Shown here: positions 1-46,237 of the stretch, one piece after another
Numbering within the stretch: the first letter of the stretch is position 1
Layout of the letters: each line of letters opens with the position of its first letter
Assembly: GCA_040218145.1 (NCBI GenBank)
Contig: JAVJQK010000080.1
Location: 1 to 46,237, forward strand
Length of the DNA stretch: 46,237 nt
Source: Sandaracinaceae bacterium
GTDB taxonomy: Bacteria; Myxococcota_A; Polyangia; Polyangiales; Sandaracinaceae
Direction: 5' to 3'
Program-made: the position numbers and the translations under genes
The notes under the pieces: model-generated
Databases searched by the model: none
What the model was told of the DNA's origin: nothing
Seen by the model: only the letters and a program-made list of their open reading frames with translations

Positions 1-688
1 CTGCACCGAGCGCGGCCACGTCCTGCTCACGGGCGAGCCCGGTGTCGGCAAGACCTGCGTGCTCCGCGCCCTGCGCCAACGTCTGCCGAGAGCGCGCTTC
101 CGCCTCACCTACTGCCACAACGCCACCCTCGGACGGCGCGACTTCTACCGCCACATCTGCCTGGCTCTGGGGCTCAGCCCGAAGGCCACCGCGGCGGCCG
201 TCTTCTACGCGATCACCCAGCACGTGCAGGAGCAGCGCGAGGAGCAGACCCACCCCGTCTTCCTCCTCGACGAGGCTCACCTGCTCCACCAGCAGGTCCT
301 CGCTCATCTGCATATCCTGGCGAACTACGAGTGGGACCGTAGCCCCTTGCTGTCGCTCGTCCTCGTCGGACTGCCCGAGCTCGACACCCGCATGCGCCTG
401 CGCGTCAACCGCTCCCTCTACTCCCGCATCCAGACTCGACTCTGCCTGGGTGAGGCCCAGCCCGACGACACCGCCGAGTACCTCGCCCACCGTCTCGCCC
501 TCGCGGGATGCGACAAGGTCCTCTTCGACAGCGACGCCATCGCGCTCCTCCACGAGGCCAGCGACGGACGGCTGCGCGACATCGATCGCATCGCCACCGA
601 CGCGCTCAAGCGCGCCGCACGACGAAAGCACAAGCGCGTCGACCGCGCCCTCGTCGACGCTTCGCGCGACGACGACATCATCGACTGA
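1..688 (+). CDS. Transposon-associated AAA+ ATPase (ExeA/TniB-like), 5' end cut by window edge
   Basis: The reading frame is open from base 2 and gives 228 residues before TGA at 686-688. The Walker A motif GEPGVGKT lies at the very start and the Walker B motif VFLLDEAH follows about 75 residues later. The later stretch VLVGLPELDTRM and the arginine-rich sensor region SRIQTRLCLGEA match the AAA+ ATPases (ExeA/TniB/IstB-like) that partner DDE transposases in Tn7/Mu-like elements. In that family the ATPase selects target DNA and activates the transposase. The usual N-terminal part, and any transposase gene, would lie left of the window. The alternative, an ExeA protein of type II secretion, is less likely because no peptidoglycan-binding or membrane segment follows the ATPase domain. 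The family call is firm at the AAA+ level and inferred at the transposon level. Confidence 0.75.
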   Translation, partial: CTERGHVLLTGEPGVGKTCVLRALRQRLPRARFRLTYCHNATLGRRDFYRHICLALGLSPKATAAAVFYAITQHVQEQREEQTHPVFLLDEAHLLHQQVLAHLHILANYEWDRSPLLSLVLVGLPELDTRMRLRVNRSLYSRIQTRLCLGEAQPDDTAEYLAHRLALAGCDKVLFDSDAIALLHEASDGRLRDIDRIATDALKRAARRKHKRVDRALVDASRDDDIID

Positions 689-940
689 CCGCCCTGCGCC
701 GCACTCGAGGGCCATCGCGAACGGCGCGTCCACGCCGGGCTACGCGGTGGCCCTCATCTCCGTCCGTCCCCCGCCGCCCCCGATGCCCATCACGCGCGGC
801 CCAGCCCCGCCGCGTCGGAGATGCCCATCACGTAGCCCGCCCGACGCTCCCTCGAATGCCGTGCGTGGCAACAGGGGAGCGCGCCGTCATCCCCGCCGAA
901 GACAGGGAAGGCGCGCGGGCGGCGGCGCGTAGGTGAGGCG
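689..940. other. Probable transposon end region with a 13-bp direct repeat
   Basis: There is no credible gene between the ATPase stop and the next start. The 13-mer GATGCCCATCACG occurs twice, at 782-794 and 820-832, 38 bases apart in the same orientation. Transposons that use an AAA+ helper often have several transposase-binding direct repeats near each end, so these could be such sites. No target-site duplication can be shown because the other end is outside the window. Confidence 0.3.
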
Positions 941-1555
941 ATGGCGGAGCTCCTCGGCACGCGCTGGATCGACGCGTTGGACTCGCGGCGTTACGCGGTC
1001 TCGCTCGAGACGCTCACCGGCGGCACGGCGCCGATGCTCTCGGGCGTCGAGGCCATCCGGCTCGTCACCGCGTCGCTGGAGCCACGGCTGCGAGACGCCG
1101 GGCTCGAGGCGCGGCTGGGGAAGATCGTCTCGGGTCGAGGCGGGTGCGAGGCGGGGCTCTACTTCGACCGCGGCTTCGCCGAGGGCGCGGTGGTGTCGCT
1201 GAGCTGCCCCCCGCTGGCGACCGACGTGACCGTCCTCGTGGGCCGCTCGTCCCCGCTGCTCCGGAGCCTCGTGTGGGGCAGCTTGATCGGAGGGTGCGCC
1301 CTCGGCCTGCTCGCCGCGGCCTTCGTGCTCCCCGACACCTGGGACGGCCAGCTCAAGCTCGCGCTCGGGCTGCTCGGTGGCGTGGCCCTCGCCCTGCCGG
1401 CCATGGCGATGGGAATGCGCGTCCCGTTCCTCGCCGGCGGGTCCTCGTGGGAGCTCGCGGACGCGCTCGACGCGGTCGTCGTCCCGTGGCTCGACGGCCT
1501 CGCCCCGCCGAAGCGCAAGAAGCGGCGAAAGAAGAAGCGCCCGTCACCGGAGTGA
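941..1555 (+). CDS. Hypothetical protein with two membrane segments and a basic tail
   Basis: This predicted 204-residue protein is of unknown family. Residues 1-100 look soluble and mixed alpha/beta. Two hydrophobic segments, about residues 110-130 and 139-158, are separated by a short polar loop and should form a helical hairpin in the inner membrane. The C-terminal dozen residues are almost all Lys and Arg (KRKKRRKKKRP), expected to stay cytoplasmic next to lipid head groups or nucleic acid. The ATG is preceded by GGTGAGG. The next gene starts 58 bases downstream on the same strand and also encodes a single-span membrane protein, so co-transcription is plausible. Confidence 0.6.
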   Translation: MAELLGTRWIDALDSRRYAVSLETLTGGTAPMLSGVEAIRLVTASLEPRLRDAGLEARLGKIVSGRGGCEAGLYFDRGFAEGAVVSLSCPPLATDVTVLVGRSSPLLRSLVWGSLIGGCALGLLAAAFVLPDTWDGQLKLALGLLGGVALALPAMAMGMRVPFLAGGSSWELADALDAVVVPWLDGLAPPKRKKRRKKKRPSPE

Positions 1556-1612
1556 CGACGCCTGCGCGCCGGCAGGAAGGAAGGCGTGGGCCTCGGTCGC
1601 GTAGGATGCGCG

Positions 1613-2389
1613 ATGAACTGCGAAGCGTGCGGCAAGAACAACGACTCGGACGCCCGGTTCTGCACCGGCTGCGCGGGGCCGCTCCCGCTCGCCGACGCCC
1701 CCGATCCCACGCGCGGCGAGGGCGGCATCCCCGCCGGACGGATCATCGGGCTCGTCCTCGGCCTCGCCGTGCTCGGCTTCAGCGCCATGCGCCTCGCCAA
1801 CCGCCCCAGCATGCAGATCGAGACGATCAACATGCCCGCGCCCCAGTACCGCGCGCCCGAGGCGCCGGTCGCTCCGAACGTGCGCGAGGAGGCCCCCGCG
1901 CGACCGCCCACCGAGACCGAGCGGCTGCTCGCGGGCACCTGGGTCGCGAGGGTCGGCCAGGACGCACCGCGGCGCGCGTCGGCCGAGGCGTCGATGGTGC
2001 AGATCGGCGCTCTACGCCAAGGCCACGTCGACACCATCGAGCGCTGCGTGTGGCTCGAGCTCTACGAGAACCTGCGCGGCTTCGCTCATGAATGCGGGGT
2101 GATGAACGGAGAGCCGAGCGTGCTCGAGCAGACCGATGCCGTGACGGGGCGCTCCACGTCGCTCGGCGCGTCGCTGCGATGGAGCCTCGACGGTCGCCGG
2201 CTCCGCCTCGAGTACGACGAGGACATGCGCGTCGGCGGAGTGACCTTCCGCGCCACCGAGCTCGAGCTCCCGACGGGCAGCCCCCCGTTCGAGGTCGTCC
2301 AGACCTTCCCCGAGCGCGAGGTCCCGGCGCAGCATCACCGCTTCGAGGTGTTCAGCGGGAGCTACCTCGGCGACACCGACCCGATCTGA
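1613..2389 (+). CDS. Zinc-ribbon membrane protein, function unknown
   Basis: The N-terminus carries a zinc ribbon with Cys3, Cys6, Cys17 and Cys20 (CEACGKNN...FCTGC), the short zinc-ribbon type common at the start of bacterial membrane proteins. A transmembrane helix follows at about residues 43-60, then a Pro/Ala-rich linker and a C-terminal domain of about 150 residues of beta-rich appearance. The ATG at 1613 is chosen because the ribbon starts immediately after it; an in-frame GTG at 1586 would add nine residues without obvious purpose. The C-terminal half ('GTWVARVGQD...') resembles a small extracytoplasmic lipocalin-like or META-like barrel, but I cannot name a family. The zinc binding is inferred from the four cysteines. 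Confidence 0.65.
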   Translation: MNCEACGKNNDSDARFCTGCAGPLPLADAPDPTRGEGGIPAGRIIGLVLGLAVLGFSAMRLANRPSMQIETINMPAPQYRAPEAPVAPNVREEAPARPPTETERLLAGTWVARVGQDAPRRASAEASMVQIGALRQGHVDTIERCVWLELYENLRGFAHECGVMNGEPSVLEQTDAVTGRSTSLGASLRWSLDGRRLRLEYDEDMRVGGVTFRATELELPTGSPPFEVVQTFPEREVPAQHHRFEVFSGSYLGDTDPI

Positions 2390-2418
2390 GCCCTCCGCGC
2401 ATTAAACCTCTCCCGCCC

Positions 2419-2433
2419 GCGCGTTAAACGCGC
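2419..2433. repeat. Perfect 7-bp inverted repeat with three TTAAAC motifs around it
   Basis: GCGCGTTAAACGCGC is an inverted repeat with a single-base centre. TTAAAC also occurs at 2402 and 2436, so three copies lie within 41 bases. The element sits between the zinc-ribbon gene stop and the RCC1 lipoprotein gene. It could be a hairpin at the 3' end of the former (no T-run follows) or a protein-binding site for the latter. Confidence 0.3.
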
Positions 2434-2588
2434 CCTTAAACCGGCGCGGGAGCCCCCGCAACCATTGCACGCCGACTTGGCCGCTCGTAGGTAGAGCCGC
2501 GAGCTGCAGGAGGCGACGACCGGTCGCTGACCTGGCGGCTCCCGAGGAGTGGTCCACGAAGAGCCGGTCTGCGTTCGCTGTTCTCTAC

Positions 2589-4757
2589 GTGTCGCTGTCC
2601 GCCACCCTCGTCGCGTGCGCGGAAGGCGACCCTCGTGGCGCCCCCGACTGCATGAGCGAGGGCACGTGCGTCGACGCGGCGCCCTGCCTCGAGGGCGTCT
2701 GTGAGGAGTCGGACGCGGGCGTCGCGCCTCCCGACGCCGGCCCAGAGCCCTGCTGCGCGGACGGCGGCGAGAGCTCGCTCGACGGCGGCGTCCCTGCGCC
2801 GGACGGCGGGGACGACTGCGGGCCCGCGTGTGCGTGCGCGGCCCCGACGGGGTCTTGCAACTTCACCGCCCTCGCGATGGGCGCTGCGCATGGCTGCGGA
2901 GTCGACGTGAGCGGCTCGGTGCTCTGCTGGGGATCGAATCTGCAGGGCGCCACGGGGCCATCGCCTGGCCTCCACGATGGGCGAATCGCCGTGGTGCCTG
3001 GCGTCGTCGACGCGGTGGAGGTCGCCGCAGGTTCGGTCCACACCTGTGCCCTGGAGCGCGACGGCGACGTCCTCTGCTGGGGCCGCAACCAGCACGGCGA
3101 GCTCGGACGCGGAGCTCCCTATGGGGATGAGCCGCGGCCGGAGGCGGCGCGCGTCGATCTCGCCGAGGCCATGGTGGGGATCACCGCCGACGGGTTCCGG
3201 ACGTGCGCGTGGTCGACCGGGCCCGGGGGAGACGTCTACTGCTGGGGCGGCCCACCGTCCCGGATCTCGCCGCAGGCGATGGGCCTGCCCAACACCGCGC
3301 AGGCGTGCGTGGACGAAGAGATGCTCTGCGTGCTGGACGACGATGGCATCACACGTTGCGTGGAGCACGCGTCCACCGGCGCGCCCGCCGTCGTGAGCGG
3401 GCTAACCCGCACGGTGGGCCTGGCCTGCGGGGGCACGAGTCGATGCGCGATCGACGACGAAGGCAGCGCCCGCTGCTGGGAGCGACGCGCCGCGCCCGCG
3501 CTGGACCGCGACCTCGCCGACGCCCGGAGCGTCGCCCTGGACTGGCAGCGCTGTGTCGCTCGCGGCTCCGGCGTCGCCTACTGCCGCGGCCGGACGCATT
3601 CGCGGCTCGTCTCGGTGACCGAGCCCCTGAACCGCGTCTTCACGGCCGGGACTGGCGCGATGGCGCTGAGCGAATCGGGTCGCGCCTACGCGTGGGGAGG
3701 CCCCATCACCCAACCCTCCTTCGCGGGGCGGCCCGTGACGGCAGACCTCCCGGTGGACCCGGGCCCCCGCGACGTGACCGCCGTCGTCGTCGGCGATGGG
3801 ACCTGCGCCACCGACGCGGCCGGTGAGACCACGTGCTGGCGCGACTCCACCCCCGCTCCCCTCGGCGGCCCGCGACCCATGGAGCGCATCGAGCTCTTCG
3901 AGCGGGGGCATGGCTGTGGCGTGCACGCGAGCAACGCGCATTGCTGGGGAGAGAACCGCTTCGATCGGCTCGGCGACTCCACGCCCGGAACACGAGCGCC
4001 CACCCCGGTCACCCTGCCCGCGTCCGCCGGCTCGGTGGTCAGCGTCTCGGTCGCCCGCAGCTTCGCCTGCGCCCTGGACGACCTGGGGGCCGTCTACTGC
4101 TGGGGATCGGTCCCCTCCGTGGGCCCGACGGCGCCCCGAAGGGTAGTGGTCGAAGGCGTGGCACAGGTGGCGAGCACCGACGGCGTGATCTGCGTCCGCC
4201 GCACGGACGGCACCGCGCAGTGCTGGGGCACGGGCCCGATCGGCAACGGCGCGGCGGCGTCCAGGGATCCGGCCACCGTCAGCGGGTTGAGCGGCGTGAT
4301 GGACCTCGCCATCGGGTCCTCGCACGCCTGCGCCGTCCTCGACGACGGAAGCGCGCGGTGCTGGGGCCAGAGCTCCTGGGGCGCGCTGGGTGACGGAAGC
4401 CGCGCCGACCAGCGAGTCGAGGCGCTGACTCCCGTGCGCGTCCTGGGCATCACCGACGCCGTGAGCGTGGCGGCCGGCGGCGACACCACTTGCTTCCTCC
4501 GGCGCGGCGGCGCCGTCCAGTGCACGGGGCAGCGCCCAGGCGACGGCCACGGCCTCGCCCGCGGCGTCCCCGTGCCCGTACCCGGCCTGACCGACGTGGT
4601 GGAGCTGGCCGCGGGCATCCGCGCGGTCTGCGCGAGGACGGGGCGCGGCGAGCTGCGCTGCTGGGGAGAGGTCGCCGCGTTCCGCACGCCCAGCGCCCCG
4701 TGTCTCGAAGCCCGGCGAGAGCTCGAGGAGGCCGAGGAGCTGCTGTGCGCGCCCTGA
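2589..4757 (+). CDS. RCC1-repeat lipoprotein
   Basis: The 722-residue protein consists of about a dozen repeats of the RCC1/BLIP-II type with the signature G-x-x-H-x-C-A-L then V-x-C-W-G-x-N, which fold as a beta-propeller. It begins with a lipobox (LVAC, Cys10) followed by an Asp/Ala/Gly/Pro-rich Cys-containing linker. It should therefore be exported and lipidated. Such propellers usually bind proteins or surfaces; no enzyme site is visible. The GTG at 2589 leaves a signal peptide only nine residues long. The frame is open upstream and encodes KSRSAFAVLYVSLSATLVAC, a normal basic-plus-hydrophobic lipoprotein signal, so translation probably starts earlier, for instance at a CTG near 2532. Paired cysteines in nearly every repeat suggest disulfides outside the cytoplasm. 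Confidence 0.8.
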   Translation: MSLSATLVACAEGDPRGAPDCMSEGTCVDAAPCLEGVCEESDAGVAPPDAGPEPCCADGGESSLDGGVPAPDGGDDCGPACACAAPTGSCNFTALAMGAAHGCGVDVSGSVLCWGSNLQGATGPSPGLHDGRIAVVPGVVDAVEVAAGSVHTCALERDGDVLCWGRNQHGELGRGAPYGDEPRPEAARVDLAEAMVGITADGFRTCAWSTGPGGDVYCWGGPPSRISPQAMGLPNTAQACVDEEMLCVLDDDGITRCVEHASTGAPAVVSGLTRTVGLACGGTSRCAIDDEGSARCWERRAAPALDRDLADARSVALDWQRCVARGSGVAYCRGRTHSRLVSVTEPLNRVFTAGTGAMALSESGRAYAWGGPITQPSFAGRPVTADLPVDPGPRDVTAVVVGDGTCATDAAGETTCWRDSTPAPLGGPRPMERIELFERGHGCGVHASNAHCWGENRFDRLGDSTPGTRAPTPVTLPASAGSVVSVSVARSFACALDDLGAVYCWGSVPSVGPTAPRRVVVEGVAQVASTDGVICVRRTDGTAQCWGTGPIGNGAAASRDPATVSGLSGVMDLAIGSSHACAVLDDGSARCWGQSSWGALGDGSRADQRVEALTPVRVLGITDAVSVAAGGDTTCFLRRGGAVQCTGQRPGDGHGLARGVPVPVPGLTDVVELAAGIRAVCARTGRGELRCWGEVAAFRTPSAPCLEARRELEEAEELLCAP

Positions 4758-4928
4758 CCGCGCGCGCCTCTCGCGCCTCGCGCTGCGCCCCCTGAGCGCT
4801 CCCGAACGGGCAGCCCCGTTGGATTTCGCACCCCAACTGCCTCGAACGCGTTGACTCGTTCCGGGGCGTTTCAGGTAGCTTCAGAGTCTCGCTTCACCAG
4901 GCGCTCGGCTGGGGACGAGTCGAGACTC

Positions 4929-5948
4929 ATGTCGCACCAGAAGCCATCACCGTGCATCTTGCGCAAGCTCTCCCTGGATGACCCGCGGTGGGCTGATCTC
5001 AGCGCTCCCTGGCCCGGTGTTGCCGGCAAGGTTCCGAGCTTGCTCGATGCGCTACAGAGCAACCCATCGTTCGACTTCTCAGGTCATTCGGCCTGGGCCG
5101 AGCTGCACGACATCATCTACCATCAGGGCAGTTGCTACGAGTCCACGTACGCAACGGTCCCGTATCTTGTCGAACTGGGCCTAGACCATCCGCCGGACCG
5201 TTCGGAAGAGCTCTGGATCAGCGTCGGGTACATCGCCGCGAACTACCGAGTGGATGGCGAGCCGATACCCCGAGACCTGGCCCCCGCCTTCAAGACGGCA
5301 CTGAGAATCGCGGAGCCTCGCTGCCTGGAAGTGCTTCTGTCCGAACCATGGACTGGCGAGGAGAGCTGCTATCTCGCGCTCGCGGCGGTCGCTCTGTCTG
5401 GTCATCCCATCGGCCTCCTGATCACCACCGATCTCATGCTCGACGACAGCGTACGAGAAGCCACGTGTCCCGGGTGCGAAGCCAACTTCGTCTTCTCATT
5501 GCAAGACGCTGGAATTGCAACGTACAGCTCGGATCCTCCCCTCGCGGACTTTCCCCTCGAGCCCGACGAATCTCAGCCTCGTCGAGTGGCTGCCCTTCGA
5601 TGCATCGGGGACGAGCAAGAGACACCGTGGCGGCGTGTGGCTGAGCAGCTCGCGTCTGCCCGAGCCCTGGACGACGGCGACATACCGGAGGAGTTCTTCG
5701 TGCAATGGCGCGAGGAGCTCGACGCCGCTGTGAGACAGTGCCGGCTCGGCCTTCGCGGCGGCGACGTTCGATCTGTCGCGTGCGTCGTCGGCGGTCTGCT
5801 CGCGCTCAAGGGAGAACCGGGGCGGGCGAGCCGGTTCCTGAGGTTGGCGGGGCGCCTACGCTGCCCGTCATGCGAGCTCGACTACGACATCGTCGACGCC
5901 ATGGACGACTTGTCGGCGCGAGCTCGTGCGAGGTTCTCGCGTCCGTGA
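4929..5948 (+). CDS. Hypothetical protein with two CPxC pairs (helical-repeat-like)
   Basis: The 339-residue protein matches a common bacterial hypothetical family by its motif AWAELHDIIYHQGSCYESTY at about residues 55-75, usually followed by alpha-helical (HEAT-like) repeats. Two CPxC pairs, Cys180/Cys183 (CPGC) and Cys312/Cys315 (CPSC), lie about 130 residues apart and could form one split zinc site. The ATG at 4929 is preferred over an upstream in-frame start at 4851 because family similarity begins just after it. Codon use is less GC-biased at third positions than in the RCC1 gene upstream, hinting at separate origin. Members of such families are often encoded near polymorphic toxins, but nothing here proves an immunity role. 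Confidence 0.55.
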   Translation: MSHQKPSPCILRKLSLDDPRWADLSAPWPGVAGKVPSLLDALQSNPSFDFSGHSAWAELHDIIYHQGSCYESTYATVPYLVELGLDHPPDRSEELWISVGYIAANYRVDGEPIPRDLAPAFKTALRIAEPRCLEVLLSEPWTGEESCYLALAAVALSGHPIGLLITTDLMLDDSVREATCPGCEANFVFSLQDAGIATYSSDPPLADFPLEPDESQPRRVAALRCIGDEQETPWRRVAEQLASARALDDGDIPEEFFVQWREELDAAVRQCRLGLRGGDVRSVACVVGGLLALKGEPGRASRFLRLAGRLRCPSCELDYDIVDAMDDLSARARARFSRP

Positions 5949-5993
5949 TCAGTCGCAGCTTCGGTGAAGCCGCGTCGAGCTGGCAGGCTCCAG

Positions 5994-6064
5994 GGGGACG
6001 CTCTTCGTCTTATCGTCATTCGCGCTCGCCGAGGTCCGTTTGACGACAAGAGGAGGAGCGTCCC
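5994..6064 (+). repeat. Degenerate copy of the REP87 palindromic repeat
   Basis: The left arm GGGGACGCTCTTCGTCTTAT is intact, the centre is shortened and altered, and the right arm survives as TTTGACGACAAGAGGAGGAGCGTCCC. The arms still pair imperfectly. It lies between convergent genes (stops at 5948 and 6114) and is the most decayed and most distant copy of the family. Confidence 0.6.
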
Positions 6065-6113
6065 TCTCGTCGCGCCTCCCGCCAGCTGCCGTAGGCCGCC
6101 GGAGACTTCGAGC

Positions 6114-6656
6114 TCACTCCAGGGGCACGGGCGGCGGACGCTCCTCGATCCTCACGGCGGTTCCGGTCGCGACGACCGCCAGCATCAGCGAGCCTTTCCC
6201 GGATAGCTCCGAGACCGAGTAGGACACGCCCACCACCGCGTCGGCGACCAGCTTCCTTCCCTTCGCCCGGAGCTCTTCGGTGCAGGTGCTGACGGCGCCC
6301 TTCAGGAGCCTCTCGAGATTCTCGACTCGCCCGCCCAACAGGTCGCCCAGGCCGGCGAGGAGCTCGTGACCCCAGTGGACGCCTTGCACACACTCGGCGT
6401 GTACGACCCCGAGGCTCTCCAGCAGAGTCTCGCCCGCGACCTCCGGCAGGGTGCTGATCTGTGGGTCCACCCGCAGCTCTTCACGTGTCGGCTGTCGGAA
6501 CTGCGTCACTGGTCTCCAGGCCGGCGCCGCGCGGTGCCAGTAGAGCGCCTGAGGCTGGAGCGCTCCGGCGTCCCACAGCTGACGTAGTTCGTTCACGCCG
6601 AAGGGCCCCTGCACGTCATCGGGCCCCTGGGCGATGAAGAGACGCACATCGGACAT
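6114..6656 (-). CDS. GYF_2 domain fused to YbjQ-family domain
   Basis: The predicted 180-residue protein has a GYF_2 domain at about residues 1-55 (FIAQGPDDVQGPFGVNELRQ, then a tryptophan-containing end) that in this family binds proline-rich peptides. Residues 70-175 form a YbjQ domain (DUF74): TTLxExxG-like start, GGRVENLERLLKGA, then ADAVVGVSYSV and the closing GTAVRI. YbjQ proteins are small pentameric-type barrels of unknown function, once labelled heavy-metal binding. The ATG at 6656 is preceded on its strand by GGAGG. It is transcribed divergently from the helicase gene, with 228 bases between the starts. The fusion of these two domains is unusual but not unique as far as I know. Confidence 0.8.
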   Translation of the reverse strand: MSDVRLFIAQGPDDVQGPFGVNELRQLWDAGALQPQALYWHRAAPAWRPVTQFRQPTREELRVDPQISTLPEVAGETLLESLGVVHAECVQGVHWGHELLAGLGDLLGGRVENLERLLKGAVSTCTEELRAKGRKLVADAVVGVSYSVSELSGKGSLMLAVVATGTAVRIEERPPPVPLE

Positions 6657-6884
6657 TGCCTCCTCCTTCGGCTGGAAGGGTATCGCACGGCGGAGGGCGA
6701 CAAGAAGCCGGGGTTCGGCCATGGCCCGCGCCCGCTCGGTCAAGGGCCCCCTCGTGCACTCTCGAGGAGCACGCGCGGAGCCCTGGGGGTGTAGCAAGTT
6801 CGCTCTAGTGCCCGGGCGACGGACTCGAGCAACAATGCTCGTATACCGCGCGCGGGTGTTTGCGTAGCATGCGCGCAGGGATCG

Positions 6885-9800
6885 ATGACGAAGAGCGAGG
6901 ACGCGGGGCTCCCGTCGGGGCTGTACGACGAGATCATCACGCGCGCGCTCGAGCGCCGCTTGGAGACCGACGGGCTCGTGCACGAGCGCGTCTCCCTCAG
7001 CCCGGACACCGCGTCGGAGCCGCTCGCCCGGTACGTCTATCGGTTCGCCTCCTCGCTGCTCTCCTCGGTGAAGGGCAAGGACAAGGAGCGCATCGCCAAG
7101 CAGGTGGAGCTGACCAACCAGTTCCTCCAGTGGCTCTCGGGCCCCGACGGCGCGGCCGAGGAGGACCAGGTCACGGCCGAGCGGCTCCTGCAGGTGCACC
7201 GCCAGGGCGACGCGCGCCTGGGGACCGGGCAGGTGCAGCGGCCCTCCATCCCGCTGCGGCACAGCGACCTCATCGTCAACGGCCCGAAGGACCTGCGCGT
7301 GGGCCGCGAGATCCAGCACGAGCTCGCCTCGGCCGACCGGGTCGACGTGCTGGTCTCCTTCGTGAAGTGGAGCGGCTTCGTCGAGCTGCGCGACGCCCTG
7401 CGCGCGTTCAGCGACCGACACGGCGGCGCGCCCCCGCTCCGCGTGCTGACCACCACCTACATGGGCGCCACCGACCACGAGGCGCTCGACGCGCTCATCG
7501 AGCTCGGCGCCGACGTCCGCGTGAACTACGACACCCGGCGCACGCGCCTCCACGCCAAGGCCTGGCTCTTCCACCGCGAGACCGGCTTCTCCACCGGCGT
7601 CATCGGCTCGTCCAACCTCTCCTACGCCGCGCTCCGCGACGGCTGCGAGTGGAACGTCCGCCTCTCCAACGTCGACAACCCCGCCATCCTCAAGAAGTTC
7701 GAGGCGACCTTCGAGCAGTACTGGGACGAGGCCGCGTTCGAGCCCTACGACCGCGAGCGCTTCATCAAAGTGCTCGCCGCGCGCCGCAGCTCCCAGCTCG
7801 ACGCGCTCGCCGCGGTCGTCCGCCTGCACCCCTACCCGCACCAGACCGCCGTGCTCCAGGCGCTCGAGGCGGAGCGGCTCAACGGCCACAACAAGAACCT
7901 CGTCGTCGCGGCGACGGGCACGGGCAAGACCGTGATGGCCGCGCTCGACTACAAGGCCCTGTGCAAGCGGCTCGGCGGCCGCCCCAGCCTGCTGTTCGTC
8001 GCGCACCGCCGCGAGATCCTCACCAAGAGCCAGGCGACCTATCGCGCCGCCCTGGGCGACGGGAACTTCGGCGAGCTGCTCACCGGCAGCGACAAGCCGC
8101 TCGTCGGCCGCCACGTCTTCGCGAGCATCCAGTCCCTGCACGGCCGCCGCCTCGAGGACCTCGCGCCCGACGCCTACGACGTGGTCGTCGTCGACGAGTT
8201 CCACCACTCCGAGGCGGCCACCTACACCGCGCTGCTCAACCACCTCGACCCGAGAATCCTCCTCGGTCTCACCGCCACCCCGGAGCGCACCGACGGCCAG
8301 TCCATCCTCCACTGGTTCGGCCACCGCGTCGCGGCCGAGTCGCGCCTCTGGGACGCGCTCGACCAGGGCCTGCTCGTGCCCTTCCAGTACTTCGGCGTCG
8401 ACGACAAGACCGACCTGAGCCAGGTCGACTTCCGCGGCGGCCGCTACAGCGTCGCCTCCCTCGAGAAGGTCTACACCGCCGACGAGCACCGCGCGCGCCA
8501 CGTCCTGCGCGCCCTGTCCGAGCGCGTGCGCAACCCCGTGGAGATGCGCGCCCTCGGCTTCTGCGTCTCGGTCAAGCACGCCGCCTTCATGGCCGCCTTC
8601 TTCAACCGGCACGGCCTCCCCGCCGTCAGCGTGACCGGAGACACCCCCACCGCCGCGCGCGAGGCGGCCGTGAAGCAGCTCGCGGCCGGCGAGCTCTGCG
8701 CCATCTTCACCGTCGACGTCTTCAACGAGGGCGTCGACATCCCGTCGGTCGACACCGTGCTCTTCCTGCGCCCGACCGAGAGCGCCACCCTCTACCTCCA
8801 GCAGCTCGGCCGCGGCCTCCGCCTCCACGAAGACAAGAGCTGCCTGACCGTGCTCGACTTCATCGGCCGCGCGAACCGGAGCTTCCGCTTCGACCGCCGC
8901 TTCCGCGCCCTGATGGGCGGCGGCACCCGCGCCGAGGTGAGCGAGGCCGTAGAAGACGGCTTCCCGCGCCTCCCGTCTGGCTGCTCCATCCAGCTCGAGG
9001 AGGAGGCCCAGCGCTCCGTGCTCGAGAACATCAAGCGCACCCTCTCGAACTGGAGCGCCCTCGCGGAGGATCTCGTCGAGGACTGGCCGCTCGCCACCTT
9101 CCTCGAGCGCGCCGACGTCGACCTGCGCGAGCTCTACCTGACCCGCCGCTCCTTCTCGCAGCTCCGCCAGCAGCGCGGCTTCGTCCAAGACGTCGCCGAC
9201 AACGCCATCACCCGCGCGCTCCCGCGGACCGTGCACGTGGACGACGAGGACCGCCTCTCCCATTGGCGCTGGTGGCTCGACCAGGCGCGCCCGCCCAAGC
9301 CCGACCCGACCGACCCGAGGCAGGTCATGTTCTTCGCGCTGCTCGGCCAGTCGCGGCGCAAGCTCGACGAGCTGGGCGACTTCTTCGACGAGCTCTGGTC
9401 CGACCCCGTCCTGATGAGCGAGCTGCGCCAGCTCTTCGCGCTGCTGGACGACCGCCGCCGCAAGCCCACCTACGTCCTGCCCGGCCTCCCGTTCCAGGTC
9501 CACGCCACCTACAGCCGCGACGAGGTCAGCGCCGGCCTCGTCGAGGTGCGCAAGGGCAAGCTCCTGCGCACCCAGGGCGGCGTCTTCAAGTGCGACCGCC
9601 ACCGCTGCGACGTCCTCTTCGTCACGCTCGAGAAGGACGAGAAGGACTTCACCCCGACCACGCTCTACAACGACTACCCCATGTCCCAGCGCCGCTTCCA
9701 CTGGGAGACGCAGGCGCGCGTGGGGTCGCAGACGGGGCGCCGCTATCGCGAGCCGCCGGACGGGTGGCGGATCCTAATGTTCGCGCGGCAGGCGAAGAAG

Positions 9801-9950
9801 GACGAGCGCGGCCAGACGATGCCGTACCTCTTCCTCGGGCCGGTGCGCTGCGTGTCAGCGTCGGGGGACCGGCCGATCCAGATCGTGTGGGAGCTGGAGC
9901 GGGAGATGCCGGCGGCATGGTTCAGCGAGGTGAAGATTGCCGCGGGCTAG
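6885..9950 (+). CDS. PLD-like nuclease / SF2 helicase / DUF3427 protein
   Basis: The 1021-residue protein has three parts. Residues 130-290 contain one phospholipase-D-type HKD motif (His223-x-Lys225, LHAKAWLF, followed by GSSNLS), a nuclease signature. Residues 310-700 are a superfamily 2 helicase: motif I ATGTGKT with Lys348, motif II DEFH at 437-440, motif III LTATPER and motif VI QQLGRGLR from 639. The C-terminus from about 880 matches DUF3427 (YNDYPMSQRRFHWETQ, then a FLG/PV beta segment). Proteins with this layout occur in restriction and phage-defence neighbourhoods and are thought to translocate on and cut DNA. Codon use is extremely GC3-rich, like the chromosome background and unlike the following operon. 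Start: ATG at 6885. Whether it belongs with the genes at 10299-16235 is open. Confidence 0.85.
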   Translation: MTKSEDAGLPSGLYDEIITRALERRLETDGLVHERVSLSPDTASEPLARYVYRFASSLLSSVKGKDKERIAKQVELTNQFLQWLSGPDGAAEEDQVTAERLLQVHRQGDARLGTGQVQRPSIPLRHSDLIVNGPKDLRVGREIQHELASADRVDVLVSFVKWSGFVELRDALRAFSDRHGGAPPLRVLTTTYMGATDHEALDALIELGADVRVNYDTRRTRLHAKAWLFHRETGFSTGVIGSSNLSYAALRDGCEWNVRLSNVDNPAILKKFEATFEQYWDEAAFEPYDRERFIKVLAARRSSQLDALAAVVRLHPYPHQTAVLQALEAERLNGHNKNLVVAATGTGKTVMAALDYKALCKRLGGRPSLLFVAHRREILTKSQATYRAALGDGNFGELLTGSDKPLVGRHVFASIQSLHGRRLEDLAPDAYDVVVVDEFHHSEAATYTALLNHLDPRILLGLTATPERTDGQSILHWFGHRVAAESRLWDALDQGLLVPFQYFGVDDKTDLSQVDFRGGRYSVASLEKVYTADEHRARHVLRALSERVRNPVEMRALGFCVSVKHAAFMAAFFNRHGLPAVSVTGDTPTAAREAAVKQLAAGELCAIFTVDVFNEGVDIPSVDTVLFLRPTESATLYLQQLGRGLRLHEDKSCLTVLDFIGRANRSFRFDRRFRALMGGGTRAEVSEAVEDGFPRLPSGCSIQLEEEAQRSVLENIKRTLSNWSALAEDLVEDWPLATFLERADVDLRELYLTRRSFSQLRQQRGFVQDVADNAITRALPRTVHVDDEDRLSHWRWWLDQARPPKPDPTDPRQVMFFALLGQSRRKLDELGDFFDELWSDPVLMSELRQLFALLDDRRRKPTYVLPGLPFQVHATYSRDEVSAGLVEVRKGKLLRTQGGVFKCDRHRCDVLFVTLEKDEKDFTPTTLYNDYPMSQRRFHWETQARVGSQTGRRYREPPDGWRILMFARQAKKDERGQTMPYLFLGPVRCVSASGDRPIQIVWELEREMPAAWFSEVKIAAG

Positions 9951-10298
9951 CGATAGATCCAACCCAGGGGTTGACCTCACATGAGGCTACCTGTGGCCTG
10001 CGTTCGTTGAACGAAGTGGATGCGCGTCGTCTAAACTTCGGTACCCCAGCTGACCTGGAGCTGGGCGCCAAGACGTTTCGCCTATTCCGTGCCGTCTTCG
10101 GGGATCTCCAGGCTGTCCCTACGGCAGAGCCCCGAACTCAGATCGTGATAGGTTCTCGCCGCCTAGAATGGCGTCCCGGGCTCACCGGTTCGAAGGCTGG
10201 AGACAAGTGATGCTGAAACACGAGGCTTCCACGTCATGCGACGAGGCACGCATGGGGAGGCACGCGGGCCGCGCCAAGGGCGCCCCACCGAGGCCATC
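9951..10298. other. Gap between helicase gene and methyltransferase operon
   Basis: No gene is visible in these 348 bases. A small inverted repeat CCTCACATGAGG lies at about 9975-9986 within a TTGACC-containing stretch that could be part of a promoter for the operon downstream, but I cannot identify a matching -10 box. Base composition drops here compared with the helicase gene, so the junction between native-like and operon-like DNA lies in this gap. Confidence 0.35.
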
Positions 10299-11993
10299 AT
10301 GATCACGCGCGCAGCTTCAGAGCGAACTCGGTCCGAGACACCGGGGGACTCCTTCAGCTCTGCCGTAAGGCCGCTCGTGAACGGCCGAACGATCTCTCGC
10401 CAACGCCTCCTGGGGGCGTACTACACGCCGGACCCGATTGCGGAAGCGCTGGTTCGCTGGGCGCTCGGAGGGGCGCCAGGGAGGCTCCTCGACCCTAGCT
10501 TTGGCGGCTGCGCCTTCCTCGAAGCGGGCGCCAGGGTCATGGAAGAGATGGGGAGTACGGTTGGGGGGGAAATGGTCTTCGGGGTCGATGTCGACGCCGA
10601 CTGCATACGGCACGTCAAGAGGAGCTCCCGGCTGCGCGAGCGCAACTGTACGTTCGAGGACTTTCTCGCCCTTTCGCCGGCGGACCTACCAGGTGCACCG
10701 TTTCAAGCGGTCGTCGGGAATCCCCCGTATGTCCGGCATCACTGGGTGAAGGACGAGAAACGGACCGTGGCTCGCCGCATCGCCGACGAGAGCTCCGTCG
10801 TACTGGCGGAGACGGCGAGTCTCTGGGCTTACTTCGTGGTGCACGCGCTAGCCTTCATGGCAGAAGGCGGTCGTCTCGCGTTGCTGGTCCCCGAAGCGAT
10901 CCTCCAGGCCGACTACGCCGACGCGGTCCGAAGTGTCCTGGAGTCTAGCTTTCGCCGGGTGCGCCTCGTGCACCTACGCGAGCGTCTATTCGATGGCACC
11001 GATGAGCCTGTAGTGGTCGCTCTTGGGGAGGGGTTTGGCGAGCCCGGAACGCTTTCGGTCCACTCGTTGGACACCGCGGCCGAGCTAGAGGCGCTGTTGC
11101 GTGGCGTCGCGATCCCCGGGCCGCACACTACTGTCGCGAATGGCCGCCGTGTGCTTCCTGAGGCCCTCAAGGTCATGGAATCCGTGCAGGGCACGGGCCA
11201 GACTATGCGGTTCGATAGCGTGGCTAGCACTCGAATCGGAATAGTGACAGGTGCGAACAGCCACTTTATACGAACACAAGATGAGCTGGCGGACCTTGGC
11301 GTTCCGTCCAGAGCGCGCACCGGCATCGTGGCGCGGACGAAGTGGCTCTCCGGCCTCGAGTTTACGGAGGAGGACCACCACGCAGTGGCGAGGTCGGGCT
11401 GCAGAGCGTTCCTAGTACGACCTACCCCTGCGCTCGAGACCCGGCCCGGCATCGCGCGGTGGGTGGCGGAGGGAGAAGCCGCAGGCGTGCATGAGCATCA
11501 CCAGTGCGTGAGGCGGGAGCCATGGTTCAGGGTCAGCCTGCCGCCTCGACCAGATGCATTCGTGACGTCGACTCGGTTGGGTCCTCCGCTTCTGGTGCTG
11601 AATCGGACGAGCTATCGGTGCACTAATGCCCTCTATGCCGTGCGACTGAACCTGACCGACGCGGTTCTTCCCGAATGCATCGCACTCGGTTTCCTCACGA
11701 CATTCGTTGCCCTCTGGGCCGAACTGAATGGGCGCCGGTACGGCGGGGGTGTCCTCAAAGTCGATCTCGGGGCGCTCGCAGAGCTGCCCCTGCCGGTCGT
11801 ACCCGGGTGTGCTTCCTCGTTCGTCGCCGCCAACAATGCTCTACGGGAAGGCAAGGAGGAGCTCGCCCGCAACATCGCCGATCGTGTTGTCCTGCGGCAT
11901 GGACTTGGGCTCTCCCAGCGTGCGATCGATACCATGGGCCGCGCTCGCGAGGACCTGGTCCGGCAGCGGATTCCCGACGCGAAGGAGTCCTGA
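10299..11993 (+). CDS. N6-adenine-specific DNA methyltransferase (Eco57I/TaqI-like)
   Basis: The 564-residue protein has a class I methyltransferase core: GAYYTPDPIAEALV at about residues 39-52, AdoMet motif I LLDPSFGGCAF with Asp65, and the catalytic NPPY at 141-144 (GNPPYVRHHW), typical of N6-adenine enzymes of the gamma order. The C-terminal half (from about 290) resembles a TaqI/Eco57I-type target-recognition region. No PD-(D/E)xK or other nuclease motif is visible, so this looks like a modification subunit rather than a type IIG enzyme. Start: ATG at 10299 with GAGG six bases upstream; an in-frame ATG at 10236 would add 21 residues. It is the first gene of a four-gene operon and its stop is two bases before the next start. 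Confidence 0.8.
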   Translation: MITRAASERTRSETPGDSFSSAVRPLVNGRTISRQRLLGAYYTPDPIAEALVRWALGGAPGRLLDPSFGGCAFLEAGARVMEEMGSTVGGEMVFGVDVDADCIRHVKRSSRLRERNCTFEDFLALSPADLPGAPFQAVVGNPPYVRHHWVKDEKRTVARRIADESSVVLAETASLWAYFVVHALAFMAEGGRLALLVPEAILQADYADAVRSVLESSFRRVRLVHLRERLFDGTDEPVVVALGEGFGEPGTLSVHSLDTAAELEALLRGVAIPGPHTTVANGRRVLPEALKVMESVQGTGQTMRFDSVASTRIGIVTGANSHFIRTQDELADLGVPSRARTGIVARTKWLSGLEFTEEDHHAVARSGCRAFLVRPTPALETRPGIARWVAEGEAAGVHEHHQCVRREPWFRVSLPPRPDAFVTSTRLGPPLLVLNRTSYRCTNALYAVRLNLTDAVLPECIALGFLTTFVALWAELNGRRYGGGVLKVDLGALAELPLPVVPGCASSFVAANNALREGKEELARNIADRVVLRHGLGLSQRAIDTMGRAREDLVRQRIPDAKES

Positions 11994-11995
11994 TC

Positions 11996-14329
11996 GTGGC
12001 GAACTTCACCGTAGATACACATCTGTTCCGCGAGCTCGGCGAGCTCCTCGTTGGTCGCGATTCGACGGCGCTAATCGAGCTAATCAAGAACTCCTATGAC
12101 GCGGATGCAACAGAGGTCGTCGTACTTGGCCAGCATCTAAGCGAGCCCGATAAGGGATTGATTGTCATCACCGACAACGGAACCGGCATGACTCCGGGTC
12201 AGTTCGAGCGGGGATTTCTGCGCGTCGCCTCGCGACTGAAGGAGGACGGAGAGCGCAGGTCCCTGCTGCTAAAGCGGCGATATACTGGCGCCAAGGGTAT
12301 CGGGCGGCTCGCGGCCCACAAGTTGGCCCGGCTGCTCAACGTGGACAGCATTCCGCATCGATCTACCGACCGGAGCGCTGACGGAAAGGCCGTTAAAGCA
12401 CGTATCGATTGGGACGTTATCGAGACCTTCGAAACGCTAGACGACATCGCTGGCGACACGGCCGTTCGGGTACAACACAAGAAGGTGCCGCCGCGCGCGG
12501 CGAGCGGCACTACACTCCGGCTATCTAAGCTAAGGCGACGATGGACTGAAACCGAGCGCGCTCGCTTCTTTGCAGAGGTCCAGTCGTTCGCTCCGCCAGA
12601 CTTCCTCACGCGTCCTCTTCGGAAGTCCGTTCTTCCAGAGCCGCTTCTCTTCGACGCTCCCCTTGTTCGTGTAGCCGAATCTGACGGGCAGAAGTTCACG
12701 GTATCGTTGGAGGGGGAGTTCGCTTCCGGTGACGACTACTGGCGACTGATGGAAGATCACGCGTCTTGGGTCATCGAGATCAGATGTCGACCCGGTGACA
12801 AGACGGTCCAGTATGCAATTGCCCCAACAAAAACCACGTTGAAGACGCTGCCAGAGTCTCAGCGCTACGAGACAGCGCTGCCGCATCCTGCGCCGGGGGA
12901 GGGCCCGTTCTTCGACGCTCGCATCTTCCTTCGAGTTGGTCAGTCGTCGGTGAGGGGGGCACAACGTACTTGGATGAATCGGTCCAGCGGCGTTCGGGTG
13001 TACATGGAGGGCTTTCGGGTTCTGCCCTACGGCGAGCCGCTGAACGACTGGCTCAGAATCGATGCTGACGTAGCTCGTCGCACTCGGACAGACCGTCTAA
13101 GCCGTTGGGATCTGAGCGATCTCATGCATGAGGACGACAAGGACGGGCTTCTCACGGCGTTCCCCAACAGTGCCTACTTCGGCGGCGTATTTCTTACGTA
13201 TGAACACGCGGAGAACTTGCGGATGTTGGTGAACCGAGAGGGGTTCATACCTGAGGCTGGATATGATCACCTAGTACTGCTGGTACGCACGGGAATTGAT
13301 CTATGCTTGAGGGTCTACGCCGCAGCCTCATACCCGCAACGTAGGGCAAGAAAAGAACGTCGGGAGAAGAAGAAGCAAGGCAAGAAGAAGAACGCTAAGC
13401 ACTCCGATCTTATGCGGGCCGCGGCGACCCCGTTGTCGCTGCGAGAGAAGTTGCGCGAAGTAGCGGAGGTGCTGTCCAAAGCTCGAGCTCACGTTGTGGC
13501 GACTGCGGAGGGCCAGGAGGGCGCTGCCCTGGTCGAGAAGATCGAGAACACACTCGAAGACCTACAGAGCCAAGTTGATCAAGCCGACGAGATGATATCT
13601 GAGCAGTCGTTGCTGCGGGTACTCGCCTCGGTCGGGACCCAGATGTCAGCGTTCGTTCACGAAATCCGTGCGCTGCTCGGCGCGAGCCAGGCGGTCGAGC
13701 ACGCTGTCGAAAGCCTGACCTCGGACGGCGGACTCGCACGAGATCAGAAGAGGAGGCTGAAGAGAATTCAGCAGGCTATCGGCGATCTTCGGCGGGGGCT
13801 GGAGCGCGAGGCTTCCTACCTTACCGATATAGTTACTCCCGATGCTCGTCGCCGGCGTTCACGGCAGAAGCTCTTCGAACGACTCGACGTCGCCAGCCGT
13901 CTCCTCTCCAACGCCGCCCAGAGGCGGGGGATCCAGATCGAAAACTCGATTCCCCCCACCATCAAGTCACCGCCGATGTTCCCCGCAGAGCTCACGGCAG
14001 TCTTCACGAACCTGCTGAGCAACGCCGTTAAGGCAGCCGGAAAGGGTGGCCGAATCCACGCATCGGCGCACCATCGCGACGACGGCGCAGTCCGCGTGCT
14101 GTTGCAGAACACGGGCGATGCGGTGGACCTCGAACAGGGCGAGACTTGGTTCCGACCCTTCGAGTCGACGACAGCCGAAGTCGACCCGGTTCTGGGCCAG
14201 GGCATGGGCCTCGGCTTGCCGATCACCCGTCGCATGCTGGAAGACTACGGAGCCGAGATTCGCTTCGTTCCGCCTGACGACACTTCGTTCGCGACGGCCG
14301 TTCAGATCATCTTCCCCGGAGACAGGTAG
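11996..14329 (+). CDS. MORC/MutL-like GHKL ATPase fused to histidine-kinase-like core
   Basis: The 777-residue protein contains two GHKL-type ATP-binding modules. The N-terminal one has N-box Glu28/Asn32 (ALIELIKNSYDAD), G1 DNGTGM at 60-65 and G2 GAKGIGR at 98-104, as in Hsp90/MutL/MORC ATPases. A charged KERREKKKQGKKKN linker follows at about 450-465 and then predicted coiled coil. His555 in FVHEIRALLG resembles a histidine-kinase dimerisation/phospho-acceptor site. The C-terminal module has N-box NLLSNAVKAAG from Asn672, QNTGDA replacing the usual DxGxG, F-box FRPFEST and G2 GQGMGLGLP from 734. Start: GTG at 11996 with AAGGAG eight bases upstream. Prokaryotic MORC relatives are known in restriction-type neighbourhoods, which suits the methyltransferase upstream. 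Kinase activity is inferred only. Confidence 0.8.
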   Translation: MANFTVDTHLFRELGELLVGRDSTALIELIKNSYDADATEVVVLGQHLSEPDKGLIVITDNGTGMTPGQFERGFLRVASRLKEDGERRSLLLKRRYTGAKGIGRLAAHKLARLLNVDSIPHRSTDRSADGKAVKARIDWDVIETFETLDDIAGDTAVRVQHKKVPPRAASGTTLRLSKLRRRWTETERARFFAEVQSFAPPDFLTRPLRKSVLPEPLLFDAPLVRVAESDGQKFTVSLEGEFASGDDYWRLMEDHASWVIEIRCRPGDKTVQYAIAPTKTTLKTLPESQRYETALPHPAPGEGPFFDARIFLRVGQSSVRGAQRTWMNRSSGVRVYMEGFRVLPYGEPLNDWLRIDADVARRTRTDRLSRWDLSDLMHEDDKDGLLTAFPNSAYFGGVFLTYEHAENLRMLVNREGFIPEAGYDHLVLLVRTGIDLCLRVYAAASYPQRRARKERREKKKQGKKKNAKHSDLMRAAATPLSLREKLREVAEVLSKARAHVVATAEGQEGAALVEKIENTLEDLQSQVDQADEMISEQSLLRVLASVGTQMSAFVHEIRALLGASQAVEHAVESLTSDGGLARDQKRRLKRIQQAIGDLRRGLEREASYLTDIVTPDARRRRSRQKLFERLDVASRLLSNAAQRRGIQIENSIPPTIKSPPMFPAELTAVFTNLLSNAVKAAGKGGRIHASAHHRDDGAVRVLLQNTGDAVDLEQGETWFRPFESTTAEVDPVLGQGMGLGLPITRRMLEDYGAEIRFVPPDDTSFATAVQIIFPGDR

Positions 14330-14333
14330 GCCA

Positions 14334-15491
14334 ATGGCTGACGAAGACCTCCCCCGCATCCTTATCGTGGATGACGTCGACGCTGCGGAGCATGAGCTTG
14401 GCCTTGTCGATCGAGCGGGCTCGAGAGCGAAGCACCCGAACGAGGTAGAGGGAGGGGACCTTGACTGGGCTGATCTGGTTCTGATGGACTTTATGATCGA
14501 GTGCTGGACCGAGCGGGAAGAGGTTGACCAGGTCGGCCTTCGTCCACTCAATGGACTAGCGCTTTCGGCAGTTCTCCGCGAGCACGCCGACAGTCAGAAC
14601 GGCGACGACCACGACTACACGGCGTTCGCTATTCACACAGGCAAAGTTGAGAATGTCTCTCGACGCCTTCACACCTCGAACAAGGCAGCCCATGTGGTTG
14701 CCAGGCTCAACAACCTCGAGTGGGTGTTCGACAAATCAGATGGCTCGCGCTTCCAGCGCGCAGCAGAGTTGGCAGCGGCGGTCAAGCTTATCTCGAACTC
14801 TTGGCAAGAAGTCGAGGATGGTGGCGTCGAAGCTGCACTTGAGCGTCTCCTGGGCTTGGACGCCAGTGCGCTCTGGCGCTCACGCGCCTTTGACGACGTC
14901 GTGCTGTGCCAAGTGCCACTGTCCGCGTATTCTGCTGGCACAAACGGCTTGTTGTTTCTGCGGTGGCTACTCCACTCGATCCTGCCCTACCCGACCTTCC
15001 TCTGGGCGGAGCAGTGGGTGGCGGCGCGACTTCGGATCACTCCGTCGGCGCTGCGCAGCGTGCTTGACGGCGATTCGCCCCTGGCATCCGACCTCAAGGC
15101 CTGTCGCTACGGCGGAATCCTCGAAGGGTTCCTGGGCCCGCGATGGTGGCGCGCGGGTATTGAGCAGTACGCGTGGGGAGTCCGAGCTGACAGTGCCAGG
15201 GACCCGGATGTGTTCCATACGAAGCTAGAGGAGCGGGCGCGCACGGAATTGGAGCGGCTCTTGATTGCATCACCGGTGGTTTGCATCGGACGCGACCTGA
15301 CACCTGTCGACGAGCTATGCAGCATCGAGGACGCCGTTCGAATGGTGCCGGACCTCTGGCCCGCGTATGCGGGCACGGCATACGCGACGATCACAAGCGT
15401 TCTTGATGACCCTGAGTTCGCCGCGGTGGTCCACCCGCTCGACCGCGAGCGCGTCATCGCTGAGCGCGACGACGAGAACGTGGAGGAGTGA
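14334..15491 (+). CDS. Receiver-like protein with large unknown C-terminal domain
   Basis: The 385-residue protein starts like a response regulator: ILIVDDVD with the acidic pair Asp13/Asp14, and VLMDFMI with Asp52 as the candidate phospho-acceptor. The segment AFAIHTGKVENV could contain the switch Thr. The receiver is divergent: the loop between Asp14 and Asp52 holds an RAKHPNEVEGG insertion and the Asp52 strand is followed by an unusual acidic stretch. Residues from about 140 to the end are a domain I do not recognise, rich in Trp and Arg, ending in the acidic ERDDENVEE. The gene lies four bases after the GHKL/kinase gene, so a cognate phosphorelay is likely. No DNA-binding output domain is recognisable. 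Confidence 0.7.
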   Translation: MADEDLPRILIVDDVDAAEHELGLVDRAGSRAKHPNEVEGGDLDWADLVLMDFMIECWTEREEVDQVGLRPLNGLALSAVLREHADSQNGDDHDYTAFAIHTGKVENVSRRLHTSNKAAHVVARLNNLEWVFDKSDGSRFQRAAELAAAVKLISNSWQEVEDGGVEAALERLLGLDASALWRSRAFDDVVLCQVPLSAYSAGTNGLLFLRWLLHSILPYPTFLWAEQWVAARLRITPSALRSVLDGDSPLASDLKACRYGGILEGFLGPRWWRAGIEQYAWGVRADSARDPDVFHTKLEERARTELERLLIASPVVCIGRDLTPVDELCSIEDAVRMVPDLWPAYAGTAYATITSVLDDPEFAAVVHPLDRERVIAERDDENVEE

Positions 15492-15494
15492 GCA

Positions 15495-16235
15495 TTGGCG
15501 AACCTCTTCTTTCGACCAGACGAGCTCCTGTCCGAAATCGAAGCGCTTCGGCAACTGTGCGCCGGCTTCTTGGCCCCAGATTCGTTTCAACTTCAGGAGT
15601 TGGCTGGCGACATTCGCGGCCTGAAGGAGCAAAAGAGCGGAAGACTTACCTTGGAGATTCCCGAAGATCGGCCGTTGATGACCAAGCCGAGTGAAGGGCA
15701 GTTCGAGCGAGCACCACGCTCGTCTGGACGAAGTGTTGTGGCGAAGGTCACCGGGAAGTGGGACGTCAAGATCGTGAAGACCAAGGTTCCGGATCAGAGC
15801 CGGCCGAACAAGAAGGCAAGGGAGTTGCTTCTCCTGGACTTCGTTGATCGAGCATCGACGGTGATCCATGTCGTGGACGAGGGGGGCACCGACCCGATCG
15901 CCTGCTGGAAGATGGAGCTAGGCATTAGCAGTTCACCGGGATGCTTCTTCCACACGTTCGCTTCCGGCGATGCTAACTTCCCGGTTCCACGGCACCCGAA
16001 CCTTTTTCCGACACCGATGTCGGCGATTGGGTTCGTTCTGGGCGAGCTCTTTCAAGATGAGTGGGAGCAAGAGGTCTCAAAGGCCGGGTTCGATCCACCC
16101 CAGCGCTGGCGCTCGATCCAAAGCCGACGGCTACTGGCGCTGTTTGCTTGGCAGATGGAGCTTGCCAAAGCAGCCACTGCGAGCCCGTGGTATGCGATTA
16201 AGGCGGGGAAGCCGCTACCCAGCATATTCCTATGA
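15495..16235 (+). CDS. Unknown fourth protein of the methyltransferase/GHKL operon
   Basis: This predicted 246-residue protein has no family I can name. It starts at TTG 15495, three bases after the preceding TGA, with GGAGGAG six bases upstream; there is no nearby ATG in frame. The N-terminal third contains a helical segment and a charged SGRLTLEI stretch. The middle and end carry CWKMELGISSSPGCFFHTFA, then FPVPRHPNLFPTPMSAIGFV and LGELFQDEWEQ, which look like a conserved core with many aromatic and proline residues. No nuclease or membrane motif is seen. As the last gene of the operon it could be an effector or an adaptor for the receiver-like protein. Confidence 0.65.
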   Translation: MANLFFRPDELLSEIEALRQLCAGFLAPDSFQLQELAGDIRGLKEQKSGRLTLEIPEDRPLMTKPSEGQFERAPRSSGRSVVAKVTGKWDVKIVKTKVPDQSRPNKKARELLLLDFVDRASTVIHVVDEGGTDPIACWKMELGISSSPGCFFHTFASGDANFPVPRHPNLFPTPMSAIGFVLGELFQDEWEQEVSKAGFDPPQRWRSIQSRRLLALFAWQMELAKAATASPWYAIKAGKPLPSIFL

Positions 16236-16552
16236 GCGGAAGATGGAGGATGCCGGATCGGTTCGGCTTGTGTCTCCCGCCCTCACCCGGCGTCGGTTCA
16301 GGCCCTCTCAGCCGAGTCTTTCGCAGGCCGGGGAAAGTCGGTACTTGCGAGACTCGTCCGCTTAGCCCTGTTTCGCCATCGGGTCGCGCATGGGCGCTCC
16401 CCGTGAAGCTGAGAGTTCGGTGGAGCCGGTGTCGATCGCGACGGCCAGGCCCTCGCAGTTCTAACCGCGCCCTGCTCGCGCACGGGGTGCTCGAGTGACG
16501 CGATCCGGGGCCTTACGGAACGGACCAGCTACGGGCGGAACCGACGCGGACT
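16236..16552. other. Intergenic stretch after the operon
   Basis: I see no gene, terminator hairpin with T-run or recognisable repeat in these 317 bases. Composition moves back to the GC-rich background through this stretch, so a boundary of the operon-carrying segment probably lies here. Confidence 0.3.
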
Positions 16553-16740
16553 CGTGGCCGCGGGGCGAACTCGCCGACGCGGACTCGGCCGTACTCGGCG
16601 CTGGCGAAGCTCAGGTCGACGATGGTCTCGCGCAGGGCGTCGGACTCGGGGTCCTCGGTCGCGTCGTGGCCGATGCCGAGGGCGCGGCCGTACGCGTCGC
16701 GGGCCTGACGCAGGAAGGTGAGGAACTCCGGCCGGAGGAT
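16553..16740 (-). pseudogene. Fragment of a paralogue of the 17283-18095 gene
   Basis: On the minus strand this piece encodes ILRPEFLTFLRQARDAYGRA, then LGIGHDAT and YGRVRVGEFAP. It aligns with residues about 175-235 of the intact gene (VLQPEYLALLREAHDAYGRA, LGMGHDAN, YGRVLVGELVP). There is no start or N-terminal part, and after the alignment the frame runs into unrelated sequence. It is the most distal of three related units in tandem. Confidence 0.7.
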
Positions 16741-16835
16741 GGCGGCTCACGCCAAAGGCCGCCTGCTGGGCTCGCCCCGATGTGGGTTGCAATGAGTGAA
16801 GCCGGGGTCGCGCTGGGTACGGCCCCGGCTCCTGG

Positions 16836-17153
16836 TCAGTTCGTCGGCGCGACCGGGTCGACAACCGGCAGCGGCTCGTCGAGGTCGACCTCGGGCTCCT
16901 CTTCGCGGCGGCGCGGGCGGGTCTCGGCGCGCTGCTCGTCGAGGGGCTTCATCGCGCGTCGTCCTTGGGGTCGAGCTCGCCGGCGAGGACGCGGCCGTAG
17001 TCGATGGCGTCGGCGAGCTCGGTGGCGGCCTTCTGCAAGCCCGCGCTGTCGATGCTCTCCGGGAGGGTGTCGCCGACGCCGAGCGCGTCGTGCGGCTCCT
17101 GGATGAACGCGAGGTAGTCGGCGCCCGCGAGGGCCTCGAAGCCATTCGCCGGA
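16836..17153 (-). pseudogene. Frameshifted fragment of a second paralogue of the 17283-18095 gene
   Basis: The minus strand encodes FEALAGADYLAFIQEPHDAL, then ATELADAIDYGRVLAGELDP, related to the C-terminal third of the intact gene (ALLREAHDAY, YGRVLVGEL). After GELDPKDDAR the frame stops at 16949. The acidic Pro-rich tail continues in another frame (EEEPEVDLDEPLPVVDP), matching the tail of the intact protein (EEPETDIESPLPEVDP). So a frameshift separates body and tail, and the N-terminal two thirds are missing. Confidence 0.7.
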
Positions 17154-17222
17154 ACGGCCGCGTGCCACGGTGACCGCGACGTCGTCTGAGCGCGCCAGGA
17201 GGTGACCGGGGCGGGAAGAAGA

Positions 17223-17253
17223 AGAGGCCCCACCCAGACTTGCTGGGCGGGGC
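17223..17253 (-). terminator. Rho-independent terminator for the 17283-18095 gene
   Basis: Read on the minus strand, AGGCCCCGCCCAG and CTGGGTGGGGCCT form a long GC stem with a five-base loop, followed by CTTCTTCTTCC. It lies 30 bases after the stop of the minus-strand gene, where its terminator would be expected. Confidence 0.7.
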
Positions 17254-17282
17254 CTCGTGGGGGCTTCACTCGGGGAAGAGGC

Positions 17283-18095
17283 TCAGGCGTCGGCCGGGAC
17301 CGGCGCGGGCTCGTCGACGACGGGGGGCGGGGGGTCGACCTCGGGGAGGGGGCTCTCGATGTCGGTCTCCGGCTCCTCGGGCTCGCCGCCGCCGCCGCGG
17401 GCGCGGCGGGCGAGGGTCTCGCGGTAGGCGTCCAGGGGGCCGACGGCGCGGCGGAAGCGGGCCTCGCTCGCCTCGTCGCCGGGGACGAGCTCGCCGACGA
17501 GGACGCGGCCGTAGTTGGCGATGGCGTAGCTCAGGTCGGTGATCGAGTCGCGCAGCGCGGCCGTCTTGGGGTCGTCGTTGGCGTCGTGGCCCATGCCGAG
17601 GGCGCGGCCGTACGCGTCGTGGGCCTCGCGGAGGAGGGCGAGGTACTCGGGCTGGAGGACGGCGTCGAGCTCGGACGCCAGGCCGTCGCGGTCGATGCGC
17701 TGGAGCATGACGTCGGTCTGACCCCACTGCTCGTACGCGGGGAGGCGGAGGAAGCCGGTGCCGTCGGGGAACAGCTTCGCGAGGAGGACGGCCGCGCGCT
17801 GCGCGAGCTCGGTCGGGGTGAGCTCGGCGGCGGCCTCGAGCCCGTTGCGGATGGCGAGGGCGATGGTGTCCTCACGGATGTCGGAGGCGCGGATGCTCGG
17901 CGGCTCCGCATCGCTGCGCGCCATGAGGACGAGGCGGATGCCCTCGCCGGTCTCACGGACATGGCTGGCGGCGCGCCGCAGGGCGGCGCTCGGGTCGGGC
18001 GGGGTGACCTCGAGCAAGACGCGAGAGAGGAAGACGCCCGAAAGGGCGCTCAAGCGCGGCGGGCGGAGGTACTCGGACAAATCACGGCGATCCAT
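17283..18095 (-). CDS. Hypothetical protein, intact member of a local paralogue cluster
   Basis: The protein has 270 residues and no signal peptide or membrane segment. Residues 1-215 look helical and contain the conserved HDAYGRALGMGHDA and YAIANYGRVLVGEL motifs shared with two decayed copies downstream. The C-terminal 45 residues are acidic and proline-rich (EEPETDIESPLPEVDPPPP), probably disordered. The ATG at 18095 is taken as start because an upstream in-frame alternative at 18131 reads through non-conserved sequence. The gene is divergent from the EEP gene at 18731 and both could be controlled from the 41-bp repeat array between them. A terminator hairpin follows it. I do not recognise the family. 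Confidence 0.65.
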   Translation of the reverse strand: MDRRDLSEYLRPPRLSALSGVFLSRVLLEVTPPDPSAALRRAASHVRETGEGIRLVLMARSDAEPPSIRASDIREDTIALAIRNGLEAAAELTPTELAQRAAVLLAKLFPDGTGFLRLPAYEQWGQTDVMLQRIDRDGLASELDAVLQPEYLALLREAHDAYGRALGMGHDANDDPKTAALRDSITDLSYAIANYGRVLVGELVPGDEASEARFRRAVGPLDAYRETLARRARGGGGEPEEPETDIESPLPEVDPPPPVVDEPAPVPADA

Positions 18096-18329
18096 TCTGG
18101 ATTCTTTCCCGGAGAGAGCCGACTCGAGCACCGCGCCCGATGTGGTCCCCCCTGCGATGCGACTTCCATCGAGGCGTCTCCCCGCCGGTTTCGTCCTCGC
18201 GCCGATTTTTCTCGGGCCGTCCGCACGCGAGGACTGTCGACGGCGTTCGCGCTGGGCGGGCCCGAGTCCGATCGCTGTCCACGGTGTCCCGGAGGTACGT
18301 CGCGCAGTTCGAACGCTGGCCGCAGCGCT

Positions 18330-18596
18330 CCAACTGTGCGCGCACAGTCCAGTCGATAGAGCGAATCAACTGGACTGTGCACGCGCAACTCAGTTGATTC
18401 CCGTTCGCAACTGGACTGTGCGCGCACAACCCAGTTGATTCCCGTTCGCAACTGGACTGTGCACGCACAACCCAGTTGAGTCCCGTTCGCAACTGGACTG
18501 TGCGCGCACAACCCAGTTGATTCCCGTTCGCAACTGGACTGTGCGCGCACAACCCAGTTGATTCCCGTTCGCAACTGGACTGTGCGCGCACAGTTC
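18330..18596. repeat. Tandem array of 41-bp palindromic units
   Basis: Six units start at 18367, 18408, 18449, 18490, 18531 and 18572 with an exact 41-base period; the last is partial. Each unit is a 30-bp imperfect palindrome, CAACTGG-AC-TGTGCGCGCACA-AC-CCAGTTG, plus the constant spacer ATTCCCGTTCG. Unit differences are few, such as TGTGCACGCACA in the third unit and TGCACGCGCA in the first. A diverged half-unit, CAACTGTGCGCGCACAGTCC, lies at 18331. The spacers are identical, so this is not a CRISPR array. It occupies the divergent intergenic region between genes starting at 18095 (minus) and 18731 (plus), a place suited to operator sites or to a replication-slippage minisatellite. Confidence 0.9.
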
Positions 18597-18730
18597 AAAC
18601 GCCGCGGATAGTGTTCCCAACTGCGCCCGCACAGCTTCGCGGGCGGCCACGCTCGATCGCGAGGCGCGCTCCGGGGACGCAACCGGCCGCGCGGAGCTCC
18701 GATGCAGCGCTCACCACGGGGAGGCGCGGC

Positions 18731-20140
18731 ATGGGATACGAGGAGCTGGCGATCACGGAGCGGGACGACGAGGGCGCGGCGCGGGTGAAGCGCCGGGTCG
18801 CGGAGGGGCTGCTGCGGCTCCGGCGGGGGTTGGACGCGCACTTCGCCCTGCCCTGCGACGACGGCGGCCCGGCGGCGCGCTCGCGCGTGCGGCTCGCGAC
18901 CTGGAACATCCGCGAGCTCGCCACGCGCAACAAGTATGGTCGCCGCCTCGACGACGCCTACTGGTTCATCGCCGAGGTCATCCGGCGCTTCGACGTGGTC
19001 GCGCTGCAGGAGGTGCGCGGCGATCTCGAGGCGCTGCGCCGCGTGCTCGAGCTGCTCGGCGAGGGCTGGGACTACCTCGCCACCGACGTGACCGAGGGCC
19101 GCCCGGGCAACGGCGAGCGCATGGTGTTCGTCTACGACACGCGCCGCGTGAGCTTCGGCGGCGTGGCCGGCGAGCTGACCCTGAGCGGAGGCCGCGTGCT
19201 GCGCGACGCCCGCGGGGTGGAGCTGAGCAGCGACGCGCCCCTCGAGCTGCGCTTCGACCGCCGCCGCGAGCTCCGCCTGCCCGACGGCGTGGCGTCACGC
19301 GCGGGCGAGTCCGGGCTCGAGACCGCGGAGGGCGTCTACGTGGACCTGCCCGAGGGCGCGACCCTGCGTCTGCCGCCGGGCACGCGCCTCCGCCTGCCGG
19401 CCGGCACCCCCGTCCGCCGTCGCGGCGCGCGGCTCAGCCTCGGCCGCCGCGTGCGCCACGTGCTCGAGCGCGGCCAGCGCTTGCAGATCCCGCGGCCGGC
19501 CCGCGCCGACGGCGTGCTCCAGTTCGCGCGCACCCCGTACTACGTCTCGTTCCGCGCCGGGTGGCTGAACGTGATCCTCTGCACCGTGCACATCTACTAC
19601 GGCGAGGCCGGCGCGCGGAGCGCGGGCATGGAGCGCCGCGTGGCCGAGATCGAGCGCCTCACCGAGCTCCTCGGCCAGCGCGCGCGCGACGAGGGCGACA
19701 GCGACTCGCGCAGCCTCTTCGTCCTGCTCGGCGACTTCAACATCGTCGGCAAGGGCCACCGCACCATGAAGGCCCTCGAGCGCCGCGGCTTCGTCATCCC
19801 CGAGGGCATCCGCGAGATCCCCGCCGGCACCAACGTCGACCGCACCAAGTTCTACGACCAGATCGCCTACCACCGCCGCCCCGACCGCGTCCCCCGCGTC
19901 CGCCCGCTGCGCGCCGGCGTCTTCGACTTCTTCGAGCACGTCTACCGCACGAGCGACGAGGCGTCGCTCGCGGCCGAGATGCGCGCGGAGCAAGCCGCGT
20001 CCGGCTCCCGCGCGAGGCCGTGGCCCTACGCGACCTGGCGCACGTACCAGATGTCCGATCACCTCCCCATGTGGGTGGAGCTGGAGACCGACTTCGCCGC
20101 GGAGGCGCTGCGGGGGATGCTGGTCGATATGCTCGAGTAG
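18731..20140 (+). CDS. Endonuclease/exonuclease/phosphatase (EEP) superfamily protein
   Basis: The 469-residue protein carries the DNase I/APE-like metal site: TWNI with Asn59, LQEV with Glu94, GDFN with Asp335/Asn337, and SDHLPMW with Asp443/His444. These residues bind Mg and the phosphate in this fold. Substrates in the family include DNA, RNA, inositol phosphates and lipids, so the substrate cannot be told. The core is about 100 residues longer than usual because of an insert at about 150-270 containing LRLPPGTRLRLPAG-type short repeats, probably extra beta strands. No signal peptide is visible. The ATG at 18731 follows GGGGAGG. Two broken copies lie downstream at 20615 and 22472. The gene lies 135 bases after the palindromic array. 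Confidence 0.85.
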   Translation: MGYEELAITERDDEGAARVKRRVAEGLLRLRRGLDAHFALPCDDGGPAARSRVRLATWNIRELATRNKYGRRLDDAYWFIAEVIRRFDVVALQEVRGDLEALRRVLELLGEGWDYLATDVTEGRPGNGERMVFVYDTRRVSFGGVAGELTLSGGRVLRDARGVELSSDAPLELRFDRRRELRLPDGVASRAGESGLETAEGVYVDLPEGATLRLPPGTRLRLPAGTPVRRRGARLSLGRRVRHVLERGQRLQIPRPARADGVLQFARTPYYVSFRAGWLNVILCTVHIYYGEAGARSAGMERRVAEIERLTELLGQRARDEGDSDSRSLFVLLGDFNIVGKGHRTMKALERRGFVIPEGIREIPAGTNVDRTKFYDQIAYHRRPDRVPRVRPLRAGVFDFFEHVYRTSDEASLAAEMRAEQAASGSRARPWPYATWRTYQMSDHLPMWVELETDFAAEALRGMLVDMLE

Positions 20141-20232
20141 AGAGGAGCGCTGGCAATTGTTGCGAGTGGTCGCACGAAGAGGTTGGGCATGGGGAAGATC
20201 GCCACGTCGCCGACGACCCGCGCCAGACCGCG

Positions 20233-20614
20233 GTGACCGAGCGGCTTGTCACCGGCGACCGAGAGTCGTACTGCGTGGCGCTCTTCCGCCAGACCGGACC
20301 TCAGCGCTGGTCTGTGGTGGTCGGTGCCCGGGCGGGCTCCACCGACGCAGCACGCCTCCTGGCCGGCGCAATACTCTCCCAGGACGTCGAGCCCGTCTGC
20401 GGCGTCGAGGACCGGGAGAACCCCATCGCGTGGGCGCTCGGCGGCGCAACCCTGCTGGCACTTCTACTCTTCTGGGCGCGAGCGCGGAGCGGACGACGTA
20501 CCTCGAGTCGAGCCGACGGGGCCGTCGGGAGGCCAGGAGACGCGGGAGTCGGGGACTCGTGTCACCGGAGATGCCCTCGACTGCGACGACGCACGCGCTC
20601 GAGCGCGGCCACCG
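20233..20614 (+). pseudogene. Possible truncated single-span membrane protein
   Basis: From a GTG at 20233 the frame encodes a plausible soluble part (RESYCVALFRQTGPQRWSVV) and then a hydrophobic helix, IAWALGGATLLALLLFW, followed by basic residues, a normal tail-anchor topology. The frame then runs without a stop into DNA copied from the EEP gene, in a wrong frame. The natural C-terminus therefore seems to have been replaced by the duplicated fragment. Alternatively the stretch is non-coding; the membrane helix is the only strong sign of a gene. Confidence 0.35.
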
Positions 20615-20902
20615 CGCCTCACCGAGCTGCTCGGCCAGCGCGCGCGCGACGAGGGCGACAGCGACTCCCGCAGCCTCTTCGTCCTGCTCGGCGACTTCAA
20701 CATCGTCGGCAAGGGCCACCGCACCATGAAGGCCCTCGAGCGCCGCGGCTTCGTCATCCCCGAGGGCATCCGCGAGATCCCCGCCGGCACCAACGTCGAC
20801 CGAACCAAGTTCTACGACCAGATCGCCTACCACCGCCGCCCCGACCGCGTCCCCCGCGTCCGCCCGCTGAGGGCCGGCGTGTTCGACTTCTTCGAGCACG
20901 TC
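20615..20902 (+). pseudogene. Internal fragment of the EEP gene, nearly identical duplicate
   Basis: Bases 20615-20902 repeat 19655-19942 with an offset of 960 and only about half a dozen substitutions that I can see. The frame is open and encodes LTELLGQRARDEGDSD through GDFNIVGKGHR to FDFFEHV. The N-terminal metal residues and the C-terminal Asp-His are absent, so it cannot be an active enzyme. The close match means recent duplication or gene conversion. Confidence 0.85.
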
Positions 20903-21008
20903 ACACCGCGTCGACCTCGGGCGTCGACTTCGCTCGGCGTCGCCAGCTGGTCGTGACCCTCGGATCGACACCGGACAACCCGGTAACCGTGCGACGCGCG
21001 TGGTCAGG

Positions 21009-22388
21009 TCAGCGCAGCATGTTGAGCTGCACGATGGGCGACGAGTCGCTCTCGGGCTGGGCCTGCGACCAGATGACGTCGAGGTCACCATCGGAGTCCA
21101 GGTCGGCGAGCGTCGCCATGCCCCCCACCGCTTCGTCGGACACCAAGACCGGCTCGAGGAACCGCCCGGTGCCATCGTTGCGTGCGACCCTCCCATCACT
21201 GAGCAGGAGGTCGGGGTAGCAGTCGCCGTCGAGGTCTCCGAGAGCGGCCGTCTCGGCCCGGAGGGCTTCCCCGACCAACCCATGATGGATGAACTGATGG
21301 CTACCGTCGTCCTGCGTCAGGGCCACGAGGAACCCACCCGACCCCATGGTGCAGTTGAGCGCCAGCACCAGGTCACGGTCGCCATCTTGGTCGAGGTCCG
21401 CGACGAGGCCTAGCCGATGCCCAGAGTATGCACCGCACTCGCTCATCGCAAGCGAAGCAGTCCGCGTCCAGGTCCCGCCGGGGCCACTCATGCCGAGCCA
21501 GAGGGTGTCTCTGGTGAAGATGAGGACATCCTCCACCCCGTCTGCGTTGACGTCGCCGTCGAGCAGGGCGAAGAACTCGTAGTCCGCGCCGAAAAGTGCG
21601 GGCCCATCGACCTGCTCGCCCCTGACGTGATCACTCTCGACGACGAAACGATAGAGCGGTGCCGAGCCACCGGCGCCGGCCTTGGCCCAGAGCGATCGCG
21701 ACTCGAAGAGACGAGCGAACGTGAAGCCGGAAAAGTCATTCACTCCGTTCGTGACCCTGTACCACCCCGCCGAGCCCGGCATCGGAAACCACCGGACCTC
21801 GTGTGACTCGTATCCCGACGGGGCGTATCGAATAGCGACGAAGCTCGAGGGGTCGCCGTCGGTCGAGCCGATGAGGACTGGCATCCCGTTCTCCTCTACG
21901 CCGACCAGCGGCTCGTGCAGCTCGGGAAGCGCAACGAGCTGACGCCCAGGGCCATCCAGGCCCGCACCCGACCAGGTCCCGACCCGAACCTCTCGAGGAC
22001 TGTTGCCCGAGAATGAGACGAGCTCCAGCATCCCGTCCCCGTCGAGGTCCGTCACAGTGGCAATCGAGCCGCCGAGGTTCGTCGGGATGCCAGCACCAAG
22101 GGCGAGCGTGCCTGGCGCTTCGCAGCGAGGGGTCGCGGCGTCTGGGTCGGCCCCGGCGTCACCTTCGGCGGCGCCGTCGGGTCCCGGCCCCGCGTCGGGT
22201 CCCGGAGCCGCCTCGCACATGCACGGTCCGTAGCTGCCATCCCGGTCGCAAACCTGCGCACCGGTCAGCCCGTTCGTGCAGGTGCACGCCACAGACATTC
22301 CTGCGGTGCACGCGGGGCCGCCCGAGCATGCTCCGAGGGAGACCGCCGTCACAACCAACAGACCTACCCGAGGCCAGACGTTCGCCAT
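21009..22388 (-). CDS. FG-GAP/VCBS-repeat lipoprotein
   Basis: The 459-residue protein starts with a lipoprotein signal (VGLLVVTAVSLGAC) and a Cys-rich then Asp/Ala/Gly/Pro-rich linker. The body has at least five calcium-binding FG-GAP loops: DLDGDGMLE, DVNADGVED, DLDQDGDRD, DLDGDCYPD and DLDSDGDLD. These repeats form beta-propellers in surface and adhesion proteins. ATG at 22388 is chosen because the signal peptide starts there; the longer upstream frame has no support. The gene lies on the opposite strand between two pieces of EEP pseudogene, so it looks inserted into, or left between, duplicated EEP copies. Confidence 0.85.
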   Translation of the reverse strand: MANVWPRVGLLVVTAVSLGACSGGPACTAGMSVACTCTNGLTGAQVCDRDGSYGPCMCEAAPGPDAGPGPDGAAEGDAGADPDAATPRCEAPGTLALGAGIPTNLGGSIATVTDLDGDGMLELVSFSGNSPREVRVGTWSGAGLDGPGRQLVALPELHEPLVGVEENGMPVLIGSTDGDPSSFVAIRYAPSGYESHEVRWFPMPGSAGWYRVTNGVNDFSGFTFARLFESRSLWAKAGAGGSAPLYRFVVESDHVRGEQVDGPALFGADYEFFALLDGDVNADGVEDVLIFTRDTLWLGMSGPGGTWTRTASLAMSECGAYSGHRLGLVADLDQDGDRDLVLALNCTMGSGGFLVALTQDDGSHQFIHHGLVGEALRAETAALGDLDGDCYPDLLLSDGRVARNDGTGRFLEPVLVSDEAVGGMATLADLDSDGDLDVIWSQAQPESDSSPIVQLNMLR

Positions 22389-22471
22389 CTCGAGATGCTG
22401 CCAGCCGCGGGTCTCTGATGCAAATCCGATAGCGCTCGTCAGGCCCCCGGCGGCGTCGCTCGCGTCCACCC

Positions 22472-22699
22472 GTGCGCGCCGGCGTCTCCGACTTGTTCGG
22501 GCAGGTCTACGGCGGCGAGGAGGAGGCGACGCTGGCGGCCGACATGTGCGCTGAGCGTGCTGCATCCGTCATGGCGGCCCTGGTCCTACGCGACGTGGCG
22601 CCGCACCGGATGTCCGATCACCTCCCGATGTGGGTGGAGCTGGAGACCGACTTCGCGGCGGAGGCGCTGCGGGGGATGCTGAAGAGCCCGACGGTCTAG
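22472..22699 (+). pseudogene. C-terminal fragment of a diverged EEP paralogue
   Basis: The fragment encodes RAGVSDLFGQVYGGEEEATL and ends MSDHLPMWVELETDFAAEAL, matching the C-terminal 75 residues of the EEP protein, with the Asp-His pair kept. Between, the DNA equivalent of PWPYATWRTY survives as TGGTCCTACGCGACGTGGCG but in another frame, so two compensating indels have scrambled about ten codons. It overlaps the residue range already present in the 20615-20902 piece and is much more diverged, so it comes from a different copy. Confidence 0.75.
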
Positions 22700-22764
22700 G
22701 CGCGGGCCCATGAGGACACCGGGCTACCAGGCGTCGAACACGAGGGCGAGACGAGGCAGGTCCC

Positions 22765-24204
22765 TCATTCGCGGCTGAGATCTGCGAACAAGAAGCTCGT
22801 CTGAGAGCGCCGCACACCAGCGCTGAGCTGCATCCGAATCCCGACGACTTCGTCCGGCTCCAACTGTACCCGACCGGCGGATTCGAGTGGAAGGCACGGC
22901 TGCCGGGGAAGGCACACCTCGACCGCCATCGCAGGGGCGAGCGCCTCGTCCCGGCCCACCAGCACCGTCAACTGCCGCATCACTTCGGCTTCGTTTCGGA
23001 AGCTGAAGCACCGCGGTGTGGGCGTCGCCAGGGAGACAGTGAGCTCACCGAGCTCCCCAACCAAGACCTCGCGCTCGTCAGGACACGAAGTCGGCTCTGA
23101 AGCCTCCACGACGCCGAGATCCAATGAACCATCGCCATCTCCGGGCAAGGAGATCAGCGTCACCACGTACTGACCTGACGGGATCTCCGCTAGCAGCGTA
23201 CGGTCGGAGTCAGTTACGAATCCATCGGCGGCCAGCTGGTCTCTGATGCCTTGGGAGACCGTACCGATCTCACCCACTGCTTGTCCGCTGCAACCATGCA
23301 ACTCGAGCCACTCGACTCCACTCGCGGAACTGAGCGTCAGCTCGAGCAGATCGCTCGAGGAATGCCAGACGCTTCGGTACGCCCCGTCGCGAGTCAACAG
23401 TGGGTCCACCGACGGCGCGCAGCTGAGCTCGACCCGTGCGGTTGTGGAGCTAGGCACGGTTGGATACGAACAGGCCGGCAGGGGATGGCACCAAGTCCCC
23501 GTCGAAGAGCCCCGGGCCACCCAGTCTTCGACCACCTCGGTCGCCGGGACTCCCAACACCCGAGCGAAGCCGGCTTCCACGGCCTCACGCTCGTCGTACA
23601 AACGCAGCTCGCTGTAGAGCGAGAGTACGCTTTCGATACCGTATTCGCCTATCAGGTATCGGACAAACGAACCGCTCATCGCGTACCTATGGGGGATGAC
23701 ACCGCCAGCATCGAAGGCATCACCCGCCATCCACGCGAGCAGATTCCGGTCTGGCAGACCCGCAACATTGTCCGAAGGATCGCATCCGATGGACTCGGCT
23801 ATACCCTCCTCCATGACGCGATTGCTACGACCATACTTCGCCAGCAGAAGCGCGTGAACGATCTCGTGGTTGTCGACCCGGAGGTATGTATAGACAGCTC
23901 TCGCTTCAGCACACCTCGCTGCCGCCCCGCATACCGCCCGGCGGAAGCCGCTGTCCGCCAAGTAGTAGTCGATCTTCTCACCGGGGCGGAGCGGGGCGTC
24001 CAGATACTCCGAGAGCGTCCTGTAGACATGTTCTAGAGCACCCAACCGTCCACTGCACAGTGGTCCGTTCTCAGCGTCCGCGAAGAGTCGGAAGTGATCC
24101 GACTCGGATACCAACGGCGGCGCCGACACGCACGCGGTGGCCAAGACGCATACAAGCGCCACCGCAGCGTGAGCGACCCGAGCTCTGTAGACGGTTGAGG
24201 ACAT
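22765..24204 (-). CDS. Putative HExxH metallopeptidase-like lipoprotein
   Basis: The 479-residue protein has a lipoprotein signal (AVALVCVLATAC, Cys25). Residues 110-140 read DNHEIVHALLLAKYG then MEEGIAESIG: His113, Glu114 and His117 form HExxH, and Glu137 (or Glu132/133) is at a distance suited to a gluzincin third ligand. This suggests a zinc peptidase-like domain at about 35-270. The remaining 200 residues are beta-rich with several Cys pairs and no known family. ATG at 24204 is chosen for the signal peptide. A REP87 copy begins 64 bases upstream of the start, so the promoter lies in or beyond the repeat. Activity is inferred only from the motif. Confidence 0.65.
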   Translation of the reverse strand: MSSTVYRARVAHAAVALVCVLATACVSAPPLVSESDHFRLFADAENGPLCSGRLGALEHVYRTLSEYLDAPLRPGEKIDYYLADSGFRRAVCGAAARCAEARAVYTYLRVDNHEIVHALLLAKYGRSNRVMEEGIAESIGCDPSDNVAGLPDRNLLAWMAGDAFDAGGVIPHRYAMSGSFVRYLIGEYGIESVLSLYSELRLYDEREAVEAGFARVLGVPATEVVEDWVARGSSTGTWCHPLPACSYPTVPSSTTARVELSCAPSVDPLLTRDGAYRSVWHSSSDLLELTLSSASGVEWLELHGCSGQAVGEIGTVSQGIRDQLAADGFVTDSDRTLLAEIPSGQYVVTLISLPGDGDGSLDLGVVEASEPTSCPDEREVLVGELGELTVSLATPTPRCFSFRNEAEVMRQLTVLVGRDEALAPAMAVEVCLPRQPCLPLESAGRVQLEPDEVVGIRMQLSAGVRRSQTSFLFADLSRE

Positions 24205-24267
24205 TTGGTGACACCCGACGCCCAGGGAATCATAAGGCTGTTCGAGCAGGCGGCGTGGGTGAGCTGC

Positions 24268-24353
24268 GGGGACGCTCTTCGTCTTATTGTCATTCGCGAA
24301 ACGCACCGGGATCATTGCGGTTGCCCCAATGACGATATGACGATGAGCGTCCC
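24268..24353 (+). repeat. REP87 palindromic repeat, copy B
   Basis: Left arm GGGGACGCTCTTCGTCTTAT (one change, ATTGTC), right arm ending GACGATGAGCGTCCC. The centre differs slightly (ATTGCGGTTGCCCC). It lies between a minus-strand start (24204) and a minus-strand stop (24469). Confidence 0.9.
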
Positions 24354-24468
24354 GGGTGCTGCTGCCCTCTACGCCGCCCACGAGCGTCGCGTCGCAGCTT
24401 CCATTTCCAGTGCGTGAGCGTTCTTTGGAATGAAGGCCACGCGTAGATCGGATGACAAGGCCAAGTTG

Positions 24469-25125
24469 TCAGGTCACGGCACCAAGGTCTAGCGAGAACG
24501 TCGTCATCCCTAACTCATCCTTGACCGCCAGGGCCTGACCATCCAGGACCACGTCCTTGAACTGCGAGGCGAAGATGAGCTCGTCGGGCTTGGTTTCGAG
24601 GATCGGAGCGTCGTAGATGACTACTCCTTTCCGCTCGACCTCGAGCGTAAGGATGAACTTCTCCATGTCGAGGCTGCAGTTCAGCGAAGCCTTGAGGCCG
24701 ACGGGCCGAAAGATCCTCTTCTTGAAGGTCCACTCGTTGCGATAGCCACCGACCCGGAACTCGTCGATCGCTGCCTTCATCTCCAAGAGAGGTATGCGGT
24801 GGCGATGCGCGCATTTCTCCAGCCCCTGCAAGAGCATTCCGATGAAGAACTCGTGGCACTCTGCCGGACGCAGCGAGTCATACTGCTGCCGATCGAACTT
24901 CACCTTTGGGACCGCTACCTTCTCTCCTTCGATCGGACAGCCTTCCTTTGGCTCGCGGCAGCCTTGAACGGCGATGCTTCCGAAACCCTCGGTTCGAAAC
25001 CTCAACGGCGTGATTCGGCGTCGAACGAAATTGCAGAGATACCGTGATCGGAACTGAAAGTCGCTGCGGTAGATCCGTTCGTACTCGTCAACGTTCAGAT
25101 ACAGAGAGATATCCTTCAGCAGCAT
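24469..25125 (-). CDS. Hypothetical protein, last gene of a three-gene minus-strand set
   Basis: The predicted protein has 218 residues. I do not recognise the family. There is no signal or membrane segment; the sequence alternates charged and hydrophobic residues and has four or five cysteines (CREPKEGC, ECHEF, CAHRH), the first pair looking like a metal or disulfide loop. The start is placed at ATG 25125, with AGGAGG five bases upstream; a GTG one codon earlier is too close to that site. The stop of the 69-residue gene upstream overlaps this start as TGATG, indicating translational coupling. Base composition is lower in GC3 than in the flanking lipoprotein genes. Confidence 0.55.
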   Translation of the reverse strand: MLLKDISLYLNVDEYERIYRSDFQFRSRYLCNFVRRRITPLRFRTEGFGSIAVQGCREPKEGCPIEGEKVAVPKVKFDRQQYDSLRPAECHEFFIGMLLQGLEKCAHRHRIPLLEMKAAIDEFRVGGYRNEWTFKKRIFRPVGLKASLNCSLDMEKFILTLEVERKGVVIYDAPILETKPDELIFASQFKDVVLDGQALAVKDELGMTTFSLDLGAVT

Positions 25126-25334
25126 CACGGCCTCCTGTGCTTGCTCGGGTCCGTGAGATGCCCGGAGCCTCGCAACCGACTTGCGTTAGCGCGCTCCCAG
25201 TCGAGAACCCGTATTCGGGCACCCGGGCCCGCATGAGTCTGCTTTAGGCATGCCAGGGGAAGGTCCTGATCCTGGTTGCGGTCCAGCGCGTTCAGGGCCG
25301 TCTGAATCGCATGCATCATGTCTTGCTGCGTCAC
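25125..25334 (-). CDS. Small protein coupled to the 24469-25125 gene
   Basis: A 69-residue frame starts at GTG 25334 (MTQQDMMHAIQTALNALDRN), four bases after the stop of the propeller gene, and ends with TGA overlapping the ATG of the next gene. The N-terminal half is an amphipathic helix; the C-terminal half is basic. The tight linkage on both sides is the main support for a real gene. Function unknown. Confidence 0.45.
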   Translation of the reverse strand: MTQQDMMHAIQTALNALDRNQDQDLPLACLKQTHAGPGARIRVLDWERANASRLRGSGHLTDPSKHRRP

Positions 25335-25337
25335 GTC

Positions 25338-26441
25338 CTACGGTGTCGCGGGTGCGTTCGCTTGCTCCCTCGATAGAAGGCTGTGGGAAGCTCGCCCCCA
25401 AACGAAGTGCTCAGACCCATCCAGGCTGAAGAGATGCAGCGCCGGCTCACCAGTCATCGACGGTTCGTCAGCGTACTCGGTGGCGTGGTGCGCCACCACA
25501 GCAACCCGATCTCCCGCAGACGACAATGCAACCGTCGAGTAGTAGTTGCCTCCCGCGATTCTTGCCAGGCGCCGACCACTCTCGATATCGAGCAGCAGAA
25601 CCTCCGACGGCGCGATCTGCGCGGCGACTCCTCCGGAGAGAGACAGTTCGTGCGGGGGACTGGAGAGACCCGTCGAGCGCGTGGTCCAACCGGCGGCGCC
25701 ATCATCGGCGGGCTCCCATACCAGCAGTCGACTCCTCGCCCCCCGCTCGAAAGCTACGACCTTGCCGGCGGCCTCGTTCACGAACGAGAGAGGACCGTCG
25801 GGACGGGACGACTGATACACCGACGCGCCAGCCCACCCGCGAGCGGTCCGCCGATGCGCTTCGATGCGTTCTCGGTTCTCGTCGATGACGAGGAGCATGT
25901 CGCCCTCTCCCCAGGCGACGTCCGAAGCCGCGATCGATGTCACGACACGCCGCCGTCGCAGGTCGAAGACGATCGCTTGCGAACCTTCCATGTCGTGCAC
26001 GCGTGCGGCGGTGAGCGTCGCGAAATGGCCGGATGGCGATAGGTAGATGGCGCTCGTGGGCTCGAGGCCACGTGGATCCCACCGAAGAGTGGAGCGAGGC
26101 CCTCCACTCAGGCTCCCGGCTGAAATGCGCCACTCCGGAACATAGCAACCGGGAGTTGACTCCCTCTGAGGCGGGGCCTCCACCGTCAGCACGCGCCCGC
26201 CGGGCCGCAGGTCCACAACGGGCGCCGTCGCCAACCAGCTCGCACGGCCCGTGGAGTGCAGCCACGGGCGCTCCTGGTTGAAGGCAACCACATCGCCGTC
26301 AGGGGCCAGCAAGGCCGTAAAGCCGCCTTCCCGGTCGAAGCGGAGTGCCTCGGCACGAGAGAAACTGTCGGTGCACGCAGCCCCTACGTTGGGAGGGAGG
26401 CCGAGCAGGCAGAAGGCCCCGAGGAACAGAAGCTGCCTCAT
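25338..26441 (-). CDS. Secreted beta-propeller-like protein
   Basis: The 367-residue protein has a signal peptide (MRQLLFLGAFCLLGLPPNVGAA) with cleavage expected near residue 21 and only a plain AAC, not a convincing lipobox. The body shows repeated YLSPSGHFATL, ALSSAGDRVAVV and VVDLRPGGRVL segments, the S-x-x-G-x-x-V/A pattern of WD40-like (TolB/YVTN-type) blades. It is probably periplasmic or secreted. It is the first gene of a three-gene set with the two small genes downstream (gap of 3 bases, then an overlap). A REP87 copy starts 36 bases upstream of the ATG. Confidence 0.65.
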   Translation of the reverse strand: MRQLLFLGAFCLLGLPPNVGAACTDSFSRAEALRFDREGGFTALLAPDGDVVAFNQERPWLHSTGRASWLATAPVVDLRPGGRVLTVEAPPQRESTPGCYVPEWRISAGSLSGGPRSTLRWDPRGLEPTSAIYLSPSGHFATLTAARVHDMEGSQAIVFDLRRRRVVTSIAASDVAWGEGDMLLVIDENRERIEAHRRTARGWAGASVYQSSRPDGPLSFVNEAAGKVVAFERGARSRLLVWEPADDGAAGWTTRSTGLSSPPHELSLSGGVAAQIAPSEVLLLDIESGRRLARIAGGNYYSTVALSSAGDRVAVVAHHATEYADEPSMTGEPALHLFSLDGSEHFVWGRASHSLLSREQANAPATP

Positions 26442-26476
26442 GGCGCCAGCCAGTTGCGAGGAGGCCTGGGAGGCCT

Positions 26477-26563
26477 GGGGACGCTCTTCGTCATATCGTC
26501 ATTCGCGAAACGCATCGGGATCATGGCGGTTCTCCCAATGACGATATGACGATCAGCGTCCCC
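26477..26563 (+). repeat. REP87 palindromic repeat, copy C
   Basis: Full 87-base copy. The left arm has TCATATCG instead of the usual TCTTATCG, so it pairs better with the right arm; the right arm is the GATCAGCGTCCCC subtype. It lies between the toxin gene stop (26612) and the start at 26441. Confidence 0.92.
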
Positions 26564-26611
26564 GTGCTGCTCGCCCATGCTGCTCTCCGCCGAACGCCGC
26601 GGAGCCGGGAG

Positions 26612-27436
26612 CTACTCGGCGTCTCCGGCGCCTTTCCACGGGTCGCCGGGCAGGCGGCTCACCAGCGCGGCATGAACGCGGGACCACGCCTCGGCGGGTT
26701 CGTGATCGAGGCCGGTCCTCAGCAGCGGGGGCACGTCCGTCACGAACGGGACGTCGATGATCTTCGCCGCCATGTTCGCCTCGAACTGCGCGCGAGTCAC
26801 GGGGGTGCCGCCGAACGTCATGTACTCGCCAAACGCCCCGAGCAGCAGGTCGGCGTCGAACTCGGGGTGGTCCAGCGCCAGGTCGAGGTCCAAGAGGTCG
26901 CGCCCCTTCTTGCGTTGGTAGAGCGCTCGCAGCTTGGTGCCCAGCAGCTCGGGCATCGTGTACGTGGCGATCTCGGCGGCACCCGAGAACCAGCGGTTCT
27001 CCACCTCGAGCGAGCGCGTCGCGAAGCCGTGAACCGCAAAGTGCTCACGCGTGTTGATCTCCAGCTTCACTCGAGCCTGAACGACCGGCGCCATCGTGGT
27101 CTCGAAGCGGTAGTAGAGGGTGAAACGCCCCTTGCCAGCCTTCCACTTGGGCTGGCCGAGCCAGGGGTCGAGGGCGTCGCGGATCTCGTCGATGAGCGGC
27201 CCGATGGGCCCCGCGTCTCGCTGGACGAGATCGATGTCCTCCGAGTAGCGGCCAGGCGGGTCGAAGAAGAGCTTGTGGAGCGCGGTGCCACCGCGGAACG
27301 CCGCCTGCTCGGCGATCGCCGGCCGGCTGAACATGTCGACCAGCGCTCGCGAGAGGACCAGGTCCTGCTCGACCTGCCAGTCCTCCCCCCAGGGCGCGAT
27401 CTTCCGCCATGCGGTGATGCTCGCCTTGGGGATCAC
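26612..27436 (-). CDS. abiEii: AbiEii-type toxin (nucleotidyltransferase)
   Basis: The 274-residue protein matches AbiEii/AbiGii toxins: start IPKASITAWR, the nucleotidyltransferase P-loop-like GGTALHK at 49-55 and the catalytic SEDIDL at 65-70, whose Asp67/Asp69 bind metal. The C-terminal half contains KLRALYQRKKGRDLLDL, also conserved. In the characterised type IV AbiE system the toxin transfers nucleotides to tRNA acceptor ends and stops growth on phage infection; the antitoxin counters it without direct contact. The start is GTG 27436, which overlaps the antitoxin stop as GTGA, giving translational coupling. The longer upstream frame lacks family similarity. Confidence 0.9.
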   Translation of the reverse strand: MIPKASITAWRKIAPWGEDWQVEQDLVLSRALVDMFSRPAIAEQAAFRGGTALHKLFFDPPGRYSEDIDLVQRDAGPIGPLIDEIRDALDPWLGQPKWKAGKGRFTLYYRFETTMAPVVQARVKLEINTREHFAVHGFATRSLEVENRWFSGAAEIATYTMPELLGTKLRALYQRKKGRDLLDLDLALDHPEFDADLLLGAFGEYMTFGGTPVTRAQFEANMAAKIIDVPFVTDVPPLLRTGLDHEPAEAWSRVHAALVSRLPGDPWKGAGDAE

Positions 27437-28227
27437 AGGTCGGGCTCCACTTCGTCGTTCACGAGGACCCGCCATCGGGCGTCGAGAGGCGCGTCGGTGC
27501 TATCGCGCGCGCTGGTGAGGGGTGTGGGCAGGAGACGCTCGCCGGCCAGCTTCTTGGCCAGAGCGTCGGCGAGCTTCGACTCCCCCACGAGGTCGAGCAG
27601 CCAGCCGAGGCGCTGGACGTCGCTTCGCGCGACGCGGTCGGCGCCCGCAACGAGCTCGTCGGGATCGATCTTGTCGGCGAGCTCGGAGAGCATCGTCGCG
27701 ACGTTGTTCCAGTGGCCGCACGACGCGGGGAAGCGAGCCATGTCGAAGGCCGTCGTCTCCGGCGTCGAGACCACCATGGTCCCCGTCTCGGTCTGCACGC
27801 GCTCGGTCGCTGCGCCCTCGACGAGGTTGCTAACATGGAACTCGACCCGCACCCGCCCGACCTCGACAGCCCGCTCGACGGCGTCGGTGATGACCTGGAA
27901 CGCCATCGGCTGCTGATGCCCCGCACCGTGGAGCGCGGCGGCGCTGAGCAGCCCGACATAGTATCGGCGTCCTCGGTGGCGCATGAGGTCGTCGATGAAC
28001 CAGCTCGCCGGTGGACTCCCGGCCGAGCGGTACTCGCGAGGCACCACCACGAAGAAGTCGCGGCGTGGACTCACGATTATGCCGTTCTTCTTGAGGCGGT
28101 AGAGCGTCATCTTGATCGCCGCGTCGGAGGCGTCGGTCACGCCCTCCGCGTCTCGGCGCGAGAACGCGTACCGCCCGTCCTCCGGCAGCCTCTCGATCCA
28201 AGCGTAGAGGGTGCCCGGGCTCGACAT
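27433..28227 (-). CDS. abiEi: AbiEi-type antitoxin / autorepressor
   Basis: The 264-residue protein pairs with the AbiEii gene immediately downstream. Its N-terminal 80 residues form a winged-helix domain (DASDAAIKMTLYRLKKNGII, then SPRRDFFVVVP). The central part carries YYVGLLSAAALHGAGHQQP, the conserved hallmark of the antitoxin domain, followed by a beta region and an alpha C-terminus. In characterised AbiE systems this protein binds inverted repeats in its own promoter and represses the operon. ATG at 28227 is preceded by GAGAGG on its strand. A near-palindrome lies 20 bases upstream. Confidence 0.9.
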   Translation of the reverse strand: MSSPGTLYAWIERLPEDGRYAFSRRDAEGVTDASDAAIKMTLYRLKKNGIIVSPRRDFFVVVPREYRSAGSPPASWFIDDLMRHRGRRYYVGLLSAAALHGAGHQQPMAFQVITDAVERAVEVGRVRVEFHVSNLVEGAATERVQTETGTMVVSTPETTAFDMARFPASCGHWNNVATMLSELADKIDPDELVAGADRVARSDVQRLGWLLDLVGESKLADALAKKLAGERLLPTPLTSARDSTDAPLDARWRVLVNDEVEPDL

Positions 28228-28247
28228 CGCTCAACCTCTCGCAAAAA

Positions 28248-28264
28248 GTAACGCGACGCGTAAC
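28248..28264 (-). promoter_or_regulatory. Candidate AbiEi operator
   Basis: GTAACGCGACGCGTAAC is nearly symmetric (GTAACGCG / CGCGTAAC around a central A) and lies 21-37 bases upstream of the antitoxin start. AbiEi antitoxins repress by binding inverted repeats at this kind of position. The A-rich AAAAAGTAAC beside it lowers melting stability. The assignment is inference from position and symmetry. Confidence 0.4.
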
Positions 28265-28320
28265 GTTTCGCAACAGAGTCAGCGCAGGCGAGGGTGCGGC
28301 CAGATGGCAGACGGCGCCGC

Positions 28321-28407
28321 GGGGACGCTCTTCGTCTTATCGTCATTCGCGAAACGCATCGGGATCACGGCGGTTATCCCAATGACGATATGACGATCAG
28401 CGTCCCC
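28321..28407 (+). repeat. REP87 palindromic repeat, copy D
   Basis: Full 87-base copy with standard left arm and GATCAGCGTCCCC right arm; centre GGGATCACGGCGGTTATCCC includes the inner GGGAT/ATCCC stem. It lies upstream of the AbiE operon and beside a solo arm at 28440. Confidence 0.93.
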
Positions 28408-28439
28408 GGGGCTGGCTCAGCACGCCCGGTGCTGGCTGA

Positions 28440-28465
28440 CTGACGATATGACGATGAGCGTCTCC
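28440..28465 (+). repeat. Solo right arm of REP87
   Basis: CTGACGATATGACGATGAGC followed by GTCTCC matches only the right arm of the repeat. No left arm precedes it; the 33 bases between copy D and this arm contain a duplicated GCTGGCT. It may be a leftover of a second adjacent copy. Confidence 0.75.
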
Positions 28466-28496
28466 GGTGCTGCTGCACCCCCGCTGCCGCTGCCCT

Positions 28497-29693
28497 CTAC
28501 CTCGCGACGACTTCGATGTCGCGTAGGAACGTGGCTCGGTAGTCGCTGTCGAGCTCGAGCGACGGCTGGCTTTCTCCTCTGATCCAGAGCGCGGAGTCGT
28601 GGCCACACTGGGTCGATCCGCTACTCGGCCGGTCGGCGTAGCCGATGACGTAGGGAACGCCGTCGGCGACCGCGAGACCGCTGACGCCCCCGCAACGTGG
28701 AGTGGAGAGCATCTCGAGCGCACCGTCGGTTCCGTCAGCGTTGGCCGTCCAGACGATGGGCGTCTCTTCATCGTCCACTCTACCGGTGTACGCGACGTAG
28801 ACCCTACCGCCCTGGACTTCGATGTGGAACGCGAGGCTGGAGTAGCCGCCGACGCTCGGACCGCCGACGATCTCGTGCCGCTCGAAGGTCGTGCCATCTC
28901 CCGTCCACATGACCCGCGTGCCACCGTCGGTACCGAACGCATAGAGCCGCGAATCATCGCTGGTCAGCGCATACACGGCGCTCGACGCGCCCGTGACCGG
29001 GAGGGCGACGACTTCGGTGCCGTCGATCCAGAGACTGGCGGGGATGTCGCCGTCTCGCTCGTACATCGCGATGTATGTGCGGCCGTCGAATCGTTCGATG
29101 TCTCCCGCCTCGTACTGGTCCTCGTCCGTAGGGGACTCGGGATGGCGCAGCCACTCGCTCCCGTTCCAGAAGAGGATCCAGGAAGAGCGCCCGCCTCGGA
29201 GATACCGGCCGGCGCGCAGCCACCCATCGGTCGTGTGCGCAAACGCCTGGTCGAAGTAGCTGTCCCCGCTGTCGACAACGGGCTCGACGAACCCGGCAGC
29301 TCGCGTGGTATCGGTGGTCTCGTCTACGGTCCAGACCACCCACTCCGAGCGCTGCCGCCCGAGGACTTCGACATGGCTGTCGTCGACCACCCGCACGACC
29401 CTGACCTGCGAATCGTCGGTCGACAGCGTGCGACGCTCGCCATTCCACCAAAGCGTGGCGTTGTCCGTAGTCGCGCTGGTTTCGACGTCCGCCACGATGA
29501 ATATGTCGGCCTCGGGGAGGGGACGGCCCGCATCCCCGAGCCCGGTGTCTGCAAGCCCACTGTCGAAGAGAGCCTGACCCGTGTCCGGCTGGCCTGAGTC
29601 CACCGGCGAAACCGTGCTCCCGTCACATCCGGCGACAGTGAGCAAGGCGAGAACCGCGGGACCACGAAGGCGGGAGGGGCTGTATGCGCGCAT
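28497..29693 (-). CDS. Lipoprotein, probable beta-propeller
   Basis: The 398-residue protein starts with a lipoprotein signal ending VLALLTVAGC and an Asp/Gly/Ser/Pro linker containing DTGQALFDSGLADTG. The body alternates short hydrophobic strands with acidic turns and several W-N/DG turns (LWWNGERR, ILFWNGSEW, SLWIDGTEV, VMWTGDGTT, PIVWTANADG), which look like six or seven propeller blades. The ATG at 29693 is chosen for the signal peptide. It resembles a group of Myxococcota surface lipoproteins of unknown function. The 3' end faces the solo REP87 arm. Confidence 0.65.
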   Translation of the reverse strand: MRAYSPSRLRGPAVLALLTVAGCDGSTVSPVDSGQPDTGQALFDSGLADTGLGDAGRPLPEADIFIVADVETSATTDNATLWWNGERRTLSTDDSQVRVVRVVDDSHVEVLGRQRSEWVVWTVDETTDTTRAAGFVEPVVDSGDSYFDQAFAHTTDGWLRAGRYLRGGRSSWILFWNGSEWLRHPESPTDEDQYEAGDIERFDGRTYIAMYERDGDIPASLWIDGTEVVALPVTGASSAVYALTSDDSRLYAFGTDGGTRVMWTGDGTTFERHEIVGGPSVGGYSSLAFHIEVQGGRVYVAYTGRVDDEETPIVWTANADGTDGALEMLSTPRCGGVSGLAVADGVPYVIGYADRPSSGSTQCGHDSALWIRGESQPSLELDSDYRATFLRDIEVVAR

Positions 29694-29819
29694 GACGCGT
29701 AACCTCTCACACCCGGGAACGCCCGACAACACTTGCCCCTCATCGCCCAGGTCTTCCGAGACTCGCAGCCGAGCCTCTCGGAGTGCGGTTGGGGTGGCCC
29801 ATTGGGCGCGGGTAGAGGA

Positions 29820-29949
29820 GGCGCCGGGTCCTAGGGGGGCAGCGTTGTTCAGGAGGACGGCGGCGCCGCGGGGCAGGAGGACGACGCGGCGCCGCGGGGC
29901 GCTGCGGGGCGGCGCCGCGGGGCGCTGCGGGGACGACGCGGGGCGCTGC
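29820..29949. repeat. Low-complexity GC-rich repeats
   Basis: GGCGCCGCGGGG, GGGGCGCTGCGGGG and close variants are repeated several times in direct and inverted order just before REP87 copy E. There is no gene. Slippage or gene-conversion footprints around the repeat are the simplest explanation. Confidence 0.6.
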
Positions 29950-30036
29950 GGGGACGCTCTTCGTCTTATCGTCATTCGCGAAACGCATCGGGATCATGGC
30001 GGTTATCCCAATGACGATATGACGATCAGCGTCCCC
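29950..30036 (+). repeat. REP87 palindromic repeat, copy E (overlaps 3' end of HIT gene)
   Basis: Full 87-base copy with GATCAGCGTCCCC right arm. Bases 30003-30035 also encode the last ten codons and stop of the minus-strand HIT gene, so the repeat supplies the C-terminus of that protein. Confidence 0.93.
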
Positions 30037-30608
30037 GGTGCTGGGACCGTCGCGTCACGCCGCAGCGCCTCCTCGAGGCCGGGGCGGAGGCGGTCGAGGC
30101 CGCTCTGCTGCACGAAGGCGGCGACGATGGCGACGTCGGTGGCCCGGGCGAGGAGCGGGAGGATGTGCCGGGCGAAGGGGTCGTCGGCGCCGGTGGCGAG
30201 CGGGCTGGGCTGGGCGAGGTAGTTCCCCTTGCTGGGGATCACGTGCCGGACGCCGCCGCGCGGGTCGTCCATGTCGCCGCGGTAGCGCGGGATGACGTGC
30301 ACGTGCAGGTGCATGACCGTCTGCCCGGCGGCCTCCCCCGCGTTGAAGCCGACGTTGTAGCCGTCGGGCCTGGGCGCGAGCTCGCGGTCGAGCTGGGCTT
30401 TGACCTCGTTGACGGCGTCGAGCAGCGCGCGCTGCTCCTCTCTGGTGGCGTCGAACCAGGTGGCGACGTGCCGCTCGGGCACGATGAGGGTGTGGCCGGG
30501 GGAGACGGGGTAGCGGTCGCGGAACGCGAACACGAGCGCGCCGGACCAGGTGCGGTCCTCGGCCGGGAGCGCGCAGAACGGGCAGCGCTTGTCGCTGGGG
30601 GACGACAC
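30003..30608 (-). CDS. HIT-family nucleotide hydrolase/transferase
   Basis: The 201-residue protein shows a CPFC pair near the start (Cys9/Cys12), the PVSPGHTLIVP segment and the histidine triad HLHVHVIPRY with His100, His102 and His104. HIT proteins hydrolyse or transfer nucleoside monophosphates from dinucleoside polyphosphates or adenylated substrates. The conserved part ends at about residue 145; an extension of about 45 residues follows and its last ten residues (GTLIVISSLG) are encoded by the REP87 repeat, which also gives the stop. The original end of the protein was therefore probably replaced or extended. Cytoplasmic; no signal peptide. Start ATG at 30608. Confidence 0.85.
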   Translation of the reverse strand: MSSPSDKRCPFCALPAEDRTWSGALVFAFRDRYPVSPGHTLIVPERHVATWFDATREEQRALLDAVNEVKAQLDRELAPRPDGYNVGFNAGEAAGQTVMHLHVHVIPRYRGDMDDPRGGVRHVIPSKGNYLAQPSPLATGADDPFARHILPLLARATDVAIVAAFVQQSGLDRLRPGLEEALRRDATVPAPGTLIVISSLG

Positions 30609-30687
30609 CGCGGGCGAGGCTAACCCGCGTGGGGTGTGGGGGTCGATCTACAAGGCAGGTTGCAGCAGGAATGCTCGAGCGTGGGGT

Positions 30688-30774
30688 GGGGACGCTCTTC
30701 GTCTTATCGTCATTCGCGAAACGCACCGGGATCATGGCGGTTATCCCAATGACGATATGACGAAGAGCGTCCCC
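30688..30774 (+). repeat. REP87 palindromic repeat, copy F
   Basis: Full 87-base copy with the GAAGAGCGTCCCC right arm, which pairs almost perfectly with the left arm (one internal mismatch). It lies in the divergent region between starts at 30608 (minus) and 30946 (plus). Confidence 0.93.
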
Positions 30775-30945
30775 AGTGCTGCTGTGGCGAGTGGGGCGGC
30801 GTCCAGCTCGACGGGTGCGCCTGAACCACGGCCTTCGCTGGCCGCAGTGCGTGGCATGCAGGGACGCACCCGCGCGGGAGCCGACATTCATCATTGTGTA
30901 GAGCGGCCGCGGCTGACAAGCTCGCTCACGTCTCTGGGAGGAACG

Positions 30946-31491
30946 ATGAGCACGCCTCCGACCGAGTCTCTCGCCGGCGACGAGACGTATCGTCTGCGGG
31001 TGGTCGCGAAGGCCGGGCGATATCGCGAGGCCGACCGGGTCCTTCACGATCTGCGGGTGCGGAGCCGTGGGCAGCGCTCGCGTCGCGCGCGTCATGTCCA
31101 GGTCGTGGCTGCGGTCTCGTTCGCTCTCTTGTGCTTGGCGATCCTCTACCTGGTCACCGCGACCTTCGGAGACGGGATCGACCACTTCGCGCCGCTGTCG
31201 CCGGTCGCCATCGCCGTCGGCGCACGTCTGGGTTGGTGGACCGCCGATGCCGTGCGACGTCTCTTCCCCCGCGAGGTCGAGGTTCGCTTCGAGGGCGCGG
31301 ACGGGGTCGTGTTCGGGGAAGACCGGCTCGGACCGCTGGTTCGGGTCGAAGCGGATCCGGCCGAGAACCTGTTGCGGCTGGAGGGCGAGGACTGGAAGCG
31401 CGAGCTGGTCATGGAGGACCCGGAATCACCGGTGCGGATCGCGGCGCAGCTCCAGGCGGCGGTGTCCCGCAGAAAGGCAAGCCATGAGTGA
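30946..31491 (+). CDS. Two-span membrane protein, unknown function
   Basis: The 181-residue protein has a basic amphipathic N-terminus (RLRVVAKAGRYREADRVL), a membrane segment at about residues 51-75 and a second at about 81-100, with a short loop between. The C-terminal 80 residues are a soluble beta-rich cytoplasmic domain (VEVRFEGADGVVFGEDRLG). GGGAGG precedes the ATG at 30946. The stop overlaps the ATG of a short following frame by ATGAGTGA. No family recognised. Confidence 0.6.
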   Translation: MSTPPTESLAGDETYRLRVVAKAGRYREADRVLHDLRVRSRGQRSRRARHVQVVAAVSFALLCLAILYLVTATFGDGIDHFAPLSPVAIAVGARLGWWTADAVRRLFPREVEVRFEGADGVVFGEDRLGPLVRVEADPAENLLRLEGEDWKRELVMEDPESPVRIAAQLQAAVSRRKASHE

Positions 31492-31651
31492 ACCGATGGA
31501 CCCCTCGGTGACGTCCGCGCCGTCTCGGGAGGCGCTCCCGCTCATTCGTCGAGCTCGTCCGGCAGCGCGGATCCGCGCGCCTCTGTGTGAACAAGTCAAC
31601 CTAGCGTCCCCAGGCGTCTCCCTCGCGCCGGTCACGGAGTCACATCTCTGA
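31484..31651 (+). CDS. Short coupled frame, likely truncated
   Basis: A 55-residue frame starts at ATG 31484 inside the last codons of the membrane protein gene and ends at 31651. Its second half reads through a family-2 repeat arm (31587-31611), so any longer original protein has been cut. It overlaps the convergent minus gene by 20 bases. Probably a relic or not translated. Confidence 0.25.
   Translation: MSEPMDPSVTSAPSREALPLIRRARPAARIRAPLCEQVNLASPGVSLAPVTESHL
31526..31611 (-). repeat. Degenerate composite repeat of family 2
   Basis: The right arm GTGAACAAGTCAACCTAGCG ending in CCCC is intact. The left part (CTCATTCGTCGAGCTCGTCC) is a decayed relative of the GGGGACGATCCTATTCGTTCGTC arm. 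The CGCCTCTGTGTGAAC joint is shared with the copy at 33788-33981. Confidence 0.6.
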
Positions 31652-32189
31652 ATACGGCCCCCCGACAGCCCACCGCTTCCATGGCGTTCTTGACCGAGTC
31701 GGAGACGATGAGACCGATCGGCCACCGGTCGATCCGGAAGAAATGCGCATCCTCCGGCACGGCCGCCCGGTCGAGCACGAGCTTGGTGAGGCTTCGATAC
31801 CAACCGGCTAGATCCGAACGGTGATCGGTCACCTTCCACTTCGTGAAGGTGGATCTCTCCTCGTCAACGCATCTGACCAACCTGAGCGAATGCAAGATCA
31901 CCATGTCTGGCTGCCGCGCTACCTTCACGGGCAGGCATTGGACATCGGAGCTGGCGACTCGCTTCACGGCCTCGGCGAGCTCCGCTGTGGCCAAGGGCCA
32001 CCCCAGACTGGTCATGCTGTACTCGAGAGCGTGACCCGGCTGATGCACCACAGCCTCGACGGGTCCGGGACTGATCGGCCCGGGCGAGCCGAGAATGGGC
32101 TGGTCGCCGTCCGGAAGGAGAACATCTCCAACCTCCCAGCGGCCCGCGAGCGTCATGTCATCGACAAGCCTGAAGTACTTCTTCTTCAT
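31632..32189 (-). CDS. Imm11/DUF1629-like protein (tentative)
   Basis: The 185-residue protein begins MKKKYFRLVDDMTLAGRW and continues with WEVGDVLLPDGDQP, VQCLPVKV and WKVTDHRSDLAGWYRS, a layout I associate with the imm11/DUF1629 family that is very abundant in Myxococcota. Some family members are proposed immunity proteins for polymorphic toxins, but no toxin gene lies beside this one. There is no signal peptide or membrane segment. ATG 32189 is chosen because upstream codons come from a REP87 copy. The family call is from memory of pattern and needs a profile match. Confidence 0.5.
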   Translation of the reverse strand: MKKKYFRLVDDMTLAGRWEVGDVLLPDGDQPILGSPGPISPGPVEAVVHQPGHALEYSMTSLGWPLATAELAEAVKRVASSDVQCLPVKVARQPDMVILHSLRLVRCVDEERSTFTKWKVTDHRSDLAGWYRSLTKLVLDRAAVPEDAHFFRIDRWPIGLIVSDSVKNAMEAVGCRGAVFRDVTP

Positions 32190-32246
32190 GGTGATCGCTG
32201 CTCGAGCGGCGGCTCGCTGAGGTCGGGGCATCCCTCGCGGCGCTGG

Positions 32247-32333
32247 GGGGACGCTCTTCGTCTTATCGTCATTCGCGAAAAGCATCGGGATCATGGCGGT
32301 TATCCCAATGACGATATGACGAAGAGCGTCCCC
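32247..32333 (+). repeat. REP87 palindromic repeat, copy G
   Basis: Full 87-base copy, GAAGAGCGTCCCC right arm, one change in the centre (AAAAGCATCGG). It lies between two minus-strand genes, 13 bases from the stop at 32347. Confidence 0.93.
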
Positions 32334-32346
32334 GGTGGGGGCGGGG

Positions 32347-32868
32347 CTACTCGCAGGCCGGGTCGCGGTCGTCGGACGCGCAGCGCGCCTCTGGGCTCTC
32401 GCACCTCGGCGGCGTCGGGCCGTAGGTTTCGCTGTAGTAGGTAGTCGGGACGAGCTCGATGACGACCTCTTCCTCCGCGGCGCGTCCGGCGCGACAGCCC
32501 GTGGCCATCACGGTGACGCCGTCCCGCTCCAGGAGCGTCGCGACGAAGACGGCCTCCCGAGGGACGGTCTCGGTGAAGGGCCTGAGGCCGCCCTGCTCCG
32601 CGGGCGCACCCTCGAACGTGAAGGCGCCAGCTTCCCAGAAGTCACACGGCTCGACGAGGCCGCTGTCAGCGAGAAGCTCGCCGTCGCCCGACTCGAGCTG
32701 GGCGAGCGCCTCGCGGCAGTTCGTGCCCTCGGCGAACGCCACTACGCGGGCCGATGATGCGTGCAGAAACAGCGCCTCCGTGGGGGACGAGAGGACTGTC
32801 GCCGGCGTCTCCGGGGCGCAGGCGTAGAGCGAGATGACGGCCACCCATGGCAGCGTTGTTTTCGTCAT
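32347..32868 (-). CDS. Small lipoprotein, unknown function
   Basis: The 173-residue protein starts MTKTTLPWVAVISLYACAPE with a lipobox LYAC (Cys17) and should be lipidated after export. The rest has six further cysteines (TNCREAL, EPCDFW, TGCRAG, PRCESPEARC, PACE), which suggest disulfides. GAGGAGG precedes the ATG at 32868. No family is recognised. Confidence 0.65.
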   Translation of the reverse strand: MTKTTLPWVAVISLYACAPETPATVLSSPTEALFLHASSARVVAFAEGTNCREALAQLESGDGELLADSGLVEPCDFWEAGAFTFEGAPAEQGGLRPFTETVPREAVFVATLLERDGVTVMATGCRAGRAAEEEVVIELVPTTYYSETYGPTPPRCESPEARCASDDRDPACE

Positions 32869-33234
32869 GTCAACCTCCTCGCTTGACACCCTACCACCAT
32901 CGCGGGCCGTATCGGGCCTGTTCGTTCGTCGAGCTCGCCCGGCCAGCGCGGGTAGTCTGCACTATCGGGGGGCGGCCGAAGACGACGCGCGCGCTGATGT
33001 ACGCGGGGCTCCGCGTGCCCCACCAGCCGTAGGCGATCACGTCGCCGTGGGCGTGGGTCCGGAAGTGCCGTAGCCGGTCCCGCGGACCATGTCCCAGGAG
33101 CGCGTGTGGGCCTGGTGGGGGCCGGTGGTCGAGTTCGACGATGCGGGTCGCCCAGAGCCCGCGCGACGGAGCCTCTTTACGAGAGCCTTACGTTGGACCC
33201 CCAGCCTGGGGCCGGGTGGGATGGTCCCAGAGCC
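32869..33234. other. Gap with a possible gene relic and a decayed repeat arm
   Basis: The minus strand from about 33157 to 32890 is an open frame without a start. It encodes protein-like sequence (RIVELDHRPPPGPH, then DVIAYGWWGTRSPAYISARV) and ends at a TAG near 32891. It may be the C-terminal remnant of a lost gene. Inside it, CTGTTCGTTCGTCGAGCTCG at about 32918-32937 resembles the family-2 repeat arm. Nothing else is seen. Confidence 0.3.
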
Positions 33235-33774
33235 ATGACTACTTCATTCGGAACCGCCCTTCTCATCATCGCCTTCGCGCTGCCTACGCTCGCCTGCGGC
33301 GGCGAGCCCACGGCAGCCGACAACGCTGGGCCCGCCCACAGCAGCGAGCCCGCGCCAGCCTCGTCTCCGTCGAGCACCAGCGGTCCCGCGCCTGGCGCGC
33401 AGCCGGCGACGCTCACGCCCGTCGCCGACGGGGACTCGATCCCCTTCGAGGTCGAGTCCTCCGAGGCTCGGGTTCGGCCGCCTGGCTCTACTGGCGCGTT
33501 GCTCAGCGCGACCTCCAGCCAGGGCGAGGTCATCGTGCACCTGGATCGCTTCAGCTACTACTGCAGCCCCGATCCCACGTTCACCGCGACCCGCGTCGGC
33601 AACACCCTGCGCCTCAGCCTGGCGCAGCCGGACGCGGCGACCCGCTGCATCAGCGTCTACACCATGGACTTGAGCTTCGGCGGTATCGACCAAGGCGCGT
33701 GGCTCGAGCGGGTCGTGATCGTCGGACCCGACGGCGCCGAACAGCTCGCCGGCGACGTCGTCCGCTCCCGCTGA
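33235..33774 (+). CDS. Lipoprotein, unknown function
   Basis: The 179-residue protein has a lipoprotein signal (GTALLIIAFALPTLAC) and a Ser/Pro/Ala-rich linker of about 40 residues, then a beta-rich domain of about 110 residues with two cysteines (YYCSPD, TRCISV) probably joined. ATG 33235 is chosen because the signal peptide starts there. The stop is 13 bases before a composite repeat. No family recognised. Confidence 0.65.
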   Translation: MTTSFGTALLIIAFALPTLACGGEPTAADNAGPAHSSEPAPASSPSSTSGPAPGAQPATLTPVADGDSIPFEVESSEARVRPPGSTGALLSATSSQGEVIVHLDRFSYYCSPDPTFTATRVGNTLRLSLAQPDAATRCISVYTMDLSFGGIDQGAWLERVVIVGPDGAEQLAGDVVRSR

Positions 33775-33787
33775 GCGCCGGGTTGGT

Positions 33788-33981
33788 GGGGACGATCCTA
33801 TTCGTTCGTCAAACTCCATGCCCGGACCCGGTCTGCGGAGACGCGGCGCTGCGGGACGCTCTTCGTCTTATCGTCATTCGCGAAACGCATCGGAATCACT
33901 GCGGTTGTCCCTATGACGATATGACGAAGAGCGTCCCTGGTGCTGCTCGCCTCTGTGTGAACAAGTCAACGTAGCGTCCCC
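33788..33981 (-). repeat. Family-2 composite repeat interrupted by REP87 copy H
   Basis: The outer ends are GGGGACGATCCTATTCGTTC at 33788 and GTGAACAAGTCAACGTAGCG plus CCCC ending at 33981. They correspond to the reverse complement of the 76-base element at 39225-39300. Between them, REP87 copy H occupies 33853-33937, so this outer element is about 194 bases long. Confidence 0.85.
33853..33937 (+). repeat. REP87 palindromic repeat, copy H
   Basis: Copy of about 85 bases with ends GGGACG and CGTCCC (one base shorter each side) and a varied centre (CGGAATCACTGCGGTTGTCC). It sits inside a family-2 element and between convergent gene ends. Confidence 0.92.
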
Positions 33982-34072
33982 GTCGGCGGCGTTCCTCAGC
34001 AGGGAGCGCTGAGGCTGAGCGACGCGCATCGCCGACTGATGGCGGAGCAGCTCGGCCCGTTCAGGTGAGCGA

Positions 34073-34879
34073 CTATCGGAGCTCGACGAGCTCGGACGGG
34101 CCGGTCTCGATGGTGCCGACGCCGGGCGCGAACCAGAACGACCACGCCCCCATCCCGCCCACCTGGGTGACCTCGATCTCGAACGCGTCGAAGGTGCCCG
34201 CGCCCACCGTGCGCCGGCCCTCGCGCGCCACGCGGTAGCGCCAGCTGTTGTCGAACGGCGTCGTCATGCCCGCCGACACGGTCGAGCCGGCCTGGCGGCT
34301 GGTCCACGTCTGGCCCACGTAGAGCTCGGCCCCCATCGTCCTGAACTCGGGCCGGTAGGTCGTGCGGGTCGAGAATGGAGTGGACACTCCATCGCGACGG
34401 GTCGTGCCGCTGGTCTCGCTCGAGATCGCGTAGCTGCCCGTCTCATCGCAGCGCGCGTGACCGACCGACGTGTAGGTCTGCTCGTACCCGTCCCCTCGGT
34501 TGGAGCCCGTCGACTCCGACGTGTAGCTCACCGAGTCACCCGTCTGCGTCCACTCGGTGATCTCACTGGTCGACTCACTGGTGGACGTGTCGGTGACCGT
34601 GCGAAAGCGATAGCGCGCGCCCAACCGGACCCCGCTGAGCTGGCACCCGAGCGGTAGGCTCGGCCCCGCGTCGATTCCCGCGTCGAGCCCTCCGTCGACG
34701 CCGCCATCGGGTGCGCTCGCGTCCGGGGCGCCGCCGTCGGTCGTGCCGCCACCGTCCGTCGCGCCGCCGCCATCCCCGGGGCGGTCCACTCCGGCGTCGC
34801 AGCCCTCGCAGAGCCCATCGGCCGCGTCACATCCGGCGAGGACGAGGAGCACGAGGAGCGGCCAGCCGAGGCGAGTCAT
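34073..34879 (-). CDS. Lipoprotein with Asp/Gly-rich linker
   Basis: The 268-residue protein has signal WPLLVLLVLAGC (Cys17), then a linker made of DGG/DAG units to about residue 72. The domain after it (about 190 residues) is Thr/Ser/Tyr-rich and beta-like, ending in FWFAPGVGTIETGPSELV, similar to the closing strand of lipoprotein domains that read 'WFAPGVGxV'. It is exposed outside the inner membrane. No enzyme motif. ATG 34879 directly precedes the signal. Confidence 0.7.
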   Translation of the reverse strand: MTRLGWPLLVLLVLAGCDAADGLCEGCDAGVDRPGDGGGATDGGGTTDGGAPDASAPDGGVDGGLDAGIDAGPSLPLGCQLSGVRLGARYRFRTVTDTSTSESTSEITEWTQTGDSVSYTSESTGSNRGDGYEQTYTSVGHARCDETGSYAISSETSGTTRRDGVSTPFSTRTTYRPEFRTMGAELYVGQTWTSRQAGSTVSAGMTTPFDNSWRYRVAREGRRTVGAGTFDAFEIEVTQVGGMGAWSFWFAPGVGTIETGPSELVELR

Positions 34880-34928
34880 GGCGTGAGCTACGCCCGACGG
34901 CCCCTGACCTTCCCTGCCGCGGACTCGC

Positions 34929-34959
34929 GGGGACGATCCTATTCAAACATTCGAACTCC
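34929..34959 (-). repeat. Solo arm of family-2 repeat
   Basis: GGGGACGATCCTATTCAAAC then ATTCGAACTCC matches one arm of the family with a few changes. It lies just upstream of the plus-strand gene at 34977 and within its likely promoter region. Confidence 0.65.
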
Positions 34960-34976
34960 ACGTGATAGAGGGCGGC

Positions 34977-35522
34977 ATGCCCACGTACTACGAGCTCGAG
35001 GTCTCGCTCTACGACCTGCAGCCGCGGATCTGGCGGCGCTTTCTGATCCGCGACACGGCCACGTTCGCCACGCTCCACGAGGCGATCCAGCTGGCGTTCG
35101 GGTGGGAGAGCTGCCACCTGTGGGAGTTCCGGCGGCCGACCCGCGGAGGGGGTCCGATCGCTGGGCCGCCGGACCTGGGCTTCGGCGAGGAGACGCCGGA
35201 CGCGGCCAGGGTGAAGCTGTCCGCCTTCTTCGGGGAGGCGGAGCGGTGCGACTACATCTACGACTTCGGCGACGACTGGCGGCACGACGTGAGGCGCGTG
35301 GCCGTGCAAACGGAGTCGAAGGCGTTCCAGCGCCGGCTCCTCGCGGGTGAGCGCGCCGCGCCGCCCGAGGACTGCGGCGGCTGGCCGGGGTACGAGCGCG
35401 TCGTGGAGTTCGCCGAGACGGGCGAGGACCCGTTCGGCGACGGAGACCTCGAGAGCTGGCTCGGCGACTGGCGGGCCGACGCGTTCGACCTCGCCGCGGT
35501 GAAGGCGGCGTTCGATCGTTGA
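34977..35522 (+). CDS. PRiA4_ORF3-like protein (IS1096 passenger TnpR family name)
   Basis: The 181-residue protein matches the family by YYELEVSLYDLQPRIWRRFL, then LHEAIQLAFGW, CDYIYDFGDDWRHDV and the closing GGWPGYERVVEF. Such proteins were named after an IS1096/plasmid gene, but most are chromosomal and of unknown function; no recombinase active site is present, so this is not evidence of a transposon. ATG 34977 is preferred over GTG 34962 because AGAGGGCGG precedes it. Bases 35331-35406 inside it are copied downstream at 35654-35726. Confidence 0.85.
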   Translation: MPTYYELEVSLYDLQPRIWRRFLIRDTATFATLHEAIQLAFGWESCHLWEFRRPTRGGGPIAGPPDLGFGEETPDAARVKLSAFFGEAERCDYIYDFGDDWRHDVRRVAVQTESKAFQRRLLAGERAAPPEDCGGWPGYERVVEFAETGEDPFGDGDLESWLGDWRADAFDLAAVKAAFDR

Positions 35523-35555
35523 GCGCCGATGGGTAGAAACTCCAGGCGGCGATGT

Positions 35556-35642
35556 GGGGACGCTCTTCGTCTTATCGTCATTCGCGAAACGCGGCGGGAT
35601 CATGGCGCTTCTCCCAATGACGATATGACGAAGAGCGTCCCC
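35556..35642 (+). repeat. REP87 palindromic repeat, copy I
   Basis: Full 87-base copy, GAAGAGCGTCCCC right arm, centre GCGGCGGGATCATGGCGCTT (subtype shared with copies J and partly K). It lies 33 bases after a plus-strand stop. Confidence 0.93.
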
Positions 35643-35653
35643 CGTGCTGCTCG

Positions 35654-35726
35654 GCGCCGGCTCCGCGGGTGAGCGCGCCGCGCCGCCGAGGACTGCGGCG
35701 GCTGGCCGGGGTACGAGCGCGACGTG
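35654..35726 (+). pseudogene. Duplicated internal segment of the PRiA4_ORF3-like gene
   Basis: CGCCGGCTCC-GCGGGTGAGC and the following bases repeat 35331-35406 in the same orientation. Two deletions (two bases and one base) distinguish the copy, so it is not coding. It lies exactly between REP87 copies I and J. Confidence 0.9.
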
Positions 35727-35733
35727 GCGAGGC

Positions 35734-35820
35734 GGGGACGCTCTTCGTCTTTTCGTCATTCGCGAAACGCAGCGGGATCATGGCGCTTCTCCCAATGACG
35801 ATATGACGAAGAGCGTCCCC
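35734..35820 (+). repeat. REP87 palindromic repeat, copy J
   Basis: Full 87-base copy differing from copy I at only a few bases (TCTTTTCG in the left arm). It ends about 100 bases before the next plus-strand start. Confidence 0.93.
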
Positions 35821-35924
35821 CGTCTGCTCCCCCACGCCTTCAGACGCGGATCACCGCGATCGGAGAAGGCGCCGAGTGACGCGCTGCCCTCGACGCCGCT
35901 CCGGGTCACGGCTAAGCCCGCGGC

Positions 35925-36593
35925 ATGGGGACCTGGGCGGGAGCGTTCATCGAGAACCCGAGGCGCGCTGACCTCGGCGAGGTTCTCGCGTCCCACCATG
36001 TCGCGCTCGAGGGCTCGGCGGACGCAGAGTGGATCTACGTGCTCGCCGAGACGTCCTTCGCGAGCCTCGAGGCGCCGGCGTTCGCCGAGCGTCTGTCGCG
36101 CGAGCTCGGCGGGAAGGTCATCGCGTTCTTCCTCCAGAGCACGGCCAGCGTCGAGGAGATCTTCGTCTACGACGCGGGCGAGCGGGTGCGTCACCTCTCG
36201 TTCTCGATGGACGAAGGGGGCTGGCTCGCGCACGAAGGCGACGTGCAGGACTGGGAGGCGGCCTACTTCTTCGAGGAGGGCCATGGCACGCGTGACGGCG
36301 AGGGGTGGCCCCTGAACCTCGACGACGAGATCGGCGACGACGAGCGCGCCGCGTACGAGGCGGCGCGCGAGACCGGCGACGCGACGCCCGTGCTCGAGCT
36401 CCTGCACGTCGGCTCGGGCTGGGGCCTCTACCGCCTCGCCGAGCATTTCGGGGTGCGCGACGGCGAGCCTCACGCGATCTACCAACCGCCCAGCAACCGG
36501 ACCTTCCGCTGGAAGACGTACGCCGTGGTCGCGCTCGTGGTGCTCTTCTTCGTCGGCATGTTCCTGCTCGGGGCGCTGAGCGGGCCCGGCTGA
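35925..36593 (+). CDS. Tail-anchored hypothetical protein
   Basis: The 222-residue protein is mostly soluble. Residues 1-125 resemble an alpha/beta domain (ADAEWIYVLAETSF, GGKVIAFFLQST, FVYDAGERVR), and acidic residues dominate to about 190. A single membrane helix (YAVVALVVLFFVGMFLLGAL) at about 195-217 is followed by only five residues, so it should be a C-terminal anchor with the bulk in the cytoplasm. No family recognised. ATG 35925. Confidence 0.6.
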   Translation: MGTWAGAFIENPRRADLGEVLASHHVALEGSADAEWIYVLAETSFASLEAPAFAERLSRELGGKVIAFFLQSTASVEEIFVYDAGERVRHLSFSMDEGGWLAHEGDVQDWEAAYFFEEGHGTRDGEGWPLNLDDEIGDDERAAYEAARETGDATPVLELLHVGSGWGLYRLAEHFGVRDGEPHAIYQPPSNRTFRWKTYAVVALVVLFFVGMFLLGALSGPG

Positions 36594-36759
36594 GCGACAG
36601 CCTCTCGTATCTTCGCGCCGAGGCTGAGGCTCGCAGCGGCAGATCCCGTCCGTCTTGTCGGTTCGGCCGCACGGCCGGGGCCCGCGCCGGAACCGTCTCC
36701 CCCGTCGGTCATCGGCGCGTCCGCTGGGATGCCGTCCAGGGAGCACGAGGCGGCGATGC

Positions 36760-36846
36760 GGGGACGCTCTTCGTCTTATCGTCATTCGCGAAACCCATTG
36801 GGATCATGGCGCTTCTCCCTATGACGATATGACGAAGAGCGTCCCC
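36760..36846 (+). repeat. REP87 palindromic repeat, copy K
   Basis: Full 87-base copy, GAAGAGCGTCCCC right arm, with AAACCCATTGG instead of AAACGCATCGG in the centre. It lies between convergent stops at 36593 and 36870. Confidence 0.93.
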
Positions 36847-36869
36847 CTTGCTCCCGGTGCTGCTGAAGC

Positions 36870-38333
36870 TCAAGGACGATAGACCCAGACGCGGCTGCCT
36901 CTTCGTGGCTGCATGACGACCACTCCGAACCGCGGGTCGTAGTACCCGAAGGCCGGCTCGGAGCGGAGCGCCGGGCCGTCGAAGGCGCGTGTCTGCCACG
37001 ACGCCGTGCTCACGTCGTACTCGTAGACGCGGGTGGCGTCGTGGCCGGGGTGGACGAGCACGAACCGGTCCGCCGCCTCGGCGTAGACGAGCGCGGAGTC
37101 GCTGTCGGAGGCCTGGACCGGCGGGGGGGCGGTGGCCGTCCATTCGTTGGTCTCGAAGCGGTAGAGCCGCGCCCTCGGCGCCCGGCTGATGTAGACGCCC
37201 TGGCCCACGTAGAGGATCGCGTCGTGGGTCGGCGAGTACTCCCCGAGGCCGTCGGGCTGCGGGAACGCGCCGTCCTCCGCGAGGCTTTCGAGGGAGGCGC
37301 CGTCGTTGGGACGGATACGGGTCCAGACCCCCGTGCCCGCGTCCCAGAGGAACATGCCCGTGCCGCCTCTCCAATGCGCCGTCGCGTAGACGAAGCGGGT
37401 GCCACCGACGTGGATGATGGACAGCGCCGCGTTGGACTCGACGGGCGGGGCGCCGACCTGATCGCGGTAGAGCTCCCACCGGTTCGAGTCGAGGTCGAAG
37501 TACACCATCTTCGTGAGGTTCTCGCCCCGGGTGGGCCGCTCCGGCAGGTCCCACGCCCATTGATGCAGGCTCATGCCGAACGGTTGGGCGGCCGCGAAGG
37601 GCCACATGAGCCGGCGGTTGACGGGGTCGTAGTTCAGGGTGTCCCACGTGTGCCAGGGCTCCAGCGGGCCGTGGCCCGGGTCGTTGACCGAGAGATATCC
37701 CTCCGGATGCAGCATCACGTTGTCGCGCCACCAGGTGCGATACTCCTCCGTCTCGGACAGCTCTGCGTCGGTCAGCTCTTCTCCCGCGATGAGCCGCTGA
37801 ACGAGCCGCTTCTGCGCGACGCGAGAGTTGAAGTTGCCGCCCGCGGGGCCGTAGAGCGCCTGCCACGTGTTGCTGCCCAGATGATATTCCCAGACGTCGT
37901 TCAAACGATGAGGGCTGCCGTGGTTGGCGCCGGCGTAGAGCGCGCTCTGGCGGTCCGGCGCGTACGCCATCTGATTGCAGAAGTCCCGCCCTCCGGGCCC
38001 GTATCGGAACCAGTCGTGGTCCTCGTATCCCGCCGGTGGGTGCACCGTCACCGTGGGCAGGTACATCGCGTGGCCGCGGGCCAGCGCGTTGATCTGCGCG
38101 ACGATGTCGGGGACGTCCTCGGGCGTCGGTGCGACCGTCGGGGGAGAGGCCGCGTCCGCGGCGCCGCCGTCCTCCGCGCTCGCATCGATGAGGCCCGCGT
38201 CGCTTCCGGCGTCTTCGATCGCGCTCCCGGAGTCGGAGCCCGAATCCGGCTCGCCGGTGTGCACTTCGTTGGAGTCACACGAGCTCGCTCCGAGAAGGAG
38301 GAGCGCCGCGGCGAACAGTCTCTGCGTGGGCAT
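36870..38333 (-). CDS. Kelch-like beta-propeller lipoprotein
   Basis: The 487-residue protein has a lipoprotein signal (LFAAALLLLGASSC, Cys19) and a long Asp/Ser/Gly/Ala linker. Repeats of the form 'blade strand, then W-x-x-Y/x-L/D' follow: NDVWEYHLGSNTWQALYGP, MVYFDLDSNRWELYRD, MFLWDAGTGVWTRI, RLYRFETNEWTATAP and RVYEYDVSTASWQTR. This is the kelch/galactose-oxidase-like pattern. The last blade ends RVWVYRP at the C-terminus. Catalytic Cys/Tyr residues of galactose oxidase are not evident. ATG 38333. Confidence 0.8.
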   Translation of the reverse strand: MPTQRLFAAALLLLGASSCDSNEVHTGEPDSGSDSGSAIEDAGSDAGLIDASAEDGGAADAASPPTVAPTPEDVPDIVAQINALARGHAMYLPTVTVHPPAGYEDHDWFRYGPGGRDFCNQMAYAPDRQSALYAGANHGSPHRLNDVWEYHLGSNTWQALYGPAGGNFNSRVAQKRLVQRLIAGEELTDAELSETEEYRTWWRDNVMLHPEGYLSVNDPGHGPLEPWHTWDTLNYDPVNRRLMWPFAAAQPFGMSLHQWAWDLPERPTRGENLTKMVYFDLDSNRWELYRDQVGAPPVESNAALSIIHVGGTRFVYATAHWRGGTGMFLWDAGTGVWTRIRPNDGASLESLAEDGAFPQPDGLGEYSPTHDAILYVGQGVYISRAPRARLYRFETNEWTATAPPPVQASDSDSALVYAEAADRFVLVHPGHDATRVYEYDVSTASWQTRAFDGPALRSEPAFGYYDPRFGVVVMQPRRGSRVWVYRP

Positions 38334-38418
38334 TCGTCACGCTGACATGTGCGTCCTCGGTCCGCTGTTTCACTCTCTGCGCGAATCGGCGAGCTCGGGC
38401 AGGTGTATGGGGTCGTCC

Positions 38419-39180
38419 CTACTGCGGGCCGCTTACAAGGCGGCGCCGGCGCTCCTCGGCCTCGGCTGAGCGTCGACTCGGGCCTACGCGGTGGGCTCTC
38501 CACAAGAGGTTGTGAGGGGTCACCGCGGGCGGCACGAACGCCTGCACCGACACGCGATAGCCGCCGGCCTCGAGCCGCAGGGTCCGCTCGGTGTCGATGA
38601 GGGACTCGACGAAGCGCCGCCGGACGTGCGCCTGGGATGCCACGCCCAGGTGGTCGGCCCACGCCCGCGCGGTGTCGGAGAACTCGATGGCGCTCGAGTA
38701 GCAGCAGGGGACGGCGAGCACCCAGGGCACGCTCGCGGCCATGGCCTGGTTCACCACGGCGTCGAAGGCCGGACCGCAGGCGTGGAGGGCGACCACCACC
38801 TCGGCCGCGGCGGGCCATGCGTCCGGGTCGGCCACGTCGCCCTGGCGGACTTCGACCTGCAGGCCGGGTACCCGCGCCACCGCCCGTCGCGCCGAGTCCG
38901 CGCGCTCGGGCTCGCGCTCGATGACCGTCACGTTCGACCATCCCAGCAGCCGCGCGGCCATGAGCCCGACCGGAGCCCGGCCCGCGGCCGCGTCCACCAG
39001 CTTCGGATCCGGACCCGTTCGAGCGAGCGCCGGCAGGATGCCCGCGAGCTGTGGGATCTTCTTGACCTCCTCCGGCCGCAGCGAGCTGTCGGCCCGGGTC
39101 ACGTAGAACGCCCGCAGCGCCTGCTCGACGCTCGCCTCATCGAGGCGAGCCAGGATCTCCGGCGGCGGCGTGTACTTCAT
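38419..39180 (-). CDS. METTL25-like (Methyltransf_32) SAM methyltransferase
   Basis: The 253-residue protein has a Rossmann methyltransferase core: LVDAAAGRAPVGLMAARLLG as motif I region, VTVIEREPERADSARRA with the acidic residue for ribose, and VVVALHACGPAFDAVV followed by VLAVPCCYSS, the signature pair (HACG, PCCY) of this family. The N-terminal 45 residues are helical. The substrate is unknown for bacterial members; RNA and protein have been proposed for eukaryotic relatives. No signal peptide. ATG 39180. The C-terminus is basic. Confidence 0.8.
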   Translation of the reverse strand: MKYTPPPEILARLDEASVEQALRAFYVTRADSSLRPEEVKKIPQLAGILPALARTGPDPKLVDAAAGRAPVGLMAARLLGWSNVTVIEREPERADSARRAVARVPGLQVEVRQGDVADPDAWPAAAEVVVALHACGPAFDAVVNQAMAASVPWVLAVPCCYSSAIEFSDTARAWADHLGVASQAHVRRRFVESLIDTERTLRLEAGGYRVSVQAFVPPAVTPHNLLWRAHRVGPSRRSAEAEERRRRLVSGPQ

Positions 39181-39224
39181 CGGCGGCCCGGAGCATGACC
39201 GCTCTGCGTCCCGAGCGCGAGACG

Positions 39225-39300
39225 GGGGACGCTAGGTTGACTTGTTGACTTGTTCACGCGTGAGAGAGGAGGAGTTTGACGAATGAATAGGATCGTCCCC
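39225..39300 (+). repeat. Family-2 composite repeat, full copy
   Basis: The first arm GGGGACGCTAGGTTGACTTG carries TTGACTTG twice; the second arm GTTTGACGAATGAATAGG runs to the closing CCCC. The two arms are different in sequence and share only the GGGGACG ends. It lies between minus-strand genes (start 39180 and stop 39306). Confidence 0.85.
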
Positions 39301-39305
39301 GGGTC

Positions 39306-40187
39306 TCACGCGGGAGGCAGGAGCCGGGCGACGTCGAAGAGGGTCTCGTGGGCGGGGAGCGCGGGCGTGGGAGCGCTGACGCGGCAGCCGAGCCTGCCGA
39401 GACGGTAGAGGCCGCTCTCGAGGGCGTCGGCGGCCGGCAGCCAGACGCCGTTCGGTCTGGCCCACGCGGCGCGACAGGCAGACTCGGGGAGGCCATCGGG
39501 CCACGCGCGGGGCGCGCCCGCGTCGAATGAGTCGGGAGTCACGGAGACGAGACGTCGACGCGGGACGAACGGGTCGCCATGCAGCGCAAGGTCGGTGAGC
39601 AGATCGTTCAGGTGGAGGACCGACTCGGGGAGGGGCGCGGGGTACATGAGGCTCGGCAGCATCGCGCCGGGCAGCGGCTCGACGGGCTCACGGGCCGCCC
39701 GCTCGTGGAACGCGCGCGGACGTCGCGGCAGGAGCGCCTCGACCCAGACCTTGCGGTAGCCGCTCCCGTCCCGGGCCGCGACGACGACCGTGTTCCAGTC
39801 CGCGCCCGAGGTGACGAAGGTCTGCCTCGGCGCTCGGCCCACTGCGGCGGTCAGGCTCGCGACGAGCTCTCGCCCGCGGTCCGGCTGAAGCTGTCCGCCC
39901 TCGAGCGCGAGCGCGCACTCGGTGTCCAGCGACGGCGCGCGGAGCCAGGTGTGGTCGTCGTAGAGGACCAGCGTCGGCCACGGACAGCGCGCGCGCTCCC
40001 AGGCGATGATGAGCGGCACGGGGCCCTCGACGATCTGCGGCGTGAGCTCGGCGGCGGAAGGATAGGCAGGCGGGGGCTGCGCGTGCTCGGCCTGAGGCCA
40101 GAGCGCGAGGAGCGCGATGACGGCGACCGCTGCGAGACGTCGGAACCGAGCGTCGCTCGTGACCTGACCCATCCAGGACCCAACCAT
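39306..40187 (-). CDS. Secreted hypothetical protein
   Basis: The 293-residue protein has a basic N-terminus and a hydrophobic segment (LAAVAVIALLALWPQAEHA) at about residues 18-36, giving a standard signal peptide. The mature part is Pro/Arg-rich with three Cys residues and no recognised motif. A GRLGCRVSAPTPALPAHE segment closes it. ATG 40187 is the only start compatible with the signal. It is followed by the composite repeat. Confidence 0.55.
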   Translation of the reverse strand: MVGSWMGQVTSDARFRRLAAVAVIALLALWPQAEHAQPPPAYPSAAELTPQIVEGPVPLIIAWERARCPWPTLVLYDDHTWLRAPSLDTECALALEGGQLQPDRGRELVASLTAAVGRAPRQTFVTSGADWNTVVVAARDGSGYRKVWVEALLPRRPRAFHERAAREPVEPLPGAMLPSLMYPAPLPESVLHLNDLLTDLALHGDPFVPRRRLVSVTPDSFDAGAPRAWPDGLPESACRAAWARPNGVWLPAADALESGLYRLGRLGCRVSAPTPALPAHETLFDVARLLPPA

Positions 40188-40245
40188 ACTGCCGCGCGAG
40201 CCGACGTTGGTGAAGGAGGTTCGCTACGATGTGGATCCCTCTCCG

Positions 40246-40274
40246 GAGTTTGACGAATGAATAGGATCGTCCCC
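40246..40274 (+). repeat. Solo second arm of family-2 repeat
   Basis: GAGTTTGACGAATGAATAGG followed by ATCGTCCCC, identical to the second arm of the full copy at 39225-39300. It lies 21 bases from the stop of the DUF2262 gene. Confidence 0.85.
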
Positions 40275-40295
40275 GAGATCGCTCGCGGAGATCGG

Positions 40296-41132
40296 TCAGC
40301 CGGGGATGTCTGCGCCGGTCGGGCCCGACTCGAGGTCTCCTTCGATGAGGATCGAGTGACCGCAGAACAGGTCGCCGTCGTCGTGCCAGAAGGAGAAGCC
40401 GCGGCCCTCTCGCACGCCGAGAGTGGTGAGAGTCATGCGCGACTTGAGCTCGGCCGCGTCGACCGACTCCTCGTCGTCATCGAGCCAGGTGCGGTTCTTC
40501 AGATCGAGGAGCCGCTCGACGGCGTAGTCCTCGATCCTCGCGCGCCAGGTCTCGGCGTCCGCGAGGAGCGCGCGCGCGACGGCCAGCGCCGCTTCGGGCT
40601 GTTCGAGATCGTCGGGCGAGACGGTGAGACGCAGCTTGCGGCCGCACCACTCGATCTCGCCCTGGTACCAGGCGAGCCTGCGGTCGAGGGTCAACGGGCC
40701 CAGGTCCGGGTCCTCGATGACGACGGGCCTGGTCAGCTCGACGCGCATGGCCGCGAGCTCGGCGTCGTCGCTGGCCCCCAGTGGCTTCTCCACCCAGGCA
40801 TGCGGCGCACCCATCTCGTCGTGCTCGAGCAGCCGCGCCTGGACGCGAAGGCACTCGTGCGCTCTCGAGAGCGCCAGCCACGGCGCGAGCTCTTCCCGAG
40901 TCCCACGGCGCAGGAGGTCGAGCCGCGAGCGCCGGAGCTCTCCGCCTGCGGGCTTCCACGCTTCGCAGCTCACCTGCAAGCCCCAGTCGGATTCGTCTCG
41001 GACCCTGCTCAGCGCGCCGCCTCGCGCATCGACCAGGATCTCGAGCACGCATTCGGGCTGCGCGCGGACGTCCCTCTCGATGCGCTCACGGCGGGCGATG
41101 ATGCGCTCTCGCCAGTCGGGGAGTTCGCTCAT
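40296..41132 (-). CDS. DUF2262 protein
   Basis: The C-terminal half of this 278-residue protein fits DUF2262: LTLDRRLAWYQGEIEWCGRK, then RLTVSPDDLEQPEAAL, LLDLKNRTWL and FSFWHDDGDLFCGHSILIEG, ending GADIPG. The family has no known function but the conserved 'W-x-D-D-G-D-L-F-x-G-H' suggests a metal or ligand site. The N-terminal half is a separate charged region (WRERIIARRERIERDVRAQP). There is no signal peptide. ATG 41132. Confidence 0.85.
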   Translation of the reverse strand: MSELPDWRERIIARRERIERDVRAQPECVLEILVDARGGALSRVRDESDWGLQVSCEAWKPAGGELRRSRLDLLRRGTREELAPWLALSRAHECLRVQARLLEHDEMGAPHAWVEKPLGASDDAELAAMRVELTRPVVIEDPDLGPLTLDRRLAWYQGEIEWCGRKLRLTVSPDDLEQPEAALAVARALLADAETWRARIEDYAVERLLDLKNRTWLDDDEESVDAAELKSRMTLTTLGVREGRGFSFWHDDGDLFCGHSILIEGDLESGPTGADIPG

Positions 41133-41161
41133 GCCGAGAGTGTATCCCGTCCGCCGAGACC

Positions 41162-41249
41162 GGGGACGCTAGGTTGACTTGTTGACTTGTTCACACGCGG
41201 ACCTCGCCGGTCCGGCGGCGGAGTTTGACGAATGAATAGGATCGTCCCC
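41162..41249 (+). repeat. Family-2 composite repeat, full copy
   Basis: The first arm GGGGACGCTAGGTTGACTTG and the second arm GTTTGACGAATGAATAGG are identical to 39225-39300, with a longer and different middle (ACACGCGGACCTCGCCGG). It lies between divergent starts at 41132 (minus) and 41325 (plus). Confidence 0.88.
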
Positions 41250-41324
41250 GTGCTCCTTCGCGAGTTGGGCAGATGGGTGGGATCGCCCCCTGGCGTATGA
41301 GGGCGGCTGGGGGGATGATGCGGC

Positions 41325-42983
41325 GTGGCGCACGCAGCACGCATCGTGGTCGCCCTGATCTTGCTCGGGGCGGGGTCGGCGAGGGCGCAGGTGGCTCCGC
41401 CGCCGATCGAGCGGGCGACGTTCGGGGTGGCGCTCGACGGTGCGGCGGAGGACGCGAGGCTGCAGGCGATCGCGGAGGCGGTGAGCCCGCAGGTCGGTCC
41501 GGCGAGCGAGGTGGTGCGGGGCGACGATCTCGAGGACGGGCTGCGGCGGCTGTTCGAGGCGCCCGAGGGGCAGCTGGTGGACACGCTCCGGGTGGAGCGG
41601 GACGGGCCCGTCGCGGTCGTGCACGTGGAGGCGTACGCAGACAACGCGGCGCTCATCGTGCTCGACGACGGTGCACCTCCCTCCGGCGTCACGCGGCGCG
41701 GAGATGGCTGGTGGATGCTCCCCCTCGGCCGACTCCGCTGGGCGTTGAGGATCGTCGTGGGCCCCGCGGCGCGCGCGCTGCTGGTGACGCGGCTCCCGCC
41801 CGTGCATCTCGTGCTCGAACGAACGCAGCGCGGGGTGCTGTTGCGCGGCGCACCCGACGACCCGCGCTTCGACCTGCGGGCCAGCGTCGACGAGCGGGCG
41901 GTGGGCGTAGGCCCAGGCGACGCTCGGCGACGCGCTCTCGCGCTCCCACCCGACCTGCCCGCGGGGCGCCACCGGGTCCGCGTGGAGCTGGTGCGGCGGG
42001 TCGACGGTGACGTGATCGCGTCGGCCGAAGAGGACTACTTCGAGCCGCTCGAGGTCGAGCTCACGCTCCGCGCGGGCATGGCGCCACGGTGCTTTCGGCT
42101 CACGGACGGCGCGGTCGCGAGGCCGACGCAGCTCTACCCCATCGTGCCGGGCACGCGGCTGTGGAGCGACGGGACGCCAGGGGAAGGCGGGCACCTGCGC
42201 GGCGCTGAGATCTGCGGCTGGGCGCCCATGTTCTCGCCGGGCGGGGAGAGGAGCGCGTGGCTGTCGGAGAGCTCGAACGACGCGGCGGTGCACCTGACGT
42301 TGCGCGTGGAGCCGCTGCCGGTCTGGCTGATGCCGGCCGCCACGGGGCTGGTGTTCCTGCTCGCGCTCGCGCTGCTGGCGTGGGGGTTCCGGCCGAGGCT
42401 GCGGCGGCGAGTCACGCACGTCGCGTGGTCGGACATCCCGGCGGGCGGCTACCGCGAGCCCGAGGCGCGGCGGTGGAAGGTGGTGGCCCTGGAGCGCGTG
42501 GACGCGTCGATCACGGGCGGCCATGCGATCAGCGGGGACGGTGACTTCGAGCCGTCGCATCCGGTCGTGGTCGCGCCGCCGCCGCCCTCCCCTACCGCGC
42601 TGCAGGTGGAGCGCTTCCCGCTCGACGCCGGGGCGGTGGTGGTCGACGGGACGCGGTGGGTCGCGTTCCTCGACGCGCGGACGGCGCGGCGAGTGGAGCG
42701 CGGGGCGGCGCCTCGCGTGCCGACGGGCGCGGAGGTCGAGGCGGCGAAGACGGTGGGCTTCATCGGCGAGATCGTGCGGCCGCCGAAGAGTCACGCGCTG
42801 GCGTTCGCGGTGATGGCGGCGTGGGCGGCGGCGACGGCGGCCATCGGCTACGTGCCGATCGCGGTCGCGGGCTCGCGGGACCCGGTGGAGCCCTACCTCG
42901 GCGGCGTCCTGGCGTGGGCGGTGGCCGCGTCCCTCGGGCTGATCGTCGTCGCGGTCGTTGCGCGCGTCGGACGGAGAGTTTGA
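41325..42983 (+). CDS. Membrane protein with secreted N-terminal domain
   Basis: The 552-residue protein starts with GTG at 41325 and has a signal peptide ending ARA|Q (residue 22). Residues 23-330 are an extracytoplasmic beta-rich domain with a Cys pair (PRCFRL, EICGW). One membrane helix lies at about 335-358, then a cytoplasmic region, and two more helices at about 490-515 and 525-548. No family recognised. The stop codon TGA (42981-42983) lies inside a family-2 repeat arm, so its last codons (GRRV) are shared with the repeat. This arm and flanking bases are tandemly duplicated. Confidence 0.6.
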   Translation: MAHAARIVVALILLGAGSARAQVAPPPIERATFGVALDGAAEDARLQAIAEAVSPQVGPASEVVRGDDLEDGLRRLFEAPEGQLVDTLRVERDGPVAVVHVEAYADNAALIVLDDGAPPSGVTRRGDGWWMLPLGRLRWALRIVVGPAARALLVTRLPPVHLVLERTQRGVLLRGAPDDPRFDLRASVDERAVGVGPGDARRRALALPPDLPAGRHRVRVELVRRVDGDVIASAEEDYFEPLEVELTLRAGMAPRCFRLTDGAVARPTQLYPIVPGTRLWSDGTPGEGGHLRGAEICGWAPMFSPGGERSAWLSESSNDAAVHLTLRVEPLPVWLMPAATGLVFLLALALLAWGFRPRLRRRVTHVAWSDIPAGGYREPEARRWKVVALERVDASITGGHAISGDGDFEPSHPVVVAPPPPSPTALQVERFPLDAGAVVVDGTRWVAFLDARTARRVERGAAPRVPTGAEVEAAKTVGFIGEIVRPPKSHALAFAVMAAWAAATAAIGYVPIAVAGSRDPVEPYLGGVLAWAVAASLGLIVVAVVARVGRRV

Positions 42984-43066
42984 CGAATGAATAGGATCGT
43001 CCCCGTGCTCCAGCGCGCGTCGGACGGAGAGTTTGACGAATGAATGGGATCGTCCCTGCGCTCCAG
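42961..43066 (+). repeat. 53-bp tandem duplication containing a family-2 arm
   Basis: Bases 42961-43013 are repeated at 43014-43066 with two substitutions visible (TAGG to TGGG, CCCCGTGC to CCCTGCGC). Each unit contains CGCGCGTCGGACGGAGAG, GTTTGACGAATGAAT and GATCGTCC. The duplicated unit includes the last codons and stop of the upstream gene. Confidence 0.9.
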
Positions 43067-43091
43067 CTGCTTTCGGTGGCCAGCGTTCGGG

Positions 43092-45974
43092 TCACTCGGG
43101 CGGGACGGGGCTCACTGGCCAGCCGAAGAGCTGATGGCAGGCCACGGCGACCGCGGGCAGATCGGCGGGGGGGTGCACGAGGAACAGGTAGTCGTCGCCG
43201 GGGCTGCCCACGTACGAGAGCTGGAGACCGCGCCCGCGCGTCCACGCCGACAAGTGTGACTGCGCTCGCTCGTCATGGATCGGGGTCTGGCGGGGGTCGA
43301 GATCGCCGAAGGGGATCGGCGCCGCCGCGCCGAGGACGCGTTCGACCAGGGGCTGCAACGCGGCCACGACGTCCTCGAGCGCCTCCTTCCAGTCGACGTA
43401 GACGAGGAGCGGGCCGCTGGCCTCGGGTCTCCGCTGAAGCGCCTGCAGCGCGGCGTAGCCGTCCTCGGAGAGCTCCACGCCGGCGAGGTAAGCCTGGAGC
43501 CGCTCGAGCTCCGGGTCGCTCGCCCCGCACACCTTCGCCAGCGCGAGCGCGGCCGCGGCGCGATCGTCCTCGGGCGTGGGGCGCTTCGTCCACACCTCGC
43601 ACCGGGGCAGGAGCGCGCGGAGGCGCGACACCTCGTCCGCGGGCAGGCCCGCGCCGACGAGGTCCAGGAGGCGCAGCTCGGTGAGCGCCTCGACGCCGTC
43701 CGGGATCCGCGCGAGGCGGTTCCCCGCGAGGCTGAGGTACCACAGCTGTCGGCTACGGAGGAGCGCGTCCGGGAACGAGCGCGCCCCGGCGTCGGACAGA
43801 TCGACGAACCGGAGCGCCTCCAGCCCGAGCTCCTCCGGCAGCTCGGCCGCGCCGAGCGCGTCGGCCTGCAGCACGGCGACGGGCTCGCGCCCGGCGAGCC
43901 CCGCCACCGCGAGCGCGCCGCCGCCGAGATCCCACACGCGGCGACGGAGGGGCGGCAGCGCGCAGAACAGGTGATCGGCGAGGCGCCCGGGGACGCCGCG
44001 GGTGCGCGCGAGCCCGGCGAGGCGGAGGCGCTCCGTGGCCGCCTCGAGCTCCTCGGTGGCGCGCCTCGCGCGGGGCAGGTCTCGCACGTCGATCTCGACC
44101 GGCACCGCGTGGCGGCCCGCGCTCGTCGGGTCCATCGCGAACAGCTCGTCCAGCAGCGCGTCGACGTCCTCGATCGCCGGGCCGGCCGGGAGGATCGGCT
44201 CCTCATACCGGCGCCCGTGACGGTGTCCGAGGGCGACGAGGTCGAGCTCCGGCTCGAGCTGACGCAAGAGGCGCCGCTCGCGCTCGTCGCGACCGAGGCG
44301 CTCGCGCAGGAGCAGCGCGTGCTCGATCGCGACCGCGGTGCGCTCGGAGTCCCAGGGCGGCGGAGCGGGCGACGGCTCCGGTCGAGGTGGGGGCGTCTCC
44401 CACGTGGCGGCCGAGAGCCCCTGCAGCGACGCCGCGGCGTCTTCCAGCCGCTTGGCGAGCGCCTGCCCCTCGCGGCGCGCCCGCGCCGCCTCGGCGGTCT
44501 CACCCAGCGCGTCCAGGGCGCGAGCCAGGTCGGCGTAGCGGCTGACCTCGAGATCGGCGTCGCGCGCGACCGCGCGGCGGAGGTGCGGCAGCGCCTCGTC
44601 AGTTCGCCCGGCGACCGAGAGCGCGCGCCCCAGCGGGCTCGCCTCGAGGTCGAAGGGAGGCCTCAGCTCGGCGACCTCTTCCGCGAGGGCCAGCGCGGCG
44701 GGCACGTCTCCGCGCTCGAGCGCCAGCTGGCTCGCCTGGACGCGCAGCGCGGCGTGGCGAGGGTGCTCGGCCATCAGGGCGTCGAGCGCGGCGCGCGCCG
44801 CGTCCATGTCGCCGCGGGCCGCCATCACCAGCGCTCGCCCCCGCAGGCACTCCACGCACGCGGGGTCCCGGGCCAGGCCCTCCGCCAGCTCCGCGTCGGC
44901 GTCGTCGAGGCGCTCCCGACGCAGCGCGAGGCGGGACAGATCGAGGTGCAGCTTGGTGAACCCGTGCCGGTCGGCCTCGACCGCGGCTCGCCAGGCGCGC
45001 TCCGCGTCGTCGAGGCGACCGACCGTCTCGTAGAGGTGGCCGAGGCGGTGCAGGCCGTCCACCGGATCGGCGGCGCGCGCGAGGTGGTCGAGGACGACCT
45101 GCTCGGACTCCTCGAAGCGGAGCGCCATGCCGAGCGCGTTCGAGTAGTGGTGTGCGCCGTTGCCATCGCCGCGCGCCTCTTCGTAGGCCGCCGCGAGCAG
45201 CGGCAGCGCCTCGTCGAGGTGGCCGCGCTCGTACAACAGACGCCCGAGGTTCTTGCGGGCCCAGCGGTCCTCTGGGCTGACGTCGACCGCGCGGCGCAGC
45301 CAGCGCTCCCCGCCCTCCGGGTCGCCGAGCGCGCCCTCGACGATCAGCCCCACACGCAGGAACGTGTTCGCGTCGGGGCGCAGACGCGCGGACTCGTCGA
45401 GCAGCGCGCGGGCGGCGTCGGCCTCGCCCTCGCTGGCGAGCTGCCGCGCGCGCTCGCGACTCAGGTAGGCGCGCTCGGAGACGAACCTGCCCTCGCCCAG
45501 CCGCGCCGCCGCCTCTCGCACGAGCTCGAGGCCCTCCGCGTACTCGCGCCGCGCGTCGAAGACGGTGGCGAGCTCGATGACGGCGGGCTCGTCGTCGGGG
45601 AAGCGCCTCACCGCCTCGCGCCCGAAGGCCAGGGCCGCCTCGAGCGCGCCTCGCTTGCGCAACACGGAGGTCATGCGGGCGAGCGTTCGCGCGTTGGCCT
45701 CCACGCGCAGGGCGCGCAACATCCAGCGCTCGGCCGCCTCCATACAGCCCAGCCGCTCCGCCTGCAGAGAGGCGTTGTACGGGTAGCCCCACCAGGGTCG
45801 GAGCCGGAGCAGGCTCGCGTAGACCTCGATCGCGCGGCGCCGCGCCTCGGGGGTCCCGAGCGCGCCGAGGTCCCGCGCGAGCGCCGACGCGGCGTCCACG
45901 TCTCGCGCGATGCTGTCTCCTGCGAGGAAGGCGTCGTAGCGCGCCTCGAGCGCGTCCAGATCGGGAGTCGTCAT
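43092..45974 (-). CDS. TPR and leucine-rich-repeat protein
   Basis: The 960-residue protein has a long series of tetratricopeptide repeats from about residue 30 to 530 (for example AERWMLRALRVEANARTLAR, DAERAWRAAVEADRHGF, GDMDAARAALDALMAEHPRH). These make a superhelical protein-binding scaffold. Then comes an alpha linker and, at about 710-790, several leucine-rich repeats (LEALRFVDLSDAG, LWYLSLAGNRLARIPDG, LRLLDLVGAGLP). The final 150 residues are an unrecognised globular region. There is no signal peptide and no enzyme motif. ATG 45974 is chosen over an upstream alternative that reads through promoter sequence. It is the last gene in the window. Confidence 0.8.
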   Translation of the reverse strand: MTTPDLDALEARYDAFLAGDSIARDVDAASALARDLGALGTPEARRRAIEVYASLLRLRPWWGYPYNASLQAERLGCMEAAERWMLRALRVEANARTLARMTSVLRKRGALEAALAFGREAVRRFPDDEPAVIELATVFDARREYAEGLELVREAAARLGEGRFVSERAYLSRERARQLASEGEADAARALLDESARLRPDANTFLRVGLIVEGALGDPEGGERWLRRAVDVSPEDRWARKNLGRLLYERGHLDEALPLLAAAYEEARGDGNGAHHYSNALGMALRFEESEQVVLDHLARAADPVDGLHRLGHLYETVGRLDDAERAWRAAVEADRHGFTKLHLDLSRLALRRERLDDADAELAEGLARDPACVECLRGRALVMAARGDMDAARAALDALMAEHPRHAALRVQASQLALERGDVPAALALAEEVAELRPPFDLEASPLGRALSVAGRTDEALPHLRRAVARDADLEVSRYADLARALDALGETAEAARARREGQALAKRLEDAAASLQGLSAATWETPPPRPEPSPAPPPWDSERTAVAIEHALLLRERLGRDERERRLLRQLEPELDLVALGHRHGRRYEEPILPAGPAIEDVDALLDELFAMDPTSAGRHAVPVEIDVRDLPRARRATEELEAATERLRLAGLARTRGVPGRLADHLFCALPPLRRRVWDLGGGALAVAGLAGREPVAVLQADALGAAELPEELGLEALRFVDLSDAGARSFPDALLRSRQLWYLSLAGNRLARIPDGVEALTELRLLDLVGAGLPADEVSRLRALLPRCEVWTKRPTPEDDRAAAALALAKVCGASDPELERLQAYLAGVELSEDGYAALQALQRRPEASGPLLVYVDWKEALEDVVAALQPLVERVLGAAAPIPFGDLDPRQTPIHDERAQSHLSAWTRGRGLQLSYVGSPGDDYLFLVHPPADLPAVAVACHQLFGWPVSPVPPE

Positions 45975-46096
45975 GCGTCCTTCGTGGATGGGATCAGGGC
46001 GGTCGAGGCACGAAGACCTCAGGCGAACGGGGGCGAACGGGGAAGATCTTACCCATCTACCCGACTCCGTGGGGACGGGAGCGCGAGACGGGGACG

Positions 46097-46148
46097 CTAG
46101 GCCCAAATCCAGCGCCTGGTTCCACGATGCGCCTGTATTTGGGGCTAG
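46097..46148. repeat. Imperfect inverted repeat element
   Basis: CTAGGCCCAAAT at 46097-46108 pairs with ATTTGGGGCTAG at 46137-46148. GGGGACGCTAGG, the start of the family-2 element, overlaps its left end from 46090 and is preceded by GCGCGAGAC as in the 39225 copy, so this looks like a hybrid or different element with the same terminus. Confidence 0.6.
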
Positions 46149-46150
46149 AA

Positions 46151-46228
46151 GCGCCGCAGGCGCGTCGTTTTCGGGTGAAGCGAAGGCGGCTTTGCCGCCG
46201 CAGCGAGGGGCTTTTGCGAAAAGCCCCT
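46151..46228. repeat. Three consecutive GC hairpins near the window end
   Basis: GCGCCGCAGGCGC (46151-46163), GGCGGCTTTGCCGCC (46185-46199) and AGGGGCTTTTGCGAAAAGCC with CCT (46206-46228) are perfect or near-perfect hairpins with three-base loops. The third has the longest stem (ten pairs). They could mark a structured RNA, a terminator region of a gene beyond the window, or an attachment/mobile-element end. No gene is seen here. Confidence 0.6.
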
Positions 46229-46237
46229 GACTAGAAT

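Follow-up and report, generated by a model that had tools for sequence, protein, structure and literature searches.

Two GHKL folds in one chain: a MORC/MutL-like ATPase joined to a histidine-kinase core in a mobile, methyltransferase-linked four-gene cassette

The closest described proteins belong to a sister family in which HATPase_c_3, HEF_HK and HATPase_c domains are combined in one chain and encoded beside a receiver-like Response_reg_2 protein in R-M neighbourhoods (Bellieny-Rabelo et al., 2021; PMC8011034). These authors proposed a two-component system for the family, whose signalling would control R-M systems, and their description ended at domain prediction (PMC8011034). ParaMORC ATPases have been reported in R-M operons (Iyer et al., 2008; PMC2292703). 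In VcSduA, which is of the Shedu type with a GHKL domain and was earlier classed as paraMORC3, the GHKL domain is needed for phage defence and the substitution E27A abolishes activity (PMC12137116). HATPase and REC are also listed among the domains of predicted, unvalidated defence systems in a predictor paper, the legend of which leaves it unclear whether the same family is meant (PMC13092281).

The window, a stretch of 46,237 nucleotides from a Sandaracinaceae bacterium, contains four adjacent genes on the plus strand that invite comparison with these systems. The first (10236–11993) encodes a predicted N6-adenine DNA methyltransferase of the M.Eco57I-like type with the motifs NPPY and LDPSFGGCAF, which is matched by the Pfam profiles N6_Mtase (2.3e-12), Eco57I (8.2e-10) and M_Eco57I_C (1.1e-8) and by the PADLOC profile MTase_II (7.1e-79); NPP[YF] is present in every cassette methyltransferase homologue examined. 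The second gene (11996–14329; GTG start, no internal stop) begins 2 nt past the stop of the methyltransferase gene and encodes a protein of 777 residues, the dual GHKL protein. The third (14334–15491) encodes a response-regulator-like protein of 385 residues and the fourth (15495–16235) a protein of 246 residues with a conserved PGCxFH...PRxP...ELFQ..W pattern.

Pfam places HATPase_c_3 at residues 24–143 of the dual protein (E = 3.5e-15) and HATPase_c at residues 665–763 (E = 4.1e-18), and because both domains are present in all 35 close and all 51 wider relatives, the dual-domain match is far above chance. The chain consists of an N-terminal MORC/MutL/Hsp90-like ATPase and transducer (S5-like) module (residues 1–445; 11996–13330), assigned from HATPase_c_3, structure and invariant residues; a linker with a predicted long helix or coiled coil (residues 446–540; 13331–13615), assigned from composition and model helices; a DHp-like helical hairpin (residues 541–613; 13616–13834), assigned from model helices and containing the candidate His555 (codon 13658–13660); and a histidine-kinase CA (GHKL) domain (residues 620–777; 13853–14326), assigned from HATPase_c and containing Asn705 (codon 14108–14110). 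A preliminary description of this DNA had proposed that a single chain joins a MORC-like ATPase to a histidine-kinase core, and Pfam, the AlphaFold2 model and comparison with the PDB agree on this architecture. The motifs that it listed are all found in the translation: Glu28, Asn32, DNGTGM (60–65) and GAKGIGR (98–104) in the first module, and His555, NLLSNAV (672–678), QNTGDA (704–709) and GQGMGLGL (734–741) in the second. The lysine-rich linker that it described is a property of this copy (40% Lys + Arg) but not of the family, in which values among homologues range from 4 to 40%.

The dual protein was modelled as a monomer with AlphaFold2 using 35 homologues, which gave a mean pLDDT of 79. 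The pTM is low (0.56), and for this reason the relative placement of the two modules is not fixed by the model. The model and its comparison with the PDB yield two separate GHKL folds, as opposed to the single fold that would have contradicted the preliminary description. Residues 1–445 match the ATPase-CW region of mouse Morc3 (Z = 19.7 and an r.m.s.d. of 3.8 for 304 residues) and MutL (Z = 18.4), with Hsp90 proteins also among the matches. Residues 520–777 match the DHp and CA domains of the photoreceptor kinase 4gcz (Z = 18.9 and an r.m.s.d. of 3.6 for 245 residues), as well as many other kinase structures containing this pair of domains, and the CA domain considered separately matches the ThkA CA domain (Z = 19.6) and MprB (Z = 19.7). 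The linker and DHp region is modelled as helices 479–503, 507–575 and 582–613; in the monomer model His555 lies within the second of these, with the third following it, in an arrangement like a DHp hairpin.

Scanning the genomes of 84,980 species gave 362 relatives, and 80 of these were kept. The close set comprises 35 full-length homologues, the window protein included, which group together on a single branch (SH-aLRT 100) spanning ten phyla, and the tree of these homologues is out of step with taxonomy. In annotations, plasmid-borne members of the clade bear no more specific names than 'ATP-binding protein' and 'hypothetical protein'. The catalytic elements of the N-terminal module are Glu28, Asn32 and the DxGxG and GxKGxGR motifs; Glu28, Asn32, Asp60, Gly62, Gly64, GxKGxG and Arg414 are invariant in 35/35, as are His555, Asn672, Asn676 and the glycines of the G2 box in the C-terminal part of the chain.

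His555, put forward in the preliminary description as a candidate phospho-histidine, is supported as such: it is retained in all 35 close and all 51 wider relatives, is followed by Glu or Asp at position 556 in each of the 35, is located in a DHp helix and occupies the same column as the H-box histidine of ZraS in a phmmer alignment. Residue 705, in contrast, separates the clade from other proteins, being Asn in 35/35 clade members versus Asp in the 44 other dual-GHKL proteins of the wider alignment. The G1 box of the clade reads Asn-Thr/Ser-Gly throughout (35/35), with the second glycine of DxGxG absent. Among HATPase_c kinases of the window's genome, the 30 with the highest scores all have Asp at the G1 position, a control that consists of the best 30 HATPase_c loci rather than the full kinase complement and is biased to canonical kinases. 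Since Asn is found at this position throughout the clade and Asp elsewhere, the altered G1 box is a fixed trait of the clade and not a lesion of the window copy; it is possible that it serves as a base-specificity or activity switch. With neither the usual Asp nor the second glycine in its G1 box, the CA domain could be severely impaired in binding nucleotide, which counts against the phosphorelay that we propose below.

Compared with orthodox histidine kinases, the second module agrees in its H, N and G2 boxes and in its DHp and CA folds but departs from them in the G1 box, where DxGxG is replaced. The earlier suggestion that QNTGDA may mark a sensor and not an active kinase is correct insofar as the motif is real and its Asn is fixed in the clade, but a sensor-only reading is weakened by the preserved His555, Glu556, N box, G2 box and partner phosphorylation residues. 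Because these features are all preserved, the sequences favour working phosphotransfer from the dual protein, with the Asn G1 box leaving doubt. The change could instead mean that the C-terminal module is a pseudokinase scaffold: a DHp/CA platform that responds to nucleotide or serves a structural role, and that recruits the regulator through the receiver fold with no flow of phosphate. The clade-wide replacement of the G1 Asp and the loss of the second glycine are what would be expected of such a scaffold; however, a dead kinase would also be expected to have lost some of His555, the acidic residue at 556, the N and G2 boxes and the Asp/Asp/Asp/Lys set of the receiver, all of which are kept, and an asparagine can still hydrogen-bond the purine ring. 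We therefore regard a pseudokinase as unlikely.

For phosphotransfer, the reading that we prefer, the protein encoded next to the dual protein had been named as the potential recipient, and its features make it a plausible phospho-acceptor. Profile–profile comparison relates the regulator to a set of 20 genuine receiver domains from this genome (E = 3.8e-7). In its model (pLDDT 91.8) the receiver domain (residues 4–163), which is the part that the listed PDB matches mainly span, resembles the HupR receiver (Z = 13.1, 129 residues). All 38 regulators retain Asp13, Asp14, Asp52 and Lys134, Thr/Ser102 is kept in 32 of the 38, and the product of 14334–15491 combines the receiver fold with the acidic pair, the phosphorylatable Asp, the Thr/Ser and the Lys. 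Asp52 (codon 14487–14489) is the predicted phospho-acceptor. The C-terminal region of the chain is also conserved; it includes an RWW motif and opens with several helices. A PglZ-like output, raised by Foldseek matches between the regulator and PorX, was set aside at r.m.s.d. values of 12–18.

The family of the fourth protein comprises 26 sequences, and its conserved core is homologous to fourth-gene products in distant cassettes (E = 3.1e-8). Relatives of about 245 residues are encoded after the regulator-like gene at L025:8609-9355, L063:13285-14019 and L064:6531-7250, and an H..Q/H...PRxP...W core is common to the distant clades. The fourth protein has no match in Pfam, PADLOC or NCBIfam. 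Neither it nor the whole regulator could be identified as a known nuclease, with no convincing match in Pfam, NCBIfam, PADLOC or the PDB sequences. A joint alignment treating the regulator and the fourth protein as one read-through chain was discarded, since MAFFT put the rows of the fourth protein on the regulator. The helices at the start of the regulator C-terminal region leave room for an unrecognised DNA-binding fold, and thus for an ordinary regulatory two-component system in which the phosphorelay has no direct part in restriction but governs the transcription or abundance of the linked methyltransferase, akin to the R-M-controlling signalling proposed for the sister family (Bellieny-Rabelo et al., 2021; PMC8011034). 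We consider such a system quite improbable, as none of 32 regulators contains a Pfam DNA-binding domain above the cut-off, and the output region is conserved along with the fourth protein over many phyla, a pattern that suits a complex better than a local transcription factor.

The alternative that we prefer, a phosphorelay acting within the cassette itself, draws on how regularly the four genes occur together. In 36 close loci (window included), some of which end at contig ends, Blast identified the dual protein at 36, the regulator at 34, the N6 methyltransferase at 32 and the fourth protein at 26. Other clusters at these loci are shadow frames of the cassette genes or are too few to count, such that no further gene family recurs, with the exception of a short gene in the fourth position at six actinobacterial loci. 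The genes are ordered either methyltransferase–dual–regulator–fourth or dual–regulator–fourth–methyltransferase. The same four-gene arrangement is also present in distant clades, where the regulator family matches that of the close clade end to end (E = 7.2e-14). Two loci count against this reading of the cassette: L036 and L042, the latter near a contig end, contain a dual protein without detectable partners. In Bradyrhizobium sp. Ghvi (L062, 9962–13422) the dual GHKL and regulator genes are each split into two frames, and the locus is either decaying or misassembled.

Upstream of the cassette in the window, a plus-strand gene (6885–9950) encodes a PLD–SF2 helicase–DUF3427 protein that is matched by a PADLOC Type IV methyl-directed restriction enzyme profile (791 bits). 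It was rejected as a cassette member: none of the 35 close loci has a detectable homologue beside it, with partial hits at two distant loci only. Its GC3 is 0.98, versus 0.69–0.73 for the four cassette genes, and because of this difference the cassette was probably acquired and the helicase lies outside the unit. Elsewhere in the window, two minus-strand neighbours (16949–17269 and 17283–18131) encode similar products (EPHDALGVGDTL... and EAHDAYGRALGMG...), apparently through partial duplication of an uncharacterised protein; 18611–20140 has an Exo_endo_phos match; and the region is flanked by genes for an RCC1-repeat protein (2589–4757, plus strand) and an FG-GAP repeat protein (21009–22565, minus strand).

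The cassette is also found on Rhizobium and Clavibacter plasmids. Directly 3' of the copy on the Rhizobium plasmid pTH2c (L138) is a GIY-YIG nuclease gene (12118–13047) without a counterpart at the other cassettes examined. Viral or proviral contigs also contain the dual protein together with the regulator and the methyltransferase, in several cases with the fourth gene as well, and the complete four-gene cassette was noted in the IMG/VR viral/proviral contigs L144, L145, L146, L148 and L177; it thus seems to be carried as cargo by phages or prophages. A non-immune epigenetic or DNA-repair module, making methylation-responsive adjustments to DNA topology or repair with no role against foreign DNA, would suit the resemblance of the N-terminal module to MutL and Hsp90 and the lack of a recognised nuclease, but is very improbable given a sporadic occurrence over ten phyla, plasmid and viral or proviral carriage and a foreign composition, which a mobile defence cassette fits better.

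The simplest reading of the locus is a cytoplasmic phosphorelay with a MORC/MutL-type ATPase as its sensor. By a small degree, we think it probable that the dual protein is the sensor of a mobile, methylation-linked cassette of restriction or defence type that is run by such a relay. The computed support comprises the two GHKL folds, the location of an invariant His555 in the DHp, a receiver fold that keeps its catalytic residues, the linkage of the cassette across ten phyla and its lateral mobility. In the proposed mechanism, the N6 methyltransferase would mark self DNA. DNA, or a complex carried on it, would be bound or clamped by the N-terminal MORC/MutL-like ATPase, which would also dimerize in an ATP-dependent manner. 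Rearrangement of the clamp would be relayed via the helical linker to the DHp/CA module, such that clamp closing by the first module would control the kinase module, which would then phosphorylate His555 or cease to dephosphorylate it. The phosphate would pass from His555 to Asp52 in the receiver of the next gene's product, and the output would be delivered by the C-terminal region of the regulator together with the fourth protein. We infer DNA sensing by the N-terminal module from its kinship with MORC, MutL, paraMORC and HgiDII-type restriction enzymes, and a defensive role from the methyltransferase and the mobility of the cassette; phosphotransfer and coupling between the modules would complete the scheme.

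A more specific form of this scheme is tentative, and we would sooner doubt it than assert it: a MORC-type DNA clamp might directly gate a His-to-Asp phosphorelay in restriction or defence, converting recognition of unmodified DNA into a diffusible phosphorylated regulator, with the Asn G1 box making the kinase clamp-dependent or altering its use of nucleotide. Searches of the cassette recognized no nuclease, which counts against a role in restriction. Environmental sensing is the best-known role of two-component phosphorelays, as DNA topology and repair are of MORC/MutL ATPases. With both machineries placed in one polypeptide beside a DNA methyltransferase, in a mobile cassette that is conserved, it becomes a testable question whether a DNA clamp can drive a histidine kinase.

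Among known systems, orthodox histidine kinases (ZraS, YF1 and HK853) share with the dual protein the DHp and CA folds and the H, N and G2 boxes, whereas the dual protein has NTG in place of DxGxG in its G1 box and an input domain that is itself a GHKL ATPase. VcSduA is likewise a GHKL ATPase, but its output is a fused PD-(D/E)xK nuclease rather than a kinase core and a receiver. MORC and paraMORC1–5 have in common with the dual protein an N-terminal GHKL and S5-type module, intact ATPase motifs and R-M-type operons; where paraMORCs contain nuclease, TIR or unknown domains, however, the dual protein contains a histidine-kinase core. The MORC-specific GhXhhpXXRhl motif of the S5 domain is present in none of the 35 close relatives, and a related motif, GxRVYMxGFRVxPYG, is present in 28. 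The closest curated family to the N-terminal module is that of the BbrUII/HgiDII restriction enzymes (NF050001), which is related over about 185 N-terminal residues (E = 1.4e-20), but the match is confined to residues 4–188 and its 73 bits fall short of the curated cut-off, which is 550.

The HEF_HK/Response_reg_2 pair (PF19191/PF19192) is the most similar in organization, with HATPase_c_3, DHp-like helices containing an invariant His-acidic pair and HATPase_c in a soluble chain, an adjacent receiver-like protein and an R-M neighbourhood. Membership of this family was rejected by profile searches: PF19191 matched none of the 35 close relatives at E = 0.1 and nothing in the genome of the window, and PF19192 matched none of 32 regulators and nothing in that genome. 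The clade also differs from the pair in its N6 methyltransferase (mainly C5 in the sister family), in Asn rather than Asp in the G1 box, in its conserved fourth gene and in its separate position in the tree. No experimental study of the cassette or the clade was found in the open-access literature searched. The fusion architecture itself has been known since the sister family was described in 2021 (PMC8011034); the present clade falls outside both Pfam profiles and combines this architecture with Asn in the G1 box, a methyltransferase of the N6 type and a fourth gene that is conserved.

Follow-up and report, generated by a model that had tools for sequence, protein, structure and literature searches.

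A repeat nested within a repeat between two convergent genes

A structure of 194 bases at positions 33788-33981 of the window (the whole stretch of DNA analysed, 46,237 nucleotides of contig JAVJQK010000080.1 from a Sandaracinaceae bacterium) is likely to have arisen by insertion of one repeat into another. REP87, a REPIN-like dimer of the ends of a C122-type transposase gene, would have entered the spacer of an older unit, bounded by ends A and C, that lay between two convergent genes. The predicted genes on the two sides occupy 33106-33774 (plus strand) and 34073-34879 (minus strand). The structure opens with GGGGACGATCCTATTCGTTCGTCAAACTCC and closes with GTGTGAACAAGTCAACGTAGCGTCCCC. An earlier note on this DNA had described two repeat ends with a REP87 copy inside, and the sequences that it cited were found in place: GGGGACGATCCTATTC at 33788-33803 and AAGTCAACGTAGCG...CCCC terminating at 33981. 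REP87 in full spans 33852-33938, with the outermost base altered on both sides (CGGG...CCCT); the BLAST core of this copy (copy H) is 33853-33937, at 94%. The length given in the note, about 194 bases instead of 76-88, was likewise borne out, the other A-C pairs of the window measuring 84, 76 and 88 bases. At up to three mismatches GGGGACGATCCTATTC has seven matches in the window against 0.34 expected. Alone, AAGTCAACGTAGCG is weak, with six occurrences in the window against 2.43 expected, a number reached by 8 of 100 shuffles. The pattern GTGAACAAGTCAACN{0,12}TAGCGTCCCC occurs four times in 11.06 Mb, each time on the window's contig, and its reversed control not at all. The parts of the structure are as follows.

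33788-33817, plus strand: end A (GGGGACGATCCTATTCGTTCGTCAAACTCC), bounding the outer unit on the left, with the head found in the inverted repeat of the C87 RAYT-type gene
33818-33844, plus strand: left remainder of the A-C spacer, from the spacer comparison; its boundary with the insert is approximate and inferred
33844-33851, plus strand: eight bases common to the left flanks of REP87 on the contig (mean pairwise identity 0.52, null maximum 0.43)
33852-33938, plus strand: REP87 copy H, an 87-base inverted dimer of end B, REPIN-like; REP87 also flanks the C122 RAYT-type gene
33939-33946, plus strand: eight bases common to the right flanks of REP87 on the contig, from the flank comparison
33948-33954, plus strand: CGCCTCT, right remainder of the A-C spacer, which recurs in the uninterrupted copy at 31528-31611
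33955-33981, minus strand: end C, closing the outer unit on the right and akin to the inverted repeat of the C3 RAYT-type gene

Judging from the flank comparison, bases 33844-33851 probably arrived together with REP87. CGC is found on either side of the joints around the insert, and no target duplication can be named at the REP87 joints of 33788-33981.

The outer unit combines ends of two families

Ends A, B and C were each modelled, and the models were scanned over 544,524 bases of the genome (part of contig C87 being added later); this sequence was chosen around known hits, and the counts refer to it and not to the whole genome. The scan returned 196 monomers, and reversed or complemented models returned none. 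Besides the interrupted unit, the window holds three uninterrupted ones.

31528-31611, plus strand: A-C unit of 84 bases whose A end has decayed (8 mismatches in 29 positions)
39225-39300, minus strand: A-C unit of 76 bases
41162-41249, minus strand: A-C unit of 88 bases

Of these, the first is most closely related to the right half of 33788-33981. A-C pairs occur at four sites in the scanned sequence here and at seven in that of MED-G138, an independently assembled relative MAG (SHBB01000003.1) found by a scan of genome contigs. Seven sites are distinct; the interrupted one is present in both strains and is the only one with REP87 inside. Elsewhere, uninterrupted A-C ends lie 73-91 bases apart. 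The spacers differ greatly between copies, and for the unit at 41162 (C223:22406 in MED-G138) the left flank is common to the two strains while the spacer and the right flank differ. The earlier note had treated these units as a single family, "family 2". Since A resembles the ends of the C87 gene and C those of the C3 gene, "family 2" in fact joins two transposase-end families, and from its sequence the A-C unit may be read as a hetero-ended unit akin to REP87, built from ends of both.

End A singlets are common in the scanned sequence. With adjoining sequence, they also form short tandem arrays (C14:137950-138159, C15:23238-23523 and C128:90650-90827).

Three transposase genes carry related ends

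The search of this genome yielded three genes for RAYT-type (REP-associated) HUH transposases, on contigs C122, C87 and C3. A REP87-like dimer lies 45 bases ahead of the start of the C122 gene (61401-62294), and REP87 dimers follow the gene. Around the C87 gene, inverted copies of GGGGACGATCCTACCCATCTACCCAAACTC stand on either side, with the head seen in end A. The C3 gene has GGGACGGTGTTTACTTGT on both sides, the right copy running on into the body of end C with its TTGACTTG-type repeats. For A and C the likeness is one of family only: the abundant A differs in mid-sequence from the C87 ends, and C differs past the head from the C3 ends.

The same arrangement recurs in relatives. Among 16 transposase loci, defined as matches at E 1e-18 or better (the three of this genome and 13 from relatives of the same order), matching GGGAC-headed inverted repeats stand on both sides at 13, including all three own loci; this count includes L116 and C87, which the script missed through its 400-base limit. 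Of the remaining three, L115 has such repeats on one side, L117 lies at a contig edge, and L118 is the third exception. Two of the relatives have ends close to A (L114) and ends close to REP87 (L129). Three anonymous repeat families are thus linked to three transposase genes in one genome, and since the families are tied to genes, the assignment of enzyme to repeat becomes directly testable.

An IS200 tnpA gene on contig C113 had been a candidate for the cognate enzyme and was set aside once the three RAYT-type genes were found. C-like ends lie about 90 and 440 bases upstream of this gene (C113:225027-225389, L031).

REP87 is dispersed, and its copies on one contig share their flanks

Predicted genes and repeat elements alternate in the window, with some overlap at predicted gene starts. 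Besides copy H, the following REP87 copies were recorded.

24268-24354, plus strand: REP87
26477-26563, plus strand: REP87
28321-28407, plus strand: REP87
29950-30036, plus strand: REP87
30688-30774, plus strand: REP87
32247-32333, plus strand: REP87, which alone folds into a near-perfect hairpin (z -9.2)
35556-35642, plus strand: REP87, member of a tandem pair, single in MED-G138
35734-35820, plus strand: REP87, second member of the tandem pair
36760-36846, plus strand: REP87

The REP87-type dimers found number 47, at unrelated places on 15 contigs, and 45 of them are exactly 87 bases long. Their arms are 27-base transposase-end inverted repeats that start with GGGGACG; the GTAG tag is absent at the ends of the listed copies. 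Because it flanks the RAYT-type gene on C122, REP87 is considered a non-autonomous, REPIN-like unit; having no GTAG-tagged palindromic core, it is grouped here with the TIR families although it functions in the manner of a REPIN. Two of the 47 dimers are enclosed, one in the A-C pair and one in another REP87-type element, at C71:3680-3866 (L082).

All 11 copies on the window's contig have a single orientation, and orientation is uniform on 10 of the 11 contigs with at least two dimers (C138 is mixed). About eight bases on each side are common to the copies on the window's contig, with mean identities of 0.52 and 0.53 (null maximum 0.43); beyond that, flank similarity is at background. Flanks are alike within a contig and different between contigs. 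They fall into a few recurring types, on the left for instance GGGCTACGCCTC or TTGGCGTGCCCC and on the right CCTCCCAGCACTG or GTTCTCAGCTG, and left and right types combine differently from contig to contig.

MED-G138 offered a comparison of sites. Identity to it is approximately 97.5-99.4% in most long shared stretches and 94-96% in some. The earlier note had proposed looking for the empty site in a related strain; none was present, the MED-G138 locus carrying the filled structure with 3 differences in 194 bases. The presence of the same structure in both genomes rules out an assembly artefact, and indicates that the insertion is probably older than their split. The flanks of all dimers in the scanned sequence of both strains disclosed no clean presence or absence of REP87 at comparable sites: the element is in both strains, or there is one copy against two in tandem (C80:35556/35734, C49, C23/C713 and C130/C86). 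The claim of the earlier note that REP87 is mobile therefore stands on its dispersal and its linkage to a transposase gene, not on an empty site. A C122-type gene was not found in the MED-G138 MAG, which is incomplete (9.1 Mb), although REP87 is present there. The gene downstream of the locus had weak matches only, in 5 of 55 other genomes. Several strain breaks fall 14-16 bases outside a REP87 end (C80:26579, C71:1881, C713:12963 and C138:69828) and others elsewhere.

These data bear on another explanation, namely that REP87 on this contig, the nested copy included, spread with its flanks mainly by local duplication or gene conversion and not by a transposase. The distribution of flank types, the strain differences confined to tandem copies and the shared orientation (11/11 copies here, and the copies on 10/11 multi-copy contigs) agree with it. 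Tandem REPIN arrays with flanks are moreover known in P. fluorescens, according to the portion of PMC3116915 available. Against this explanation, copies lie at unrelated places on 15 contigs, and similarity falls to background more than about 8 bases outside REP87 on this contig. In the IS200/IS605 family, HUH transposition is strand-specific. Uniform orientation would thus be expected from strand-specific HUH transposition as well, and we consider it unlikely that local duplication was the main route.

Compared with element orientation, GC skew gave no indication of leading or lagging strand, being mixed over stretches of insufficient length. No known RNA families were found in 24001-44000. 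Integron attC arrays had been considered because the elements share orientation and alternate with genes; they were dropped, as REP87 flanks a transposase gene and the repeat ends here are presumably unlike attC core sites.

Probable order of events at the nested site

Insertion of REP87 into a pre-existing A-C unit is the best reading because REP87 occupies only one of the seven A-C sites. The earlier note had named regular co-occurrence of the two elements, at many loci, as evidence against nesting; they coincide at one of seven A-C sites, which accounts for one of the 47 REP87 dimers. Spacer matches exist on both sides of the insert. On the right, 33 of 34 bases match 31528-31611, 7 of them past the end motif. 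On the left, the spacer matches that of the MED-G138 unit at 22406, at a level reached by 8 of 5000 shuffles and 11 of 3715 window 27-mers; this significance arose for one of six spacers, once the MED-G138 copies had been added. The left spacer compared with the other five gave values that were not significant (366, 418, 1300, 2376 and 3751 of 5000); summed across the six spacers, the score was reached by 61 of 5000, and the comparison with this genome's three spacers was not significant either (951, 1164 and 387 of 2000 shuffles). With the six A-C sites devoid of REP87, these matches suggest that the outer unit was probably there before REP87 at this site, as the earlier note had proposed. 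The constant length of the dispersed dimers, the transposase genes bordered by matching ends and the second enclosed REP87 at C71:3680-3866 also speak for insertion. Counting against it are the filled locus in MED-G138, the absence of a clean REP87 difference at any site that could be compared, the single significant match among six left-spacer comparisons, the divergence of A-C spacers, the missing target duplication, and the failure to find a C122-type gene in the incomplete MED-G138.

The note had also taken the inserted piece to be REP87 itself, and here we differ: more than 87 bases probably arrived. With the roughly 8 shared flanking bases on each side, the piece may have measured about 103 bases. 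The original unit would then have been about 91 bases long, which falls in the 73-91 range of the other A-C sites.

A further explanation holds that the A end, the REP87 dimer and the C end came to this gap independently, A and C as singlets, no A-C unit ever having been interrupted. A singlets are indeed common in the scanned sequence, A-type and REP87-type elements occur as neighbours without nesting (for instance at C109:3854-4032), A-C spacers are poorly conserved, and none of three matched the left spacer in the first test. This explanation is nevertheless distinctly unlikely, as each of the contig's four C ends has an A end opposite it at 76-107 bases when REP87 is subtracted, the heads pointing outward, the match to 31528-31611 runs 7 bases past the C end, and one spacer match stands at 8/5000 shuffles.

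For the favoured course of events, insertion of REP87 into the A-C unit, we postulate the following mechanism. With REP87 folded as a single-stranded hairpin, the C122 transposase would work on it in trans: the HUH domain would make the cut near the GGGGAC head, and the repeats immediately inside that head would be read by the DnaA-like C-terminal domain; the new copy would then insert along with about 8 flanking bases.

One might go further and suppose that A-C units are mobile too and allow RAYT-type transposases to capture, release or exchange single genes, the contig being a slowly turning array of one-gene cassettes. At C223:30470-29318, MED-G138 has A-REP87-C, a gene, and C-A, that is, A-C units in opposite orientation about one gene. 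We regard such a cassette array as very improbable.

To the right of the element, the window has 60 bases (33982-34042) at a place where MED-G138 has 964 (C223:29312-30276). Within the 964 bases lie an open stretch resembling a gene and, in opposite orientation, a C-A unit; the left break of the difference is the outer end of C. At 46080-46237 the contig stops shortly past a C-type head (GGGGACGCTAGG), in sequence that does not resemble MED-G138; at the matching place MED-G138 has two A-C units in tandem. The contig end there is possibly a repeat-caused assembly break.

A DnaA-like domain and an 8-base periodicity in the transposase ends

Across all 12 aligned proteins, neither the HUH histidines nor the tyrosine varies. 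Matches to the NCBIfam family REP_Tyr_transpos had E values of 4.4e-8 (C122), 6.2e-4 (C87) and 3.8e-9 (C3), all below the family's cut-off. A search of PDB sequences with the C122 protein returned nothing useful. In the model of this protein (mean pLDDT 84.9), residues 1-190 resemble TnpA-REP bound to a REP hairpin (4ER8: Z 16.1, rmsd 2.8, 155 aligned) and residues 210-297 resemble the DNA-binding domain of DnaA (3PVP: Z 11.7, rmsd 2.1, 87 aligned); the DnaA-like domain was modelled in this one protein.

In 15 transposase-gene ends, one from each gene, the 24 bases after the head repeat letters at a distance of eight in 121 of 240 cases (0.50). Other distances tested in the same ends gave 0.22-0.32, and none of 5000 shuffles reached the distance-8 value, which is 0.45 when the three strongest ends are left out; the 15 genes are related, and the control of other GGGGACG places is small (n=6). 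The end A copies of the window are without the periodicity (2/16 and 1/16). The DnaA-like C-terminal domain may read the 8-base repeats of the transposase ends. The available text of the 2018 classification left the target of this domain open (PMC6006769). Pairs of 8-base repeats would thus be a specific prediction for it.

Relation to known systems

One close parallel is with TIRtron/TIRYT elements, in which GGGG-headed inverted repeats flank TnpA-REP-like genes, and some of the repeats form moderately abundant families in dimers or clusters (Di Nocera et al. 2013, PMC3733652, from the part of the article at hand). Like these, the transposases here are TnpA-REP-related, with an HUH motif and one catalytic tyrosine, and their genes are bordered on both sides by inverted repeats and not by tagged REPs. 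The GGGGWSAS motif, given in that part of PMC3733652 for some TIRs and not as a requirement, accommodates GGGGAC, but position 7 is G here and A in the motif. The same portion of PMC3733652 makes no mention of hetero-ended units or nesting. CGTC-tagged REPs had also been a candidate; their stem, loop and tail, as described in the available part of PMC3733652, do not fit.

Subclass 2.1 of TnpA-REP, equated with TIRYT, comprises long proteins with a C-terminal domain like the DNA-binding domain of DnaA (Quentin et al. 2018, PMC6006769, in the text available). The C122 protein, as modelled, shares this DnaA-like domain, and from the domain layout we infer that the transposases here belong to subclass 2.1. 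The available portion of PMC6006769 reports no REP-like sequences near subclass 2.1 genes, whereas here REP87-type dimers flank one such gene and are abundant in the genome.

In P. fluorescens SBW25, REPINs are inverted dimers forming long hairpins, of three kinds, each adjacent to a RAYT gene of its own; they also form tandem arrays with flanks, and clusters are read as REPINs inserted into or beside REPINs (Bertels and Rainey 2011, PMC3116915, from the sections available). REP87 is likewise a long-hairpin inverted dimer of constant length between genes, linked to its own RAYT-type gene (C122), but it has no GTAG-tagged REP core. With IS200/IS605 elements (IS608, ISDra2) the transposases here share the HUH Y1 fold; unlike those elements, REP87 and the A-C units are gene-free, and the transposases are RAYT-like and bear a DnaA-like domain in addition. 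As far as the available part of PMC3116915 goes, nesting of REPINs, their tandem arrays with flanks and the pairing of each REPIN kind with one RAYT were already known. Set against these descriptions, the present locus adds a hetero-ended unit, three end families within one 194-base structure, an abundant REPIN-like repeat linked to a transposase with a DnaA-like domain, and ends with an 8-base periodicity.

Other repeats in the window

Two further repeats were seen in the window: an array of 41-base tandem repeats holding the palindrome TGTGCGCGCACA, at 18326-18633, and a direct repeat of 289 bases with 98% identity between its copies, at 19654-19942 and 20614-20902.
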